Of a stretch of 64,000 nt of DNA, positions 1-64,000 are shown one piece after another. The DNA is from Gossypium raimondii (Eukaryota > Streptophyta > Magnoliopsida > Malvales > Malvaceae), in contig NC_068572.1 of assembly GCF_025698545.1 (NCBI RefSeq), positions 3,720,001 to 3,784,000 of the forward strand, in the 5' to 3' direction. A model generated the notes under the pieces. It saw only the letters and a list, made by a program, of their open reading frames with translations, was not told the DNA's origin and did not search any database. The translations under genes were made by a program, and so were the position numbers. Every line of letters begins with the position of its first letter. The first letter of the stretch is position 1.

Positions 1-2
1 TT

Positions 3-419
3 CCCCGTCAGCAATGTGTCGTGTACCTCGACTTGAAGAGGGAGGAATGTGTAAACTTGTTCCCATCCGGACGAGTCTATTCTCAGGCATTCCACCTAGG
101 GGGACAAGGTTTCTTCCTATCAGCACATTGCAACATGGACCAACAAAGCTCTTTCCATTGCTTGGGGTTGTTTTTAGGAATGCAGGAAAAGGGCTCCACT
201 AGTTTCACGGTGGACTACGAATTCGCAGCAAGATTAAAGCCGACAGAAGAGTTTGTTTGTAAATACAAAGGGAACTACACATTCACCGGCGGCAAGGCGG
301 TTGGCTACAGGAATTTATTCGCTGTACCTTGGACATCTTTCGTGGCAGAAGATAGTATTTACTTTATAAATGGTACCCTCCATCTTAGGGCTGAGTTAAC
401 TATCAGATTGTGTTCCTGA
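3..419 (+). CDS. POB1: POB1/LRB-type BTB protein, C-terminal part only
   Basis: This is the last exon, or part of it, of a gene entering from the left edge. The open frame runs from base 3 to a TGA at 417-419 and gives about 138 residues. Segments such as [54 protein letters not shown] and [16 protein letters not shown] match my recollection of the C-terminal region of plant BTB/POZ-BACK proteins POB1/LRB1/LRB2. Those proteins act as CUL3 ubiquitin-ligase adaptors, including in turnover of light-activated phytochromes. The BTB and BACK domains themselves lie outside the window, so domain integrity cannot be judged. The frame is uninterrupted and ends a few residues after the conserved RAELTIR. 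Identity as a POB1/LRB homologue is confident; which paralogue is not. Confidence 0.88.
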
Positions 420-944
420 GGCGATTGGTTGAGTTAAATTTTGGTCTTTTTAAACCAATGTATAGAAGTTAAACACAGTCCTGAGAGCAGGCTTACAAAT
501 ATTAATTGATGGTGCTGCTGCCTAGGAGAATCGGGCAGCCTGTCTTATTATTATTAATATCATTATATAGATGCTCCGAAATTTTCAAGTGGAGAGGCTA
601 TAATCACATACACTAAGACCATATTATTATTATATCAAATACTAAGATCTTTATGATAATTTCCTCTTCTTTATGACAAAACTCCTAACGAAGCATGGCC
701 TTTAATTGACCATTTCAGAGTTTATTTATATTGGTGTTTGCCTCTTGTACAATTTGATATATGTGTGTGTGTGTGTGTGTGTGTGTATAGATGATGATAA
801 TTATAATCAAGTTGCAGATGTTCCGTCGGCCTGATGCACCAAATCAAATATATTTTCATAGACATTTATAATTTGTTTTCAAGTTTCTTAGTCTTTACTA
901 ATATGTAATATATACAGAAGCAAATATATATAGTATAATTGAGA
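420..944. other. 3' flank of the POB1-like gene, no further gene
   Basis: This is presumed 3' UTR and downstream DNA of the POB1-like gene. It is AT-rich, with no convincing reading frame. It holds the TG microsatellite listed separately. Confidence 0.6.
762..786. repeat. (TG)n microsatellite
   Basis: About 12 uninterrupted TG units are visible. It is a likely polymorphic marker 340 bases downstream of the POB1-like stop codon. Confidence 0.95.
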
Positions 945-1296
945 CTTTTGTATTAAGAGTTAGATTGCATTTTACCATTTCTACTAAAAAAATGGGCAAA
1001 TGAGTCTCTATATGTTAGTTCAAAGAGCATATTGGTCCTTTCTGTTAAAAATCTTATTCATTTGTAATTAGCATGGTTGACGGAATAATTAGATAGTGAT
1101 ACGTGACATGCCACGTGTACATCATGCTGACAAGCAAGGATCGATTTTGTATAGTAGAAAAGGATGAAAATTTTAATTGAATGACCAATTTGTTCTTTAA
1201 TTTAACGTACATGAATTAATTTGTCCATTTTTTTTAGTAGAGAGGACAAAAATACAATATGACTCATAATATAGAGATATCCGTGATACTTTTACC
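945..1296. mobile_element. Foldback MITE, copy a of a three-copy family
   Basis: The left part reads like AAGAGTTAGATTGCATTTT followed by a short spacer and an AAATGGGCAAAT-type motif. The right part is its rough reverse complement, ending GTGATACTTTTACC. The same arrangement recurs at 52613-52985 and 57304-57698. The left terminus of this copy is eroded and no target duplication is clear. It has no coding capacity. The copy at 57304 has a 10-bp target duplication, which points to a Mutator-type family. Confidence 0.65.
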
Positions 1297-1649
1297 TATA
1301 TATATGTGTGTAAATATAAATATTAAATATTAATATAATTATGATGTCACGATTAGGACCCCAATTCAATTAGGAAATGATTACAAATTCATTCTTTATA
1401 CAAATTAAATTATATCATTATCGGTGTTTTCATCTTTTATATCATATAAAGCAAGCTACACAAGTATTGTAGAAAAAAGAATGTGACATTATAAAATTAT
1501 TATAAGTGAGCACTTTTATTACTTAACACTTCATCCATTATAATATTAATATAATTGTTAGGTTCGCGCGTCTTAATCAATATTTAATACTTCATTTAAT
1601 TAAATAATGAATATAAACATTTCTTTTATATTTAAAATTACTCTTGTCG

Positions 1650-1768
1650 ATTGAGTTTTAACTCGATTGGCATGAGTATTGTAGTCATGAGTTCGAGTGC
1701 ATTAAAACGCATTATTCCCTTATTTATGAGTCAGGTAGAAACTATTTATAATTCTACGAATTATCTTA
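1650..1768 (+). mobile_element. tRNA-derived SINE-like copy
   Basis: The segment has a box-A-like TAACTCGATTGG at its start and a box-B-like GAGTTCGAGTG about 35 bases later, the spacing of a tRNA-derived RNA polymerase III promoter. A related copy lies on the opposite strand at 1915-2052 and a fragment at 60476-60533. No cloverleaf could be formed, so it is a SINE remnant rather than a tRNA gene. Confidence 0.55.
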
Positions 1769-1914
1769 AAAAGAACATACATAATTAAAACCTATGGTAA
1801 GATTATTTAAAAATTAATAACTTATAAAAATTCATACATAGTAAGATTAATAAATATATATTTTTTATTCTCATTGTGAATGGACTATATTATTATTTGT
1901 TTTATTTGACAACG

Positions 1915-2052
1915 CTTAAAATCACCTATAATTCCTCCTCAACTCACTGATAAATCAGTGAGATAATATGTTTCAAAGCACTTGAATTCACGTCTTCTTA
2001 CATAGTCTTCCTATATAGTCAACAATACCTATGCGAATCGAACTAATATGAT
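1915..2052 (-). mobile_element. SINE-like copy, opposite strand
   Basis: Read on the minus strand, this begins AGTTCGATTCGCATAGGTAT, continues through an ACGTGAATTCAAGTGC segment in the box-B position, and ends in a GAGGAGGAATTATAGG-like tail. It parallels the plus-strand copy at 1650-1768. It is diverged and has no clear target duplication. Confidence 0.45.
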
Positions 2053-2220
2053 AGATAATTTTACACCCACCTAAACTTTATTTAAAATACATATAGCTCA
2101 AAATTACCATATTTTCATAATCAAATTAAACAAAAGATCATAAACACAATGCCCTTTCAGACTCCATAAAATTTTTTTTAAAAGGAGGAAAATTGGGATC
2201 CATAAAACAACATTTTGTAG

Positions 2221-2487
2221 CTAACGAGGCCACAGAAAAGCTCCCATGGCGAAGCTTCTCTTCTGCTCAACGTCGCCGGTGATGGGTAGTCCGTATTCTT
2301 TAAGCAAACAATCAAGTTTCCACTCAGGCATGGCTTCGTAATCAGCTTCGGTGTACCTTGGGTAATGCAGCGGCATCTGAAAGTCGCTGCCGCACCAGGT
2401 TTTAGCCGCAGCTTGATCACCGTTGTGCAGGCCGCCGGCGCCAAGGGTTGGAGTCGGCGATACCTTGGGTACTGATTCCATACCCAT
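2221..2487 (-). CDS. DUF7722-like small plant protein
   Basis: A single-exon gene of 88 residues starts MGMESVPKVSP at 2487. The C-terminal half contains MPLHYPRYTEADYEAMPEW and LDCLLKEYGLPITGDVEQKR, followed by FAMGAFLWP. This block recurs in small uncharacterised plant proteins (DUF7722 as I recall it), whose function is unknown to me. The N-terminal half is low-complexity and Gly/Ala/Pro-rich, as is usual for the family. There is no signal peptide or membrane segment. A TATA-like CTATAAAAAG lies about 45 bases upstream of the start codon, and no intron is needed. The neighbours (POB1-like and ADNT1) are separate transcription units. Family assignment is fairly sure; function is not claimed. 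Confidence 0.82.
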   Translation of the reverse strand: MGMESVPKVSPTPTLGAGGLHNGDQAAAKTWCGSDFQMPLHYPRYTEADYEAMPEWKLDCLLKEYGLPITGDVEQKRSFAMGAFLWPR

Positions 2488-2528
2488 TTCCTTTTGGATA
2501 GTGATGCAAGTTTGTTGTAGATGCTGAC

Positions 2529-2540
2529 CTTTTTATAGAG
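2529..2540 (-). promoter_or_regulatory. TATA box of the DUF7722-like gene
   Basis: On the minus strand the sequence reads CTATAAAAAGG, about 45 bases before the ATG. This is a classic plant TATA box and implies a short 5' leader. Confidence 0.55.
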
Positions 2541-2638
2541 GATTTAATGTGTACATGGAATTGTGTGTTGATATATGCATTGAATGTTGGTGTCTATTTG
2601 TAGAGTTGTTAATAGTAGATTGTTATGATCATATATTA

Positions 2639-3070
2639 GGGTGAATTGCACTAATAGTCCCCCAACTATTAGTAAATATTTTTGGTCACTCAACTGTGAA
2701 AAGTTATAAAATATAAAATGATAACCTAATTATTCAATTTTGTTTCCTTTTACACTAGCTGCCTAACCATAGTAGCTTTTAAAATTGACATAATAACAAC
2801 TTTAACCCTCAACTTTTATGTATTATGTCAATTTAGTCTTGATTCTAAAAGTCTAACCTCAACTTTTATGTATTATGTCAATTTAGTCTTGATTCTAAAA
2901 GTCTAACCCTCAACATTTACACATTGTGTAATTTGGTCTTTTTGCATTTTTACTTTTCCTTTTAATAAAAAAGAAATTTGCTAATAATTAAGTGACAATT
3001 TTGTAACTTTTTATAATTGGGTGACAAAAAAAATACTAATAGTTGGGTTACTACTAGTCCAGTTTCATTT
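2639..3070. mobile_element. Foldback MITE with 8-bp flanking repeat
   Basis: The left arm (CACTAATAGTCCCCCAACTA, then TTTTTGGTCACTCAA) and the right arm are reverse complements over roughly 70-100 bases. ATATATTA occurs directly outside both ends (2631-2638 and 3071-3078), consistent with a target duplication, though an AT-rich match could be chance. Inside is a tandem duplication of about 46 bases with the core TCAACTTTTATGTATTATGT. There is no coding capacity. It lies upstream of the DUF7722-like gene. Confidence 0.7.
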
Positions 3071-3184
3071 ATATATTATTAATATGATATGAAAAATATA
3101 ATGTGAATGCCAGGTAGTGAAGTTAAAAATTTTAAGTGGATTAAAATTAAATTATAATCTTTTAGAGGTCAAAATGTAATTTTA

Positions 3185-3605
3185 TACTGTTAATTTGAAG
3201 GTAAAAATATGTTTCAAGTTTTTGTATTTTTTTTGTATATTTGGAATTTAGTTCCTTTGTTTTTTTTCTTTCTAGAATTTAGTCTTAGTTTTCGAATTTA
3301 AAAATCCAAGGCCAATTGTTAATGCCGTTAACATTCTTTTGTTAAATTTATTTGTGTGACATTTTGAAATTAAATAATATTCACTTGTCTTACTAAGCCT
3401 TGGTTCTGTCCCGACCAAGCACCATATAACAAAAAAATGTCGCTGTAATGGATCTGAATTTAACGAAAGAATTTTAACGGTGTTAATAATTAGATTTATA
3501 TTTTTAAATTTAAAAAATAAAGAGATTAAATTTTTAAAAATAAAAATAAAAATAAAAAAATTAAATTTCAAATTAACGAAGAATATATTCTAGTTACCAT
3601 TTCTA
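3185..3605. mobile_element. Foldback MITE, AT-rich
   Basis: Sequence from about 3190 to 3335 pairs with the reverse complement of about 3460-3600 (arms with GAATTTAGT and TTAACGGTGTTAA motifs). The arms are diverged and rich in homopolymers. It is the same type as the interrupted element around the PIF/Harbinger insertion. No target duplication was identified. Confidence 0.5.
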
Positions 3606-6461
3606 AAGGGATTACACTTTAAATTTATAATTTATATTAATTTAAAATTTTATATTTTTTACACAAATGATCATTGTTAATGCTTTTTTTGGATTGATAC
3701 GAATCTATGCTGATAAATGGGTCTAAAAGGTGACGAGATCTGCAAAACTGAAAAGAGATGAGTTATTGAAGTTGTCGGAGCAAACACTCTATCTTTAACA
3801 TTCAAATTGATAAAAGATACATGATTTTAAATATAAATCACCGGTTCCAACACAATAGCATGTAGCAAATCAAAGTCCGATGAAAAATAGTAAAATTTAT
3901 AATAATAATAAATCTACTATAACCAAACCTTAGTTATAATCCTATTTTATAATCTAACAAAGAAATTAAAATCACCTTTGCATAAATAGAATTTAGTTGG
4001 ACAAGAGCTGGATGTGGTACCACTCAGATCTTCTAATTCTAAATACATTACAAAGAATAATTAAAGTATGATATAATACTAATTTTGTTAGTATTTAAAT
4101 TAACATACCATGAATTATTAAATATAAAAATTCTAATATTCCTTTGAAATTTTTAAAATTTTAATTAGGTCCCTCAATTTTAAAAATTCCCATTATACTT
4201 TTTTAAAATTAATTAAACTCTCCTAACATTTTTAGAAATTATTATTAACCTAAAAAAATTTAACAATTTTAATTAGATCTTAATTTTTTAAAAAATTCTC
4301 AATCATATGCTTTAAAATTTTTGAAAATTTTATTTAGATCCTCTAAAACTTAGTTCTAAGATCCGTCCTTTGAAAGTGTTATATTTTTATCTTAAATTTT
4401 TTCAATGAAACAAGTGATCACCACAAAAACCTAACGATGCAAGTCTCTCGTCATAATTTCTCAACATGATCTGAATATTATCTTCAGGAAACTCATATAA
4501 TGTATAAAAATATATAAGAAGGATTCCTAATAATATTTATCAATTCATCACATTCAATAGACACTCCATTCGATCTCAACCAAATCAACTCCAACAATAC
4601 CCTAAACTGATGCATACCACCCCATCACCACACCCAAAGGGTCAATAAACAACTTTACTCAATAAAATCTCCGTGAACCCCTTCATCTTAGTCACTCTTC
4701 GCACCCTCAAGAGTCCATCTATGTTGCATAACACAAAGTTTACTTAAGAAAGTTGCTAACCCACATTGATTTGCTCAACATTGAATCAATTAAAGACCAC
4801 ACGTTTAACAGTTAACAAGAACATGAATTCACAGGCATTTGCCCCCACCAGTGGAAAACACGCATTCAATCAATTAATACTTACCTGTTTGAAACGACAC
4901 ATTGTGGCGGCCACACTGCCTATTGCTGATTGGCATTCTTAAACAGTGCTCTGCAAGGCTCAAATAAATGGTTAGAAACAAAGGTTTGAAATAAATATCA
5001 ACCACTAATGGTGGTGTGATCTTGTACCCTAGCTGTCGGTTTGAAGCAAATAACAAAAGCAATTAATATAGGCCAGAGACTTGGTCAAGCTATCTTTGTA
5101 CTCTTTTGAGTACTGTTAGGTTTTTGTTAATCCATAATTGCAATCATGTATAATTTTGTGTTAAATGTCAATCAATGTTCTACACGATGGAAAAATAAAA
5201 GTACGCTTCAAGTGTGAAAGATGGAAAAATGTTTAAGCTCTGATTCGAAAATGATTTTTTTAGTTACAAGTATTTTTATTTGTTTCACTGTATGAGGTGA
5301 CATTTAGATAAAATTCTCCTAATAATGATAATTCTAAACTTAGTTCAAATACAGGGAGAAAAAGTTGCAAGGAGTGCATTTCCAACCAAACAGTGAAGTT
5401 GGTACTCAGGTGCTGGTGATTGTTGGCTTTGGCGGTTTGATGTGAGAAACTACAATTTCATCTTTATTAATTCATTCTTAACTATCCAAATACAAAGTGA
5501 AGTAATACAAACCTTTTTTCAAGGCCAAATTGTTATTGTGCACTTCTTTTCTAATACAATATTGGGCAAGAGCTGAAAGTAACACAATACGAGCGCATGT
5601 TAAACGAGTGTCTAGTAAAAGCTTTAACCACCAAATTATATCAAGTTATAATATGTTTTGGTTCTTTATTTGTGTTAGCTTAATGTTGAAGTTATTATAC
5701 GTAATGAATTATGCATTGAAAATTGGTTTGGTTCTCTATTCATGTTACATAAATCTCTTAAACTAGTGCTGTATGCTAATTTTCATTTTGTTTAAGTTGA
5801 TACTCATCAGTTTCGTTATTGAAAATTTGTTGATTATTTTCGCAAGTAAAATATCTTTGAAATTAATCTTATAACGTAATCGGATTTTGTAGTGCTAATA
5901 CACAAATTGAGATGCTATTTGGGTACTTATAAATTATAATTGTTCGAAAAATAAATAAATATACTTCAGTCTTTACTTTTCATAAGTTACTTGGACCTGT
6001 TGCTCTATAATGCTTCGGAGGACTCTGTTTTTTTTTTTTTCTTGAAATACCCATATCCAACATACATCCAAACTGAGGTATTGAGAATATATAATCTTCT
6101 AAAGATTTTCTACATACACGGAACAATAAGATAAAAATATCTAACACGAGTCCGAGTAACATAGTCTATGGCAGCAATACAACACCATACGCATTGTTCA
6201 TAGATTTAAAAATAGTTTGCCAAAACAACCATATATAGAGCACTACGATGTCATCATCCCGAAGATGATTGAAGAAAAAACATAATGTATGCCAGAGTTA
6301 TTGCCATTACAACATGCCTCGACCTTTACCCATTGCAACCAACTTATAAAGTTGAATTTTCACTTCACACTAAGCCCAATCAATCTACTTATTGAGAGAT
6401 AAAATGTTTGCTAAGCCACAGAAATAACACAATTAATCTAGCAGAGATGGCTTAGAAATTG
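3606..6461. other. Intergenic, no gene recognised
   Basis: The region is AT-rich with short, unsupported reading frames only. A minus-strand segment near 4880-5070 ends in a good donor-like CAG|GTAAGTATT but has no recognisable protein and no partner exon. Several T-rich and A-rich stretches resemble decayed repeats. Confidence 0.5.
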
Positions 6462-6509
6462 CCTTCTCGAGTTTTATCGAGAAGGGAAGGCGAATGCGAG
6501 AATCGCATT
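6462..6509. other. Two adjacent perfect hairpins
   Basis: CCTTCTCGA at 6462-6470 pairs perfectly with TCGAGAAGG at 6477-6485 around a six-base loop. Seven bases later AATGCGA (6493-6499) pairs with TCGCATT (6503-6509) around a three-base loop. They lie about 255 bases beyond the ADNT1 stop codon, possibly in its 3' UTR or just past it. No function is claimed. Confidence 0.6.
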
Positions 6510-6764
6510 GATGCTAGTTCAGTCTTTTATTGATACAGAACATGAATGGGGGAGCTGAAAAGCTACAGAGTTCACAAGGAAAACATTGGAAACCATGGGA
6601 ACAAATTATGGGCAGGCTCGTATAAGTTTCTAAACTCATTTTTGTGTGATGAGACGAAAAGAAAAAGGTTAAAAGGTTGTTCCCTAGTTTATCTTACTCT
6701 ATATCCCCTTTACCTACAAAAATAGCACACATCCCTAAAAACATTGAGTAGAATTGGTACCGGT

Positions 6765-9700
6765 TTAGTCTGATATTCTGATTTCAACTCCTAAAATGTC
6801 TTTCACCACCTCATATGTCACGAACGCAATAGCTATTGAAGGTACAACCTGGAAAAGAAAATGAAGGGGACAAACAATATTAATTATCAACAATTGAAGG
6901 GCATTTTTATATTCAATTGTAAAAATAAAACATTGATTACATTACAGAACCATGAAAAATAATTTCAAGTCATCAAGTAGGTTCTTTTCAATACTAAATA
7001 ACAACTTATACTAAACTAGGGCATAAACTGTGGTGCAACCGAGAGAGGATGGCAGATGTTAGTGGATTATAAGACTTGCATCAGTAATGCGAAAAGGCTT
7101 AGGGAGATAAACTTTTTAAGAGCATATGCAAATAACAATTTGATGCGTACAGCAAGAGCAGGACCAGCACACAGTATCAATTACATGGAAAAATTGTTAT
7201 TCCTGAATTCATAAACTTGTGAATGAAAGTGAATCAAAAGACACTGACCTTCACAGAATTAGGGACCAGACCCTTGTATAATGCTCCAAAGCCCTCGTGC
7301 CTAACAGTTTTCCTGAATGCATCGATCATGCCAGTATACTCAAGAGGAGCCTTATTCCTCCCATCACCAGTGACAACTGATGCAGCATCTTTCCATCCTA
7401 CCATTTGCATTCTTCTGCGGATGACATCGAGAGGGTAAGCAACAGTTTGCCCAACAGTTCCAGCAGCAGCCCCACAAGCAAGCCTCGTTGTCACACTCAA
7501 CTCAGAGTCCTCAGCAAATCCGAATTGTTTATTTTTTATTAACCAATCTTTTAGAGACTCGTACACAGCAAAATTCAAACCCACATATGGTATCTGCAAA
7601 CATAAAATGAGTCCGATATCAACAATGCAAAACATAAAGTAAAGCATTCTCTTTGTCAAGTATTATAGTAATTCACCAACAGTTTACTCAGTGATCACTT
7701 TAAACCACCCAAAATGGGGATACAGGCATTAACAGCCATCACATCCAAAACCATTAATCTATGAAACTCCAAATAGAAGAAAATAAACAACTCACAACTC
7801 CAATGACTGAAGGAAGCCAACCCTTGTACAATGCCCGTGGGCCTTCTTGCCGCAACACAGTTGACAGAGCATGGAACATTCCTCTGTACTGAAAAGGAGA
7901 GCTGTCTGTCTGCAATATAAACAATTAAATGATTAATTGCTCATGTAGCAAAACTATAAGGAACTATCCCTGATATCAAAGAAAGAAAATGCAGCAGCTA
8001 AAAACAAAATCAATATTTTCTTTGATGAATTAAAATAATTTTCAAAATTTTCTCCTAAAAAAATAAATAAAGGAAATAACAAATTGATGTCCAAAGTTCA
8101 TTATTTACCACAATGTAATCTCTTTCATCTTGATAGCGTTGAGATAGATTAAACCAAAAAGTGAAACAACATCAGCCAAGTGAAACAATATTTAAGAGAT
8201 AATACCTGTACAGTAAGCCTGCCTCGTACCATGTCCATTGGGTAAGTTGCAGACATGGCAATTATTCCAGCACATGCTCCAGCTCCAAGGCGTAGAAGAG
8301 GAGTGAGTTGAGCATCTTCTGCAGAATTAACAACAAAGAGAACCCTCATATGAATATTCCAGATTTCAAGGAGATCTGTATATAAATTTCATAATACATG
8401 AGAATATCTGCTTGGTTTTATATCACATGACCGAACATTAATGAACTTGACAACAAACTTTATCCTATAATGACAAGTGACACAATATTTCCAGAGCCCA
8501 ATGCTTTTATCTATGATTATTATGGCTGTGAGACCACAAAGCATGTAAAGGACAAAACTCGTAGTGTCTTTATTAAAACCTAAAATCACAACTGAATTCT
8601 GTATGTGATAAGATAATGCAAACATGATATGATTGCTCATTGCCCAGAAAAAAAGCGATGATAAAATTAGCAATACCATTGCCAGTTTGCTGTTGATATA
8701 GATACAGGATTCCCCTGTCACAAAAAAAAAAAAACGAGGAACAATCAGCAAAGAGAAATTTCAGTTAAAACTTTAACATGTGTGGTTGGGGAGTAAAAAG
8801 GAAAGAAAACTCTGCAGCCCCAAGGAACTTAAGGCTGATAGGTTGCACTTGATCAACCAAAAACGATCATGTAATATCAGTTCGAATCAGTGTTGCCCAA
8901 GCATGCACCAAGGCATTGTGCCTTAGAGTCAGACAACAAAAATGCCTCAAATCCTTGCAGGCGAGGCACATTTGATTAGACACGCTTTCTGGAAGGTGAT
9001 AGGCACAAAAAAGCCCGCTTGGTTGACGTTCTCTTTAATTTCTTCTTTATGTTAAACTTTTTTCATTAGTTTTGCCTCTAGTAGCAAAAAAGGGGTACTC
9101 GGCAACAATATGGTACAATAAGAAAATCATGCATATTGACTAGCAGAAGAAATAGAAAATTTTGCCAGTTTTGTAAATAAGCTGGACCATTATTTAGAGT
9201 AAATATCATGTATATCTTAAGCTTATTTTATGAGTATACACACGCACATAAAAAAATAAACATATATATACATATTGTGCCTTGCTTCAATGGCTAGCAC
9301 TTTTTTTTTGCGCCTTATTCCTCAAGCAGTATAAGTGTTCAAGGGCCTCGACAGCGACTTGCACTCTTGACAACACTAGTTTGAACTTCTCTTTGTTCAG
9401 TCACACATGAACTGATCAGTGACCAATTGATCATCAAATTTCTAGGGACCAAGTAAACATTAACCTAAAAATCCTAACCAATTTCACTAAAACAGATCAC
9501 TCAAGCTTAGCAATACAGAGATGATTGAAAAGAAAGTCAAATCAATCAACAGAACAATAAATAGCAAGTTGTATTGAACAGAGTTCAGGAACCCTACTTT
9601 GAAGCTTGCTCATAGCTGAAGAATTTGACCGCAGAGTTTGGAACAATGCGTGCACAATTAGTACCATTGCCCTTGAATAATCCACGAAAACCTTCCGTTC

Positions 9701-10016
9701 TCCAAATGTACTTCAAGCCTTGAACCGTTCCGTTGTATTTTATACTATGTGGATTCTGAACCTGCATTGTTTTATTTTTCAAGAGAAGTTTATCATTTCA
9801 GAAATCGAAGCATTCATTTTTCTCAATGCAATAAATTTCAAAGAAATTAAACAAAATAAACCTGAAGTAAAATCTTTAAACGTTCCAAAGGAGCAACGGC
9901 AGTTCGTGACCTGCATAATTCAATGTTCATGTTCATGTTCCAAATTATAAAATCCGAGATATTCAAATGTCTTCAGAAAAAATTTCTTCCTTCGGCACAA
10001 GCAAACACTCCTTAGA

Positions 10017-10047
<31 letters not shown>

Positions 10048-10210
10048 CTCACAGTCCACCGGCCACGCCGCCGGCAACGAGAGACTTGCAGATGCTAAGA
10101 ATAGCATAGCTAGGTGCCTTGACGCCCTCTCTCGCAAGCTTCGCTTCCTCGGCTAAATTAACGATCGTCGAAACCGCCGATTCGCTAGTCTTCACATCCT
10201 CCGAAGCCAT
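6765..10210 (-). CDS. ADNT1: Mitochondrial adenine nucleotide transporter ADNT1
   Basis: Eight exons with canonical GT-AG borders give an intact 354-residue protein. Exons are 10053-10210, 9862-9910, 9598-9761, 8677-8714, 8206-8318, 7796-7909, 7249-7593 and 6765-6848. The start MASEDVKTSESAVSTIVNLA matches Arabidopsis ADNT1 as I recall it. The carrier fold is evident from three repeats, each with the P-x-D/E-x-x-K/R signature: PLERLK (residues 60-65), PMDMVR (163-168) and PLDVIR (266-271). The family sits in the inner mitochondrial membrane and exchanges adenine nucleotides, preferentially ATP and AMP. There is no cleavable presequence, as usual for carriers. Exon 4 is only 38 bases. The third intron holds a hAT-type MITE. 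The first intron begins, 6 bases past its donor, with a GA/GT microsatellite. Nothing suggests loss of function. Confidence 0.95.
8888..9378. mobile_element. hAT-type MITE in an ADNT1 intron
   Basis: The ends are CAGTGTTGCCCAAG and, as reverse complement, TAGTGTTGTCAAGAG. The flanks GTTCGAAT (8880-8887) and GTTTGAAC (9379-9386) match at 6 of 8 positions, an eroded 8-bp target duplication typical of hAT elements. The interior has GGCGAGGCAC and TGCGCCTTATTCCTC motifs in inverted relation. It is non-coding and far from both splice sites. Confidence 0.6.
10019..10046. repeat. (GT)n(GA)n microsatellite in ADNT1 intron 1
   Basis: GT units run directly into GA units. The tract begins 6 bases beyond the first donor site of ADNT1, so on the sense strand the intron starts with CT then AC repeats. 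Confidence 0.9.
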
Positions 10211-11416
10211 CGAAAACCAGAAAAAAAACACAAAAACACACTGAAAAACTCTTCGAAGTCCTTCTCTCTCGACGGAAAACCCTAAGAAGGTTCTTTTTTC
10301 CCGGTAGGATTGAAGGGATCACGGATTATCGAGGAGGATAATCCGGCGATCGAAAGGATCGGATCTCCGAAGCAATTTATAGTAAAAAGAGGTTCCACAT
10401 TTCTCTCTTTTTCCTATTTTTTTTTCTAGTTTTTGTGTTCGTTTTTGAGAGAGGTGTGGTGGACTGGTGGTGGCGGCTGGTTCGAGAGCTTGAGATGAAC
10501 TATTTGAGTGCGTGTAATGTCGTTGCTTTAAGAGCGCGTGGATTTGGTAAAGGTTTTTCTATTTTCTTTTTGAAGAGGATAATATGCAGTGTAAACTACA
10601 CAACAGCGTACAGTCACCGAAGGTGATTTTTTTTAAATTGTTGACCCAGTTATAAGTTGTTTTTTTTCTCCAAATATGAATTTTTTAAATTTCGTCAATT
10701 AATTAATTGAAATTATTATTATTATTTGTCTATTTTCATTAATGTGTTAGTTAAAATATTAATATAATAATAAATTTAACTCTTAATTTTTATATATTTT
10801 ATTAATTTAGTCTTAATTTTAAAAATCAACTTTTAAAATTTATAAATAATTTTAATTTAATCCTAATTTTAAAATTTTCAAAATTATATAAAATTACATA
10901 AAATTTTCAAAATATAATAATAACTTTAAATATATATAAATATATAATAATTAAATTAAATTTTATATTAATAGATATATTAATATTAAATAAAAATAAT
11001 TAATAAATATTAAATAAATAAATAAAACCCCTCCGATCTCTCCCCCAGTCACCACCATCCTCCCTCCCCCAATAACTAAGGGCATAATTAGGGGATGGCA
11101 AAACCAGATTTACCGTAAAATGAAAATTTTTTATTTAAAATATTTAAAATTTTAATTAAAAAAAAGTAAAATTATACTTTAACCTTTTTAAAAATTATAA
11201 AAATTTAAATTAATCTTTTAAAAATTATAAATATATAGATAATTAAAATAGTGAAATTACATATTTACTATTGTAAAAATAATAATTTAATTTCAAGCTC
11301 TCTAAACAAATTTTCTAATTTCGCCTTGCGAATCACTGTACCCTCTCCTGATTTGATGACGATTTAGAAAGTGTCCTTTGTGTTTATTTTGGTTGTCTAG
11401 AAATCTAGATTGGGAG
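10211..11416. other. ADNT1 leader and promoter, then AT-rich DNA
   Basis: About 170 bases next to the ADNT1 start are GC-richer with CT-rich stretches and fit a 5' leader. Beyond 10620 the DNA is AT-rich. From about 11080 to 11320 there is a diverged inverse copy of the short hAT-type MITE family seen at 43970 and 55691. No gene is seen. Confidence 0.5.
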
Positions 11417-11700
11417 CTTTTTTTTATACATATTGAAGAAAACAGCACCGAAATTACACAATTACCAAACGGTGCATATAGTCATGAAATACACTTAATC
11501 CCGGTGGTCGGCCGAAAGCAGTAGTAGCCAAAACATCAGCTACTGGATTTCCTTCTCAGTAGACATGTCTCACCTTCACCTTGCACTCTTGTTGCAGCAA
11601 CTTCTTGATTTCTCTTACCAAAACATTTAGGACAACAACACCAGGATCACCTTCTATTAACTGTATAGCCATTGGGAGCATTTTAATCAACCCCTCCTCC
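11417..11700 (-). mobile_element. 5'-truncated LINE tail with RNase H end
   Basis: On the minus strand the frame reads LPMAIQLIEGDPGVVVLNVL, then KKLLQQECKVKVRHVY and EGNPVADVLA. This matches the C-terminal part of the RNase H domain carried by plant non-LTR retrotransposons. The H-V-Y-x-E-G-N-x-x-A-D motif is intact except for a TGA at 11556-11558. A short 3' region and an A-run follow at the low-coordinate end, as expected for a LINE tail. Flanks ATTGGGAGC and AATGGAAGC are a weak candidate target duplication. Only the last hundred or so residues remain. Confidence 0.65.
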
Positions 11701-11770
11701 CCCCCCCCAAAAAAAATGGAAGCTTTTTATTCTTAAAAGATCTGCAAGTTGAATGATGCTGATTTTTTTA

Positions 11771-13100
11771 TGTGAGCACATTTACGCCACCAAGGCAAAC
11801 CGATCCGGAGGTCTTACCATTAGGACCTATTACCCGTTCTAAGGCAAAGAAATTCAGGGAAGTCTTATTCCTTACTTGTGCTACGATTCCAGATTCATTC
11901 GGTCATGTTCATGCCTTAGAACATAGGCTTTATAACATGTTGCATGCTGATATGTGACATATCTCGGTTATATTACTAGTTCATGCGTTTAAGTATGTCT
12001 ATGTTATGCTAAGTCTGTTTCTGCAATTGGGTTGATAATATTTGTATTGTTTCTAAGTTGTTTCTAAATTGTAAGTGTGTTAAAGAATAAGAATTGCAAG
12101 TGTTCCAGCTTGTAATTGTGTTTTCCATTAAATTTACCAGACTTTGATGGAAGTTTGATATGTTTTGATATAGGTACAATAATGGACAGCAGCTTAAGGC
12201 CTCATTTCTAGCTCGGTTGAAGCTCAAATATGTGCGTGCAGCTCTTCTCAGCTCGAAATAATTCTGAAACTTTGTTTCCTGCTCATTTCAGCTCAGTACA
12301 TTTCCAGCTAGCTCAATTTCAGCTCCACCAGTTCAACTCTAGCTGACAAGTCCAGAAGTAGCTGGAAGGTGTCCTACGTATCGGGAGTGTCCCATACACA
12401 TGTGGCGACCTAGGTGGCATCCCAAGATGCAAATCACACACGTAATGACCTTGACACATGTGTGTGCATGTGTGGTAAATCACCCTCTTCTCTACATATG
12501 ACGCCAATTTCAAAGGGATAAGAACAAGAGTTCAAATGTTTGAATTTCAAACGTTTTGGATAAGAACAAGAGTTCAAATGTTTGAATTTCAAACGTTTCA
12601 CACATATTAAATGTGTGGCTGGTATTTGACGGCGCCAAGAGAGGATATAACTCATTCATATTCAAATTTGAATTCTTTATTTACAACCACAAGTTCAAAT
12701 TCGACAACCCCTTCCTTGTACTTATAAATAGATGTTCAAACAATGTAATCTAGTTAGATGATTTTTATTAAACAAATACTTGTGAGAATTTTCTCTCAAT
12801 TTCGGTTCTTCATTGAACTTTCTTTTGACATTTCAGACTTAGTTTGTCGTGTCAAAATTTCCTTGATACTTAGGGTTCCTAGATTGCTATCTAGAGGGTC
12901 TAAGTCCTTCGACGTGAAACATATTCGATTCGGGTTTGCATAGTCTATTGTGCAGGTTCTTTCGAGTTTTTCGTCTCCAATTTTGAATTTTGTTTCCTTT
13001 CTTTTGTTTTGTTTGTGTGTTGTTTATGCTGCAGAAAGGATGTTTGCTATAATCCCAGATCCGCACTCCTTCAAGGTTCGTTGTTTCGATAAGCAACGTC
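11771..13100 (+). mobile_element. Ty3/gypsy remnant: end of polyprotein plus one LTR
   Basis: A short frame at 11772-11957 contains VLPLGPITRSKAKKF, the usual run near the C-terminal end of plant Ty3/gypsy polyproteins. About 1.1 kb of LTR-like DNA follows, with a TATAAATAG motif near 12724 and a T-rich, leader-like stretch after it. The upstream LTR and nearly all of gag-pol are absent, so this is a fossil fragment. With a single LTR its age cannot be estimated. Inside are an AGCTC-rich block (about 12190-12340) and a 41-bp tandem duplication (12518-12598). Confidence 0.6.
12518..12598. repeat. 41-bp tandem duplication in the gypsy LTR
   Basis: The unit, with core AAGAACAAGAGTTCAAATGT and AAACGTTT, is present twice head to tail with almost no change, indicating a recent local duplication. 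Confidence 0.85.
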
Positions 13101-13117
13101 ATATCATTTTTATAAAT

Positions 13118-13260
13118 TTAATGTAGATTTGGATTTACGATATGTTTATCTATGATTAATATAAAAATAATAGTGGTGATGAGATTAAATATTATAATAA
13201 TATTATAGCGTAAGACAAAAAATAAGCTAAATGCACCGTACCGTTCATTCAAATTCACAA
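13118..13260. mobile_element. Short foldback MITE, diverged copy
   Basis: This matches the elements at 51774-51918 and 54236-54396 in order: an arm with ATTTGGATT, then GGTTAGTATAAAAA-like sequence, then GTAAGACAAAAAATAAGCTA. It is the most diverged of the three copies. No target duplication is visible. Confidence 0.5.
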
Positions 13261-15632
13261 TGAAAATATAATTTTATGTACAAATTCATCACGACTTGAG
13301 AGCATTTATAATCAAAATAAACTTTCTAGATGGTGATTGGATGAGAAGAGGGACCCGGGTGGAGTTTTTTTATTTATTATTAATATAAATATAAATTTAA
13401 ATAGTTATATATTTTAATATAAAATTTTTTATTTTTTAGAATTAGGATTAAATTAAATTGAGACCATTTATAAATTTTGAGAATTAATTTTTTAAAATTA
13501 AGACTAAATTAATATAATATGTAAATATTGAGGGCTAAAATTATTATACTCACTTTTTAATTGCCACGTCATCTTCTCGTTTGTGCAATTAACAAAATGG
13601 ACAAATAATAATAATCTTAATTAGTTGGGAGACCAATTTAGAAAAAATCACAGTTAGGTACCATATAGTATATTAACTATCAAAGTTAATTTAGAAGCCA
13701 AACTTAACTATCAAATTAAGTAGAAAAAATTCAGGTACCAAATCAAATATTAAAACCAAATGTAGATACCAAATAGTATATTAACCGTTTTTAATAACGT
13801 GAACAAACAGAATGACGAGCTTAAACAAAATAGAAACATAAAGAAAAAACCGACAAGAACAATAGATAAACTCGAACCATCAAAACTTTTTCATTTTACC
13901 TCTCCTATGGCTATTAATAATAAATATAAAATAAATATATTTATTATTGTAATTTTTACTTGATATATATATATGTATATATAAACTTACTCCAGAGATT
14001 TTCATTGGCTAGGTCAAGTTCATCTAAGTATTTAGATCAAAATTTTAAATTCGAGTTTAGTCTGGTCTGAAAAATGGACTTAATTTTTTTTTAAGTCCGA
14101 CTAATTTAAGAAAAGTAAACTTGAGTCCGATCCAGTATGCTCATATTTGATTTTTTATTAGTTTTATTTAAAAATAATTTCTTTAAAAATATAATACACA
14201 AAATGTATTAAAAACACAAATAAATATAATAAATATTTTATTATGTTAAATATAATTTTATATTTTGGGTTGAGTTATTTAGTTGGATAAATTATTTTCT
14301 TAGGTTTTAGGTAATCAGTTTAATTGGTATCGGGTTAGTGATTTAGTATAAATATAAATATATATAATGATATTATTTAACATATATAATTACTATAATT
14401 ATTTTATAACATGATATATTCAGGTCAGACCGAGCTCAAGCAAAAATAATATTACCCAAAATTCAACCCATATCGAAAGTGAGCCTTAAATTTTACTCAA
14501 CTCTATTTTTTGAGCCTTATATTTTTATCTAAATCTTTTCATTTTTTAAGCGGGCTTTCGAGCCTAAATGATCAACCCAATCTATAAATAGGTCTACTTT
14601 TAACACCTATAACAACTTACTAAAATATTATTTTAAAAAATGATAGCACAACTAAAAGGGTATATTTATACTATATTGAGATATTTATATAATATTTTAC
14701 TATTTTTATATGTATGATATTATCTAGCTAAACTTAAAATAGAACAGGCCAGCTTGGGCAATACTTGGTTGTATTTATGGCTTTGGGTTAACTTGGGCTC
14801 AACTTCGAGCCCTAATTCAGATCCCCTTCAATTTTTTTTTAGGATTATGGGTTGAATTATCAATTTTTATCTTGATTTTTTATCAAATGTTTGTCCCATT
14901 TCTAATTATACATTATCCATGGAATTATTGGTTTTCGGTTAAGTGGATCTAGACCTAATCATAAATCAGATCATCTGACTCGACCTGAGTGTTTGCCCAA
15001 AATTAAGAGGGTATAGATAAAAATATAGGCCCAAAAATAGAGTTGGATAAAAAAATAAGCCTTATTTAGAAAATGGGTTGGGCCTCGTGTAAGTTTTTTT
15101 TCCCGAACTTGATATGAATTTGCAAAAAGAAAAAAAATCATGTTGTTTTGCCACTATTTTCATACTTTTTTGCTACTTTTTTGTTGTTATTATTTAGATA
15201 TTGTATAACTCTTATTTTATTGTTAATTTTGCTATTATTTTATAGGCATTTGCTTGTTAAGTTGCACCTATATTAATGTTATTTAAGTATAATTTTTTTA
15301 TTTTTTAAATATTTTTAGTGTATTTAATGTATTATGTTTTTAAATTTATTTTTATATAAAAAAATATAATTGTTTTTAATATGGGTGGGTCGGGCCGAAC
15401 CCAAACTTAAAAAATGAACTTAAATTTTTGCTTTGACTCGATCTATTTAAATTCATTTTTATCTTGACCGAACTTGGAGCAAAAATTTAAATCCATTTTT
15501 TAAACTAGGCCAAACTCAAACTTAAAAAACGAACTTAGGTTTCTGCATTGACCCGATCCGGCCATGATCAGCTCCAAATGAATCTTATCCAACTATAGGT
15601 TAGGTTCAAAGTTTAGATTGTGAAAAAAAGAA
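13261..15632. other. Decayed repeat DNA, no gene
   Basis: The region is AT-rich with no supported gene. Between about 14455 and 15580 there are inverted blocks, for example ACTCAACTCTATTTTTTGAG at 14497 against its reverse complement near 15035. Phrases such as GGGTCGGGCCGAACCC and ATATAGGCCCAAAAAT also occur inside the GC-rich hAT element at 55112. The stretch is probably an old, broken relative of that element. Confidence 0.5.
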
Positions 15633-16154
15633 GCTTAATGATAAATTTGGTCACTAATGTTTGTATGTTTTGTCAAAATGACCCTAATTGTATTTTTGAG
15701 CATTTTTTGGTCATTATCTTTTTTAATCTACTTTTTCTAATAAATGTAATAAATAAATTCAAGGTTATAATTTTTTCTTTCAAAATGTTTCAATCTTTCA
15801 TACGTTTGTTTACCGAGAAGTTTTTCTACTGAGTTAACTTTTTTAGATAATTACGTCTATTTTCTTTAAATTAAGAGTTTTTATATTTATTGTATTATTT
15901 ATTTTTATTATGTTCCACATGTAATTATCTTATTAGGTTATCTAAGTAATAAATTACATCTCATTAAAAATATTTCATGTATGAAATTCCACATCATCCT
16001 CGTTAACCTTTTTTAGCGGCACTTTCATTAAATTTGTTAGAAAAAGCAGATTGAAAAAAAGAACAAAGGTTGATGGCCAAAAAAGACTAAAAAATACAAT
16101 TAAGGTCATTTTGACAAAACATGCAAACGTTAGTGGACAATTTTGTTATTAAGC
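15633..16154. mobile_element. Foldback MITE, about 520 bp
   Basis: The left arm (GCTTAATGATAAATTTGGTC, then TTTTGTCAAAATGACC) and the right arm are reverse complements over about 90 bases at roughly 85-90% by eye. The interior is AT-rich and non-coding. No convincing target duplication was found. Confidence 0.7.
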
Positions 16155-16164
16155 ATATATTTTA

Positions 16165-16306
16165 ACCTAACAAAAATTATATTTTAGTTAAAATTTGAAA
16201 TAAGTTGTTGTACTTTTGAAAATTTGGAATTAAGTTCATATACTTTCATTTTTAGGAATTTAGTACACCTACTTTTCAGATTTTAGATTTCAAAATTCAA
16301 ATCTAA
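16165..16306. mobile_element. Left part of a MITE split by the PIF/Harbinger insertion
   Basis: The phrase GGAATTAAGTTCATATACTT with the following TTTAGGAATTTAGT is mirrored by the reverse complement of 23090-23205 on the far side of the PIF/Harbinger element. The two arms belong to one older foldback element. Confidence 0.6.
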
Positions 16307-16458
16307 CACCTTGTTTGGTTGGGTGTAATGGATTAGCCATTACACCCGAATCGGTGGCCCCACTGAATATAACGTTTGCTTCGCTGTATTGCCCTAATAC
16401 GGGCCTAATCCGTTGCGGACGGATTCCGCATTTTGGCTGCTTCACCACCGATTTCTAA

Positions 16459-16555
16459 TCCCTTGCAAAAGCAAAGATTAGGTAATCGGTGTCTCATTTA
16501 CCCTTCCCTTGCAAAAGCAAAGATTAGGTAATCGATGTCTCATTTACCCTCCCCT
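16459..16555. repeat. Tandem duplication inside the PIF/Harbinger left region
   Basis: A unit of about 47 bases with core CCCTTGCAAAAGCAAAGATT and GTCTCATTTACCCT occurs twice in a row, nearly identical. It lies close to the left terminus. Confidence 0.85.
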
Positions 16556-17959
16556 TGCCGAAATCGACTCCAGTCGACCCTCTCCCTCCCAGCGAACCAA
16601 ACCTCTAGCCGATCCCGATTTCAACTTTGCATCTTTCTCCGACTCGACGGCGTCAGATCTCCGGACGACTTGAATCAGTAATCTCCGCCTCTGAGTAACC
16701 TATTTCTTTCCTCTCTGCATGCGATTGTTTCAGTTCTTGGCAAATCGGCATTTCGTTTCTTGCCGGTTATGGTTTTTTTTCATTATTTGTTTGGTTGTTG
16801 ATCATTACAGGTTCTTTGCTCCAGCAGTTCTTCATCGGTCTCCTCTCCGATTTCTTCATTACAGGTTAGTTTCCCCCCATTGCATGTGGCTATACAATTG
16901 TTTGCAGTGGCTATATAATTTATTTGCAGTGGCTCCATCTGCTTGATCAGTCAGAAATGAAAACAAAGGACTATGAATGCTCATGTCCTGTTTGGATTTG
17001 TATGCTTTTTGAGAATTTTGTTGAATAGAAACACTTTGATATTCTGTCATGGATATTGCAATTTAACATGCATATAATGAGCTCTAGAATGACAGCATAG
17101 TGTTTAAAATGTCCACAAAATAATCTTGGTTGCCATAAAATTTCTCGGTGGTTGTTTTCAGAATGAATCTAAACTAGACAGAGATTCCGACATATATATC
17201 TTAAGCAAGTACCAAAAAAAGAGATCATCTTTAAAACTGACTTGACTACTTCAACTTTGAATGCTTTGAAATGTTTGCTCACTGATAAATGAATGGAGAC
17301 AGACTAATAAGAAAAGGAGATTCATGGTTTTAGCATAAGAACCCATGTTGGATGTTGCCAATGGTGCTGTTAATTTGGAGGTGAAAAAAATGTAGATTCA
17401 TATTGTGTAGCAATCGGAGTTTTGCATGCATCAATTAGCTCTCCATATATAGTCTTTTCTTATAGGTATAGTGTAGCTTTCCATGGCTCAACAGTTTTCA
17501 CGAATGATCCTCTATTCTCTAAATTATATTTTAATATATATTCTAAATATTGAATGTGTGTTAATACGACTAGTTTCAAATGAATTAACACCCACGTACA
17601 TTTACTGCTAATTTGATCTCCAAGTTGGTGTGGAATTATGAAACTAAGAGAGTTTTTTCCTATATGTTGCTTTTACGTTTCATTCTTTTTGAAATATTTA
17701 GTGATAAGGTCTCCTTCCATTGATTCGCTTTTGGCCATATATGAGAAACCAAGAAAACCCTTTCTTATTAGGCTGTATATATATTGAAGTGAAAATGAAG
17801 CCATGACCTGTACCTCCAGTTGATGGCACCCAAGGAACATAAATTACCCAAAGCTTTCTTCATTACCAAATCTCTCATCTTACTTTTAAAAGTTTTAAAT
17901 TATCTGTCAAACTTATAATCTGTCAATATATCAAACATTAACCCATTTTTCAATTGTGG

Positions 17960-18118
17960 ATGTACTTCCTTTCTTTCCAAACAATCATGAAAAAGTTATC
18001 ACATGGTTGCTTCTTTGTTTTGATTCATTCCAACATATATTCTGAATCAGCTTAGTGTTCTACTTTTGTACTTCCTTTCTTTCCAAACAATCATGAAAAA
18101 GTTATCACATGGTTGCTG
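17960..18118. repeat. Direct repeat of about 50 bp inside the PIF/Harbinger element
   Basis: The string TGTACTTCCTTTCTTTCCAA with ATCATGAAAAAGTTATCACA occurs at about 17960-18010 and again at about 18067-18117, almost unchanged, about 107 bases apart. Confidence 0.85.
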
Positions 18119-19441
18119 CTTTCACTTGCTCTCTCTCCTCCACCTTCCATTGTCCAACTTTCAAGCAAATCGTTGGAATTCTAGGATCTTTTGAAGATTA
18201 ACATGCAACTGTAGAATATTTATGGTGGGTTTATAGGAGCTTAAGTTATCTCTTTTTGGTATGTGTTTCAAGTGTGTTCTATTAACTTTGTGGTTAATTT
18301 TTAACTCTTTGGATTTTAATAATACTTTTATTTGCTGACCAAAAAAAAAGAAAAGAAATTCATGGACAGAATATTGTTATAAAAATGAGCAATATATAAT
18401 TTGGTACTTGTGTTTTTTTAATCTATTATTTGTATTTGATAAATATTTTGATACTTAAAGATAATGGTGTATCAATTCTTGTATTAATATCAAAAATGTG
18501 AGTACTACATGGATCAAAAATGATGAGATCGTTATAATTTAAAAGGACATCAAACTTTAGTACCAATTCTTGTATTAATATCAATTATGATAAAATATAA
18601 CGATTTTGATACTTTCAAAGATCTCGTTCAAATTTAAACATTATTAAAATAAATTGTGCTAACTTTAAGCTCAAATAAAATTTTATTTATGTTATTTAAG
18701 GTATATTAAAATATAATTAAAATCATTTTGATTATATAATATTTTAATTGAAATATAATTAAAATCATTTTGATTATATAATATTAATATAAAACTATAC
18801 ATTTAAATCCAAAATATAAATAAAACATGGCATAACAATTAAAATTTAATATTAATATAAAAACATATTTAATATTTATTTATTTTAAAAATTTTATCTA
18901 CGTGAATTATTCAAAATGTGGAATTTATAATATTTTATTAATTAAAATAATGTATTTACAATTAGACATTAAGTTAGAATTCATTTTAATTAGGTAATAT
19001 TTATAAAATATATACACTTTCTCTTTGAATCAATATATAATATAGATTTTATAATTACAATGATAAAGTTTATTACTATAATCTTATTAACTATTTATCT
19101 TTAAAATATTAAATTTGTTAATAGCTATCAATCATTTATGCAAATTTTTACTAATAATTTTACTAATTAAAATAAACACGTGCCATCTTGATTCTTTTAG
19201 ATTCAATGTTCCTTCCTGTAATTTCTTATCCCCATATAATCCTATCAACTCCCCAAAATTAATAACCTGGTTGCTCTCATTTTTAATTTGTTTGACTCTC
19301 AATTATTTTTATAAAATTTAATTTGCAACTTCAATTCTTTGATAGTGTGTTCTAAATTAATATTGTTTATTTTTATTTGATAATGTCTAATTGCAACTTC
19401 AATTCTTTGATAGTGTGTTCTAATTTTAATATGTTGCAGTA

Positions 19442-20769
19442 ATGGCTCGTCTGCCTTTAATTGCACAACGTGAGAGGCGTAAAAGAATTGGTATTGCATT
19501 GACAATATGGTTGGAAATCTGTAGAATTGCGATTTGGTTCTTATTTAGAATGGGTGCCAGCCTTAGCCTACAGACTTATTGACCAAGGATTAGGTCCTAT
19601 ACTTTAGATTTTTATGCAAAACAGGATTATGTAAAAAGGCTTGTATATGCTAGTGACGAGACTTGTATTGAACAAGTTAGGATGAATAGAACTGCCTTTT
19701 TTAAACTATGTGAGATGTTAGAATCGATAGGGGGATTGAAGTCGTCTAGAAACATGCTTGTTGATGAGCAAGTAGCAATGTTTTTACATATCATCTCCTA
19801 TCACCTGAAAAATCGAGTTATCAAGCATCACTTTAGAAGGTCCGGGGAAACTGTTAGCAGAGCATTTCATAGTGTTTTAAATGCTGTCATACGCTTACAA
19901 GATGTGTTATTTAAAAAGCCGGAGCCAATTACAACCGATTCTTCTGACAGAAGGTGGAAATGGTTTAAGGTATTGGACTGAGTTTTATATATAGCTTGTA
20001 CAACATTTAGTTGACTTGGATTTAAATTAGTATTCTAACTCAAGGTTTTATATCATGTGCTATAGAATTGCTTAGGTGCTCTTGATGGAACCCACATCAA
20101 GATTAGGGTGCCAAAAGTTGATAAACCTAGATATCGAAAGCGAAAAGGTGACATAGCAACAAATATGCTAGGTGTTTGTACACCTGAGATGCAATTTGTT
20201 TATGTTCTTCCTGGTTGGGAAGGTTCAGTTGCCGATGGACGGGTTCTTCGAGATGCCATTAGTAGAAGACATGGACTAATTGTTCCTTATGGTAAAGTGG
20301 ATAGTTAGAGGACTTTGATATTGTTTATTAAGATCAAACTTTTTGTGCTGAATTAATCATTTTAAGTAGCAATTTTATTTTATAGGTTGTTATTAACGAG
20401 TGGCATCAGGGTTATCAGCCAAGTTCTCCGCAAGAGTTTTTTAATATGAAACATGCCTCAGCACGTAATGTTATTGAGAGATGCTTCGGGTTATTAAAAC
20501 TTAGATGGGGAATACTTAGGAGTCTATCGTTCTATCCTGTAAGGGTGCACAATAGAATTATTATTGCATGTTGTTTGCTCCACAATTTTATTCGAACCCA
20601 TATGAGTATTGATCCCATTGAAGCGGAGGTGGGAGAAAGATTACCTAGTAATGTGGTGGATGACGATGAACCGAATATCACAAATATTCATCCATCGGAT
20701 GCTTGGGCTACTTAGAGGATGGAACTAGCCAACCAAATGTTCGATGAATGGCAAGCATCTAGAAATTAG
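19442..20769 (+). pseudogene. HARBI1/ALP1-like transposase, broken
   Basis: Three exons are recognisable: 19442-19969, 20066-20291 and 20386-20769, with GT-AG borders. Exon 1 starts MARLPLIAQRERRKRIGIAL and contains the N-terminal plant HARBI block (LVYASDETCIEQVRMNRTAF) after an in-frame TGA near codon 47. Exon 2 has the first catalytic aspartate in CLGALDGTHIKIRVPK and VCTPEMQFVYVLPGWEGSVA. Exon 3 carries the catalytic glutamate in ARNVIERCFGLLKLRWGIL. Between GGTTGTTATTA and ACGAGTGG about 80 bases normally encoding the second aspartate (the L-V-D-A-G-Y segment) are missing, which also shifts the frame. A TAG replaces a Trp codon near the end (20713-20715). It is a DDE nuclease fossil without activity. 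Confidence 0.88.
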
Positions 20770-20988
20770 TTTGTGAAACTTTTGTATTGATTTTTGTATT
20801 GTACCAAACTTTTTGAATTATAATTTAATTTCTTCTCATTCAGCATGTGTTATAATTTTAAATTTGTTGTGGTTTGGAGCTTTTGATTCATGATATTGAA
20901 CTTAATTATAATTTTATAAAGTGTTCACCTTTTGATTCATGATATTAAAATAGTGATTAATATAATTTTTTTTGTTCTTAAGATAATT

Positions 20989-22037
20989 ATGTCAGCTGTT
21001 CCAGAATCAAGAGCATCTTCTCAATCTTCTCGAGGAACCAAAAGAAAATAGGTTCCAGAAGAAGATGCAGCGTTGGTTTCCTGCATGGTGGACCTGTACA
21101 ATGTTGGAACATTTAATGCTGATACCGGGTTTAAAGTCGGTTATTTAAACGAGTTGGAAAGAATGCTACAAAAGGTTTTACCAAATGCAATGTTGAATGC
21201 GAAACCTAATATTGAATCGAGGATTATGTTACTAAAAAGGGAGTGGTCAATCGTCTATGACATGCTTAATGGCCAAAATAATAGCGGTTTTGGTTGGGAT
21301 GAGCATAGGCAGCTCATTGTTGCTGAAGATGCGGTTTGGGACTCCTATTTAAAGGTAAGATTATTTCAAGTCTTTATTATCTTATTTTTACCAAACTTAT
21401 AACTAATATGATTTCCTCATTTTTTTAGAGTCACAAAGAAGCCGCTCAATTCGGACATCGTACTTTCCTTACTACGACCGACTTACTACCATATCGAAGA
21501 GATCGAGCAACCGGGAAAGATGCTCAAACGATTCTTGATGTTCTTGAAGAAATAAATGCTGAGGGTGTACCTACTATAGGTATGGATGAAGAAAGAAACG
21601 CATTCTATGACTGCGAAGTTGACATCTCTTTGGATGACATGGATGTTTCTGCTGCGGAGCCGCAACGAGATAGAGACCAAGGGGGTTCCTCATCTTCAAA
21701 CAAGAGAAAGAAGAAATCTGATGCTCGTGATATGTATTCTTCATTTGATGAGGCTTCCACTTTATTGGCCGAAAACATCAAGGCCGTTGGCGATCAAATC
21801 AGTAGGAGTATTGCCTCCGAGGTGGTAGTTCAGCAGAAGTCAGAAGAATATCAAAAGATGGAAGAGAAAGCTTCAAATTTATATTCAACCTTATGGGAAA
21901 TTGAAGGTTTAATCGACGATCAGCGGTATGAAGCTTTGAGTAAAATTCCAGATCATCCAACTCAAATGATCGTTTTCTTTAGTTTACCTTCTGTTGCGCG
22001 ATTGGAATGGGTTAGAAGATTTCTTTCTCACCATTAA
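20989..22037 (+). pseudogene. Myb/SANT-like PIF/Harbinger accessory protein, broken
   Basis: Two exons (20989-21354 and 21429-22037) match the partner protein of plant PIF/Harbinger elements. The start is MSAVPESRASSQSSRGTKRK. The next codon, normally the first Trp of the Myb/SANT-like domain, is TAG (21049-21051). After it the frame is open to the end. It includes VGYLNELERMLQKVLPNAML, LLKREWSIVYDMLNGQNNSG and VAEDAVWDSYLK, a basic SSSNKRKKKSDARD stretch (probable nuclear signal), and a C-terminal helical region ending VARLEWVRRFLSHH. In this family the protein binds the element ends and assists nuclear entry of the transposase. One nonsense change is the only obvious damage, so this gene is fresher than the transposase. 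Confidence 0.85.
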
Positions 22038-22179
22038 AAATCAATGTTCAAACTTTTTGATGTTGTAAAACTATATAACATATGGATTATGATGTAGAAT
22101 TTCATTTTCATCTAAGCTTTTCTTAATATAAGTTAATTATGTTTATGCAGACTATAATTCTCAAGTTATATTTTGATTT

Positions 22180-22705
22180 TAGTAAATTCATATAAGAACA
22201 TTTTATTATTAAGAATTTTATGAAATTATATATCATTATTAAATTATATTTAATATTAATTATTTTAAATTGTATAAATTTATATAAGAAATTTTATTAT
22301 CAAGAACTTTATGAAATTATATATTATTATTAAATTATATGTAATAATAATTATTTTAAATTATACAAATTCATATAAGAAAATTTATTAGTTATAAATA
22401 TTTTAAAATTTATTAAATCATATATTTTAATTAAAATATATTTAATAATAATTATGTTAATTTATATTTTATAGTATCATATATTATGATTTGAGTAAAT
22501 TCATATAAGAATATTAATTATTAAGAATTTTATTAAATTATATATTTTAATTAAAATATATTTAATAATAATTATGTTAAATTATCTTTTATAGTATCAT
22601 ATATTATGATTTGAGTAAATTCATATAAGAATATTAATTATTAAAAATTTATTAAATTATATATTTTAATTATAATATATTTAATAATAATTATGTTTAA
22701 ATATG
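22180..22705. repeat. AT-rich tandem array in the PIF/Harbinger right region
   Basis: Units of roughly 60-120 bases recur, beginning near AGTAAATTCATATAAGAA. The best pair (22496-22615 and 22616-22700) is nearly identical. Earlier units are more diverged. It separates the Myb/SANT gene from the right terminus. Confidence 0.75.
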
Positions 22706-22826
22706 ATCTAAATTATTTATTGTTGATATTAATAATCTTATTAAAATTTAAATAACAATAACAATAATCATTTACCCAAACAAATTTATGCTAAGGGTAT
22801 TCTAGTCATTTTAGTTTTTTTCCATT

Positions 22827-22986
22827 ATGCTATTACACCTCTATTCTATTCAACCAAACACAAGATTACTATTACGCCTCTATTCCATTACATTCAACCA
22901 AACAATTGATTTGCTATTACGCCTCTATTCCATTACACCTCTATTCCATTACGCCTCTATTCCAATACAGCGAACCAAACGTGCTG
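22827..22986. repeat. Subterminal terminus-like repeats at the PIF/Harbinger right end
   Basis: ATTCAACCAAACA appears twice and AACCAAACG once in 160 bases. The motif ATTACGCCTCTATTCCATTA is repeated four to five times between them. Each repeat resembles the true right end, so the terminus is a stack of terminus-like units. Confidence 0.8.
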
Positions 22987-22989
22987 TAA

Positions 22990-23205
22990 TAGTTAACATT
23001 GTTTTTTTTTTTTGGCTAAATTCAAGTTTATTACAATATCAGTTTTTTTAATTACTTGGATATTAAGTGAGTTTTTTTATTTAAAAAATAAACAATGTTA
23101 ATAATTAGACTTGAATTTTAAAATTTTAAAATTAAAAGGACTAAATTCATAAAAATAAAAGTATAAGAATTAAATTCTAAGTATATTGATTTACGGCATA
23201 TTTTA
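22990..23205. mobile_element. Right part of the MITE split by the PIF/Harbinger insertion
   Basis: The reverse complement contains AGAATTTAATTCTTATACTT and ATGAATTTAGTCC, matching the left fragment at 16165-16306. The split point lies at the AATCTAA/TTAATAATTAG stretch of the older element. Confidence 0.6.
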
Positions 23206-23341
23206 ACATTTATGTCTTTCACGTAATGTTGGCAAAATTATGAATTATTCACGTCCGACACAAACGCTGCCATAACTATCTCTACAAACCTCTGCAATTT
23301 TCATTCCCTTTCTTCCATAGGAGCAAAAGAAAAATAAAAAC

Positions 23342-24735
23342 ATGGCGAAAGCACAAAGACCTCATATAGCAATCCTACCGAGTCCAGGGATGGGTCACCT
23401 CATTCCACTCGTTGAGTTCGCCAAACGTCTCGTTCACCAGCACACCTTCGTCATCCCCACCGACGGTTCCCCTTCTAAAGCTCTAAAATCAACTCTCGAT
23501 TCCCTTCCAACATTCATTGATTCCGTTTTCCTCCCGCCCGTCGACTTGAGTGATCTCCCTCCGGATTCGAAGATTGAAACGAGGATCTCTTTATTGGTGT
23601 CTCGCTCCCTTTCTTCCCTCCACGACGCTTTCGTGTCGATGGTGGCCGGCACAATGCTCGTTGGATTGGTCGTTGATATGTTCGGGACCGACGCGTTCGA
23701 TGTTGCTAATGAATTCAACATCCCATCGTATATATATTTCCCGTCGACGGCCATGATGTTGTTCTTTTTCCTTTACCTACAAGAACTCGATCGAACAGTT
23801 TCATGCGAGTACAAGGACATGGTCGAACCGGTGAGATTACCCAGGTGAATACCGATTCACGGAAATGAATTACTAGACCCGACACAAGACCGGAAAAACG
23901 ATGCGTATAAATGGCTTCTCCATCATGCAAACCGGTTTAGATCAGTTAAAGGGATACTGGTAAACGGTTTCCCGGACTTAGAAAGTGGGCCAATAAAGGC
24001 CTTGCAAGCGAAACAATCAGGTAAGCCACCGGTTTACCCCGTTGGACCACTCATTAACGTCGATTCGAGTGACAAACCCGATCCATCAGGGAGCATCAAG
24101 TGGCTCGATATTCAATCGGTCGGTTCGGTTTTATTTGTCTCCTTCGGCAGCGGTGATACCCTTTCACGTAACCAAGTAAACGAGTTAGCAATGGGATTAG
24201 AAGTGAGTGAGCAACGTTTTTTATGGGTCATTAGGACCCCTAACGATACCATTGCTAATGCCACATATTTCAATGTTGATACCCAAAAGGACGATGACCC
24301 ATTTATGTTTTTGCCCAAAGGGTTCGTAGAAAGAACCAAAGGGTGTGGTCTAATGGTGGGATCATGGGCAGCACAGGCTCGAGTGTTGAACCATGGGTCC
24401 ACTGATGGGTTCTTGACCCATTGTGGGTGGAATTCAGTTGAAAGTGTGGTTAATGGGATACCTTTAATTGCATGGGCACTTTATGCTGAACAAAAGATGA
24501 ATGCCTTGATGTTAAGTGAGGATGCTAAGGTTTCTTTGAGGCCTAAACCTAATCAAAGTGGGTTGATATGTAGGGACGGGATTGCAAAAGTTGTAAAATG
24601 TTTGATGGGAAGTGAAGAAGGGAAATGTGTTCGAAATAGGATGCTGGAGTTGAAAGAAGCAGCTAAAAGAGTACTTCTACCATAGCACTCTCTGAGGTGG
24701 CTGATAGCATTAACATGCATTGTTATCTACAAATT
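23342..24735 (+). pseudogene. UGT72-type UDP-glycosyltransferase, broken
   Basis: An intronless family-1 glycosyltransferase starts MAKAQRPHIAILPSPGMGHL at 23342. The catalytic-histidine motif PSPGMGHLIPLVEFAKRL, GLVVDMFGTDAFDVANEF and YPVGPLINVDSS place it in the UGT72 group, which glucosylates phenolics and monolignols. The PSPG box at 24365-24493 keeps HCGWNS but reads WAAQ for WAPQ, has lost one residue after HCGWNS, and has WALYAEQ for WPLYAEQ. A TGA at 23846-23848 (codon 169) stops the protein. Near 24683 a small deletion removes part of the C-terminal segment and shifts frame, and the family-like ALSEVADS continues in another frame. With about 220 residues after codon 220 still open, the decay is fairly recent. 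Expression as an intact enzyme is not expected. Confidence 0.88.
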
Positions 24736-25269
24736 AGAAACCTTCTCTCTTTTTTTCAAATATTCTTATTTTCCTTTTACCTTTCCATGTTTGATTACTA
24801 TTTTCATGTACATGATCTAAGGTTCAGGTTTTAAGTTATGGTCACAAATGTATCTTTTATAAAGTTTACAACCGTGTTTTTTTTTCTAATTATATCAACA
24901 ATTTTAATCATAATCAATCAATACTCACTTGACAGCCATGTAGCTAAAAAATAACATTGTAATGAACTTGAATTTAATAAAAATAAATTTAAGAGTGTTT
25001 ACAAATGAACCTGAATTTTCATTTCCTTGAATATCTCGCCTTTTTTTAATCCGAACAACATAAATGCATTGTACAACCCATCAGAACCCATCAAGCACAT
25101 CAAAATTGAAATACATCATGAAGGATTGAAGCTCAACAATCATCCTACCCTCTAATTCTAATTGACTGCCTAGGTTCCAAGACATAGTAATGCTAAATTA
25201 AGACTGTAGTCTATTCAAAAGTTAATTTTACAAATGGCACATACAAACAGTCGATTAAAGTTCAAGATC
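24736..25269. other. Spacer between the two host pseudogenes
   Basis: This 530-base AT-rich stretch lies between converging remnants (UGT72 on +, CENH3 on -) and presumably held their 3' UTRs. No other feature is seen. Confidence 0.5.
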
Positions 25270-27089
25270 TTACCACGGTTGCCCCATCCCACCAAGTTGC
25301 CGTGCCAACTGAATATCCTTCTTCACTGAGGGCAACAAAAGAAAATGAAATTAACTTTGCTCCTTTTGAAATGAAACTGGAATGAAGTCATTGTTAAACA
25401 ATGAACCAATAGAAAATACTTCACTCTTTGAAACCGAGAAATCATGTTTCTCAATGAGCATGAAACAATACGGTGACACTAACAGGGATAAATACTTAGA
25501 TCACACAAATGACAATCACTAGAGAGTTCTCTTATGAAGGTTTCCTATCTATTAACTTCCCCGTGCTATAAATGCAGAATAAACTTTACACATCGTAAGC
25601 AATCCATAAACTTCTCCGTGTTCCCATTATTTTTGAGAGATTCAACATTAGAACAAACTCATAGGCCAAGAGGCAAGCTTTCAATACGCCCCACAGCATC
25701 AGTCAGCTTGCATGATCTCCCATCAAATACACAATATGGAAAGTGTCGGATTTGCATAATGTTAGAATATTATTACGGCTACCTTTAGATTGCTACAACT
25801 ATTAAACACTTAGAAATACCCTGAAATGTAGAACAAATGTCCCCGATATAAACTAGTTCAAACAAAAACAACAGTTTCTCCATCCCTTAACTTAGTGTAA
25901 CACGCTTTGCATGAATTGCAGAGAGCGTTGCATCTCCAAACAATTGAATCAAATAATCCTCTGCTGCCTACAAAACCATCCAAAGTTATATGCTTTTCGA
26001 AGTAGAAAGTAGCAAAAGTATTGACATCACAAATTGCATTGTTATTTCTTATTGTGAAATAAAATATAACTGAACAAACTACAGTTCTTCACAATCATAC
26101 AGTTAATTAGCAAGTGAAAATTTGCATACTCATATCATACTCAAATTCAAGTATTTTTGGACACTTATAAGTGCATAATGAACATATTATAACAGTGAAT
26201 ACATATGCAAGTTAATGTTGGAAATCTAACCTATGGCAGCATGACAATATGGAGACTGGGAAGCATTATATTTTCCAGATCAACCATATATCTGGAATCA
26301 CATGCAAAAAAATTAGCATGCACATTCTAGTCTATGTGTCTATTTATTTTTGATGGCTTGTCATCTTCTGCATAGTAGAAGGTAGGGTAAGTTACTGAAC
26401 CTCTTGAATTGCTACTAAAGCTTCAGCTTGTCAACGACTTATTCCTGGTGCAAGTTGGTAGCTAATAGCTCTTACCTATAAAAAATCATATAAAAAACGA
26501 TTACCTTCTCATTAACCTCATAAGTTATAATAATGGTTAGCAGAAAGATAAAGCATAATGTAATCTTGAGGGGATCCCCCCCCCCCCACCTTGGACAATT
26601 CACAATGGCGATGTTAATGTCAGCTAATTGTGAAATTTCAGAGTCAAAGCTAGAGATTTAAAACACCTTTTTTTTCAATTCAACTGTAACTCATGTACTG
26701 AGAATTAATAGATTTTATTTCAATCCCAATTATTTTAAAATTGTAACATGGTAGTAAATATACCAGATTGCATTCAATCAGTAATGCAGACAATAAACTA
26801 GTTTAGAGAGAGATAGAGCTGACTTCTCTGATGAAGCTGGCAGCAGGGATGATTCAATTAGTAGTCTTCTGGTGTTTGCGAATCTCTTGAAGAGTCCTAG
26901 TTCCCAGTTTAAAACGATGAGGCTTCTTTAGTGTTCCTTGAGCTTCAACAAAATTAAAAAAGGCAAAAAAAAAATATCAATCTTTGATGCAGCATGCATT
27001 TGGGTACCTACAGGAGGGATATCATGCCTGAGAAAGAACTCACATGATGTGGCCTGTCCTCCGGTTCTTCTTGCTCCTCCACCACGTGC
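25270..27089 (-). pseudogene. CENH3: CENH3 (centromeric histone H3) pseudogene with introns
   Basis: Five exon remnants are in the right order on the minus strand. 27044-27089 gives ARGGGARRTGGQATS. 26824 to about 26942 gives KKPHRFKLGTRTLQEIRKHQ and IIPAASFIRE. 26401-26475 gives VRAISYQLAPGISR and QAEALVAIQE. 25892-25967 gives AAEDYLIQLFGDATLSAIHA and KRVTL. 25270-25325 gives MKKDIQLARQLGGMGQPW. The GQPW ending and the longer loop 1 are CENH3 traits absent from canonical H3. CENH3 replaces H3 in centromeric nucleosomes. Two TGA codons (26854-26856 in helix 1, and 26431-26433 at the RW position) and the missing first exon show it is dead. Some acceptors read AAG rather than CAG. Retained introns mean DNA-level duplication, not a retrocopy. 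Confidence 0.85.
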
Positions 27090-27926
27090 CTTCAGAAAAA
27101 AAAAAAGGAAAAGAAGGTAATTTTGACCTCAGATTTAAATTCCAGTTATGGCAAAGAAGGAAAGAGGGGAAATCTAAGGGAAAGCAAAGATAACAAAGAA
27201 CAAAAGGTAGCAAAAAAACTGTTCTTATTTCTTACCCAAACCTCGAATCTATATTTTTACTCAAACTCTCTCACTTTTTGGGTCGAGTCGGGTGACCCGA
27301 ACCATGAATAGGTCTAATTGATACTATTTTAAAATCCATATATAGCATACTCAAAAATTTAAAACTCCCATGTCGCAAATACATATATTAAGACTTGAAT
27401 TTGAGTGATCAAAGGCTCGAGTCAGTGTCTTAACTAACAATGACAAGATCTTATTTGCTAATATTATTTTATTTTTAAAGGAATTAAAATACAATTTTAC
27501 CACTAAAATTTATTATTGATTCGATGATTTGAAAACAAAATTTAACAAGAAAGCATTACAATTATATTCATTAACAATAACAACCAATTGTATTAGATGC
27601 GAATACAATATCATTGTACATTTTCATCGACTCGTCAATCTATTTCTTATAACATTCAAGTAAGGTTCATTCTGTAACATGTTACACATATAACCCAAGC
27701 GACTAATAATTTTGTTCAAAAATTTAATACAACATACATCTTAAAATATCATATACAAATATATTTTTACCTTCTATTAATAGACAATTTTCACGACATC
27801 TGTATCCATGCTCATTTTTACAAAAGCAAGCAATAATAATCTATTTTGTTGATATTTTTCGAGTCACACTGCAGAGTACTCTATACAGATATACTAGAGT
27901 CGTTGAACCTCAATTGAATGTATAAG
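27090..27926. other. Spacer upstream of the CENH3 pseudogene
   Basis: The first CENH3 exon, starting with the usual MARTKH, would be expected here but was not found. The stretch is AT-rich with no recognised gene. ATAAG at 27922-27926 is the left target duplication of the copia element. Confidence 0.5.
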
Positions 27927-28491
27927 TATTGGAAATCATCCATATTTATGGAAAGTCAAAGATATGGGTATCAAATAAAGTCAAAGATATGGGTATCAAA
28001 TATTGAAAAGTCAAAGATATGGGTATCGAGATATTGGCATAAGAAATCTGAGATATTTGCAATATTTGGTCCCTAATTGTAAAGTGACTTTGCAAGTTGA
28101 TCCCTGAACCTCAACTATAAATAGGCATAACCATCTCCCATTCTGTATCTCATATTTGCCATTCTCTACTTAAGACATTGTTCTCTCTCTCTCTCTTTGT
28201 AAATTCTCACTTGTATTTTGGAGTGAAATATATTTGGTAGTGCCCGAGGACGTAGGCAAAATTTACTGAACCTCGTTAAATTCTTGTGTTCTTTATTGTA
28301 TTATTCTACATGAATTGTGAGTGTGATTGTAGTGATTTATTGTGCTATTAAATTACGATTGAGGAATATTCTGGCTAGGAAAGACTTGGTACTTAAGCGA
28401 TCCTTGTGATCCACCTCTCTTTCCTGGGAATTGAACTTAGTGTGATTTTTTAGTACAATAATTTTACTCTTTTACACGCTTTCGCACAACA
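27927..28491 (+). repeat. Left LTR of the copia element
   Basis: The LTR begins TATTGGAAATC and ends CGCACAACA. It contains three copies of an AAAGTCAAAGATATGGGTAT motif, a TATAAATAG promoter motif near 28119, and a CT-rich tract. The first two bases are TA where TG is usual. Confidence 0.92.
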
Positions 28492-31400
28492 ATTGGTATC
28501 AGAGCTAGATTCGTACTTGGGGAATACAATCGTTCACGGCACTGTTCACGTACAGTAGTTGGGATTGAGGAGAAAAATGGAAAATTTGAAGTAGAGAAAT
28601 TTGATGGTACTAATAATTTTGGTATGTGGCAATGTGAGATCCTGGATGTCCTATGTCAGCAAAAGCTGGACATAGCCCTTGAAGAAAAACCTGACAAGAT
28701 GGATGACAAGGAGTGGGCTAAGATCAATAGACAGGAATGTGGAACAATTCGCCTATGTTTGGCCAAAGAGCAGAAGTACTCTGTTATGAGGGAGACATCA
28801 GCGAAGAAGTTGTGGGATACACTGGAAGAAAAGTTTCTAACAAAAAGTCTTGAAAATAGGCTTTATATGAAAAAAAAACTTTATCGATTCACGTATGCAC
28901 CCGGTATGTCGATGAATGACCATGTGAACTCATTCAATAAAATTTTAGCAGACTTACTAAATTTGGATGAGAAATTTGAAGATGAAGACAAGGCATTACT
29001 GTTGTTGAATTCTCTTCCTGATGAATATGATCATCTTACCACCACATTGCTTCATGGGAATGATACGATCACATTTGATGCAGTCTGTAGTGCGTTGTAT
29101 AGATCTGAGACTCGAAAGAAAGATAAAAAAGATCACAGAGATACAACTACAGAAGTCTTAACAGTAAGAGGTCGTTCGCACAGCAACAAATCTGGTAGAA
29201 GGAGTAAGTCCAAAGGGAGACCTGCCAAAGATGAATGTGCTTTTTGTCGTGAGAAAGGGCATTGGAAAAAGAATTGTCCTAAGTTACAAAAGGGCAAGGC
29301 TATTTCTGATGCATGTGTAGCGGAGCATGATGAGGAGTCAGACTTTAGCTTGGTTGGCATGGCAATGGCATGTCATACAGATGAGTGGATTTTGGATTCG
29401 GGATGTACTTATCATATGTGTCCTAATAAGGACTGGTTTTCTAGTCTTAAAGAACTAGAAGGCGGAGTTGTTTTTATGGGAAATGACAGTGCTTGTAAGA
29501 CAATGGGAGTAGGTACATTCCAATTGAAGAATCACGACGGCTCAATTCAAGTTTTGACAGATGTTCGCTACATACCTAGCTTGAAGAAAAATATCATCTC
29601 ATTAGGGGTCCTAGAATCTAAAAGGCTCACAATCACTTTGAGAGATGGATTACTAAAGGTAGTAGCTGGGGTATTGACGGTGATGAAAGACACAAGAAGG
29701 AATAATCTGTACTATTTAAATGGAAGTACAGTTATTGGATCAACATCAACAGCTTCTGTGAAAGATGCAGATTCAGAGGCTACCAAGTTATGGCATATAC
29801 GATTGGGACATGCTGGTGAAAAAACTTTGTAGAGTTTGGCGAAACAAGGCTTGTTGAAAGGTGCAAATTCTTACAAATTGGAATTCTGTGAACATTGTGT
29901 TCTGGGCAAGCAGACGAGGATAAAATTTGGTTCAGCAATTCACAATACAAAAGGAATTCTGGACTACGTTCACAGTGATGTATGGGGACCTACTAAAGTG
30001 GCTTCTTTGGGAGGCATGCACTATTTTGTTACTTTTGTTGATGATTATTCAAGAAAAGTATAGGTGTATCAAATGAAAAGGAACAATGAAGTTTTGGATG
30101 CATTTCTGAAATGGAAGAAGATGGTGGAGACTCAGACAGGTTGAAAGGTCAAATGACTTCAATCAAACAATGGTACTGAGTACAAGAATGATCCATTTGG
30201 ATAAGTATGTCAAGATGAGGGCATTGTGCGACACTTCACTGTTCAAGATACACCACAACAAAATGGGGTGGCAGAACGTATGAATCAGACTATACTGAAG
30301 AAAGTTCGATGTATGTTGTCTAATGCTGAATTGGGCAAGGAATTTTGGGCTGAGGCAGTCACATGGAGAGGTGGGCTGGTAAACCTGCTACTGATTATAA
30401 TTCTTTACATGTTTTTGGTTCCACTACATATTATCATATAAAAGAATCTAAGTTAGACCCAATAGCAAAGTAAGCATTATTCATGGGTATAACCGGTGAA
30501 GTAAAAGGATACCGTCTCTGGTGTCCTGATACAAGGATGATTGTTTTCAGTAGAGATGTGACTTTTGATGAATCAACCATGATGAAGAACAAGGATTCAC
30601 AAAAGGATAACAAAACCAGTGGCACTTTGCAGCAGGTGGAGCTTGAAAAGGTTAATGATGATCCAACTAATATTGAAGGAACAAATGATGAAGAAGTTTC
30701 GACTCAAGAACTTCTACAGCAACATGATTCAATTGCATATAGAAGGCCAAGAAGAGAGATTCGTATGTCTGCTCACTTTGATGATATGGTGACCTATGCA
30801 CTTCCAATTGCAGATGATGATGTTCCTTCTACTTACACAGAAACAAGAAGTAACCCTGATGGTGTAAAGTGAAAGCAATATATGAATGAAGAAATGAAGT
30901 CTTTTCATAAAAATAGGACTTGGGAGTTGATGACACTACCCAAAAGAAAGAAGGCAATTAGATGCAAATGGGTATATGCAAAGAAGGAAGGATTTCCTGG
31001 TAAAAATGAAGTTCGATACAAGGCTAGATTGGTAGCAAAGGGTTACGCTCAGAAAGAAGGAATAGACTACAATGAAGTGTTTTCTCCAGTTGTGAAGCAT
31101 TCGTCTATTCGGATTTTGCTAGCCTTGGTTGCGCAATATGATCTTGAACTAGTTCAGCTCGATGTGAAGACCGCATTTTTACACGGTGATTTGGAAGAGG
31201 AAATCTATATGAATCAGCCAGATGGATTCAAGGTTGCTGATAAAGAAAATTGGGTTTGCAAATTGACAAAGTCACTTTATGGATTGAAACAATCTTCGAG
31301 GCAGTGGTACAAGCGATTTGATCAGTTCATGAAAGGGCAAAAGTACACAAGAAGTAAATTTAATCATTGCGTGTATTTTCAGAAGCTACAAGAAGGATTT

Positions 31401-32472
31401 TTCGTATACTTTCTCTTATGTGTTGATGATATGTTGATAGCATCTAAGAGTAAAGTTGAAATTGAGAGATTGAAGACTCAACCTTGAGTTTGAGATGAAA
31501 GATCTAGGTGAAGCTAAGAAGATTCTTGGCATGGAAATATGTAGGGATAGAGCTCATGGCAGAGTTAGTTTGTCTTAGAAGCAATATTTGAAGAAGGTAC
31601 TACAGAAGTTTGGCATGAACGAGCAGACAAAAGTTGTAAGTACCCTGTTGGCTTCTCATTTCAAACTTTTTGCACAACTATCTCCTTCGACGAATACGGA
31701 ACAAGAATACATGTTACAAGTTCCGTATTCTAATGCAGTAGGTAGCTTGATGTATGTAATGGTGTGTACAAGGCCCGACATTTCACAGGCAGTTAGTATA
31801 GTGAGCAGGTACATGCATAATCCTGGAAAAGGACATTGGCAAGCTGTGAAAAGGATTCTACTGTATATTCGGAATACCATGGATATTGGATTACTGTTCA
31901 AGCAGGATACTACACTTGGTAAAGGTGTTATTGAGTACGTTGATTCTGATTATGCCGATGATTTAGACAAACGAAGATCAACCACTGGTTATGTGTTTAC
32001 ACTTGCTGGAGGACCAATAAGTTGGAAGTCTACACTGCAGTCTACAGTTGCGTTGTCAACCACAAAAGCTGAATACATGGTTGTAACAGAGGCTGTAACA
32101 AAGGCTGTAAAGGAAACTATTTGGTTACAAGGTATGGTTAAAACCTTGGGATTGGTTCAGGAGCATATTAACGTGTATTGTGATAGTCAAAGTGCTATTC
32201 ATTTAGCAAAGAATCAAGTCTATCATGCACGTACAAAGCATTCGACGTACGTTGATGAGGGGAAAATTCACCTTCAGAAGATTAAGACTGCAGATAATCC
32301 CGCAGATATGATGACCAAGGTGGTAACAACAATCAAGTTCGAACATTGTTCGAACTTGATCAATATTCTGCATGTTTAACAGTTGAAGAAGGCACTATCA
32401 AGTGTTGTTGACAAAGGCAGAGAGAATTGTGTGAAGATAAGATTATTCGAATCAAATCTTCAAGGTGGAGAT

Positions 32473-33039
32473 TATTGGAAATCATCCATATTTATGGAAA
32501 GTCAAAGATATGGGTATCAAATAAAGTCAAAGATATGGGTATCAAATATTGGAAAGTCAAAGATATGGGTATTGAGATATTGGCATAAGAAATCTGAGAT
32601 ATTTGCAATATTTGGTCCCTAATTGTAAAGTGACTTTGCAAGTTGATCCCTGAACCTCAACTATAAATAGGCATAACCATCTCTCATTCTGTACCTCATA
32701 TTTGCCATTCTTTACTTAAGGCATTGTTCTCTCTCTCTCTCTCTTTTTAAATTCTCACTTGTATTTTGGAGTGAAATATAATTGGTAGTGCCCGAGGACG
32801 TAGGCAAAATTTGCTGAACCTCGTTAAATTCTTGTGTTATTTATTGTATTATTCTGCATGAATTGTGAGTGTGATTGTAGTGATTTATTGTGCTATTAAA
32901 TTACGATTGAGGAATATTCTGGCTAGGAAAGACTTGGTACTTAAGCTATCCTTGTGATTCACCTCTCTTTCCTGGGAATTGAACTTAGTGTGATTTTTTA
33001 GTACAATAATTTTACTCTTTTACACACTTCCGCACAACA
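32473..33039 (+). repeat. Right LTR of the copia element
   Basis: It is nearly identical to the left LTR, with the same ends and internal motif repeats. The CT tract is two bases longer. The right target duplication follows directly. Confidence 0.92.
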
Positions 33040-33044
33040 ATAAG

Positions 33045-34560
33045 TTATACCAAAATATATCGGTAGAAGAAGATACATGATAAGGACTTTGTTGCTAGAT
33101 TTGTACGGTAACAACATTCTTTCTACTATCCAAAGCATACAAAGCTTTGACATATCAATTCATTTTATCCTCAGTTTCATGTGTTGGATGGATTGGTTTT
33201 AGAAGTATCTTCAACCACGTACATTAATTATAATCATTTCTCCATGTGAAAAATGGAATGCATGATACTTCTATATTTCCAAAAAGGTGGAAAACAACTT
33301 CAGTATTTTATTAAACTTTGTCGTCATAGATGCCACATATAACCCAACACTCTTCAAGCGGTTTACGATACATCCATTAAGCTTCGAAAAATTTAAATTA
33401 TATCTAGCATGTACAACTTGATCTTGCTTCTATTTTAAATAACACAAAAATATTTAATTTCACAGAATCTTAGATTTATTTTTGCAAAAAGTTACAAAAT
33501 AAAAAATATATATTGAGTTGCAATTTTTTACCATATTGACGACATGTGTTCTTCAACCTTCAAGTGATCAGTTTTCTCTTAAAGAATAAAATAAATTCAA
33601 ATTGCAGTAGAGTTGACAGTATTATTTTTTTCAGTTGCAATTGCATTTCGAACAAAAGTTTTCATTTACAAAATCATAACAACTTTAAAAATATTAATTT
33701 TATTAAACAATAAATGTTAAACCTGTTTCAATTTGGTGTATTTGATTCTTTCTAATAGTATATGGACTAAGTTGATCCATTTAATAATATAGAGACTAAT
33801 TTGATAGAAATATAAAATGATAGAAATATTCTCATAGTAATGATTCTTATTAAGCGAAATGAAACTCAATTGACGGACGTCACTAACTCAATTAACCTTT
33901 TAAATGGCGGTACACATAAATAATCAATGTTTACTTAAAACTTGATATTTATATTTGATTGATATCATGTTTTAATTAATATAGAGATTTATTTTAGGAT
34001 TAATTTATCGTTTGGTACTTCAATTTGATATTTTTTAATGTAGTACCCGTATTTCGGTCTAATCAATATTTGTATTTGGCAAAAGTAATAAACTTTGAAG
34101 TCCAAAAGTATTGTTTAATTTGAATTTTTGATTGATTTGATGAAAATTAATTGTTTATATTATTAATTATTAATTTCATGATTTTTGTTAATAGAATAAA
34201 TTTATTGTTAATTGTTAATTTATTTAATTGTGTTTAATTTATTAAATACAAATCTCATTATATATTCTTATTATATATAAGTATAATACATTTTGACACG
34301 CTTGAATCCACATACTCCTATGTTAATAACAATACGAGCTACCCTCAATCCACAATACCAATAAAAAAAAAAGCACAATATAGATATCATGATATTAAAC
34401 CAGGATATCAAATGATAATGATGAATTAAGATTTTATTTTTTATTATATTTTTCATCACAATTAAATTTCCAAATTTTAAAATGCAAAAACCCTCAATTG
34501 CACAAATTTCATCAAAGCTCAAACAACTATCCTGTCTCTGGTTCTGTAGCAATTTCCATA
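33045..34560. other. Intergenic, no gene recognised
   Basis: AT-rich DNA between the copia element and the leader of the nucleotidyltransferase gene. Phrases such as TTTGGTACTTCAATTTGATA near 34010 resemble arms of decayed foldback elements. No coding support. Confidence 0.5.
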
Positions 34561-35198
34561 ATATTACCAAATCTTTGCCTTTTGCATTAGCTATTTCGTA
34601 ACGCTTCCACCTTTGTTTTTTTCTTCAATTCGAGGGCACTTCCCAATTTCCAGGATTGCTGTAGATTCTATTTAGGGTTTTTATTTTGATAATATTATCG
34701 CCCTATTATTTCCCATTTCTTTCACCCTCTAAGGTTTCCTTCTCCCTTTTTCTTCTTTTCAATTCCCAATTTTTTTTTTAATTTTAGGGCTTCTTATCCA
34801 GGTTTTGTGTATTTTCTCAGTCGTTTGGGAAAAGAAAGGGAAAAGCTTACCTTTTTTTTGATCAATTTACTTTGGGAATTTATTGGAAATAGCCCCTTCA
34901 TTTTGCCAGTTTTTACTGCACTCGGCGTTTTAATTACTTCATAAACGTTATTAGCATCTAGGATTCTTACCTGATTAATTAAAAAAAAGAAGCCAAAGTA
35001 AAACTAATTTCGAAGTTTGATTTTCTGAAGAAATAATCATTGATTCACCAGAAAATCGTACATATTGAAAAACTACCCATTTTCTGCCCATTTTTTAAAA
35101 TTGAAAATTGATTATTTGTTTTTGGTTGCATTGTGGCGATTGAGAGGGTTTTAGAAAGTTGTTGGGGGGGGGGGGGAGGAAAAGTGGTTTAAGATTGC
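34561..35198 (+). promoter_or_regulatory. Promoter and leader region of the nucleotidyltransferase gene
   Basis: The region is pyrimidine-rich (many TTTCTTC and CCCTTTTTCTT stretches) and typical of plant 5' leaders. A GATTTTCTG/TTTCTGCCC area precedes the start. No TATA box stands out, so the transcription start is not assigned. Confidence 0.4.
35164..35176 (+). repeat. G13 tract in the leader of the nucleotidyltransferase gene
   Basis: Thirteen consecutive G residues lie 22 bases before the start codon at 35199, inside the presumed 5' leader. They are likely length-variable and could hinder scanning or form a G-rich structure, but no function is shown. Confidence 0.8.
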
Positions 35199-38100
35199 AT
35201 GGGAGAGCATGAAGGGTGGACGGCGCAGCAGGCACCGAGCGGGCTATTGCCGAACGGTTTGTTACCCAATGAAGCCACCTCTATGATTAGGATGCTTGAC
35301 TCGGAACGATGGACGAAGGCTGAGGAAAGAACTGCTGAACTCATTGCCTGCATACAGCCCAATGCACCCTCGGAAGGTCGCCGTAATGCTGTTGCTGACT
35401 ATGTTCAGCGCCTCATCTCCAAATGCTTCCCTTGTCAGGTTCTATAAAATGCAACTCCATGAGAATCCCTTTTTCTTTTAGAAATGCCATTATATGAAAT
35501 TTGACATTTAGAAAAGTTTCTATGTTGTGGAAATGATTGAATGGATACGTTTGAGTAGAGAGATGAATGAATTATAGAAAAGGTTCATTCATATCAAGGA
35601 TACTTTGAGTAGAGAGATGAATGAATTATATGCAGTTTTAGCTTTTCTGGGATAGGGTGTTGGGTCCATCAATTGGTTTTAATTTGGAGTTGCTTGCTTT
35701 CTGTTGGCAGGTCTTTACTTTTGGGTCTGTGCCCCTCAAGACATATTTGCCAGATGGGGATATCGACTTAACAGCTTTCAGCAAGGATCAAAATTTGAAA
35801 GATTCTTGGGCTCATCAGGTTCGTGATATGCTGCAAAATGAAGAAAAACACGAGAATGCTGAATTCCGAGTGAAAGAAGTTCAATACATTCAGGCTGAGG
35901 TAAGGTTTTAATGAGATGCCTTTTGTTCGTAATGTCTATGGGATCTTGGATTTTGGTTTTCTCCTTAGGATCTCTTGTTTATTTCTGTCAAGGTTTTACT
36001 ATCTTTTTCTTTCCCAGATTTCTTCAATTAATTTGCACATTTGTTGACCCTTGCTACTCTGCTGGGATCTCCTTATTTCAGTGTTATTCTCCCTACACAT
36101 TTTGAGCAATTTCTTGCATAGAACTAGTTGTAGAATTCTTGAACACATTTGCTCAATGTTGTCATCTTAAATTCTTAATACCTCAATTCATTTGGATATT
36201 ATCTTTTCCTTCTTATGCACTTTCAGGTGAAGATAATAAAGTGTCTCGTAGAAAATATTGTGGTAGACATTTCATTTAATCAGCTTGGTGGATTATGTAC
36301 GCTTTGTTTCCTTGAAGAGGTTAGGTGATGCAAAACCTGCCACTGCATGTCTGCAGGTTTATTTTTGGAATGATAGACCATTTAGGAATTTCTGTAAGCT
36401 TTAACCTAACTTAATGCCCATGTGTGTAGGTTGATCTTTTGATAAATCAGAACCATTTGTTCAAACGTAGTATCATATTGATAAAGGCATGGTGTTATTA
36501 TGAGAGCCGTATACTGGGTGCTCATCATGGACTTATCTCAACCTACGCCCTGGAAACCTTAGTTCTTTACATATTCCATGTTTTCAATAATTCCTTTTCT
36601 GGACCACTCGAGGTGCATATTTTTTTTTACCTTATATATATTTTATGTTTTTTTGCATTTGTCTGCATGTCTGTCTGATATCCTTTTCATGTGTAGGTCC
36701 TATATCGTTTTCTTGAGTTCTTTAGCAAGTTTGATTGGGAAAATTTTTGTGTTAGCCTCCGGGGTCCTGTCCCAATTCGTTCGCTGCCAGACATAACAGG
36801 TACTGCAATTTCTGGGACATCTAATGCTAAGCTTTGGCCAAGAATCTTCTACTTACAGAATTTTGGCCTGTTTTGTAGTCTTAATTATATTTTTTTAAAT
36901 GCTATTTTGCAGCCGAACCTCCTCGAAGAGATGGTGGAGACTTGTTACTTAGCAAATATTTTCTTGATACTTGTAGTTCAAGATATGCTGTTTGCCAGGA
37001 AAACCAGGGCCAACCATTTGTTTCTAAATATTTCAATGTAATTGATCCTTTGCGTTTAAATAACAATCTTGGACGTAGTGTTAGTAAAGGTAGTTACATC
37101 TACAACTTTGTACTGATTATTTGTTGTAACTTTTTTTATTTGTTTCTCTTGATTTTTGTGACTTTTGTCGTCTATCATTTGGCAATCTCTGTTTCCAACA
37201 CTATGTTGCATGCTTTATTGGTTATAAGTTTCTATACCTGGCATAAATATTTGATAAATAAATGTCCTTTTAACTGTCTTAATTCTGTATGGTCCTATAG
37301 AATCCATTTGAAGGTAGATAACTATGAACTTCTAAGAGAGTCACGTGATAGAGAACTAATGAAAATAGTGAACTTAAGTTGGTGAAGAGCAAGGCGAGTA
37401 GACTTTAATGGAGGGAAGGAAGTTGGTAGCAGACTATGTTACATGAACTCAGGAGTGAGTGTTGTATATGAGCATGTGTTTGACACAAATACACTCTTTT
37501 TTCAAAAAGATTTTCATATATTCGGAGTTTGTACCCTATACTCATGTCTGAATGTGTGTTAGACATAAGTGTCAGGTGCGGTATTTTAGGAAAAAATGAA
37601 GAGTGCACGTAACATGGCTAGCAAACAGTAAGAATCTTAATTTTGTTTACTTCTACGTAGTTCTGGCGCGTACTGGAAACTCATATGATTAAGCATATCA
37701 CGAATCAAAGGTGGATACCATAAATTCTACATGTACAACTATGTAAATCTTTTTGTTAGTTTTAATGCTTTCAAGACAGCTGAGTTGTCAATTTTGTGTG
37801 CGACTGATAGGTTTTGATGTGCATGATGTTAATTTTCTATTCTCCAGGTAATTTCTTTAGGATACGCAGTGCGTTTTCATTTGGAGCTAAAAAGTTGGCA
37901 AGACTACTTGATTGTCCCAAAGAGGACCTGTATTATGAAGTAAATCAATTCTTTATGAATACATGGGAAAGGCATGGCTGTGGCCAACGTCCTGATGCAC
38001 CAAGGAATGATTTGTGGCCTTTGAGATTTTCAAATTCAGACCACACTCGTGGATCTAAGAATGTCAGAAACAATTCAAGCAGCAAGGGAAATCATATTTC

Positions 38101-41100
38101 CTCTGGGCATGAAACTGAAGCTGAAGAAGTTCAAGTATCTTGTGGTGTTCCCTCACATAATCATCCATCGGAAAGCACAATTAGTGATGTATCTACTGTT
38201 TTTCATAGCCAAAGGAGCTATGGTAGCATGAGCAACTCAAAGACCTCCGATCAGGTTAGATGGAATTGTAATTCCAATCAGAATGTTCATAATGATACTG
38301 GCCAGAGGAATTCTAAAGCGGAGAATTTGGTGACTGATGTTCAAGGAAGATATATTTTTGCAAGGACATGTTCGAGTCCTGAGCTTACTGAAACTTATGA
38401 GGAAGCTACTTCTCGAGGAAGGCGGAACAGAATGCAAGAGAGTGGGGAAAAAACACAGATTGGTTCTATGCGATCAGATACTAACAGGAGGAATAATATG
38501 GGATCTGTTATGTTGGCAAGCTATAACATTAAATCATGTGATGATCCTTCATCTACAAGGCAAACGTCAACCCGTCAAAGCATTGCTGCTGCTTCTGATC
38601 CAAACAGTCTTCTTAATGGTAACCAAGATGATTTAGGCTTGGGAACCATGGCTCAGGACTTCTCTTCGATTCCAGGTTCACAAGGAATGCATCAAGAAGA
38701 GCAGGATTTAGTGAACATGATCGCATCTTCTACAACTCATGGCTTTAATGGTCAGGTTCCTGTTCCGCTAAATTTAGCTGCAGGTCACTTACCTTTTTCT
38801 CTCCAGTCTCTATCAACTGGCTACAATCAGAGAAATTTGGGAGGGATTGTTCCCGCTAATATTCAAATGTTTCCCCATGGATTGGTTTCTCCTCCTTTGG
38901 CCCATTATATTTCTGGCATTGAATTACCCTCAAATGCAGAGAATTCCGTTGAGCCCAGTAGTGGTAATTTTGGTTCTTCAGAAATGAACCCAGGGGAAGT
39001 GGAACATGAGTTACATCATGAACACGACAGAGGCTCTGTTGGTGGTTTTGATCTTGATAATGAAAATTTTGAAATCCGTCCATCAGATGATAACCAACTT
39101 TCAACTTCAGCTGGCTATGAGGCTGGCAGCTCTGGACAGAAGTTTACAAAAGAAACTCGAGGGTCAAATAGGGAACATCATCTAGATGTTTGCCAATTTC
39201 AAGATAATAGAGCTAGTGATGTTTATTTTGATGAAAGAACTGCAAGTTCTATATCCATGCTTGCTTCGCATACTAGTTCACTCAGAAGTAAAACCTTAAC
39301 AGAAAGTTCTTGGGAAGGGTCTTCAGCAAGGGCCTCTAAGTCAGCTAGGGAGAAGCGAGGTAGGAAAACTGCTGCTTCTGTGCTTCATTTTGCCGCATGT
39401 GGGAAAGGTAAGAGTGTATCTGAACGTTCCTCTCAGGCAGATGACGATGGCAGAGATTGGAATCCACCATCAATAGGGGGCACTGAAATGGTGGAAAGAA
39501 CTATTGGACCTCAGCCGGTTGGTTCTTTTCCTGTTCCAAAGCATCAAATGCCTGGTGAGGAAGCTCAAACAAGTGGACCAGATTCATCGATACCTATTGC
39601 TCCATTCCTCTTAGGTCCAGGTTCAGGCCAAAGAACTATGGATAATTCTGGAGTTCCTCCATTGGCCTTCATGATAACAGGGCCACCAGTTCCATTTTTG
39701 TTCTGTCCTGTGTACAACATTCCAGCAGAAACGGGAACTCCAGAAGCATCAGCAGGCCATTTTAGTTGGGATGAAGGTTTGGATAACAATGATTCTGGTA
39801 AAACGTTTGAATCATCTGAGGGACTTGATCAATCTGAGGTGCTAAGTACTTCTATGAGAAAGGTTTCATCTCTTGACCCATCAGAGCATAAGTCTGACAT
39901 TCTTAACAGTGACATTGCTAGCCATTGGCAGAACTTGCTGTATGGACGGTTTTGCCAAAATTCACGATATCCTCCGAATTCGCTTTATCCTTCACCCGTC
40001 GTGGTGCCACCCATCTATTTACAAGGTCATTTCCCTTGGGATGGTCCTGGGAGACCTCTTTCTTACGACATGAATCTCTTTTCTCAACTTATGAATTATG
40101 GGCCTCATGTTCTTCCTGTTGCTCCCCTCCAATCTGTTTCAAACAGACCTGCCACATTCCAAAGATATGTTGATGAAATGCCAAGATATCACAGTGGTAC
40201 CGGGACATACCTGCCAAACCCTGTAAGTGACTTAAAACAATCTTTTATGAGCCTTTATTACTTTCAATATCTGCCTTTGGACTTGGCAAAGTTTTCAGGA
40301 GTAAGGTTGGTTACACAGTCCTGTTTTTCCCATTCCCCATTAATTGGAGATGCACAGTTATAGGGGACAATAATTTGAAATGCAATTATATGTTGGTCAT
40401 AAGACAATGCTACATTTGTCTGTTTCATCAGTTTTTGAAGTGATCTTAATATTGTTTAGCTCCCATTTTCGCATCAGTCTACCTTGAGAACTATAGCCTT
40501 CAATAATTTTGTATATGAACTTTTCTCCACTCTAGAAAGTTTCAATGAGAGAACGCCCTTCTGCAAATACAAGGAGAGGAAAATATAATCCTGATAGAAA
40601 TGACCACCATGGCGATAAAGAAGGGAACTTGAATGCCAATACAAAGTCACGAGCTGCTGGGCACAACCATGGTTGCAACCAAAATGATAAATCAAGGTTC
40701 ACATTTGACCAATTTGCTGGTGAGAGCAGAGCTGAGAGGCCCTGGGGTTCACATAGACATGATTCATTTACTTCATACCAGTCTTGGAACAGAACAGTCC
40801 GCTCAAACTCTTCACAAAGTAGCCCTGCCAGTATGCCATATGGCATGTACCCACTTGCAGCCATGAACCCCAATGGGGTGTCATCTAATGGACCTACCAT
40901 TCCATCTGTGGTCATGCTGTATCCATACGATCATAATTCCCCTACTGAACAGCTTGAATTTGGCTCTCTTGGACCATTTAGTTTCTCAGGCATGAATGAA
41001 GTATCACAGCCAAGTGATGGAAGTAGCTCCACTGGAGTATTTGATGATCAAAGGTTTTATGGTACCTCTGCTCAACGGTCATTGCCAGACCAGCCTTCTT

Positions 41101-41289
41101 CACCCACACCCACCACCAAAGGTATTTTGTCTTGTTTTTCTGAGATATAGTTTCTTTAGTAGACATGGCCAAAGCAGTCAGCTTGAAAACCACTCGGACT
41201 GCCTGTCTTGAATATTCTGGTTGTTTTTTGATGCTCTCATTTATTTCTTAACAGGGGACTTTGATTTTATTGCCAGATCCATGTCCTAG
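35199..41289 (+). CDS. Nucleotidyltransferase-fold (PAP/OAS1-like) plant protein
   Basis: Nine exons give about 1326 residues: 35199-35438, 35711-35899, 36227-36319, 36430-36612, 36697-36799, 36913-37089, 37848-40222, 40536-41121 and 41255-41289. The N-terminal third carries a DNA-polymerase-beta-type nucleotidyltransferase core. It has FGSVPLKTYLPDGDIDL with G85-S86 and carboxylates D97 and D99, and a third carboxylate D157 in VVDISFNQLGG. A PAP/OAS1 substrate-binding region follows (INQNHLFKRSIILIKAWCYY, HHGLISTYALETLVLYIF). The catalytic triad is complete, so it may be active, but the substrate is unknown. The rest, mostly one 2.4-kb exon, is Ser/Asn/Gly-rich and looks disordered. It resembles Arabidopsis At3g61690. 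The extreme C-terminus is uncertain: the family-like QLKDEEFPNL occurs just past the TAG in another frame. Confidence 0.88.
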
Positions 41290-42422
41290 AAGAATCACAA
41301 TTGAAAGATGAGGAATTCCCAAATCTTTGCTTTTCCATATGATGGAAGAAATGACGGTAGGAGTACCGATAATGAGAAAACCACCACGTTACCAGGTTTT
41401 TGTTCTCATCTCACTCCTAAAACCAAGAAGTGGATTTTCTGATTCAATGACTGCTAGTGAATTTCTCACAAGATGGTGTCATCCATGCTTCTTGGCTTTG
41501 TGCTTGTATGTACACTATGACCGACTGAAAATCATTTTTGAAAGTGCTCGGTTTTTTCGAGGTTAATAACAAAGTAATGGTGAAAAAGGAATGCAGGATT
41601 CAGTAACAGAGGTTAGTGTTTAAATTTAGGGTTCTACACATTGTAACTGAACTAGATTCTCTTCAGATTTACAACTGAGTTCTATACATCATTTTATAAA
41701 CCTCTAGTGATTAGGATGTTATTTCCCACATTGTAATAGGTTTTTCTTTTCTTTTTTCTTTTTTTTCTTTCTTAGTTTCAGTCTAACTAGCTCTCACTTT
41801 TGTTGACTTCCTTGTTGAAACTTGAAAGTTACCAGTGTACTAATAACAATTCCATGTTAAAAGAACAGAGTTGATAACAGAAAAAAATTAGAGGTGGTCA
41901 TGTTTGTTGCATGGAATGTTGTGTTCTTGCCTTGTAATAATATCTTTGTTCAAATTTATTTTATTTTTTATAGGGTTTTTCATTCATAGCAGATATATTT
42001 GCTTAATTTCCCCCTAAACCCCTCATGCAATTAAACAAAAATTCAGAAAAGAAAAAGAGAACAATAACTGGAAAGGAACAATTTTGCAACCTCTATGCTA
42101 CCGTCTTCCCTATGTTATTATTTGTTTTAAGGTCTAATTATGCTTTCGGTCCTTGTATTTTTTTGTACATCTGAAATTTAGTTTCTCTACTTTTAATCTT
42201 AAGAATTTAATTTCTTTATTCTTTTGATTTAATGATTAAAGTGTAATTGATAATATTGTCAAAGGAATTCGGTTAAATTGGTGCTCCCGTGGTAAATATT
42301 ACACCCGTGAAAAGGCCAAATAAATAATACTAAATTTAGGGTTGTAAGGTTTTTAATTCTAATTAAGGAAAAGTTGAGTGAAAGCGTGTTTTTCTTCTTA
42401 AATGTCTTTCCCACAACTTTAA
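41290..42422. other. 3' flank of the nucleotidyltransferase gene
   Basis: This includes the presumed 3' UTR. A short open stretch around 41327-41566 has no recognised domain. A frame just after the annotated stop (41285-41345) carries QLKDEEFPNL and may be the true C-terminus if splicing differs. Otherwise it is AT-rich non-coding DNA. Confidence 0.5.
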
Positions 42423-42627
42423 ATTAGTCACGGGGAGGGGCAAAGTTAGAAAAAAATTTTAGGGGCTGAAATGAAATTTTAATTTTTAAGTCATTTTAAA
42501 GGATTAAATTAAATTTTCGGGGGTTAAAGTGTAATTTTATCTTTATTAAATTAAAATTTTAAAATTTTTTAAAGAATCAAAACAATAATTTTCTATTTTA
42601 GGGGGCTGGCAAAGGATTCGTCTCTGT
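42423..42627 (+). mobile_element. Short hAT-type MITE copy
   Basis: It has the family's internal text: TGAAATGAAATTTTAATTTT, AAAGGATTAAATTAAATTTT, TTAAAGTGTAATTTTATCTT and TTTTCTATTTTAGGGGGC. The ends are GGGAGGGGCAAAG and GATTCGTCTCTG. No clear target duplication was seen. Confidence 0.6.
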
Positions 42628-42769
42628 CACAGGTAGTTTTTTTTTTTTTTTTTATTTTAAGAATGCCCAAAGTATTTTTATTTTACGGAATTTATATGAT
42701 GTTATCAATATGAATTGAATTTTAAATGTGTGGAGCATAGATTGAACATAAACCTATTTTCGCTTGTCA

Positions 42770-43140
42770 TAAATATGGATTGATATGAACATAGGTGAAG
42801 CTAGAAATCTATTTTAAGGTCAAAATTAAATTATAAAATTTTAAGAGATTCAATTGTAATATTAACAGGTTATCGTCTAAAATATAATATACAATATAAA
42901 TATAAAATGATACTTAATACGGTACAAATATGCTTGTCATAAATATGGATTGATATGAACATAGGTGAAGCTAGAAATTTATTTTAAGGTCAAAATTAAA
43001 TTATAAAATTTTAAGAGATTCAATTGTAATATTAACAGTTTATTAATTTATTATTTCATATTTTTAAAGGATTAAACTGGAAATTTGTCAACTTAGAAGG
43101 GTTGGAGTGTAATTTTACCACTTAGGGTCACTTGCTTCCA
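42770..43140 (+). mobile_element. Diverged hAT-type MITE with an internal duplication
   Basis: Left portions with AGGTGAAGCTAGAAATTTAT occur twice (42788 and 42963), each within a near-identical direct repeat of about 100 bases that begins GCTTGTCATAAATATGGATT. The right part (GGGTTGGAGTGTAATTTTAC) follows once. A tandem duplication therefore occurred after insertion. Confidence 0.55.
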
Positions 43141-43969
43141 CGATGTCATATCTGGATATGAATATAATATGAATATAAAAAATAATTTAGCTTTCATATA
43201 TAAGGTTCTAAATGAATAGAAGTTCTGTTGTAAATGAATAGAAGTTGAAACAATGGATTGCAACAATCTTATTACAATCGGACTAGATGGTTGGATCGGG
43301 AATTAGTTGAGGTATCGGTTAGGAAAAAAATATTAGATTAGTTAATTCGGAAACTGTTATGAATCAGTTAAACTAAATAAAGGATGAACTAACCCAACAA
43401 ATTAGATCAATTAAACCGATTAAATTAAACAACCAGTGACTTGAACAGTTCAACTACAAGATTATTTCTGAAAACCTTAAGATCATTTTTTAGCTTATTT
43501 ATTTTCGATTTATAAAATTAAGTTACTTAGATTCAAAATTAAATTATTTTATTTATGATGATTATACCAACATTTACGAACAAACATGATTATAAATAAT
43601 TAAAATTTTATTCTATAAAAATAAATTTAAAACAACTAAGCGTAATCTTTTACTTTTATTTATAAAATAATGAAGCATAAATATATTAATTATAAATGAA
43701 ATAAAACTCGAACAATAAATTACTTTTCGAATAATTTATTAAATTAGCTTGATACAATTTATAAATATATTTATTGATGAACCCTTATATACATTATTTT
43801 CTTAATTCAATGTATTTAATAAATAACCTCAAATTTTGTTAAGAATTGAATGTTTTCCTTTACTTTTAAAAATTTAGAAGTTAGTCCTCTTACTTCAATT
43901 TATTAGAATTTGATTCTTATACTTAATGAAATTGAGAAGTTAGTCCAGTTGTTGCTAAATAGGGTGAAG

Positions 43970-44193
43970 CCAGAAATTTTTTTTAAGAGGGGCCCGAAAT
44001 GAAATTTTAATTTTTAATAGTTTATATCTTGATAATATTTAAAGGATTAAATCAAATTTTTATAATTTTAGGGGGCTAAAGTACAATTTTACCGTTACTA
44101 ATTTAAAATTTTAAAATTTTTTAAATGGCCAAAATAGTAATATTCTATTTTAGGGTGGCCGGAGCCCTACTAGCCTCCCTAGATTTGCCTCTG
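43970..44193 (+). mobile_element. Short hAT-type MITE with 8-bp target duplication
   Basis: TTGCTAAA lies directly at both sides (43962-43969 and 44194-44201), the 8-bp signature of hAT elements. The ends read TAGGGTGAAGCCAGAAA and GATTTGCCTCTG, roughly inverted to each other. The inside is AT-rich with no coding capacity. It is the same family as 55691-55901. Confidence 0.8.
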
Positions 44194-44477
44194 TTGCTAA
44201 ACACAAGAACTTAAAATCACCAATTTTTGCTAGTTTGTTGCATACAAAAGATTGAATTGTCATTTTTTTTTCTAATTTATTGCATATAAATTGTTGAACT
44301 ACTGGCTTTTACGTCAGACAATTTGTTCAAGGTTTATAATGTTATCCAATTGGACTAATTTTTTACTTTTCATAAATAAAAAGACCAAATTCTAACAAAT
44401 TTAAGTAGAAAGATTAACTTCTCGGGTTTTTGTAAATTAGAGGAATATAATCTATAAGGGTAAACAAATGTTCTTAA

Positions 44478-45272
44478 ATTTTTAGTAAGTTTACGTTTTG
44501 GTCACTCATCTTCAAAAAGTTAGAAAATGGTCACTAAACTATTCGAAAGTTTTCATTTAAATTATTGAACTATTTGAAATTCTATTTAAAATTTTTTATT
44601 TAAGTCATTGAGTTATTAAGTTTTTCTTTTAAAAAGTCCATTTAGTGAGCTTTATGCAATGATTCAACCACGGGCGTAGCCAGGGAGTTAGTAGATGCCC
44701 TGATCCCCCCTAAAATAGAAAATTTTCTATTTAGGCGCTTTAATTTTTTTTAATTTTTAAATTAGTAAAAGTAAAATTACACTTTGCCCCCTAAAAATGA
44801 TAAAAATTTGATTTAATCCTTTAAAAATTATAAAGATATAGACTATTCAAATGGTGAAATTTTATTTTTACTATCGTAAAAATTAAAATTTAATTTTATC
44901 CCCCCTAAAAATTTTTTTGCCTTCGCTCTTGGATTATGATGAAGCAGCACCCATCAACAAGTAGAAAATCATATCTTAGATCCAAGTCGATTTGATAGTC
45001 AGTGTTGAAAATCAGAGATGAAAGTTGTTTGAATTTTAGTTCGTAGGTTTGCGATGTTCAGAGTTGTTTCACAAAAAAAAATTGTAGAAGAGAAGGGAAG
45101 GAAAACTTTTGATTGGTGCAAGCGGTGCAAATAGAGAAACTCATACAAAAGTGATTTTAACAACCTACTGACTTAAAATGAAAACTTTTGAATAGTTTAA
45201 TGACCATTTTGTAACTTTTTGAAGTTGAGTGACCAAAACCCAAACTTACTAATAGTTTAGTGACTTTAACCA
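44478..45272. mobile_element. Foldback MITE containing a nested MITE
   Basis: The left arm (TTTTTAGTAAGTTTACGTTT, then GGTCACTCATCTTCAAAAAG) pairs with the right arm over about 110 bases at high similarity. A second, inverted short hAT-type element occupies about 44668-44935. It is non-coding. Confidence 0.65.
44668..44935 (-). mobile_element. Nested short hAT-type MITE, inverted
   Basis: The text CCCCCCTAAAATAGAAAATT, AGTAAAATTACACTTTGCCC and ATCCTTTAAAAATTATAAAG is the reverse complement of the 43970/55691 family. The ends are diverged (CGGGCGTAGCCAGGG and TTGCCTTCGCTC). It sits inside the MITE at 44478-45272. Confidence 0.6.
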
Positions 45273-46581
45273 AATTATTAAAAGGACTAGAAAATTAATT
45301 ATTAATCACTCCATTGGTTGATTGCTTTCAACAGTCATTTTCTGCCCCCAATGAGGAATCCTTTTTAATTTATTACCAGAAAAATTAAAAACTACAATAA
45401 AATGCCAAAGAAAATCTCAGCCTGAGATTTTTTCTCTCTGAGCTTTTAACGATAATAAATTTATTTATTAAAATTAATTAATGTCATTATAAACCCTAAA
45501 AAAACCCCTCAAAATCTTCCATAAATTTCACTACAGCTCTGACATTCAGTGTTTTTTTTCCCCTATAAATTAAAAAAAATATTTTTATTTTTGTTCCTCG
45601 TTATAGTAAAAATATCTCTGCAAAGGCATTTCTAGAAATCATTTCTCAAGTCCCCAAGAGCTTGAATTTCTAGCTTCAATCGGGAAATTTCCGTACCGTT
45701 TGAACTTGTATCTGTTTGGTACAGTAGAATTTTCCTAAGCATTTATTTAAAATTATTATGTGTTTTTTTTTTTTTGAATTCTTAAGTTTGGATCTCTAAT
45801 TCGTCGAAGTAAAAAATATTCGATATTTTAGTTTTTTCATGCTTTCGAGAGTCGGCAATTTTGTTTGTTTATTTCTTTAAATTATTATTATTTTTTTAGA
45901 ATTGCTTAATTTAAAATTCTGGTTCACTTTCTTTATTGTTTACTTGTTTATTATAGCTAAATGCAATTCTTTTGGGTTCCTTTTAGAATCTTCGTTTTAT
46001 TTACTGAAATTGACTGTAGCTGGTTATGATTATTGCGAATTTTATTTCATTATTTTTAGATCTGTTTGATTAGATTCAAAAGCTGGAATTCTTTTTCTGC
46101 TTTATTATTTTTTTCTTTTTTGAGTGTAAAATGCGTGACGCGTAACTTGCCTTTGAAAATTGAGTAGTACCAGAAATGAAACACTGTAGTTCTTTTCGTT
46201 GATGCTTGCCTCGAAAATTTCTATTTATTAGGACATGTTTTATAATTTTGTTGGGAGTTAATGAATTTGACCTAACGGTCGATTTTGAGCAATGCGGTTG
46301 CGTTGGAGTTAATGATGAATAAACGTCCTTAATTTTAGGAAATTAATTGGTGAATTTGAGAATAGCTAAGCATGGTGTATTTCTTTGTTTTTGGTTCTAA
46401 CCCTAGTAAGTGGCATATGGGGTGCATTCTTGTTTCATTATGAACAGGGTTTTGTTTTTATCATTATGAACAGGGTTTTGTTTTTATCTGTCTAAATTTA
46501 TAGCTTTTAGTCAGGAACAGTTCCCTTCATGGTGCTATTGGCTCACAACATTGTGATTGTAAATTTCTTCACAGGTTGGAT
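45273..46581 (+). promoter_or_regulatory. Promoter and 5' leader of the 1589-family gene
   Basis: The pyrimidine-rich stretch with AACCCTAAAAAAACCCC near 45492 looks like the transcription start area. It is followed by a probable leader intron ending at TTCTTCACAG (46574). The first leader exon would end somewhere around 45700, which I cannot fix by eye. Confidence 0.4.
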
Positions 46582-46629
46582 ATGGTTACTCAGATGCAGA
46601 CATTCTTAGATGGGGAGTGTCTGAGCTGA
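46582..46629 (+). promoter_or_regulatory. Upstream ORF 1 of the 1589-family gene
   Basis: A 15-codon ORF starting MVTQMQTFLDGECLS ends at TGA 46627-46629, 34 bases before the main ATG. It lies in the same presumed leader exon as the main start. Confidence 0.6.
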
Positions 46630-46637
46630 GCAAAGAG

Positions 46638-46667
46638 ATGCTGGATATCGGCTTTCAGTTGGAATGA
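46638..46667 (+). promoter_or_regulatory. Upstream ORF 2 overlapping the main start codon
   Basis: A nine-codon ORF (MLDIGFQLE) ends in a TGA at 46665-46667 that overlaps the main ATG at 46664-46666, giving ATGA. Such an overlap would force either leaky scanning or termination-reinitiation. Confidence 0.6.
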
Positions 46668-49600
46668 AGAACTTGCAGGTTTTTCTCTTTTAATAAGTAA
46701 TTTTACATACAAGTGATTGCTCGCTTCCGTGTTAGCTAAGTAGTCATTGCAGGGAGTTGTAGGTGGTCGTAAGAACTGTTTACAGATTTCTTATTGCCGC
46801 ATTAATCTGCTTGTCAGTTCTTTGACACTAACTTTAAGATAAATTTTATTCAAATTATAGAGCACAGAAGATAAAAAACCTTCTACTGAAGATTCACATG
46901 AACCAAAAACGGAACAGCAGAACAATCAAACTGCAAATGGCTCCTTAGCAGACACTGGCTCTTTGTCTGCTTCAAGCAACAATGGCGGAAAAGTTTCATG
47001 CCAAGATATTGAACTGGTAAGAAACCAGTTCCTTATTTTGTTTTATTTATCTCGTTTTTTTTTTCTTTCCTTCCTGATGCTTCATGCTAGGTCGAGTTCT
47101 ATTTATCTTTTCCTATTAGTTATATACAATTTAATGATTTATGTGAACTGATTGCTGCAGGTCCAGAATTTAATTGAACGATGTTTACAACTCTACATGA
47201 ATAGAGATGAGGTTGTCAAAACCCTCTTGAATCGAGCAAGGATAGACCCTGGATTCACAACTTTAGGTGCTCTTGCTGAAATATCTTTACTACTCTGCAC
47301 ATATATATTTTAAATTTGGAAATTTCAATAAAATGCATTAAATGTGCATGCATAAACCGCAATAGCAAAATGAAAACCAATCTACTGCAATCATATCCTT
47401 GAATAAAATATATTTCTTGTTCAAAAGTGATTGATTTGGGCACTAACTCTGTTATTCTCTTTACTGTTCATGTTTATTCAGTATGGCAGAAGCTGGAAGA
47501 GGAAAATGCTGAATTTTTCAGGGCCTATTACATAAGGCTGAAGTTGAAGAAACAAATCCTTTTATTTAACCATTTGCTTGAGCATCAATATCATATGATG
47601 AAATATCCAGTGCCTCCAAAGGTTCCCCTGGCTCCAATACAAAATGGAATTCATCCCATGCCTGGTAGGTTCTGACTAAATAAATGCTAAACACAAGCTT
47701 GTATTATTTTAGTTATCTTATAAAGTGATAATGATTTTTGGCATTGAATAGCCACAAGTTTTAAGAAACTTTTTGAGTAGAAACATTGCTATAGTATTGT
47801 TTTTTGAACACGATAAATATTTCTGACTGCCACTTGATATAATAATTTCAAAGTTAGATATCAAATCCTCCTTTCAAATTCACAACGTAAGGAAAAGGAA
47901 ACTTGGGTTCCGAAGATTTCTAGAGAATGGTTTTGTATTTTAAAATTTAAACTCAATATGGTGTCTATTAGCTGTTTGTTTGATTATTTCTAATTCAGGA
48001 AGTTTGCAGTTATATTCTCTATTAGAGGATTTAGTGAGAAGGATGGGGCATTGAAACAAAATCACAACTTTCTTTTTGGATCAGTATTTGTGAAATATAC
48101 TTAAGAGGCAGAGGATTTATTGTAGGAGTTCTGAGTATTTGGTTTGCATGTTTATGTCACTATTGTGGTTATTTAACTGCACTTCTTTGCAGTGCAGTCA
48201 ACAACTTACCGATGGGATACCCTGTGCTACAACCACCAATTCCGGCTGCAGGGCAACCTCATCTTGACTCTATGGGCATATCAAGCTGTCATGTGGTCAA
48301 TGGAGTCCCTGCACCCAGCAATTTTCAACCTATGCGTATGAATTCTGAAAAAGAGTAAGAAGTTAACGATCTCCTTTTTTTTTTTTTATATGTATATATC
48401 ATTAGTTGCCTATTAAAGTTTGCAAAATATTTGCTAACATGCATGCATGGAGACGCTTTTTCTCTTTATTTTAATGTTCTCATGCTATAAGTTATGCTAT
48501 TTCTCCCAAGATAGCTTGCCTAATTAACAATTTGAGTACTTGCCATCTAGTTATGTTCCGCTGATTTCTTTCTGCATTCTTTTGGTTGAAATATTCAGGA
48601 GCTGCTTGGTCAGATTTGCGAAACATGCATGATTGCATTAATGTTTATATCATATTGTTCATTAGCAACTTTGTTCAATTAAGCTGTAATTATAATGATT
48701 TTGCTTAGCTACATGAATAATTTTTACCACCACGTTCTTAAAGAATGTTTAGATATTAATTTCTTGTCAAACTATCTCCAGCTTTATCCCTATTGTGCCT
48801 TGCTTTTTGGCTATTAATTTTTTTCCTGGCTAAGTACAAGAAGTTTATGGAAGCTTCTCTTCTAACTCTAGCATGTTGATGGACAGCAATGCCACTGATG
48901 TAACACCTGCAGCTCCTCCAACCACTACCGTGTCATCTATGTCAGAGATGCCCGTGAGCCCTACATCAGTGGCATCGAGTGGGAATTTTCCCTTCACTGC
49001 ATCAGACATGTCAGGGATAGGAGTAGACACATCAGCACTTGATTCAGCCTTCACAACAGATGTGGCAAGTTCAGTAGGATTGCAGCTGGGACCTGAAAAT
49101 GGAGCCGGGAATTCTAGAGATTCCCTTAGATCATTGGATCAGATTCAGTGGAATTTCAGTCTTACAGATCTGACAGCAGACTTGTCAAACTTGGGAGGTG
49201 TGTTATCTCTCTCACACTCACACATACATTTGAATATTCATGCTTTTGTATTTGTTTTTCAATTTTCTGTTCTTAATACGTTGTGCATTGCTTTCATTGT
49301 TGGTCTTAGTGACCGTCTAGGAACCCAACATTTTTTTATTGTTTTTCTTTATGGAGCTTGTTGTCATAAAGTGCGGCTCACCGAATTTTTACAGATTTAG
49401 GAGCCCTTGGGAACTATCCTGGTTCTCCTTTCCTTGCCTCTGATTCAGAAATTTTGCTTGATTCTTCAGAGCAAGAGGATATAGGTAAGGTTGCAGAATG
49501 CTATTTACTTTGATGCCCACTCGATACTTTGTGATATCTATTATGTTAACGAATAATATTTCAAGCCTATGTTGCTTTTGACTCTTCATTTACCTTAAAA

Positions 49601-49960
49601 TACTTGTATTCGTCACATATTTAGATATAAGTACGAAGATATTACCCTCCAGATACATGGAAAATGAAAAAAAATGAACATATCCATGTCAGACACATTC
49701 TCGTACACTTGAATTTATTGCAATGTGCAATTAAGATCTCCGCATGGTCTTGTGAGTTATAGTAGTGAGTAGGCAAGTGGTATCAATGTGCCATTTTGAA
49801 ATACGCAGTTCGTTGACATTTACACCATTCGATATATACTCTGCATACCCGTGTTCTTTTACCATACACTAATAAGTCTTAACTTGTTACAGTGGAGGAA
49901 TTTTTTGTTGATTCCGTACCTGACCAGCCAAACTCTCCATCTGAGGAAGAGAAACCATAG
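46664..49960 (+). CDS. Plant 1589-family protein (A_thal_3526 domain)
   Basis: Eight exons give about 370 residues: 46664-46678, 46861-47016, 47161-47266, 47482-47664, 48198-48335, 48841-49197, 49395-49484 and 49893-49960. The start is MKNLQ followed by STEDKKPSTEDSHEPKTEQQ. The conserved core begins at residue 58 with VQNLIERCLQLYMNRDEVVK, then ARIDPGFTTLVWQKLEEENA and FFRAYYIRLKLKKQILLFNH. This is the plant 1589 domain, a helical motif of unknown function. The remainder is Pro/Ser/Thr-rich with an acidic tail (EQEDIVEEFFVDSVPDQP), which may suggest a regulatory role; that is inference. It resembles Arabidopsis At3g61700. Exon 5 has two possible donors: C|GTATGA keeps the frame as modelled, while GA|GTAAGA does not. 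Exon 5 also has acceptors five bases apart. Confidence 0.85.
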
Positions 49961-50509
49961 ACCAAGGTGAGTGTTTACCTTCTCATCTTAAAATTGTTAC
50001 CGGTAGGATAGATTTAGACCAATAAGAATAACATTTGACATCTATTCAGTAGGCATTTCGAGTCTTTAGCAAATTTGAAGCTTTAAGCTGTATAATTTTA
50101 TATCTCGGTCGATCGAATAGCAGTCAGCAAACACCAAACCAGCCATGTTCCCCGGTTGTAATTTTTCACGCATTGTTGAAACGAGACTTTATTTAATTAT
50201 TATTGTCCGATATTTGAGGTTGCCGGGGTTCGGTCCCTGGTCCTACACTCTTGCCAACAGACTGCATGACTATTTGGCAATATGAGATTTTTTTATTTGG
50301 TTCCTACATCTAGGAAATTATAATTGCAATACTTCCCTGAGGTATATCGAAATAGTCTGTTGGTAGCCTGTTAGGTTTTTAGTTCCGATCACCTGAAATT
50401 ACTCTTTTAGTTTATCGAAAACGAACTTTAAGATTACTAAGAATTAAAATGAGGATATGTTCTCGAATTTATAGTTTCAAACATAACACATCTCATTTGA
50501 TATAATACT
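49961..50509 (+). other. 3' flank of the 1589-family gene
   Basis: Presumed 3' UTR and downstream DNA. A GGGGTTCGGTCCCTGG motif at about 50226 resembles a tRNA box B, but there is no matching box A or cloverleaf. No gene is seen. Confidence 0.5.
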
Positions 50510-50515
50510 CAGTCA

Positions 50516-50707
50516 GGGGCCGGAATTAAATTGTAATTTTTAATAGCCTATATTTTTATCATTTTTAAAGTATTAAATTAAATTTTTTATCAGTTTTAAG
50601 GGGCTAAAGTGTAATTTTATCTTTATTAATTTAAAATTTCTAAAATGCCTAAATGCACAAATTTTTATTTTAGGAGCCGGGCTCTGCGACCCCCTTAAAT
50701 ACACCAC
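50516..50707 (+). mobile_element. Short hAT-type MITE copy
   Basis: The interior (TTTTTAATAGCCTATATTTT, GGGGCTAAAGTGTAATTTTA) matches the 43970/55691 family. Flanks TACTCAGT and TACTCAAT match at 7 of 8 positions when the element is read from CAGGGGCC to CACCACTG. Confidence 0.6.
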
Positions 50708-51242
50708 TGTACTCAATTGGTAATACCATTTGATTGATTTGCTTTTATTTTCTACTTTGTAAATAATAAATAAAATTTTGAATTTTATAATTTTGTTTAT
50801 TTCTTTTATACTTTTAGTAAACTAAATTAATTTTTAACTTTTAATTTGCACTGACTAAAATTATACATTTAATTTATATTTAAATAAAATTGTAATAAAT
50901 GTTTTTCGTATTTTAATAAAAATTGGTAAATGTGAAAATAATTAATATTGGGTAATTGTCCACTTAAAACATATAAGTAAATTCTATATTATTAAAAAGT
51001 TTTAAAATATATAATATATGTTAAATTTATTTATTGAAAGAGTTAAAAAACGTACACGACAGCTAATAAGTTTAAATTAAGTTATAAAAAATTAGATTAA
51101 ATTTAATTGTAATTATTATTTAATTAATCATAACTTAAGTGCAATACAAGGGGTTGATTACAGATCATTTTATGAAAAGTTCTGCCCATTTTTTTATTCA
51201 TTTGGCATGCTCTTCATTTTCACATTTCCCCCACTTCACTCT
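50708..51242. other. Intergenic, AT-rich, no gene
   Basis: The stretch lies between the 1589-family gene and the last exon of the first lipid transfer protein gene. It includes the presumed 3' UTR of the latter. Nothing else is recognised. Confidence 0.5.
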
Positions 51243-52517
51243 TCACACCCTGCAACCAAAATAAAATAAAATCAATAGTAAATATCTTTAAAATAATAGT
51301 AAAAATAATAATAAAATAAGAGTTATATAATATCCAAATAATAACAATAAAATAGTAGTAACATAATAATAAAATGGTGTCAAAATAGCAGCAAAACAAC
51401 TTATTCAAAAATTTTATCGAGGCTTGGTCCATTTAAAAAGTAGGTTTTGTTTTTTTGTTCGACTCTATTTTTCGGGTTTATATTTTTATTCAAATTTTTT
51501 TATTTTTCTGACAGATTTTCAAGCTTAAACGGACAATTTGACCCATAATTAAGTCTAATTATGTTGAGATAAATGACATTTAGGATGTTATTCAAAATAA
51601 TAATTGAATAACTTGAATTTCTTTGATAAGCTCGATGATGCTAATTAAAAAATATATATATTAAAGATAGGAAAAAAGCTTGGTTAAGCTTATTAACTAC
51701 TTAAAACAAGTGTTAATATGAGTTGAGATTAATCAGATTAAATTTAAGGTTTTTTTTCTATACTAGAGTTGATTGAGGGTGGATTTGAATGAGCGGTGTG
51801 TTTATTTATGGTTAGTATAAAAACATCAGTAGCGGCGAAATTAGATACTGTAGTGGTATTGTAGCATGAGACAAAAAGTAACTAAACACACTGCACTGCC
51901 AATCTAAACCCACCCTAAGTATATTAATAAAGGGTGCCCCAGGAACATGTAGGGTTTTAAATTTTCCCTGATTTTGTAAAATTAACTTTTAAAATCTTAA
52001 AATTTGTAGTTAATAAAATGATAAAATTTATATTTTAACATTCTAAAATTTATAATTCAATTTCGATCCCATTATAAAATCTTCGATTTTGCTTTTGCAG
52101 TGTCTCATTGTCACATAATCAATGAGATGCATATAATTCATATAAAATGAAACATAGGAAGAGAGTGTGGGTTTACTTGGTGCAATCAGTAGTGGCAGAA
52201 ATTGGAGGAATTAAAGTATTGATACCACATTTCTGGGCAATAAGAGGGAATCTTTTAGGGTCATATGGTCCTATTTTTGGCAATACACCTTTAAGGCACT
52301 CGCATATTCCTTGCCTATCTAGTTTGGTGTTAGCTTGCTTAGCAAGCCCTTTAGCACCCCAACAACATCGTGGTGCCGGATCGGGTTGGCCTTTTATGAA
52401 GCTCAAGCAAGGGGTAATCGACACGATAACCTCCTGGCACGGAGGTGCGGCATCTGCAATTTCCGAACTAAATGTAAGTAGCACAAGGATGGTTAGGATG
52501 TTGATTAATTTAAACAT
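51243..52517 (-). CDS. Non-specific lipid transfer protein, type 1, copy 1
   Basis: Two exons (52177-52517 and 51243-51249) give 115 residues. The first ATG is at 52517; a slightly longer frame would need a TTG start. A signal peptide (MFKLINILTILVLLTFSSEI, cleavage near residue 23) targets the secretory route. The eight-cysteine motif is complete: C27, C37, C51-C52, C72-x-C74, C97 and C112, with spacings 9, 13, 19, 1, 22 and 14, as in type 1 nsLTPs. These bind lipids in a hydrophobic tunnel and act in the cell wall and cuticle. Exon 2 adds only the last base of the Lys codon, a Val and the TGA, giving the common CxKV end. The intron is 927 bases and also holds a short MITE. The gene is a tandem copy of the gene at 56363. 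Confidence 0.9.
51774..51918. mobile_element. Short foldback MITE in the LTP copy 1 intron
   Basis: The ends GAGGGTGGATTTGAATGAGC and, as reverse complement, TTAGGGTGGGTTTAGATTGG are inverted repeats. The centre has GAGACAAAAAGTAACTAAAC. Sister copies lie at 54236-54396 and 13118-13260. It is intronic and absent from the shorter intron of LTP copy 2. Confidence 0.65.
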
Positions 52518-52576
52518 GGTGGTCAATTGGGTGTTTTTTGGGCTTGATCTTATTGTGGTTTCCTTTGAAGCTTATG

Positions 52577-52590
52577 CACATATATATAGT
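52577..52590 (-). promoter_or_regulatory. TATA box of LTP copy 1
   Basis: On the minus strand the sequence reads ACTATATATATGTG, about 65 bases before the ATG. The edge of a MITE lies about 25-35 bases further upstream. Confidence 0.55.
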
Positions 52591-52612
52591 TGAAGAGTAT
52601 TTGGTATTTGTT

Positions 52613-52985
52613 GGTAAAAGTACCATAGAGGTTCTTATATTAAGAGTTGGATTGCATTTTGTCCCCTCTATTTAAAAAATAGGCAAATTGATCCCTACAC
52701 ATTAGATCAAAGAACAAATTGGTCATTCTGTCAAAACTTTTATCCAATTCTATTGTTAAAAATCGGTCCCTGTACGTCAGTATGAGTTAACATGGCACGC
52801 CACATGTGTCTGGTTATTTTGTTAGCTACGCCAATTTTTAACAATAGAATTGGATGAAATATTAACAGAAAAGATCAGTTTGCTCTTTGATCTAACATAC
52901 AAAGTTTAATTTACTCATTTTTTGAGTTAAGAGAGGTAAGATGCAATCTGACTTTTAGTGTAGGGGCCTCTATGATACTTTTATG
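52613..52985. mobile_element. Foldback MITE, copy b, abutting the LTP copy 1 promoter
   Basis: The left end GGTAAAAGTACCATAGAGG and the right end as reverse complement CATAAAAGTATCATAGAGG are long inverted repeats. The interior has ACATTAGATCAAAGAACAAA and its mirror. It is about 373 bp. No target duplication remains in this copy. Confidence 0.75.
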
Positions 52986-53419
52986 CTGCTTTAGTTAATA
53001 CAATACAATGATAAAATTGGGAATATTATTATTGAGGAGAAAGTACTTGCGAAATCCCTTTGTTAATGACTAGATCAAATTAGTCCTTCTACTATTAAAT
53101 GAATTAATTTGATCACATAACTATTAAAAAGAATTAAAAAAAGGTCATGTTGGAACAAAGTTAACATTTACCATATGAAATTAATTTTTCCATTTACATA
53201 TCAACTCAAAACAAAACATCGCATCGGAAAAATCATAAAAACTTTCAAAATGTAATTTTGTTTAACAATAAATAACATTTTTAAACCGTAAATGCTAACT
53301 TTTAAAAAATTTATCTCATTTGATTCTTTTTTATTGGTACAAGAATTAAATTAATCCAATAATAGAAGAATTAATTTGATCCGACCCGACCTGATACATA
53401 CCGAAAGGATTAAGAATTT

Positions 53420-53560
53420 TGAGGTAGTTGCAATGCAAGTCTCGTGATTGCATGTATCTTAGCATATTAGAGTACTAAAATGACAAAATTCAGGATTAAA
53501 GTTACGTGAATGTAACTTAGCACCATAAGTTACGTGAATATAGTGGCCAGGCACTTAATT
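53420..53560. repeat. Block shared by the two LTP upstream regions, copy 1
   Basis: GTTGCAATGCAAGTCTCGTG, then ATTGCATGTATCTTAGCATA and GTTACGTGAATATA recur at about 59388-59505 upstream of LTP copy 2. This supports a segmental tandem duplication rather than a gene-only copy. Confidence 0.7.
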
Positions 53561-53740
53561 GCCTTCCCACATTTTAGGGGCAAATTCGAAAAGTAATTTT
53601 AAAACGGGTCAAAATTAAATTATAAATTTTTAAAAGATTAAAATGTAATTTTATTATTGTATTAATTTATAATTTTAAATTTCAAAGGGATTAAATGATA
53701 ATTTTATTATTTTTAGGACCAAACCTACCTCATGTGCTAT
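53560..53740 (+). mobile_element. Diverged short hAT-type MITE copy
   Basis: AAAACGGGTCAAAATTAAAT and AAGGGATTAAATGATAATTT resemble the 43970/55691 family, but the ends are not recognisable. An old copy. Confidence 0.4.
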
Positions 53741-54235
53741 CATAAAATTAAAATATTGGTTCTGATAGTATTTTTTATTTTGATTTATAGCCAATATTTA
53801 TTTATTTTTTTGTTTTAGTGTTGTTATACCTATATCTCGCGAGCCTACTAATAAATCATCCTCAACTGTACTCTCTTCCACTATGTATTAACAAGTGTGT
53901 TTCTTCAAGTTTGCACTAACAGGGCACATCATTGGTTCAATCCGTTCAACAAATTGAATAGGCCTACTATATTAAAAAGAATGTAAATAATTTTATTCTA
54001 TAATTTGTCTGATAAAATTATTGACTAAAATCTAAATTACCCTTACATCAACTAATATTTGTAACTCAATATTAAACCTACATGGTTGCAAATCACTCTC
54101 CTCACGCTAATCTTCACTTACAACCAATTAAACTCTCCAAACCCTCCTAAAAAAATTGTCATAAAACAAACCAATAAAATAGCAAAATACAAAAATCAAA
54201 CACACTCGCAAAATCAATAGTTGACGCCTACCAAC

Positions 54236-54396
54236 TAAGGGTAAGTTTGGATGGACAATTGGGTGCGGTGCGATGCGATGCATTTAGCTTACTTTTTGTC
54301 TCACGCAACAGTATCGCTACAGTATCTAATCTCACCGCCACCACTGTTTTTACACTAACCGCAGGGAAACGCACCGCCCATCCAAACTCACCCTAA
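54236..54396. mobile_element. Short foldback MITE, GC-richer copy
   Basis: The left arm TAAGGGTAAGTTTGGATGG and the right arm as reverse complement TTAGGGTGAGTTTGGATGG are inverted repeats. The middle has TTTTTGTCTCACGCAACAGT. This is the best preserved of the three copies in the window. Confidence 0.75.
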
Positions 54397-54499
54397 GTAT
54401 TTATAACTCTTCTTCTTCATTAATTAGTAGCTAAGAGATAAAATTTTATCATAAATTTAAATGTGGAGTTTTTTGAATAATATAATCCTATAAATTATC

Positions 54500-54985
54500 A
54501 GTAAACTACAAAAATAGTCACTTTTATTTGCCTCAGATTATATTTTAGTCACTTATGTTTGAAATTTTACGCTTTAGTCACTTACGTTATCGTTTTATTA
54601 CGAAGTGATCACTCTACTGTTAAGCTTCGTTACCTCCCTAACGATGGTCCTATATAGCAATCCAAATGGGTTTTAAGTCTAACTTGGATATCCAATTGAT
54701 GCAAATAGGTTTTTAATTAAATAAATTCCAGCTGTTGGGATGAAAATAAGTTTTTAATTAAATAAATTTAATTTGGACTGCCAGATAGGACATCCAAGTT
54801 GGCATTTAAAATCCATTTGGACTGCCACGTAAGACTTCCGTTAGGGAGGTAACAGAGTTTAAGGATAGAGTGACCACTTCGTAACAAAACAATAACGTAA
54901 GTGACTAAAATGTAACATTTCAAACATAAATGACTAAAATGTAATATGAGACAAACAAAATTGACTATTTTTATAATTTTCTCAT
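54500..54985. mobile_element. MITE with inverted repeats of about 150 bp
   Basis: The left arm from AAAAATAGTCACTTTTATTT through GTTACCTCCCTAACG pairs with the right arm along some 150 bases, with most positions matching. The centre includes two direct copies of a phrase like GGTTTTTAATTAAATAAATT. The very long arms would suit a Mutator-like origin. No target duplication was identified. Confidence 0.7.
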
Positions 54986-55111
54986 AAATAACTTTATCAT
55001 TAGGTATCCTACAACTTATTTCAAATAGATAAGGATTGACTTTAACAACACAAAAATACTTTGACTCCATCAAACAACTCGAGCAGGTGCTGATTATTTT
55101 AGTGTGCTAGG

Positions 55112-55607
55112 TAGAGGTGCTCATGGGCCGGGCGGCCCGACCCGACGGCCCGCCCGAAATATGGGAGGGTTTGGGTAAAAATATAGGCCCAAAATATGGG
55201 CTTGGGCAAAAAACGAGGCCCGATTAAAAAGCGGGCGGCCTCGGCACAACTTTTTGGCCGGGCCGGCCCGCCCGAATATAATAAATATTTTTATTTTTTT
55301 ATTTTTTTTAATTTTAAAATACTTTTAAAATACTTTTATTAAATTTTTAAATTTTAAAATTTTTTTAAAATACTTTTTAATTTTTTTAATTTTAAAATAT
55401 TTTTAAAATACTTTTTTTAAATTTTTAAAATAATTTTTGGTATTTATTTAAAAATGGGCGGGCGGGCCGGCTTATGAATTTTTCTCGGGCGGGCTTATGA
55501 ATTTTTCCCAGGCGGGCACAGGCAAAATTCTAGGCCCATATTTGGGCGGCCCGGCCTAGGACCCGGGCGAATTTTTTCAGGCCCGGCCCGGCCCATGAGC
55601 ACCTCTA
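55112..55607. mobile_element. GC-rich hAT-type MITE with exact 8-bp target duplication
   Basis: GTGCTAGG lies directly outside both ends (55104-55111 and 55608-55615). The termini TAGAGGTGCTCATGGGCCGG and, as reverse complement, TAGAGGTGCTCATGGGCCGG are perfect inverted repeats over about 20 bases. The arms are packed with GGCCCG and GCGGGC motifs while the centre is almost pure A/T, so it can fold into a strong hairpin. It is non-coding and likely recent. Confidence 0.88.
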
Positions 55608-55690
55608 GTGCTAGGCTTCAACAATTAATTTTCTTTTTGACAGTTGGTGAAAATTTGAAATAAAGTTGGTATTAATAGATATCTCATGAT

Positions 55691-55901
55691 CAGAGGTGAA
55701 GCCAGAATAACTTTTAGGGGCGAATGAAATTTTAATTTTTTATAGTCTATATATTTATAATTTTTAAAGGATTAAATTGAATTTTTAGAATTTTAGAGGG
55801 TCAAAATACAATTTTACCTTTACTAATTTAAAATTTTTTTAAAAAAAATTAATGACCTAAATAGAAAATTTCCATTTTAGGGGGGCCGGCATTCGCCTCT
55901 G
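55691..55901 (+). mobile_element. Short hAT-type MITE with exact 8-bp target duplication
   Basis: CTCATGAT flanks both ends exactly (55683-55690 and 55902-55909). The termini are CAGAGGTGAAGCCAG and, as reverse complement, CAGAGGCGAATGCCGG. This copy defines the ends of the family that recurs at 42423, 43970, 44668 and 50516. It is 211 bp and non-coding. Confidence 0.88.
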
Positions 55902-56362
55902 CTCATGATGAAGTAATTTGTTTGATATTTGATTGATACATTGATTTCGTGTTTGGGATAATTGACAATTGAGAATAATTTGAGTGAGAATTTCTCAATT
56001 AATTTTATAGTCTTTGTTATATTGTCAGTATGATTAAACTCATAAGCTCATGACAATAGAAAGATGAGTCAGCCATTGATTACATTCACCAAATATATAA
56101 ACATTAACATCAAGATTAATTGTTTTTAGTTGTTCATTTTGGAATCGACAATATTAAATTACTTCAATCTTTTTAAAAGAGAGTGATTTATTTAGTATCA
56201 AAATTGAAGAATATAATTCCCAGATGTGAAAGTTAAAAATAAGTTGATATTTTATTTAGTGGAATCAAATTACAAGGGGTTGATTTATACATAATTTTAT
56301 GAAATCCATCATTATTTTTATTCATTCTCCATACTCTTGCTTTTCACATTTCCCAGCTCTCT
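55902..56362. other. Intergenic, no gene
   Basis: AT-rich spacer between the MITE cluster and the end of LTP copy 2. It presumably holds the LTP copy 2 3' UTR near 56280-56360, which shares phrases such as TTTTCACATTTCCC with LTP copy 1. Confidence 0.5.
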
Positions 56363-57177
56363 TTATACCCTGCAAGAAAAATGAAAAGAAAAAAATTCAA
56401 TGTAATTGAGATCAGCATTCTATATACGATCAGTTTTGTCAAATTTTCAAACTACCGATAATATTTCTCCGATATATAAATAGAAAGATAACGCGTTTCA
56501 ATACACTTTACATCTTCCTATATTGACAACAATGTCCATACAAATTGAGCTAAAATTCAATCAATGATGAATTTATATATTTTAATAATCGATAACCAAT
56601 TGATTTAATTATGTTAGTCAATATCATAACTTACTAAATCAATAAATCAACATAGACTTAAGTGAATGGGTTGGTTAAAGCCATTACATAGGTCATAACT
56701 CAAATTCAATTTAAATTCGAATTTTAAAAATGATATTGTTGAGAAAGACAATTCCGAACTTCGAATATAAACCGTAAAATGGACATAAAAAATACTAAAA
56801 AAAAAAAAGAAGGAAGAGAAAAGTTACTTGGAACAATCAGTAGCGGGGGTGATGGGAGGAAAGAAATTCTTGATACCACATTTCTGGCCAAGAAGGGGCA
56901 CTCGATTAGGGTCAAATGGCCCAAGTTGTGGCAATAATGCTTTAATGCACAGGCATACTTCTATCCTATCTTCTTTGGTCTTTAGTTCGTCAATAAGACG
57001 TTTAGCACCAACACAACATTCCGGCGCCGGATTGGCTCCGCCTTTTATGAAGCCCTCGCAGGGGCTTAAGTAAAAGATAACCACATCGCACAATGGTGAT
57101 GCTGCTGTAGTTTCTGTAATATCCCGACTAAAATTAAGGAACACCAGCATGGCTATAAAGTTGATTAAGCGAAACAT
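56363..57177 (-). CDS. Non-specific lipid transfer protein, type 1-like, copy 2
   Basis: Two exons (56828-57177 and 56363-56369) give 118 residues. The first ATG is at 57177. A signal peptide (MFRLINFIAMLVFLNFSRDI) is followed by the full eight-cysteine motif: C30, C40, C54-C55, C75-x-C77, C100 and C115, with the same spacings as copy 1. The residue in the CxC is Leu here and Glu in copy 1. A hydrophobic residue there is more typical of type 2 proteins, so pocket or partner properties may differ. Exon 2 again supplies only the end of Lys, a Val and TAA. The intron is 458 bases, half that of copy 1. Both copies are on the same strand about 4.7 kb apart and share promoter text, so they are tandem duplicates that have diverged in sequence. 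Confidence 0.9.
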
Positions 57178-57250
57178 GGTGGCCAATCACTTTTTCTTTT
57201 CGTTTCCTTTTTGTTGATTTTATTGTGGTTTCTTTTGAAGCTTATGCGTG

Positions 57251-57266
57251 CTTATTATAATATAGG
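57251..57266 (-). promoter_or_regulatory. TATA box of LTP copy 2
   Basis: On the minus strand the sequence reads CCTATATTATAATAAG, about 75 bases upstream of the ATG, with a MITE edge about 40 bases further upstream. Confidence 0.5.
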
Positions 57267-57303
57267 TTGAAAGTATTTGGTGTCTCCTTATGGGGGAAGA
57301 TGG

Positions 57304-57698
57304 GGTAAAAGCATCATAGAGAACCCTATATCAAGAGTTAGATTATAATATAGTTAGATTACATTTTGATCTCTTTACTTAAAAAATGGTCAAATTAATC
57401 CTTGTACGTTTGATCAAACTGCAAACTGGTTCTTCTGTTAAAAATTTCATTTATTTTTACTGTTAAAAATTGATCCATATATGTCAATATAAGGTATATG
57501 CGACCCACCATGTGTCACTATCTGGTGATTTTGTCAGCCATGTTAGTTCTTAACAGTACAAAGGGATGAAATTTTTAACAAAAAGAACTAATTTGCTCTT
57601 TGATCTAAATGTGCAGGAATTAATTTGTTTATTTTTTTAGTAGAGGGGACAAAATGTATTTTAACTCTTAGTACAGAAATCTCCATGGTACTTCTATT
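57304..57698. mobile_element. Foldback MITE, copy c, abutting the LTP copy 2 promoter
   Basis: GGGAAGATGG flanks both ends (57294-57303 and 57699-57708). A 9-10 bp target duplication is the Mutator (MULE) size. The left end GGTAAAAGCATCATAGAG and the right end CTCCATGGTACTTCTATT are inverted repeats matching copy b at 52613-52985. It is 395 bp and non-coding. Confidence 0.8.
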
Positions 57699-58784
57699 GG
57701 GAAGATGGTTATGTAAAACTAATATGGTTTTACAATATTTTATAATTTTTTGCGATTGATATTTCAACGATAGAATTAAATTGGTCTTCCATACAAAATT
57801 TTGAGATTCGATATTTCTATCTTATCGATCTAAAATATTGTCTATATTATTATATATTAACAGTTGAAAGTTTTTGCTTAATAAAACAAATAGTTAAAAA
57901 GAATTTAGTCAAAACTTGACATGCATGAATAGAACATAAAATATGACGGTTGAATTGTTAAAATATCAATAGTCATATTTGTTTTACACTGTAAATATTT
58001 CCTTCATTATAAAGTGTAAATATTTCCTTCATTATAAATTTACATTTTATTAAAAAAGAAGAAGCTAATTTAGCTTTTTATATTTATAGAATTGAGAAAT
58101 CTTATACTCTTTGGTAAGATAAAATGTGCCACATAGAAGGTTAATTTTTTAAAAATAATTCTAGTTGAATCCATGACAGAGAAAAATAAAATTATGTAAT
58201 AAGATTTTAACAGAAACGAGCTAAAAGATATACCATTTACGAGGATATACGTTAAGAAATGCTTCTTAGTTATAAAATTTAATAATCAAATTATTTAATT
58301 TTAATTTTAATTATTTGTATTAGAATATAAGTTCAAGTTTAAATTTAAAATTATAATATTAATTAAAATAATTATTCTCGTAAATTACTCAAAGGAATGA
58401 ATAAAAAATTTGAAATCAAATTCAATTAACTTGCCATCTACCGTAGTGTTAGTAATAGGTTAACACCTTATACTATAGTTAAAGTTTTGTATTTTTATGT
58501 TCACTTTACAATTTATATTTGAGATTCGTGATTATAAATTTCACAATATTTTCTGTAAAATTTAAAAGTAAAATTAATGATGATATAAATGAAACAATTT
58601 AAATATTGACGAATTTCAAAATCTGAAAGAAAAATATATTAGTGCAAATTATTACATCTCTTTATACAACATGTTACGACATCACACTGTAATATTAAAA
58701 TAGTATGGGTAACTTTTTAAGTTTTGGAAATTTTAACTTGTAATTATTTGACTAATATGCATATTATAAAAGTTTAACAGATAC

Positions 58785-58788
<4 letters not shown>

Positions 58789-58829
<41 letters not shown>
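58789..58829. repeat. (AT)n microsatellite
   Basis: About 20 uninterrupted AT units. Likely polymorphic in length. Confidence 0.95.
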
Positions 58830-58831
<2 letters not shown>

Positions 58832-59387
58832 AGGCACTTTAGATGCATAGGTCTCATACACCATCAATTAATAATAAAATGACATATTATTATTGGTGTA
58901 AAATAAAAATATTGAAGAACTCAAAATAAATAATATTAAATTTGTTAAACATAACTAAATATTAATTATAATTTTTTGGGTTCAGTGTTTCAAGTTTTAA
59001 AATTTAGGTTTAGGTTTTTGGGTTTTAAAATTCAAATTTCGTATTTAATTTTTTACATTTTATATTTAATGATTATAATTATAATTTTATTTTAAACCCT
59101 TTAATATTTTTTGTTTTACATAAGGGATGATGTATTATCTTATTATTAAATGATGGTACATAAAATCTATGCACTATAGTGCATCAAATATTCACTCATA
59201 AAATAAACATTTAAGAATTTATAATATAAATAATATTATATTATATTGAGTAGTTCTATATATAATACAAAATTTTCTAATGTTTATTAAAATACTTAAT
59301 TTTAGTACATTTTTGTGGGGAGCGTAACGTAAAATTTTCCAAGAGATTCGTTCGTTTGGATGGGAAACTAAGTTTTTTTTTTTTTAA

Positions 59388-59505
59388 GGTTGTTGCAATG
59401 CAAGTCTCGTGATTGCATGTTTCTTGGCATATTAGAATATGAAGATGAGAAAATTCATGGTCGATGTTACGTGAATATATGGTCCAAGCACGCAACTGCC
59501 ATTAC
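59388..59505. repeat. Block shared by the two LTP upstream regions, copy 2
   Basis: GTTGCAATGCAAGTCTCGTG, then ATTGCATGTTTCTTGGCATA and GTTACGTGAATATA match 53420-53560. It lies about 2.2 kb upstream of LTP copy 2, against about 0.9 kb for copy 1, so the two upstream regions differ by insertions or deletions. Confidence 0.7.
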
Positions 59506-60287
59506 CAAATTAGCAAATTCTCAAAGTTCCTTTTCAAGCTTCAAATATGCTAAGGCCGAATAAAATTATTATTAAATAGGTGTAAAATCCTAAAAAAAAA
59601 AGAAATTAAAAAATTGTACTTGTCCTCACAAATTTCGACGTTTTTCTATAGCTATATTTTAATAAAAGGATAAAATGGTACAATTTTTTAAAAGATTATA
59701 GAATAAATAAGTAATTATAAAATAAATTACTTTAGAAGAGATAAAAGAGTTATAATAATAAGAACATAAATTACTACTTGCCTAACCTATTAAAGCTTCC
59801 TTAAACCATAGGTTAAACTTGGATTGATTTTTTTAAATTTGAAATAATCCAAGTCAAATTACATTCTTTTAATAAAATTATCTTCATTTAAATTTAATTA
59901 TAAATATAATAATAAAATGAATTTTCATATCCTATTTCGAGCTTGGTGAGGCAAAAAATAGACCAACAAAAATGAAAATGCTCTAGACTCGATAAGCATC
60001 GTACTATTGAACCATTTTATATACTCTAAATATCTCAAATTTGTAGACAAGTTTATGAGGATTGCTGACTATGGTCTGTATTTATAAAGGGCTTATGTTT
60101 ATACTAATCTATGAGGACAGTTCAAACAAGGGTACGTGTGGTAAGTCCAAAATCAATCTGAAAGTAAATCTTATGGTTTGAGCTGTTTTTAACTATTATA
60201 AAAAGAAGGGTTAGAGGAAAGAACAAACCAATTTGAATGATGAGAAAATCGAATATCTGCGATTCTGGTTCAGGTTCAAGCAACATG

Positions 60288-60379
60288 TCAAAGGAGTTGT
60301 TGAGAGATTCTGATTGAAACAATTTCCCCTTCAGCTCCAGCTCTCATGGTATGGTACTTTATTAAGACGCCTGCTTCTT

Positions 60380-60411
<32 letters not shown>

Positions 60412-63400
60412 ACCCGAGCAATCACAATAAATTAAGTAATATCCGTACAACTAATTTGAACGTTTAGTATATATATTGAGTTTTAATTCGATTGGTATGG
60501 GTATTATTGTCAATGCAGGAAGATGTGGGTAGAAAAAGTGCTATCAGTAATTTTAGACATACTCTTAAGTGGATATGGTAAAAAAAAATATATATTTTGT
60601 AGATTGTGGAGTTTGTTACCTTGATTTTCTTGTAAATTGGTGTTGACTGCGACTGCATGAAGAGCAATGATTGCTTTTGGTTGAAAGTCATTGGGTTGTC
60701 CTATCCATGACTTATAATCGAAGATCCCTGTAAGTTTCATTGGCAAAGCTAAATCAGATCCTATAGCATCTTTTGAATGTCTTAAAGTTCAATATATATA
60801 CCGAACAGAATGAGCAAATTTTAGGTGGAGAATAAGGTTTTACCCGCAGTGGAATTGCTTGTGAGGTACTTGAAGTCAAAAATGGCTCCATAAGCTCCTC
60901 GTACTTTCTTTTTGATTTCATGAGATCCAACGAGTTCATAGTCCCAACTCCCATCCTGGAACCCTTGGTTAAGGAACAGCTCAATATGCCTTGCATCTAA
61001 CATCTGCATTGTTCCTACATAAACAATCAAATCTTCTTTACTCCAGGCTCTGCTGCTTCCTTTTAAAAAGAGCAGAAGCTTTTATGAATGCGACACAATT
61101 GAAAGTCTAAACTCATGCTCAGCAGATACCAGAAATTTCCCTAAGATAAATTTGGCACCATATAAATCAAAGCAGTAATCTATATTTCAACAGGAAAAAA
61201 AATGATATGATGCTTTTATGATTCTGTTAGTGTTACATTTCCATCTCAAAGTCATCAAATGTCAAGCATGATCCTGCCAAATACAACGATTTCCTGTCTA
61301 AAGATTCATTTAAAGTGTTTGTATCTGACGCGCATGCATGTTTGAACATTAGGGTATGAACCTTCAAGAACCTTCCAAATACAACAGAAACTTAAAAAAC
61401 AAATTAAAACATATCAATGTCGTACATATATTTGTATCTGACACTCATTCCAAGAAAGTAGTTGAGAACAGAACAGAGATCAGCAGAGATGGAATGTAAT
61501 TCTTGAATACCATAGGCTTTAAACCTTTATTTTCATGTTCATAGCATTACATAAAGAATCTCATACTTTGCATTTTCATGGGCAGTAAGACATTTTCATT
61601 GCTCACCTTCACATTTTTCTTGGTCACATACTGGGCATCGAACAAGTTGTAAATCTAAAAAAAAAAATCAACCATGTTGAATCGAGAACTTAGATGGAAT
61701 ATCGATCACAACTTAAATAAAGAACATGCATACATCTTACAAGAGATAAAAATGCGAGGCAATAATTTATAGGATTTGAACTGTACCAGCTATCCAGATT
61801 CCGGTCTTGATTTTCCTTAGCAGACATGAGCCGCAAGACTGCAACATATCACCTATATTTTCTTGTTTTGGGATTTTCACAGATGCACTCATCCTTTGGC
61901 TCAGAAATGCTACTTCTGAATCGAATGAAAACGCCCCAATCCGCATCCAATCTGATTTATTCCCCAACAAAATCAAAATACATTCGCTAGTAAATTGTCC
62001 TTGTACTAAGCTCAACATCTGATAATCTCGCTATAAATTGATAATCAATTCAAATGCATCAAACAAAATCTACACCCCAACAAGATTTGAGTACGACAGA
62101 TATCCAAACATGAACATATGAAGATATGATCATCTAAAAACCCTCGAAATAATTTAAAGAACTGATAAATACTCATAAATTTACTCCCAAACTTCGAGTA
62201 AAATTGGCAACTAACCAATATGTTTCTCCTGCTGGCGGAAAATGAAAGAGTGACTTCCATCTGTAGAAGCCATTGGAATTTCAATATAAAAAACAGTTAA
62301 TGCGCATACAGGTCTAAGATATCTAAAGAGATTTGATGTTTACCAACAACTGAAGCATAGAGCTTGGACCAACTGAATGCTACGTGACCAGGATCAGGAA
62401 CCTGAAGATCCCTCAAGCATGTGAACTTCCATATACAATCTTGCATGATAACACTGTTGAACCATTTATTAGTAGCTCCCAGCATCACCAATGATCGTCC
62501 ATCCAAAAACCTGGCTATGTATGTCCATAGATCCTGCTCATACCTTTTTGAGTATATATGTGAATGAGAGATGATTAATTTTAAGCAACTCAATATGGTA
62601 AAATTTTTACAATTAATAACTGTTTGGTTTCTGAGAAAATAAAAACAAATCGATATATAAACTTGATTTGGAGCAATCACTTTCTCGAAAATTAGTATGT
62701 GAGAATTGAAAATTAAGAGTTCTGTTCTCTGTTTTGAGCGAAAATCTACAAGAACAAACTACAAATGTTGCAACATTTAACCTCCGGTATAAGAAATGAG
62801 TAACAGAATTAATGAAAGGAGATTAATGTCGAGGACGTGTTTTCTAACTAAGAAAATTTAACGGATAATAGAAACTAAACCTTCTACTTCCCGAGAAAAA
62901 AAGGAAGGAATATGAAAAACATTATAAAATTTGAAAATTACGAACGAAGATTTTCAAAAATCTGTTAATGTTTAAGATCCCGCCATTTCTAAGCTACCAT
63001 GCAGATCTTCGAATTAAACAAGCGCACAAGATTGATCATAATGAAAATTAGTGCAGCTAATTCAAAATCAGAGACAAGAATCCACTGGAAGGAAAACATG
63101 CATTTAGTGCCGAAACTTAATGAAACAACACTCTCTAGAACTGAACCGTCTTTGAATAGCAGAGACTCGTTTTAAACTTCCAGATCAGTGGTTCATGGAG
63201 ACCTTTTTTATAGGAAAAAAACAACAGAAATGATTTTTCTTCCTTTTTAACACATCATCGATGCATGATGAAGCGCGAAACTTCGAAAAAATCAGAACTA
63301 GTGTCATAAACGAAAAAAAATTCATTACAAATTGTTTTAGTTGAATCAGCTAAAACTCGAGTAGGCGAGTAGCTCAAATTCCTTTTGATCATTGTTTGTT

Positions 63401-63649
63401 TCTTCAGATTCAACTTTTTTATAGTTAAATGACATTATCAAGCTTAAATTCCAACTGATATCAGATCAAAATAAACTACACCAGCTCAAAATCTCAAAGG
63501 AAACAAAGAAAAGATTTGAGAAAATCAATTTGATGAAGCTCCAAATCAAAGAGAGATTTGAGAGATTACCAATTGAAGGTAGAGTGATTGATGCAACGAG
63601 GAGAAGAGCAACTGCAAATTCCCTTCGTTCTCTTCAATCGCTTCCTCAT
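60288..63649 (-). CDS. F-box protein of the RMF/At3g61730 type
   Basis: Eight exons give 299 residues with an open frame: 63570-63649, 62344-62543, 62216-62260, 61787-61951, 61607-61654, 60844-61014, 60620-60727 and 60288-60370. The F-box spans about residues 28-70 (YEQDLWTYIARFLDGRSLVM, LGATNKWFNSVIMQDCIWKF). F-box proteins give substrate choice to SCF ubiquitin ligases. A C170-x2-C173-x4-C178 cluster (LVRCPVCDQEKCEG) could bind a metal. The C-terminal half (DARHIELFLNQGFQDGSWDY, IFDYKSWIGQPNDFQPKAII, AVAVNTNLQ) matches Arabidopsis At3g61730, Reduced Male Fertility, as I recall it. The end is SIRISQQLL. A SINE fragment lies in intron 7, and intron 1 is about 1 kb. A TATA box lies about 45 bases upstream. 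Confidence 0.9.
60476..60533 (+). mobile_element. SINE-like fragment in an F-box gene intron
   Basis: GAGTTTTAATTCGATTGGTA and TGTCAATGCAGGAAGATGTG match the first half of the SINE at 1650. The box-B half is missing. Confidence 0.45.
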
Positions 63650-64000
63650 TCTTTCAATTGATTTTGAAAGAAGCACATTGGAAATCTCTTGGTATATATA
63701 GGAAGCGACGCGCCAAATCATCAGTATTCAAAAGTAATTCAGAAAAAAAAAAGGGGAAAAAAATGGAACGGATCTGAAATTTGAATCGTGGATTGGGCTT
63801 AAATTAATGGATCCTTTTATTGGGCCTATTTAAAGCATTTTGGACCAATTGGGCAGGGAAATAATACACATAATTCTATTCAAAGTATATTGTAATTGGA
63901 AGTTGTTGTAGACAATTATTATGGATGAAGAAATTAATGTTATTTAATTATGATGTCAAATTTGATGTTGCAACAATTTACTACGATAACAAAGTGTAAC
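63650..64000 (-). promoter_or_regulatory. Promoter of the F-box gene
   Basis: On the minus strand CCTATATATACC at 63691-63702 is a TATA box about 45 bases before the ATG. Further upstream the plus strand has TGGGCTT (about 63795), TGGGCCT (about 63822) and TGGGCAG (about 63849). The first two are site-II-type TGGGCC/T motifs bound by TCP factors in many plant promoters; the third is only similar. No other gene is seen to the window edge. Confidence 0.5.

Follow-up and report, generated by a model that had tools for sequence, protein, structure and literature searches.

Duplicated genes for the centromeric histone H3 (CENH3) that later decayed are known from legumes, where the accessible part of one report describes a soybean duplicate pseudogenized after whole-genome duplication and a tandem pseudogene in cowpea (PMC7738545). 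For Gossypium, the accessible text of PMC4308911 gives one CenH3 gene for each diploid cotton studied, with 7 exons and 6 introns, a length of 2,565 to 2,673 bp in diploids and splice variants at 99 and 137-142; the word pseudogene is absent from that text. Gene capture by PIF-type elements has been described, as far as the available portion of PMC8903248 goes, as Pack-PIF in maize, among the Pack-TYPE transposons. Among the open-access papers listed for CENH3 in these contexts, titles and abstract openings yielded no report of the cotton relic described here or of transposon-borne CENH3 in cotton, and the accessible parts of PMC12068715, PMC12392945 and PMC13317346 contain nothing on the relic locus.

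Results

We analyzed a window of 64,000 nucleotides (C8:3720001-3784000) of a Gossypium raimondii assembly of 750.8 Mb in 281 contigs, whose 13 large contigs (C1-C13) sum to about 739.5 Mb. On the minus strand of this window, from 27089 to 25270, exons 3 to 7 of a CENH3 gene follow one another in order, with introns between them and no frameshift (Table 1). An earlier note, made from the letters of the window, had described five such remnants, and direct reading and alignment to the intact gene agree on them. All five share their boundaries with the intact gene, and their splice sites are retained (acceptors AG in 5/5, donors GT in 4/4), and in the exon-6 donor the loss of 4 bp turned GTAAGT into GTTAAG. 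Provided that this shifted donor is used, the reading frame is intact throughout apart from two TGA codons, both of which the earlier note had named and both of which fall inside the histone fold. Its "loss of the first exon" went part of the way: since the intact gene has seven exons and five remnants survive, exon 2 is gone as well, and with them the start codon and the N-terminal tail, no CENH3 homology being found upstream of window 27203. Similarly, the LGGMGQPW of the proposed "MKKD...LGGMGQPW" end is present, while MKKD is interrupted, exons 6 and 7 each supplying part of its M codon. Judged from its sequence, the locus is a dead relic and not a gene, as it lacks its first two exons along with the region upstream of them; faulty assembly might in principle explain the stop codons, and would scarcely explain the absent exons.

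Table 1. Positions of the features discussed (window positions unless a contig is given)
Feature	Position	Strand	Remarks
Relic CENH3 exon 3	27044..27089	-	46 nt vs 37 nt in intact gene; both splice sites (AG, GT) retained
Relic CENH3 exon 4	26824..26942	-	119 nt, same length as intact gene
First TGA, in relic exon 4	26854..26856	-	Leu codon in intact gene
Relic CENH3 exon 5	26401..26475	-	75 nt, same length as intact gene
Second TGA, in relic exon 5	26431..26433	-	Trp codon in intact gene
Relic CENH3 exon 6	25892..25967	-	76 nt if shifted donor used (76 in intact gene)
Relic CENH3 exon 7	25270..25325	-	56 nt as in intact gene; LGGMGQPW end followed by TAA
Full extent of homology to intact CENH3 (C7:31561351-31563348), with introns	25255..27203	-	By alignment; homology ends within intron 2
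Stretch without collinear homology to C7:31563349-31575519	27204..34551	.	One short repeat match set aside
Ty1-copia LTR element	27927..33039	+	LTRs 97.5% identical (distance 0.026); ATAAG as 5-bp target duplication
Collinear neighbor gene	34552..41674	+	Paralogues on C7, C11, C12
Mitochondrial carrier exon	7237..7596	-	C11 and C12 paralogues close to neighbor-gene paralogues
PIF/Harbinger-type element, relative of E044	19426..22937	+	Blocks of 80-93%; Myb_DNA-bind_3; right end motif near 22962
Example dispersed CENH3 loci (L044, L045, L053, L054)	C4:41722859-41724414, C7:45650827-45652366, C9:29412901-29413789, C11:54348358-54349246

The sole complete CENH3 found in the genome lies on the minus strand of C7 (C7:31564021-31561366), and our model of it has seven exons, 462 coding bases and 153 residues, with start and stop codons spanning 2,656 bp. 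It resembles the Gossypium CenH3 of the accessible text of PMC4308911 in having seven exons, in total length and in two exon boundaries, at coding positions 99 and 136, and it differs in coding length, which is 30 bp short of the published 492 bp. From the interior of intron 2 to the stop, introns included, the relic aligns with the C7 gene over 2,076 columns, of which 1,397 are identical (67%) and 205 gapped; identity reaches 88% over exons 4 to 7 and 57 to 71% in introns 3 to 6. A processed retrocopy was rejected because introns are present and can be aligned with those of C7. In a protein search of the genome, for which one residue was substituted at each stop of the relic query, the exons showed 68 to 90% identity to C7 CENH3 versus 52 to 54% to eleven full-length H3 matches, and canonical H3 was rejected as the relic's identity on these values. 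Relative to the H3 of locus L010, the relic has a loop 1 longer by one residue and LGGMGQPW in place of the H3 end. A longer loop 1 and an LGGxGxPW end are diagnostic of CENH3. A search of the PDB does not discriminate CENH3 from H3; the best 60 of its 178 matches include chains of H3 as well as H3/CENP-A chimeras. The best single match of the relic protein is a canonical H3 gene and not a CENH3 (C10:13133463-13133744, locus L009), in a match that extends beyond that gene's own stop. With the 3′ part of the relic as query, the whole-genome DNA search returned four matches, none beyond C7 (E values of 2.7e-63, 5.7e-26 and 2.0e-6) and the relic itself. The earlier note's reading of the locus as a dead, DNA-level duplicate of CENH3 is supported.

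Homology to C7 stops at window 27203 and resumes at 34552. The corresponding 12.2 kb of C7 hold CENH3 exons 1 and 2, a PORR-domain gene and a PPR-DYW gene, and neither of the two genes has a match within the window; the only close copy of PORR in the genome is that on C7, the next best of its 17 matches reaching 44%. The gene at which homology resumes also flanks CENH3 in C7, past PORR and PPR-DYW, in the same relative orientation and with 76 to 79% DNA identity; in its C7 copy, one exon weakly matches a nucleotidyltransferase domain, below the Pfam cut-off. AT-rich matches between C7 and the window were excluded from the synteny evidence, and we discounted the similarity between C7:31567204-31567408 and window 33581-33776, because this C7 stretch resembles window 53042-53355 as well, and matches both places on either strand. 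The Ty1-copia element in the gap is, by the divergence of its LTRs, young; since it also has a target duplication of its own, we do not claim it as the maker of the gap, and as a demonstrated cause of the truncation it was rejected on the same two grounds. It may have landed in an older, preexisting gap. On its other side the relic adjoins a UDP-glycosyltransferase gene (window 23345-24685) that also looks dead, with an in-frame stop at 23846-23848 and an end that seems shortened.

The neighbor gene has seven matches in the genome, four long ones on C7, C12, C8 and C11, at 70 to 75% to C7, and three short, weak ones. A mitochondrial carrier in the window has its best five of 16 matches on C8, C11, C12, C12 and C8; the top three sit 30 to 171 kb from the neighbor gene on C8, C11 and C12, and none of the 16 lies near C7:31.5 Mb. 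Synonymous divergence was estimated with our own script for the Nei-Gojobori method. For the CENH3 pair it is 0.26 (exons 4 to 7; 16 changes at 72.7 sites in 105 codons, which are few synonymous changes for dating), in agreement with the 0.285 of the neighbor-gene pair from C7 and the window (751 codons). The six neighbor-gene pairs among C7, C8, C12 and C11 gave 0.308, 0.424, 0.286, 0.487, 0.313 and 0.364 (452 shared codons). All six lie within the 0.2 to 0.5 of the paralogue Ks peaks that the accessible text of PMC12343791 reports for the clade, along with a decaploidy in which Gossypium raimondii shares. Among the 73 matches of the protein search, no CENH3 was found less than 0.5 Mb from the neighbor gene on either C11 or C12.

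The relic carries signs of past constraint. Ka/Ks between it and C7 CENH3 is 0.32 over exons 4 to 7. Both lineages together show 19 replacement changes and two stops, versus 31 to 38 changes expected on one lineage that had been neutral since duplication (Poisson P from 0.03 down to 0.002, according to which Ks is taken). As this is fewer than the neutral expectation, selection probably acted on the relic through much of its existence; with counts so small, this step is the weakest of our quantitative ones. Using H3 as an outgroup assigns 9 of the 18 amino-acid differences to the relic and 3 to C7 and leaves 6 unplaced, one stop being among the relic's 9 and the other among the 6. On these small counts, the relic seems to have changed faster than the C7 copy and slower than a gene dead from the outset.

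Pieces of the intact CENH3 are also dispersed through the genome. A 1,101-base query from its intron 4 to intron 6 found 40 matches, namely, the parent, the relic and 38 others at 35 places, which are 83 to 95% identical with introns included; a 422-base query from intron 2 to intron 4 found 26, again the parent and the relic, with 24 others at 17 places. The union of both DNA searches comprises at least 46 loci, spread over all but one of the 13 large contigs, and 11 of these loci are supported solely by pieces of less than 80 bases each; the number of loci would be 64 if weaker, protein-only matches were counted, and we do not rely on it. The pieces derive from exons 3 to 5 and their introns, are up to 97% identical to intact CENH3 and have been amplified and reshuffled. 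In 24 of 28 loci examined they start at the same base or its neighbor, 27 to 28 bases before exon 5. All six dispersed copies compared have a Ser-to-Asn substitution in exon 5 that is absent from parent and relic, and their distance to the parent (K2P) is 0.029 to 0.080, versus 0.36 for the relic. Given the shared substitution and the small distances, the dispersed copies probably belong to a single capture lineage of far more recent date than the relic.

Four dispersed copies (E044, E045, E049 and E050) were extended in search of element ends. The most complete is E044 (C4:41.72 Mb), with about 7.7 kb between imperfect inverted ends and, as parsed, TAA on either side. A 3-bp TTA/TAA target duplication is typical of PIF/Harbinger elements. 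E044 encodes a DDE_Tnp_4 transposase spread over separate open stretches (38.6 bits, Pfam cut-off 24.8) and a Myb_DNA-bind_3 (Myb/SANT) protein (32.3 bits, cut-off 23.6). By these predicted products and its ends, E044 is a PIF/Harbinger-type element carrying CENH3 pieces. The inverted ends are common to the three copies traced to both ends (E044, E049 and E050), one of which has matching target copies while E049 and E050 are without them; for E045 the right end was not found. Carriage by elements of this type would thus apply to at least some of the loci. Beyond the CENH3-carrying copy on C7, at about C7:45659390-45659950 (locus L074), lie coding letters for another protein, which we take to be a reversibly glycosylated polypeptide. 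The window itself has a relative of E044 at 2.3 kb from the relic, and no CENH3 piece was found inside it.

These copies bear on guide design. Across its seven exons, intact CENH3 has 43 NGG sites, and we compared these, at up to 3 mismatches, with 28 dispersed loci and with the relic. In exons 3 to 5, 19 of 21 sites match at least one dispersed locus (14/16 in exons 3 and 4, 5/5 in exon 5), one exon-5 site matching up to 23 of the 28; in exons 1, 2, 6 and 7, 0 of 22 sites match any of them. The relic is matched by 0/5 sites in exon 3, 2/11 in exon 4, 2/5 in exon 5, 1/1 in exon 6 and 8/9 in exon 7. The hazard to CENH3 primers and guides of which the earlier note had warned is therefore real for exon 7, and the bigger hazard, on these counts, is that from the dispersed pieces of intact CENH3 elsewhere in the genome. 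Such pieces could mislead work on cotton CENH3, and the counts show cytogeneticists and breeders which of its parts to avoid.

Discussion

The relic's anatomy, its collinearity with one neighbor gene, the four paralogues of that gene, the matching divergence and the finding of one intact gene all point the same way: the window very probably holds a relic homoeologue of CENH3, left by paleopolyploidy of the cotton lineage, most likely the decaploidy. The earlier note had offered a homoeologue lost after polyploidy as a possibility, and four paralogous blocks, at C7:31.5 Mb, C8:3.7 Mb, C11:55.1 Mb and C12:36.8 Mb, with Ks 0.26 to 0.49, make this its most likely origin. The polyploidy was most likely an old one and not the recent allotetraploidy, the assembly having 13 large contigs as in diploid cotton. 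In this scenario, the ancestral CENH3 locus would have been multiplied together with its neighbors; the C7 copy stayed the working gene, whereas the C8 copy would have remained constrained in its coding sequence through much of the period after duplication. It would then have lost its first two exons and the sequence upstream of them along with two neighboring genes, assuming that both were once present, and have taken two nonsense mutations, the order of deletion and stops being our presumption. Today it presumably makes no protein. The copies expected on C11 and C12 left no trace in protein and DNA searches of the genome. The ancestral gene order is assumed here, the comparison covering this one genome.

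Some points count against the homoeologue: the tie between C8 and the blocks on C11 and C12 comes from only two gene families, the carrier was not found near C7:31.5 Mb, and as many as five blocks might remain after a decaploidy where four were found. A later or separate, smaller C7-C8 segmental duplication, independent of polyploidy and followed by decay, would account for the fact that the C7 and C8 stretches compared have just one further gene in common, and for a C7/C8 neighbor Ks (0.31) that is the second lowest of the six pairs. That value nevertheless falls inside the range of the other pairs (0.29 to 0.49), and the carrier is likewise common to C8, C11 and C12, so that we consider such a duplication unlikely. 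The PIF/Harbinger relative 2.3 kb away might suggest that the relic is itself another transposon-borne piece like those at the 46 other loci, to which we give next to no credence: the relic has exons 6 and 7, found elsewhere on C7 only in the DNA search, lies at a K2P of 0.36 from C7 versus 0.03 to 0.08, is without the substitution common to the six dispersed copies compared and adjoins a gene collinear with C7.

Nor does continued usefulness of the locus, as a truncated or alternatively spliced CENH3 or as an antisense or regulatory RNA, fit well. The frame retained outside the two stops and the AG acceptors (5/5) and GT donors (4/4) speak for it; the lack of exons 1 and 2 and of a homologous upstream region and the two TGAs inside the histone fold make it very improbable indeed. 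The dispersed pieces, observed along with the carrier of the best-read copies, invite a separate conjecture, in which a PIF/Harbinger-type family has spread pieces of CENH3 exons 3 to 5 to dozens of places, and these pieces yield small RNAs that act on CENH3 and so couple transposon activity to centromere dosage. These small RNAs and their effect are pure speculation on our part, and we regard the coupling as decidedly improbable.

If the relic is a homoeologue, it would be a datable fossil of the return of CENH3 to one copy after polyploidy. From the constraint estimated above, loss here seems to have been slow, both copies staying under constraint for a long time.

With Pack-PIF of maize, as the available portion of PMC8903248 presents it, the cotton elements have in common that host gene pieces lie inside PIF/Harbinger-type ends and have been amplified and reshuffled. 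They differ in what has been captured, which is CENH3 with its introns, and in that E044 also encodes transposase stretches; under the rule given in that portion, E044 would for this reason be autonomous or autonomous-derived and not Pack-TYPE.

For the relic itself, the closest parallel is soybean, where, according to the accessible text of PMC7738545, a duplicated CENH3 was later lost at a collinear place after whole-genome duplication. Since a CENH3 pseudogenized after duplication is known there, the cotton relic would be a further case of a known phenomenon, unlike the legume cases in that it comes from another plant family and has lost exons 1 and 2 and, if they were once present, two neighboring genes.
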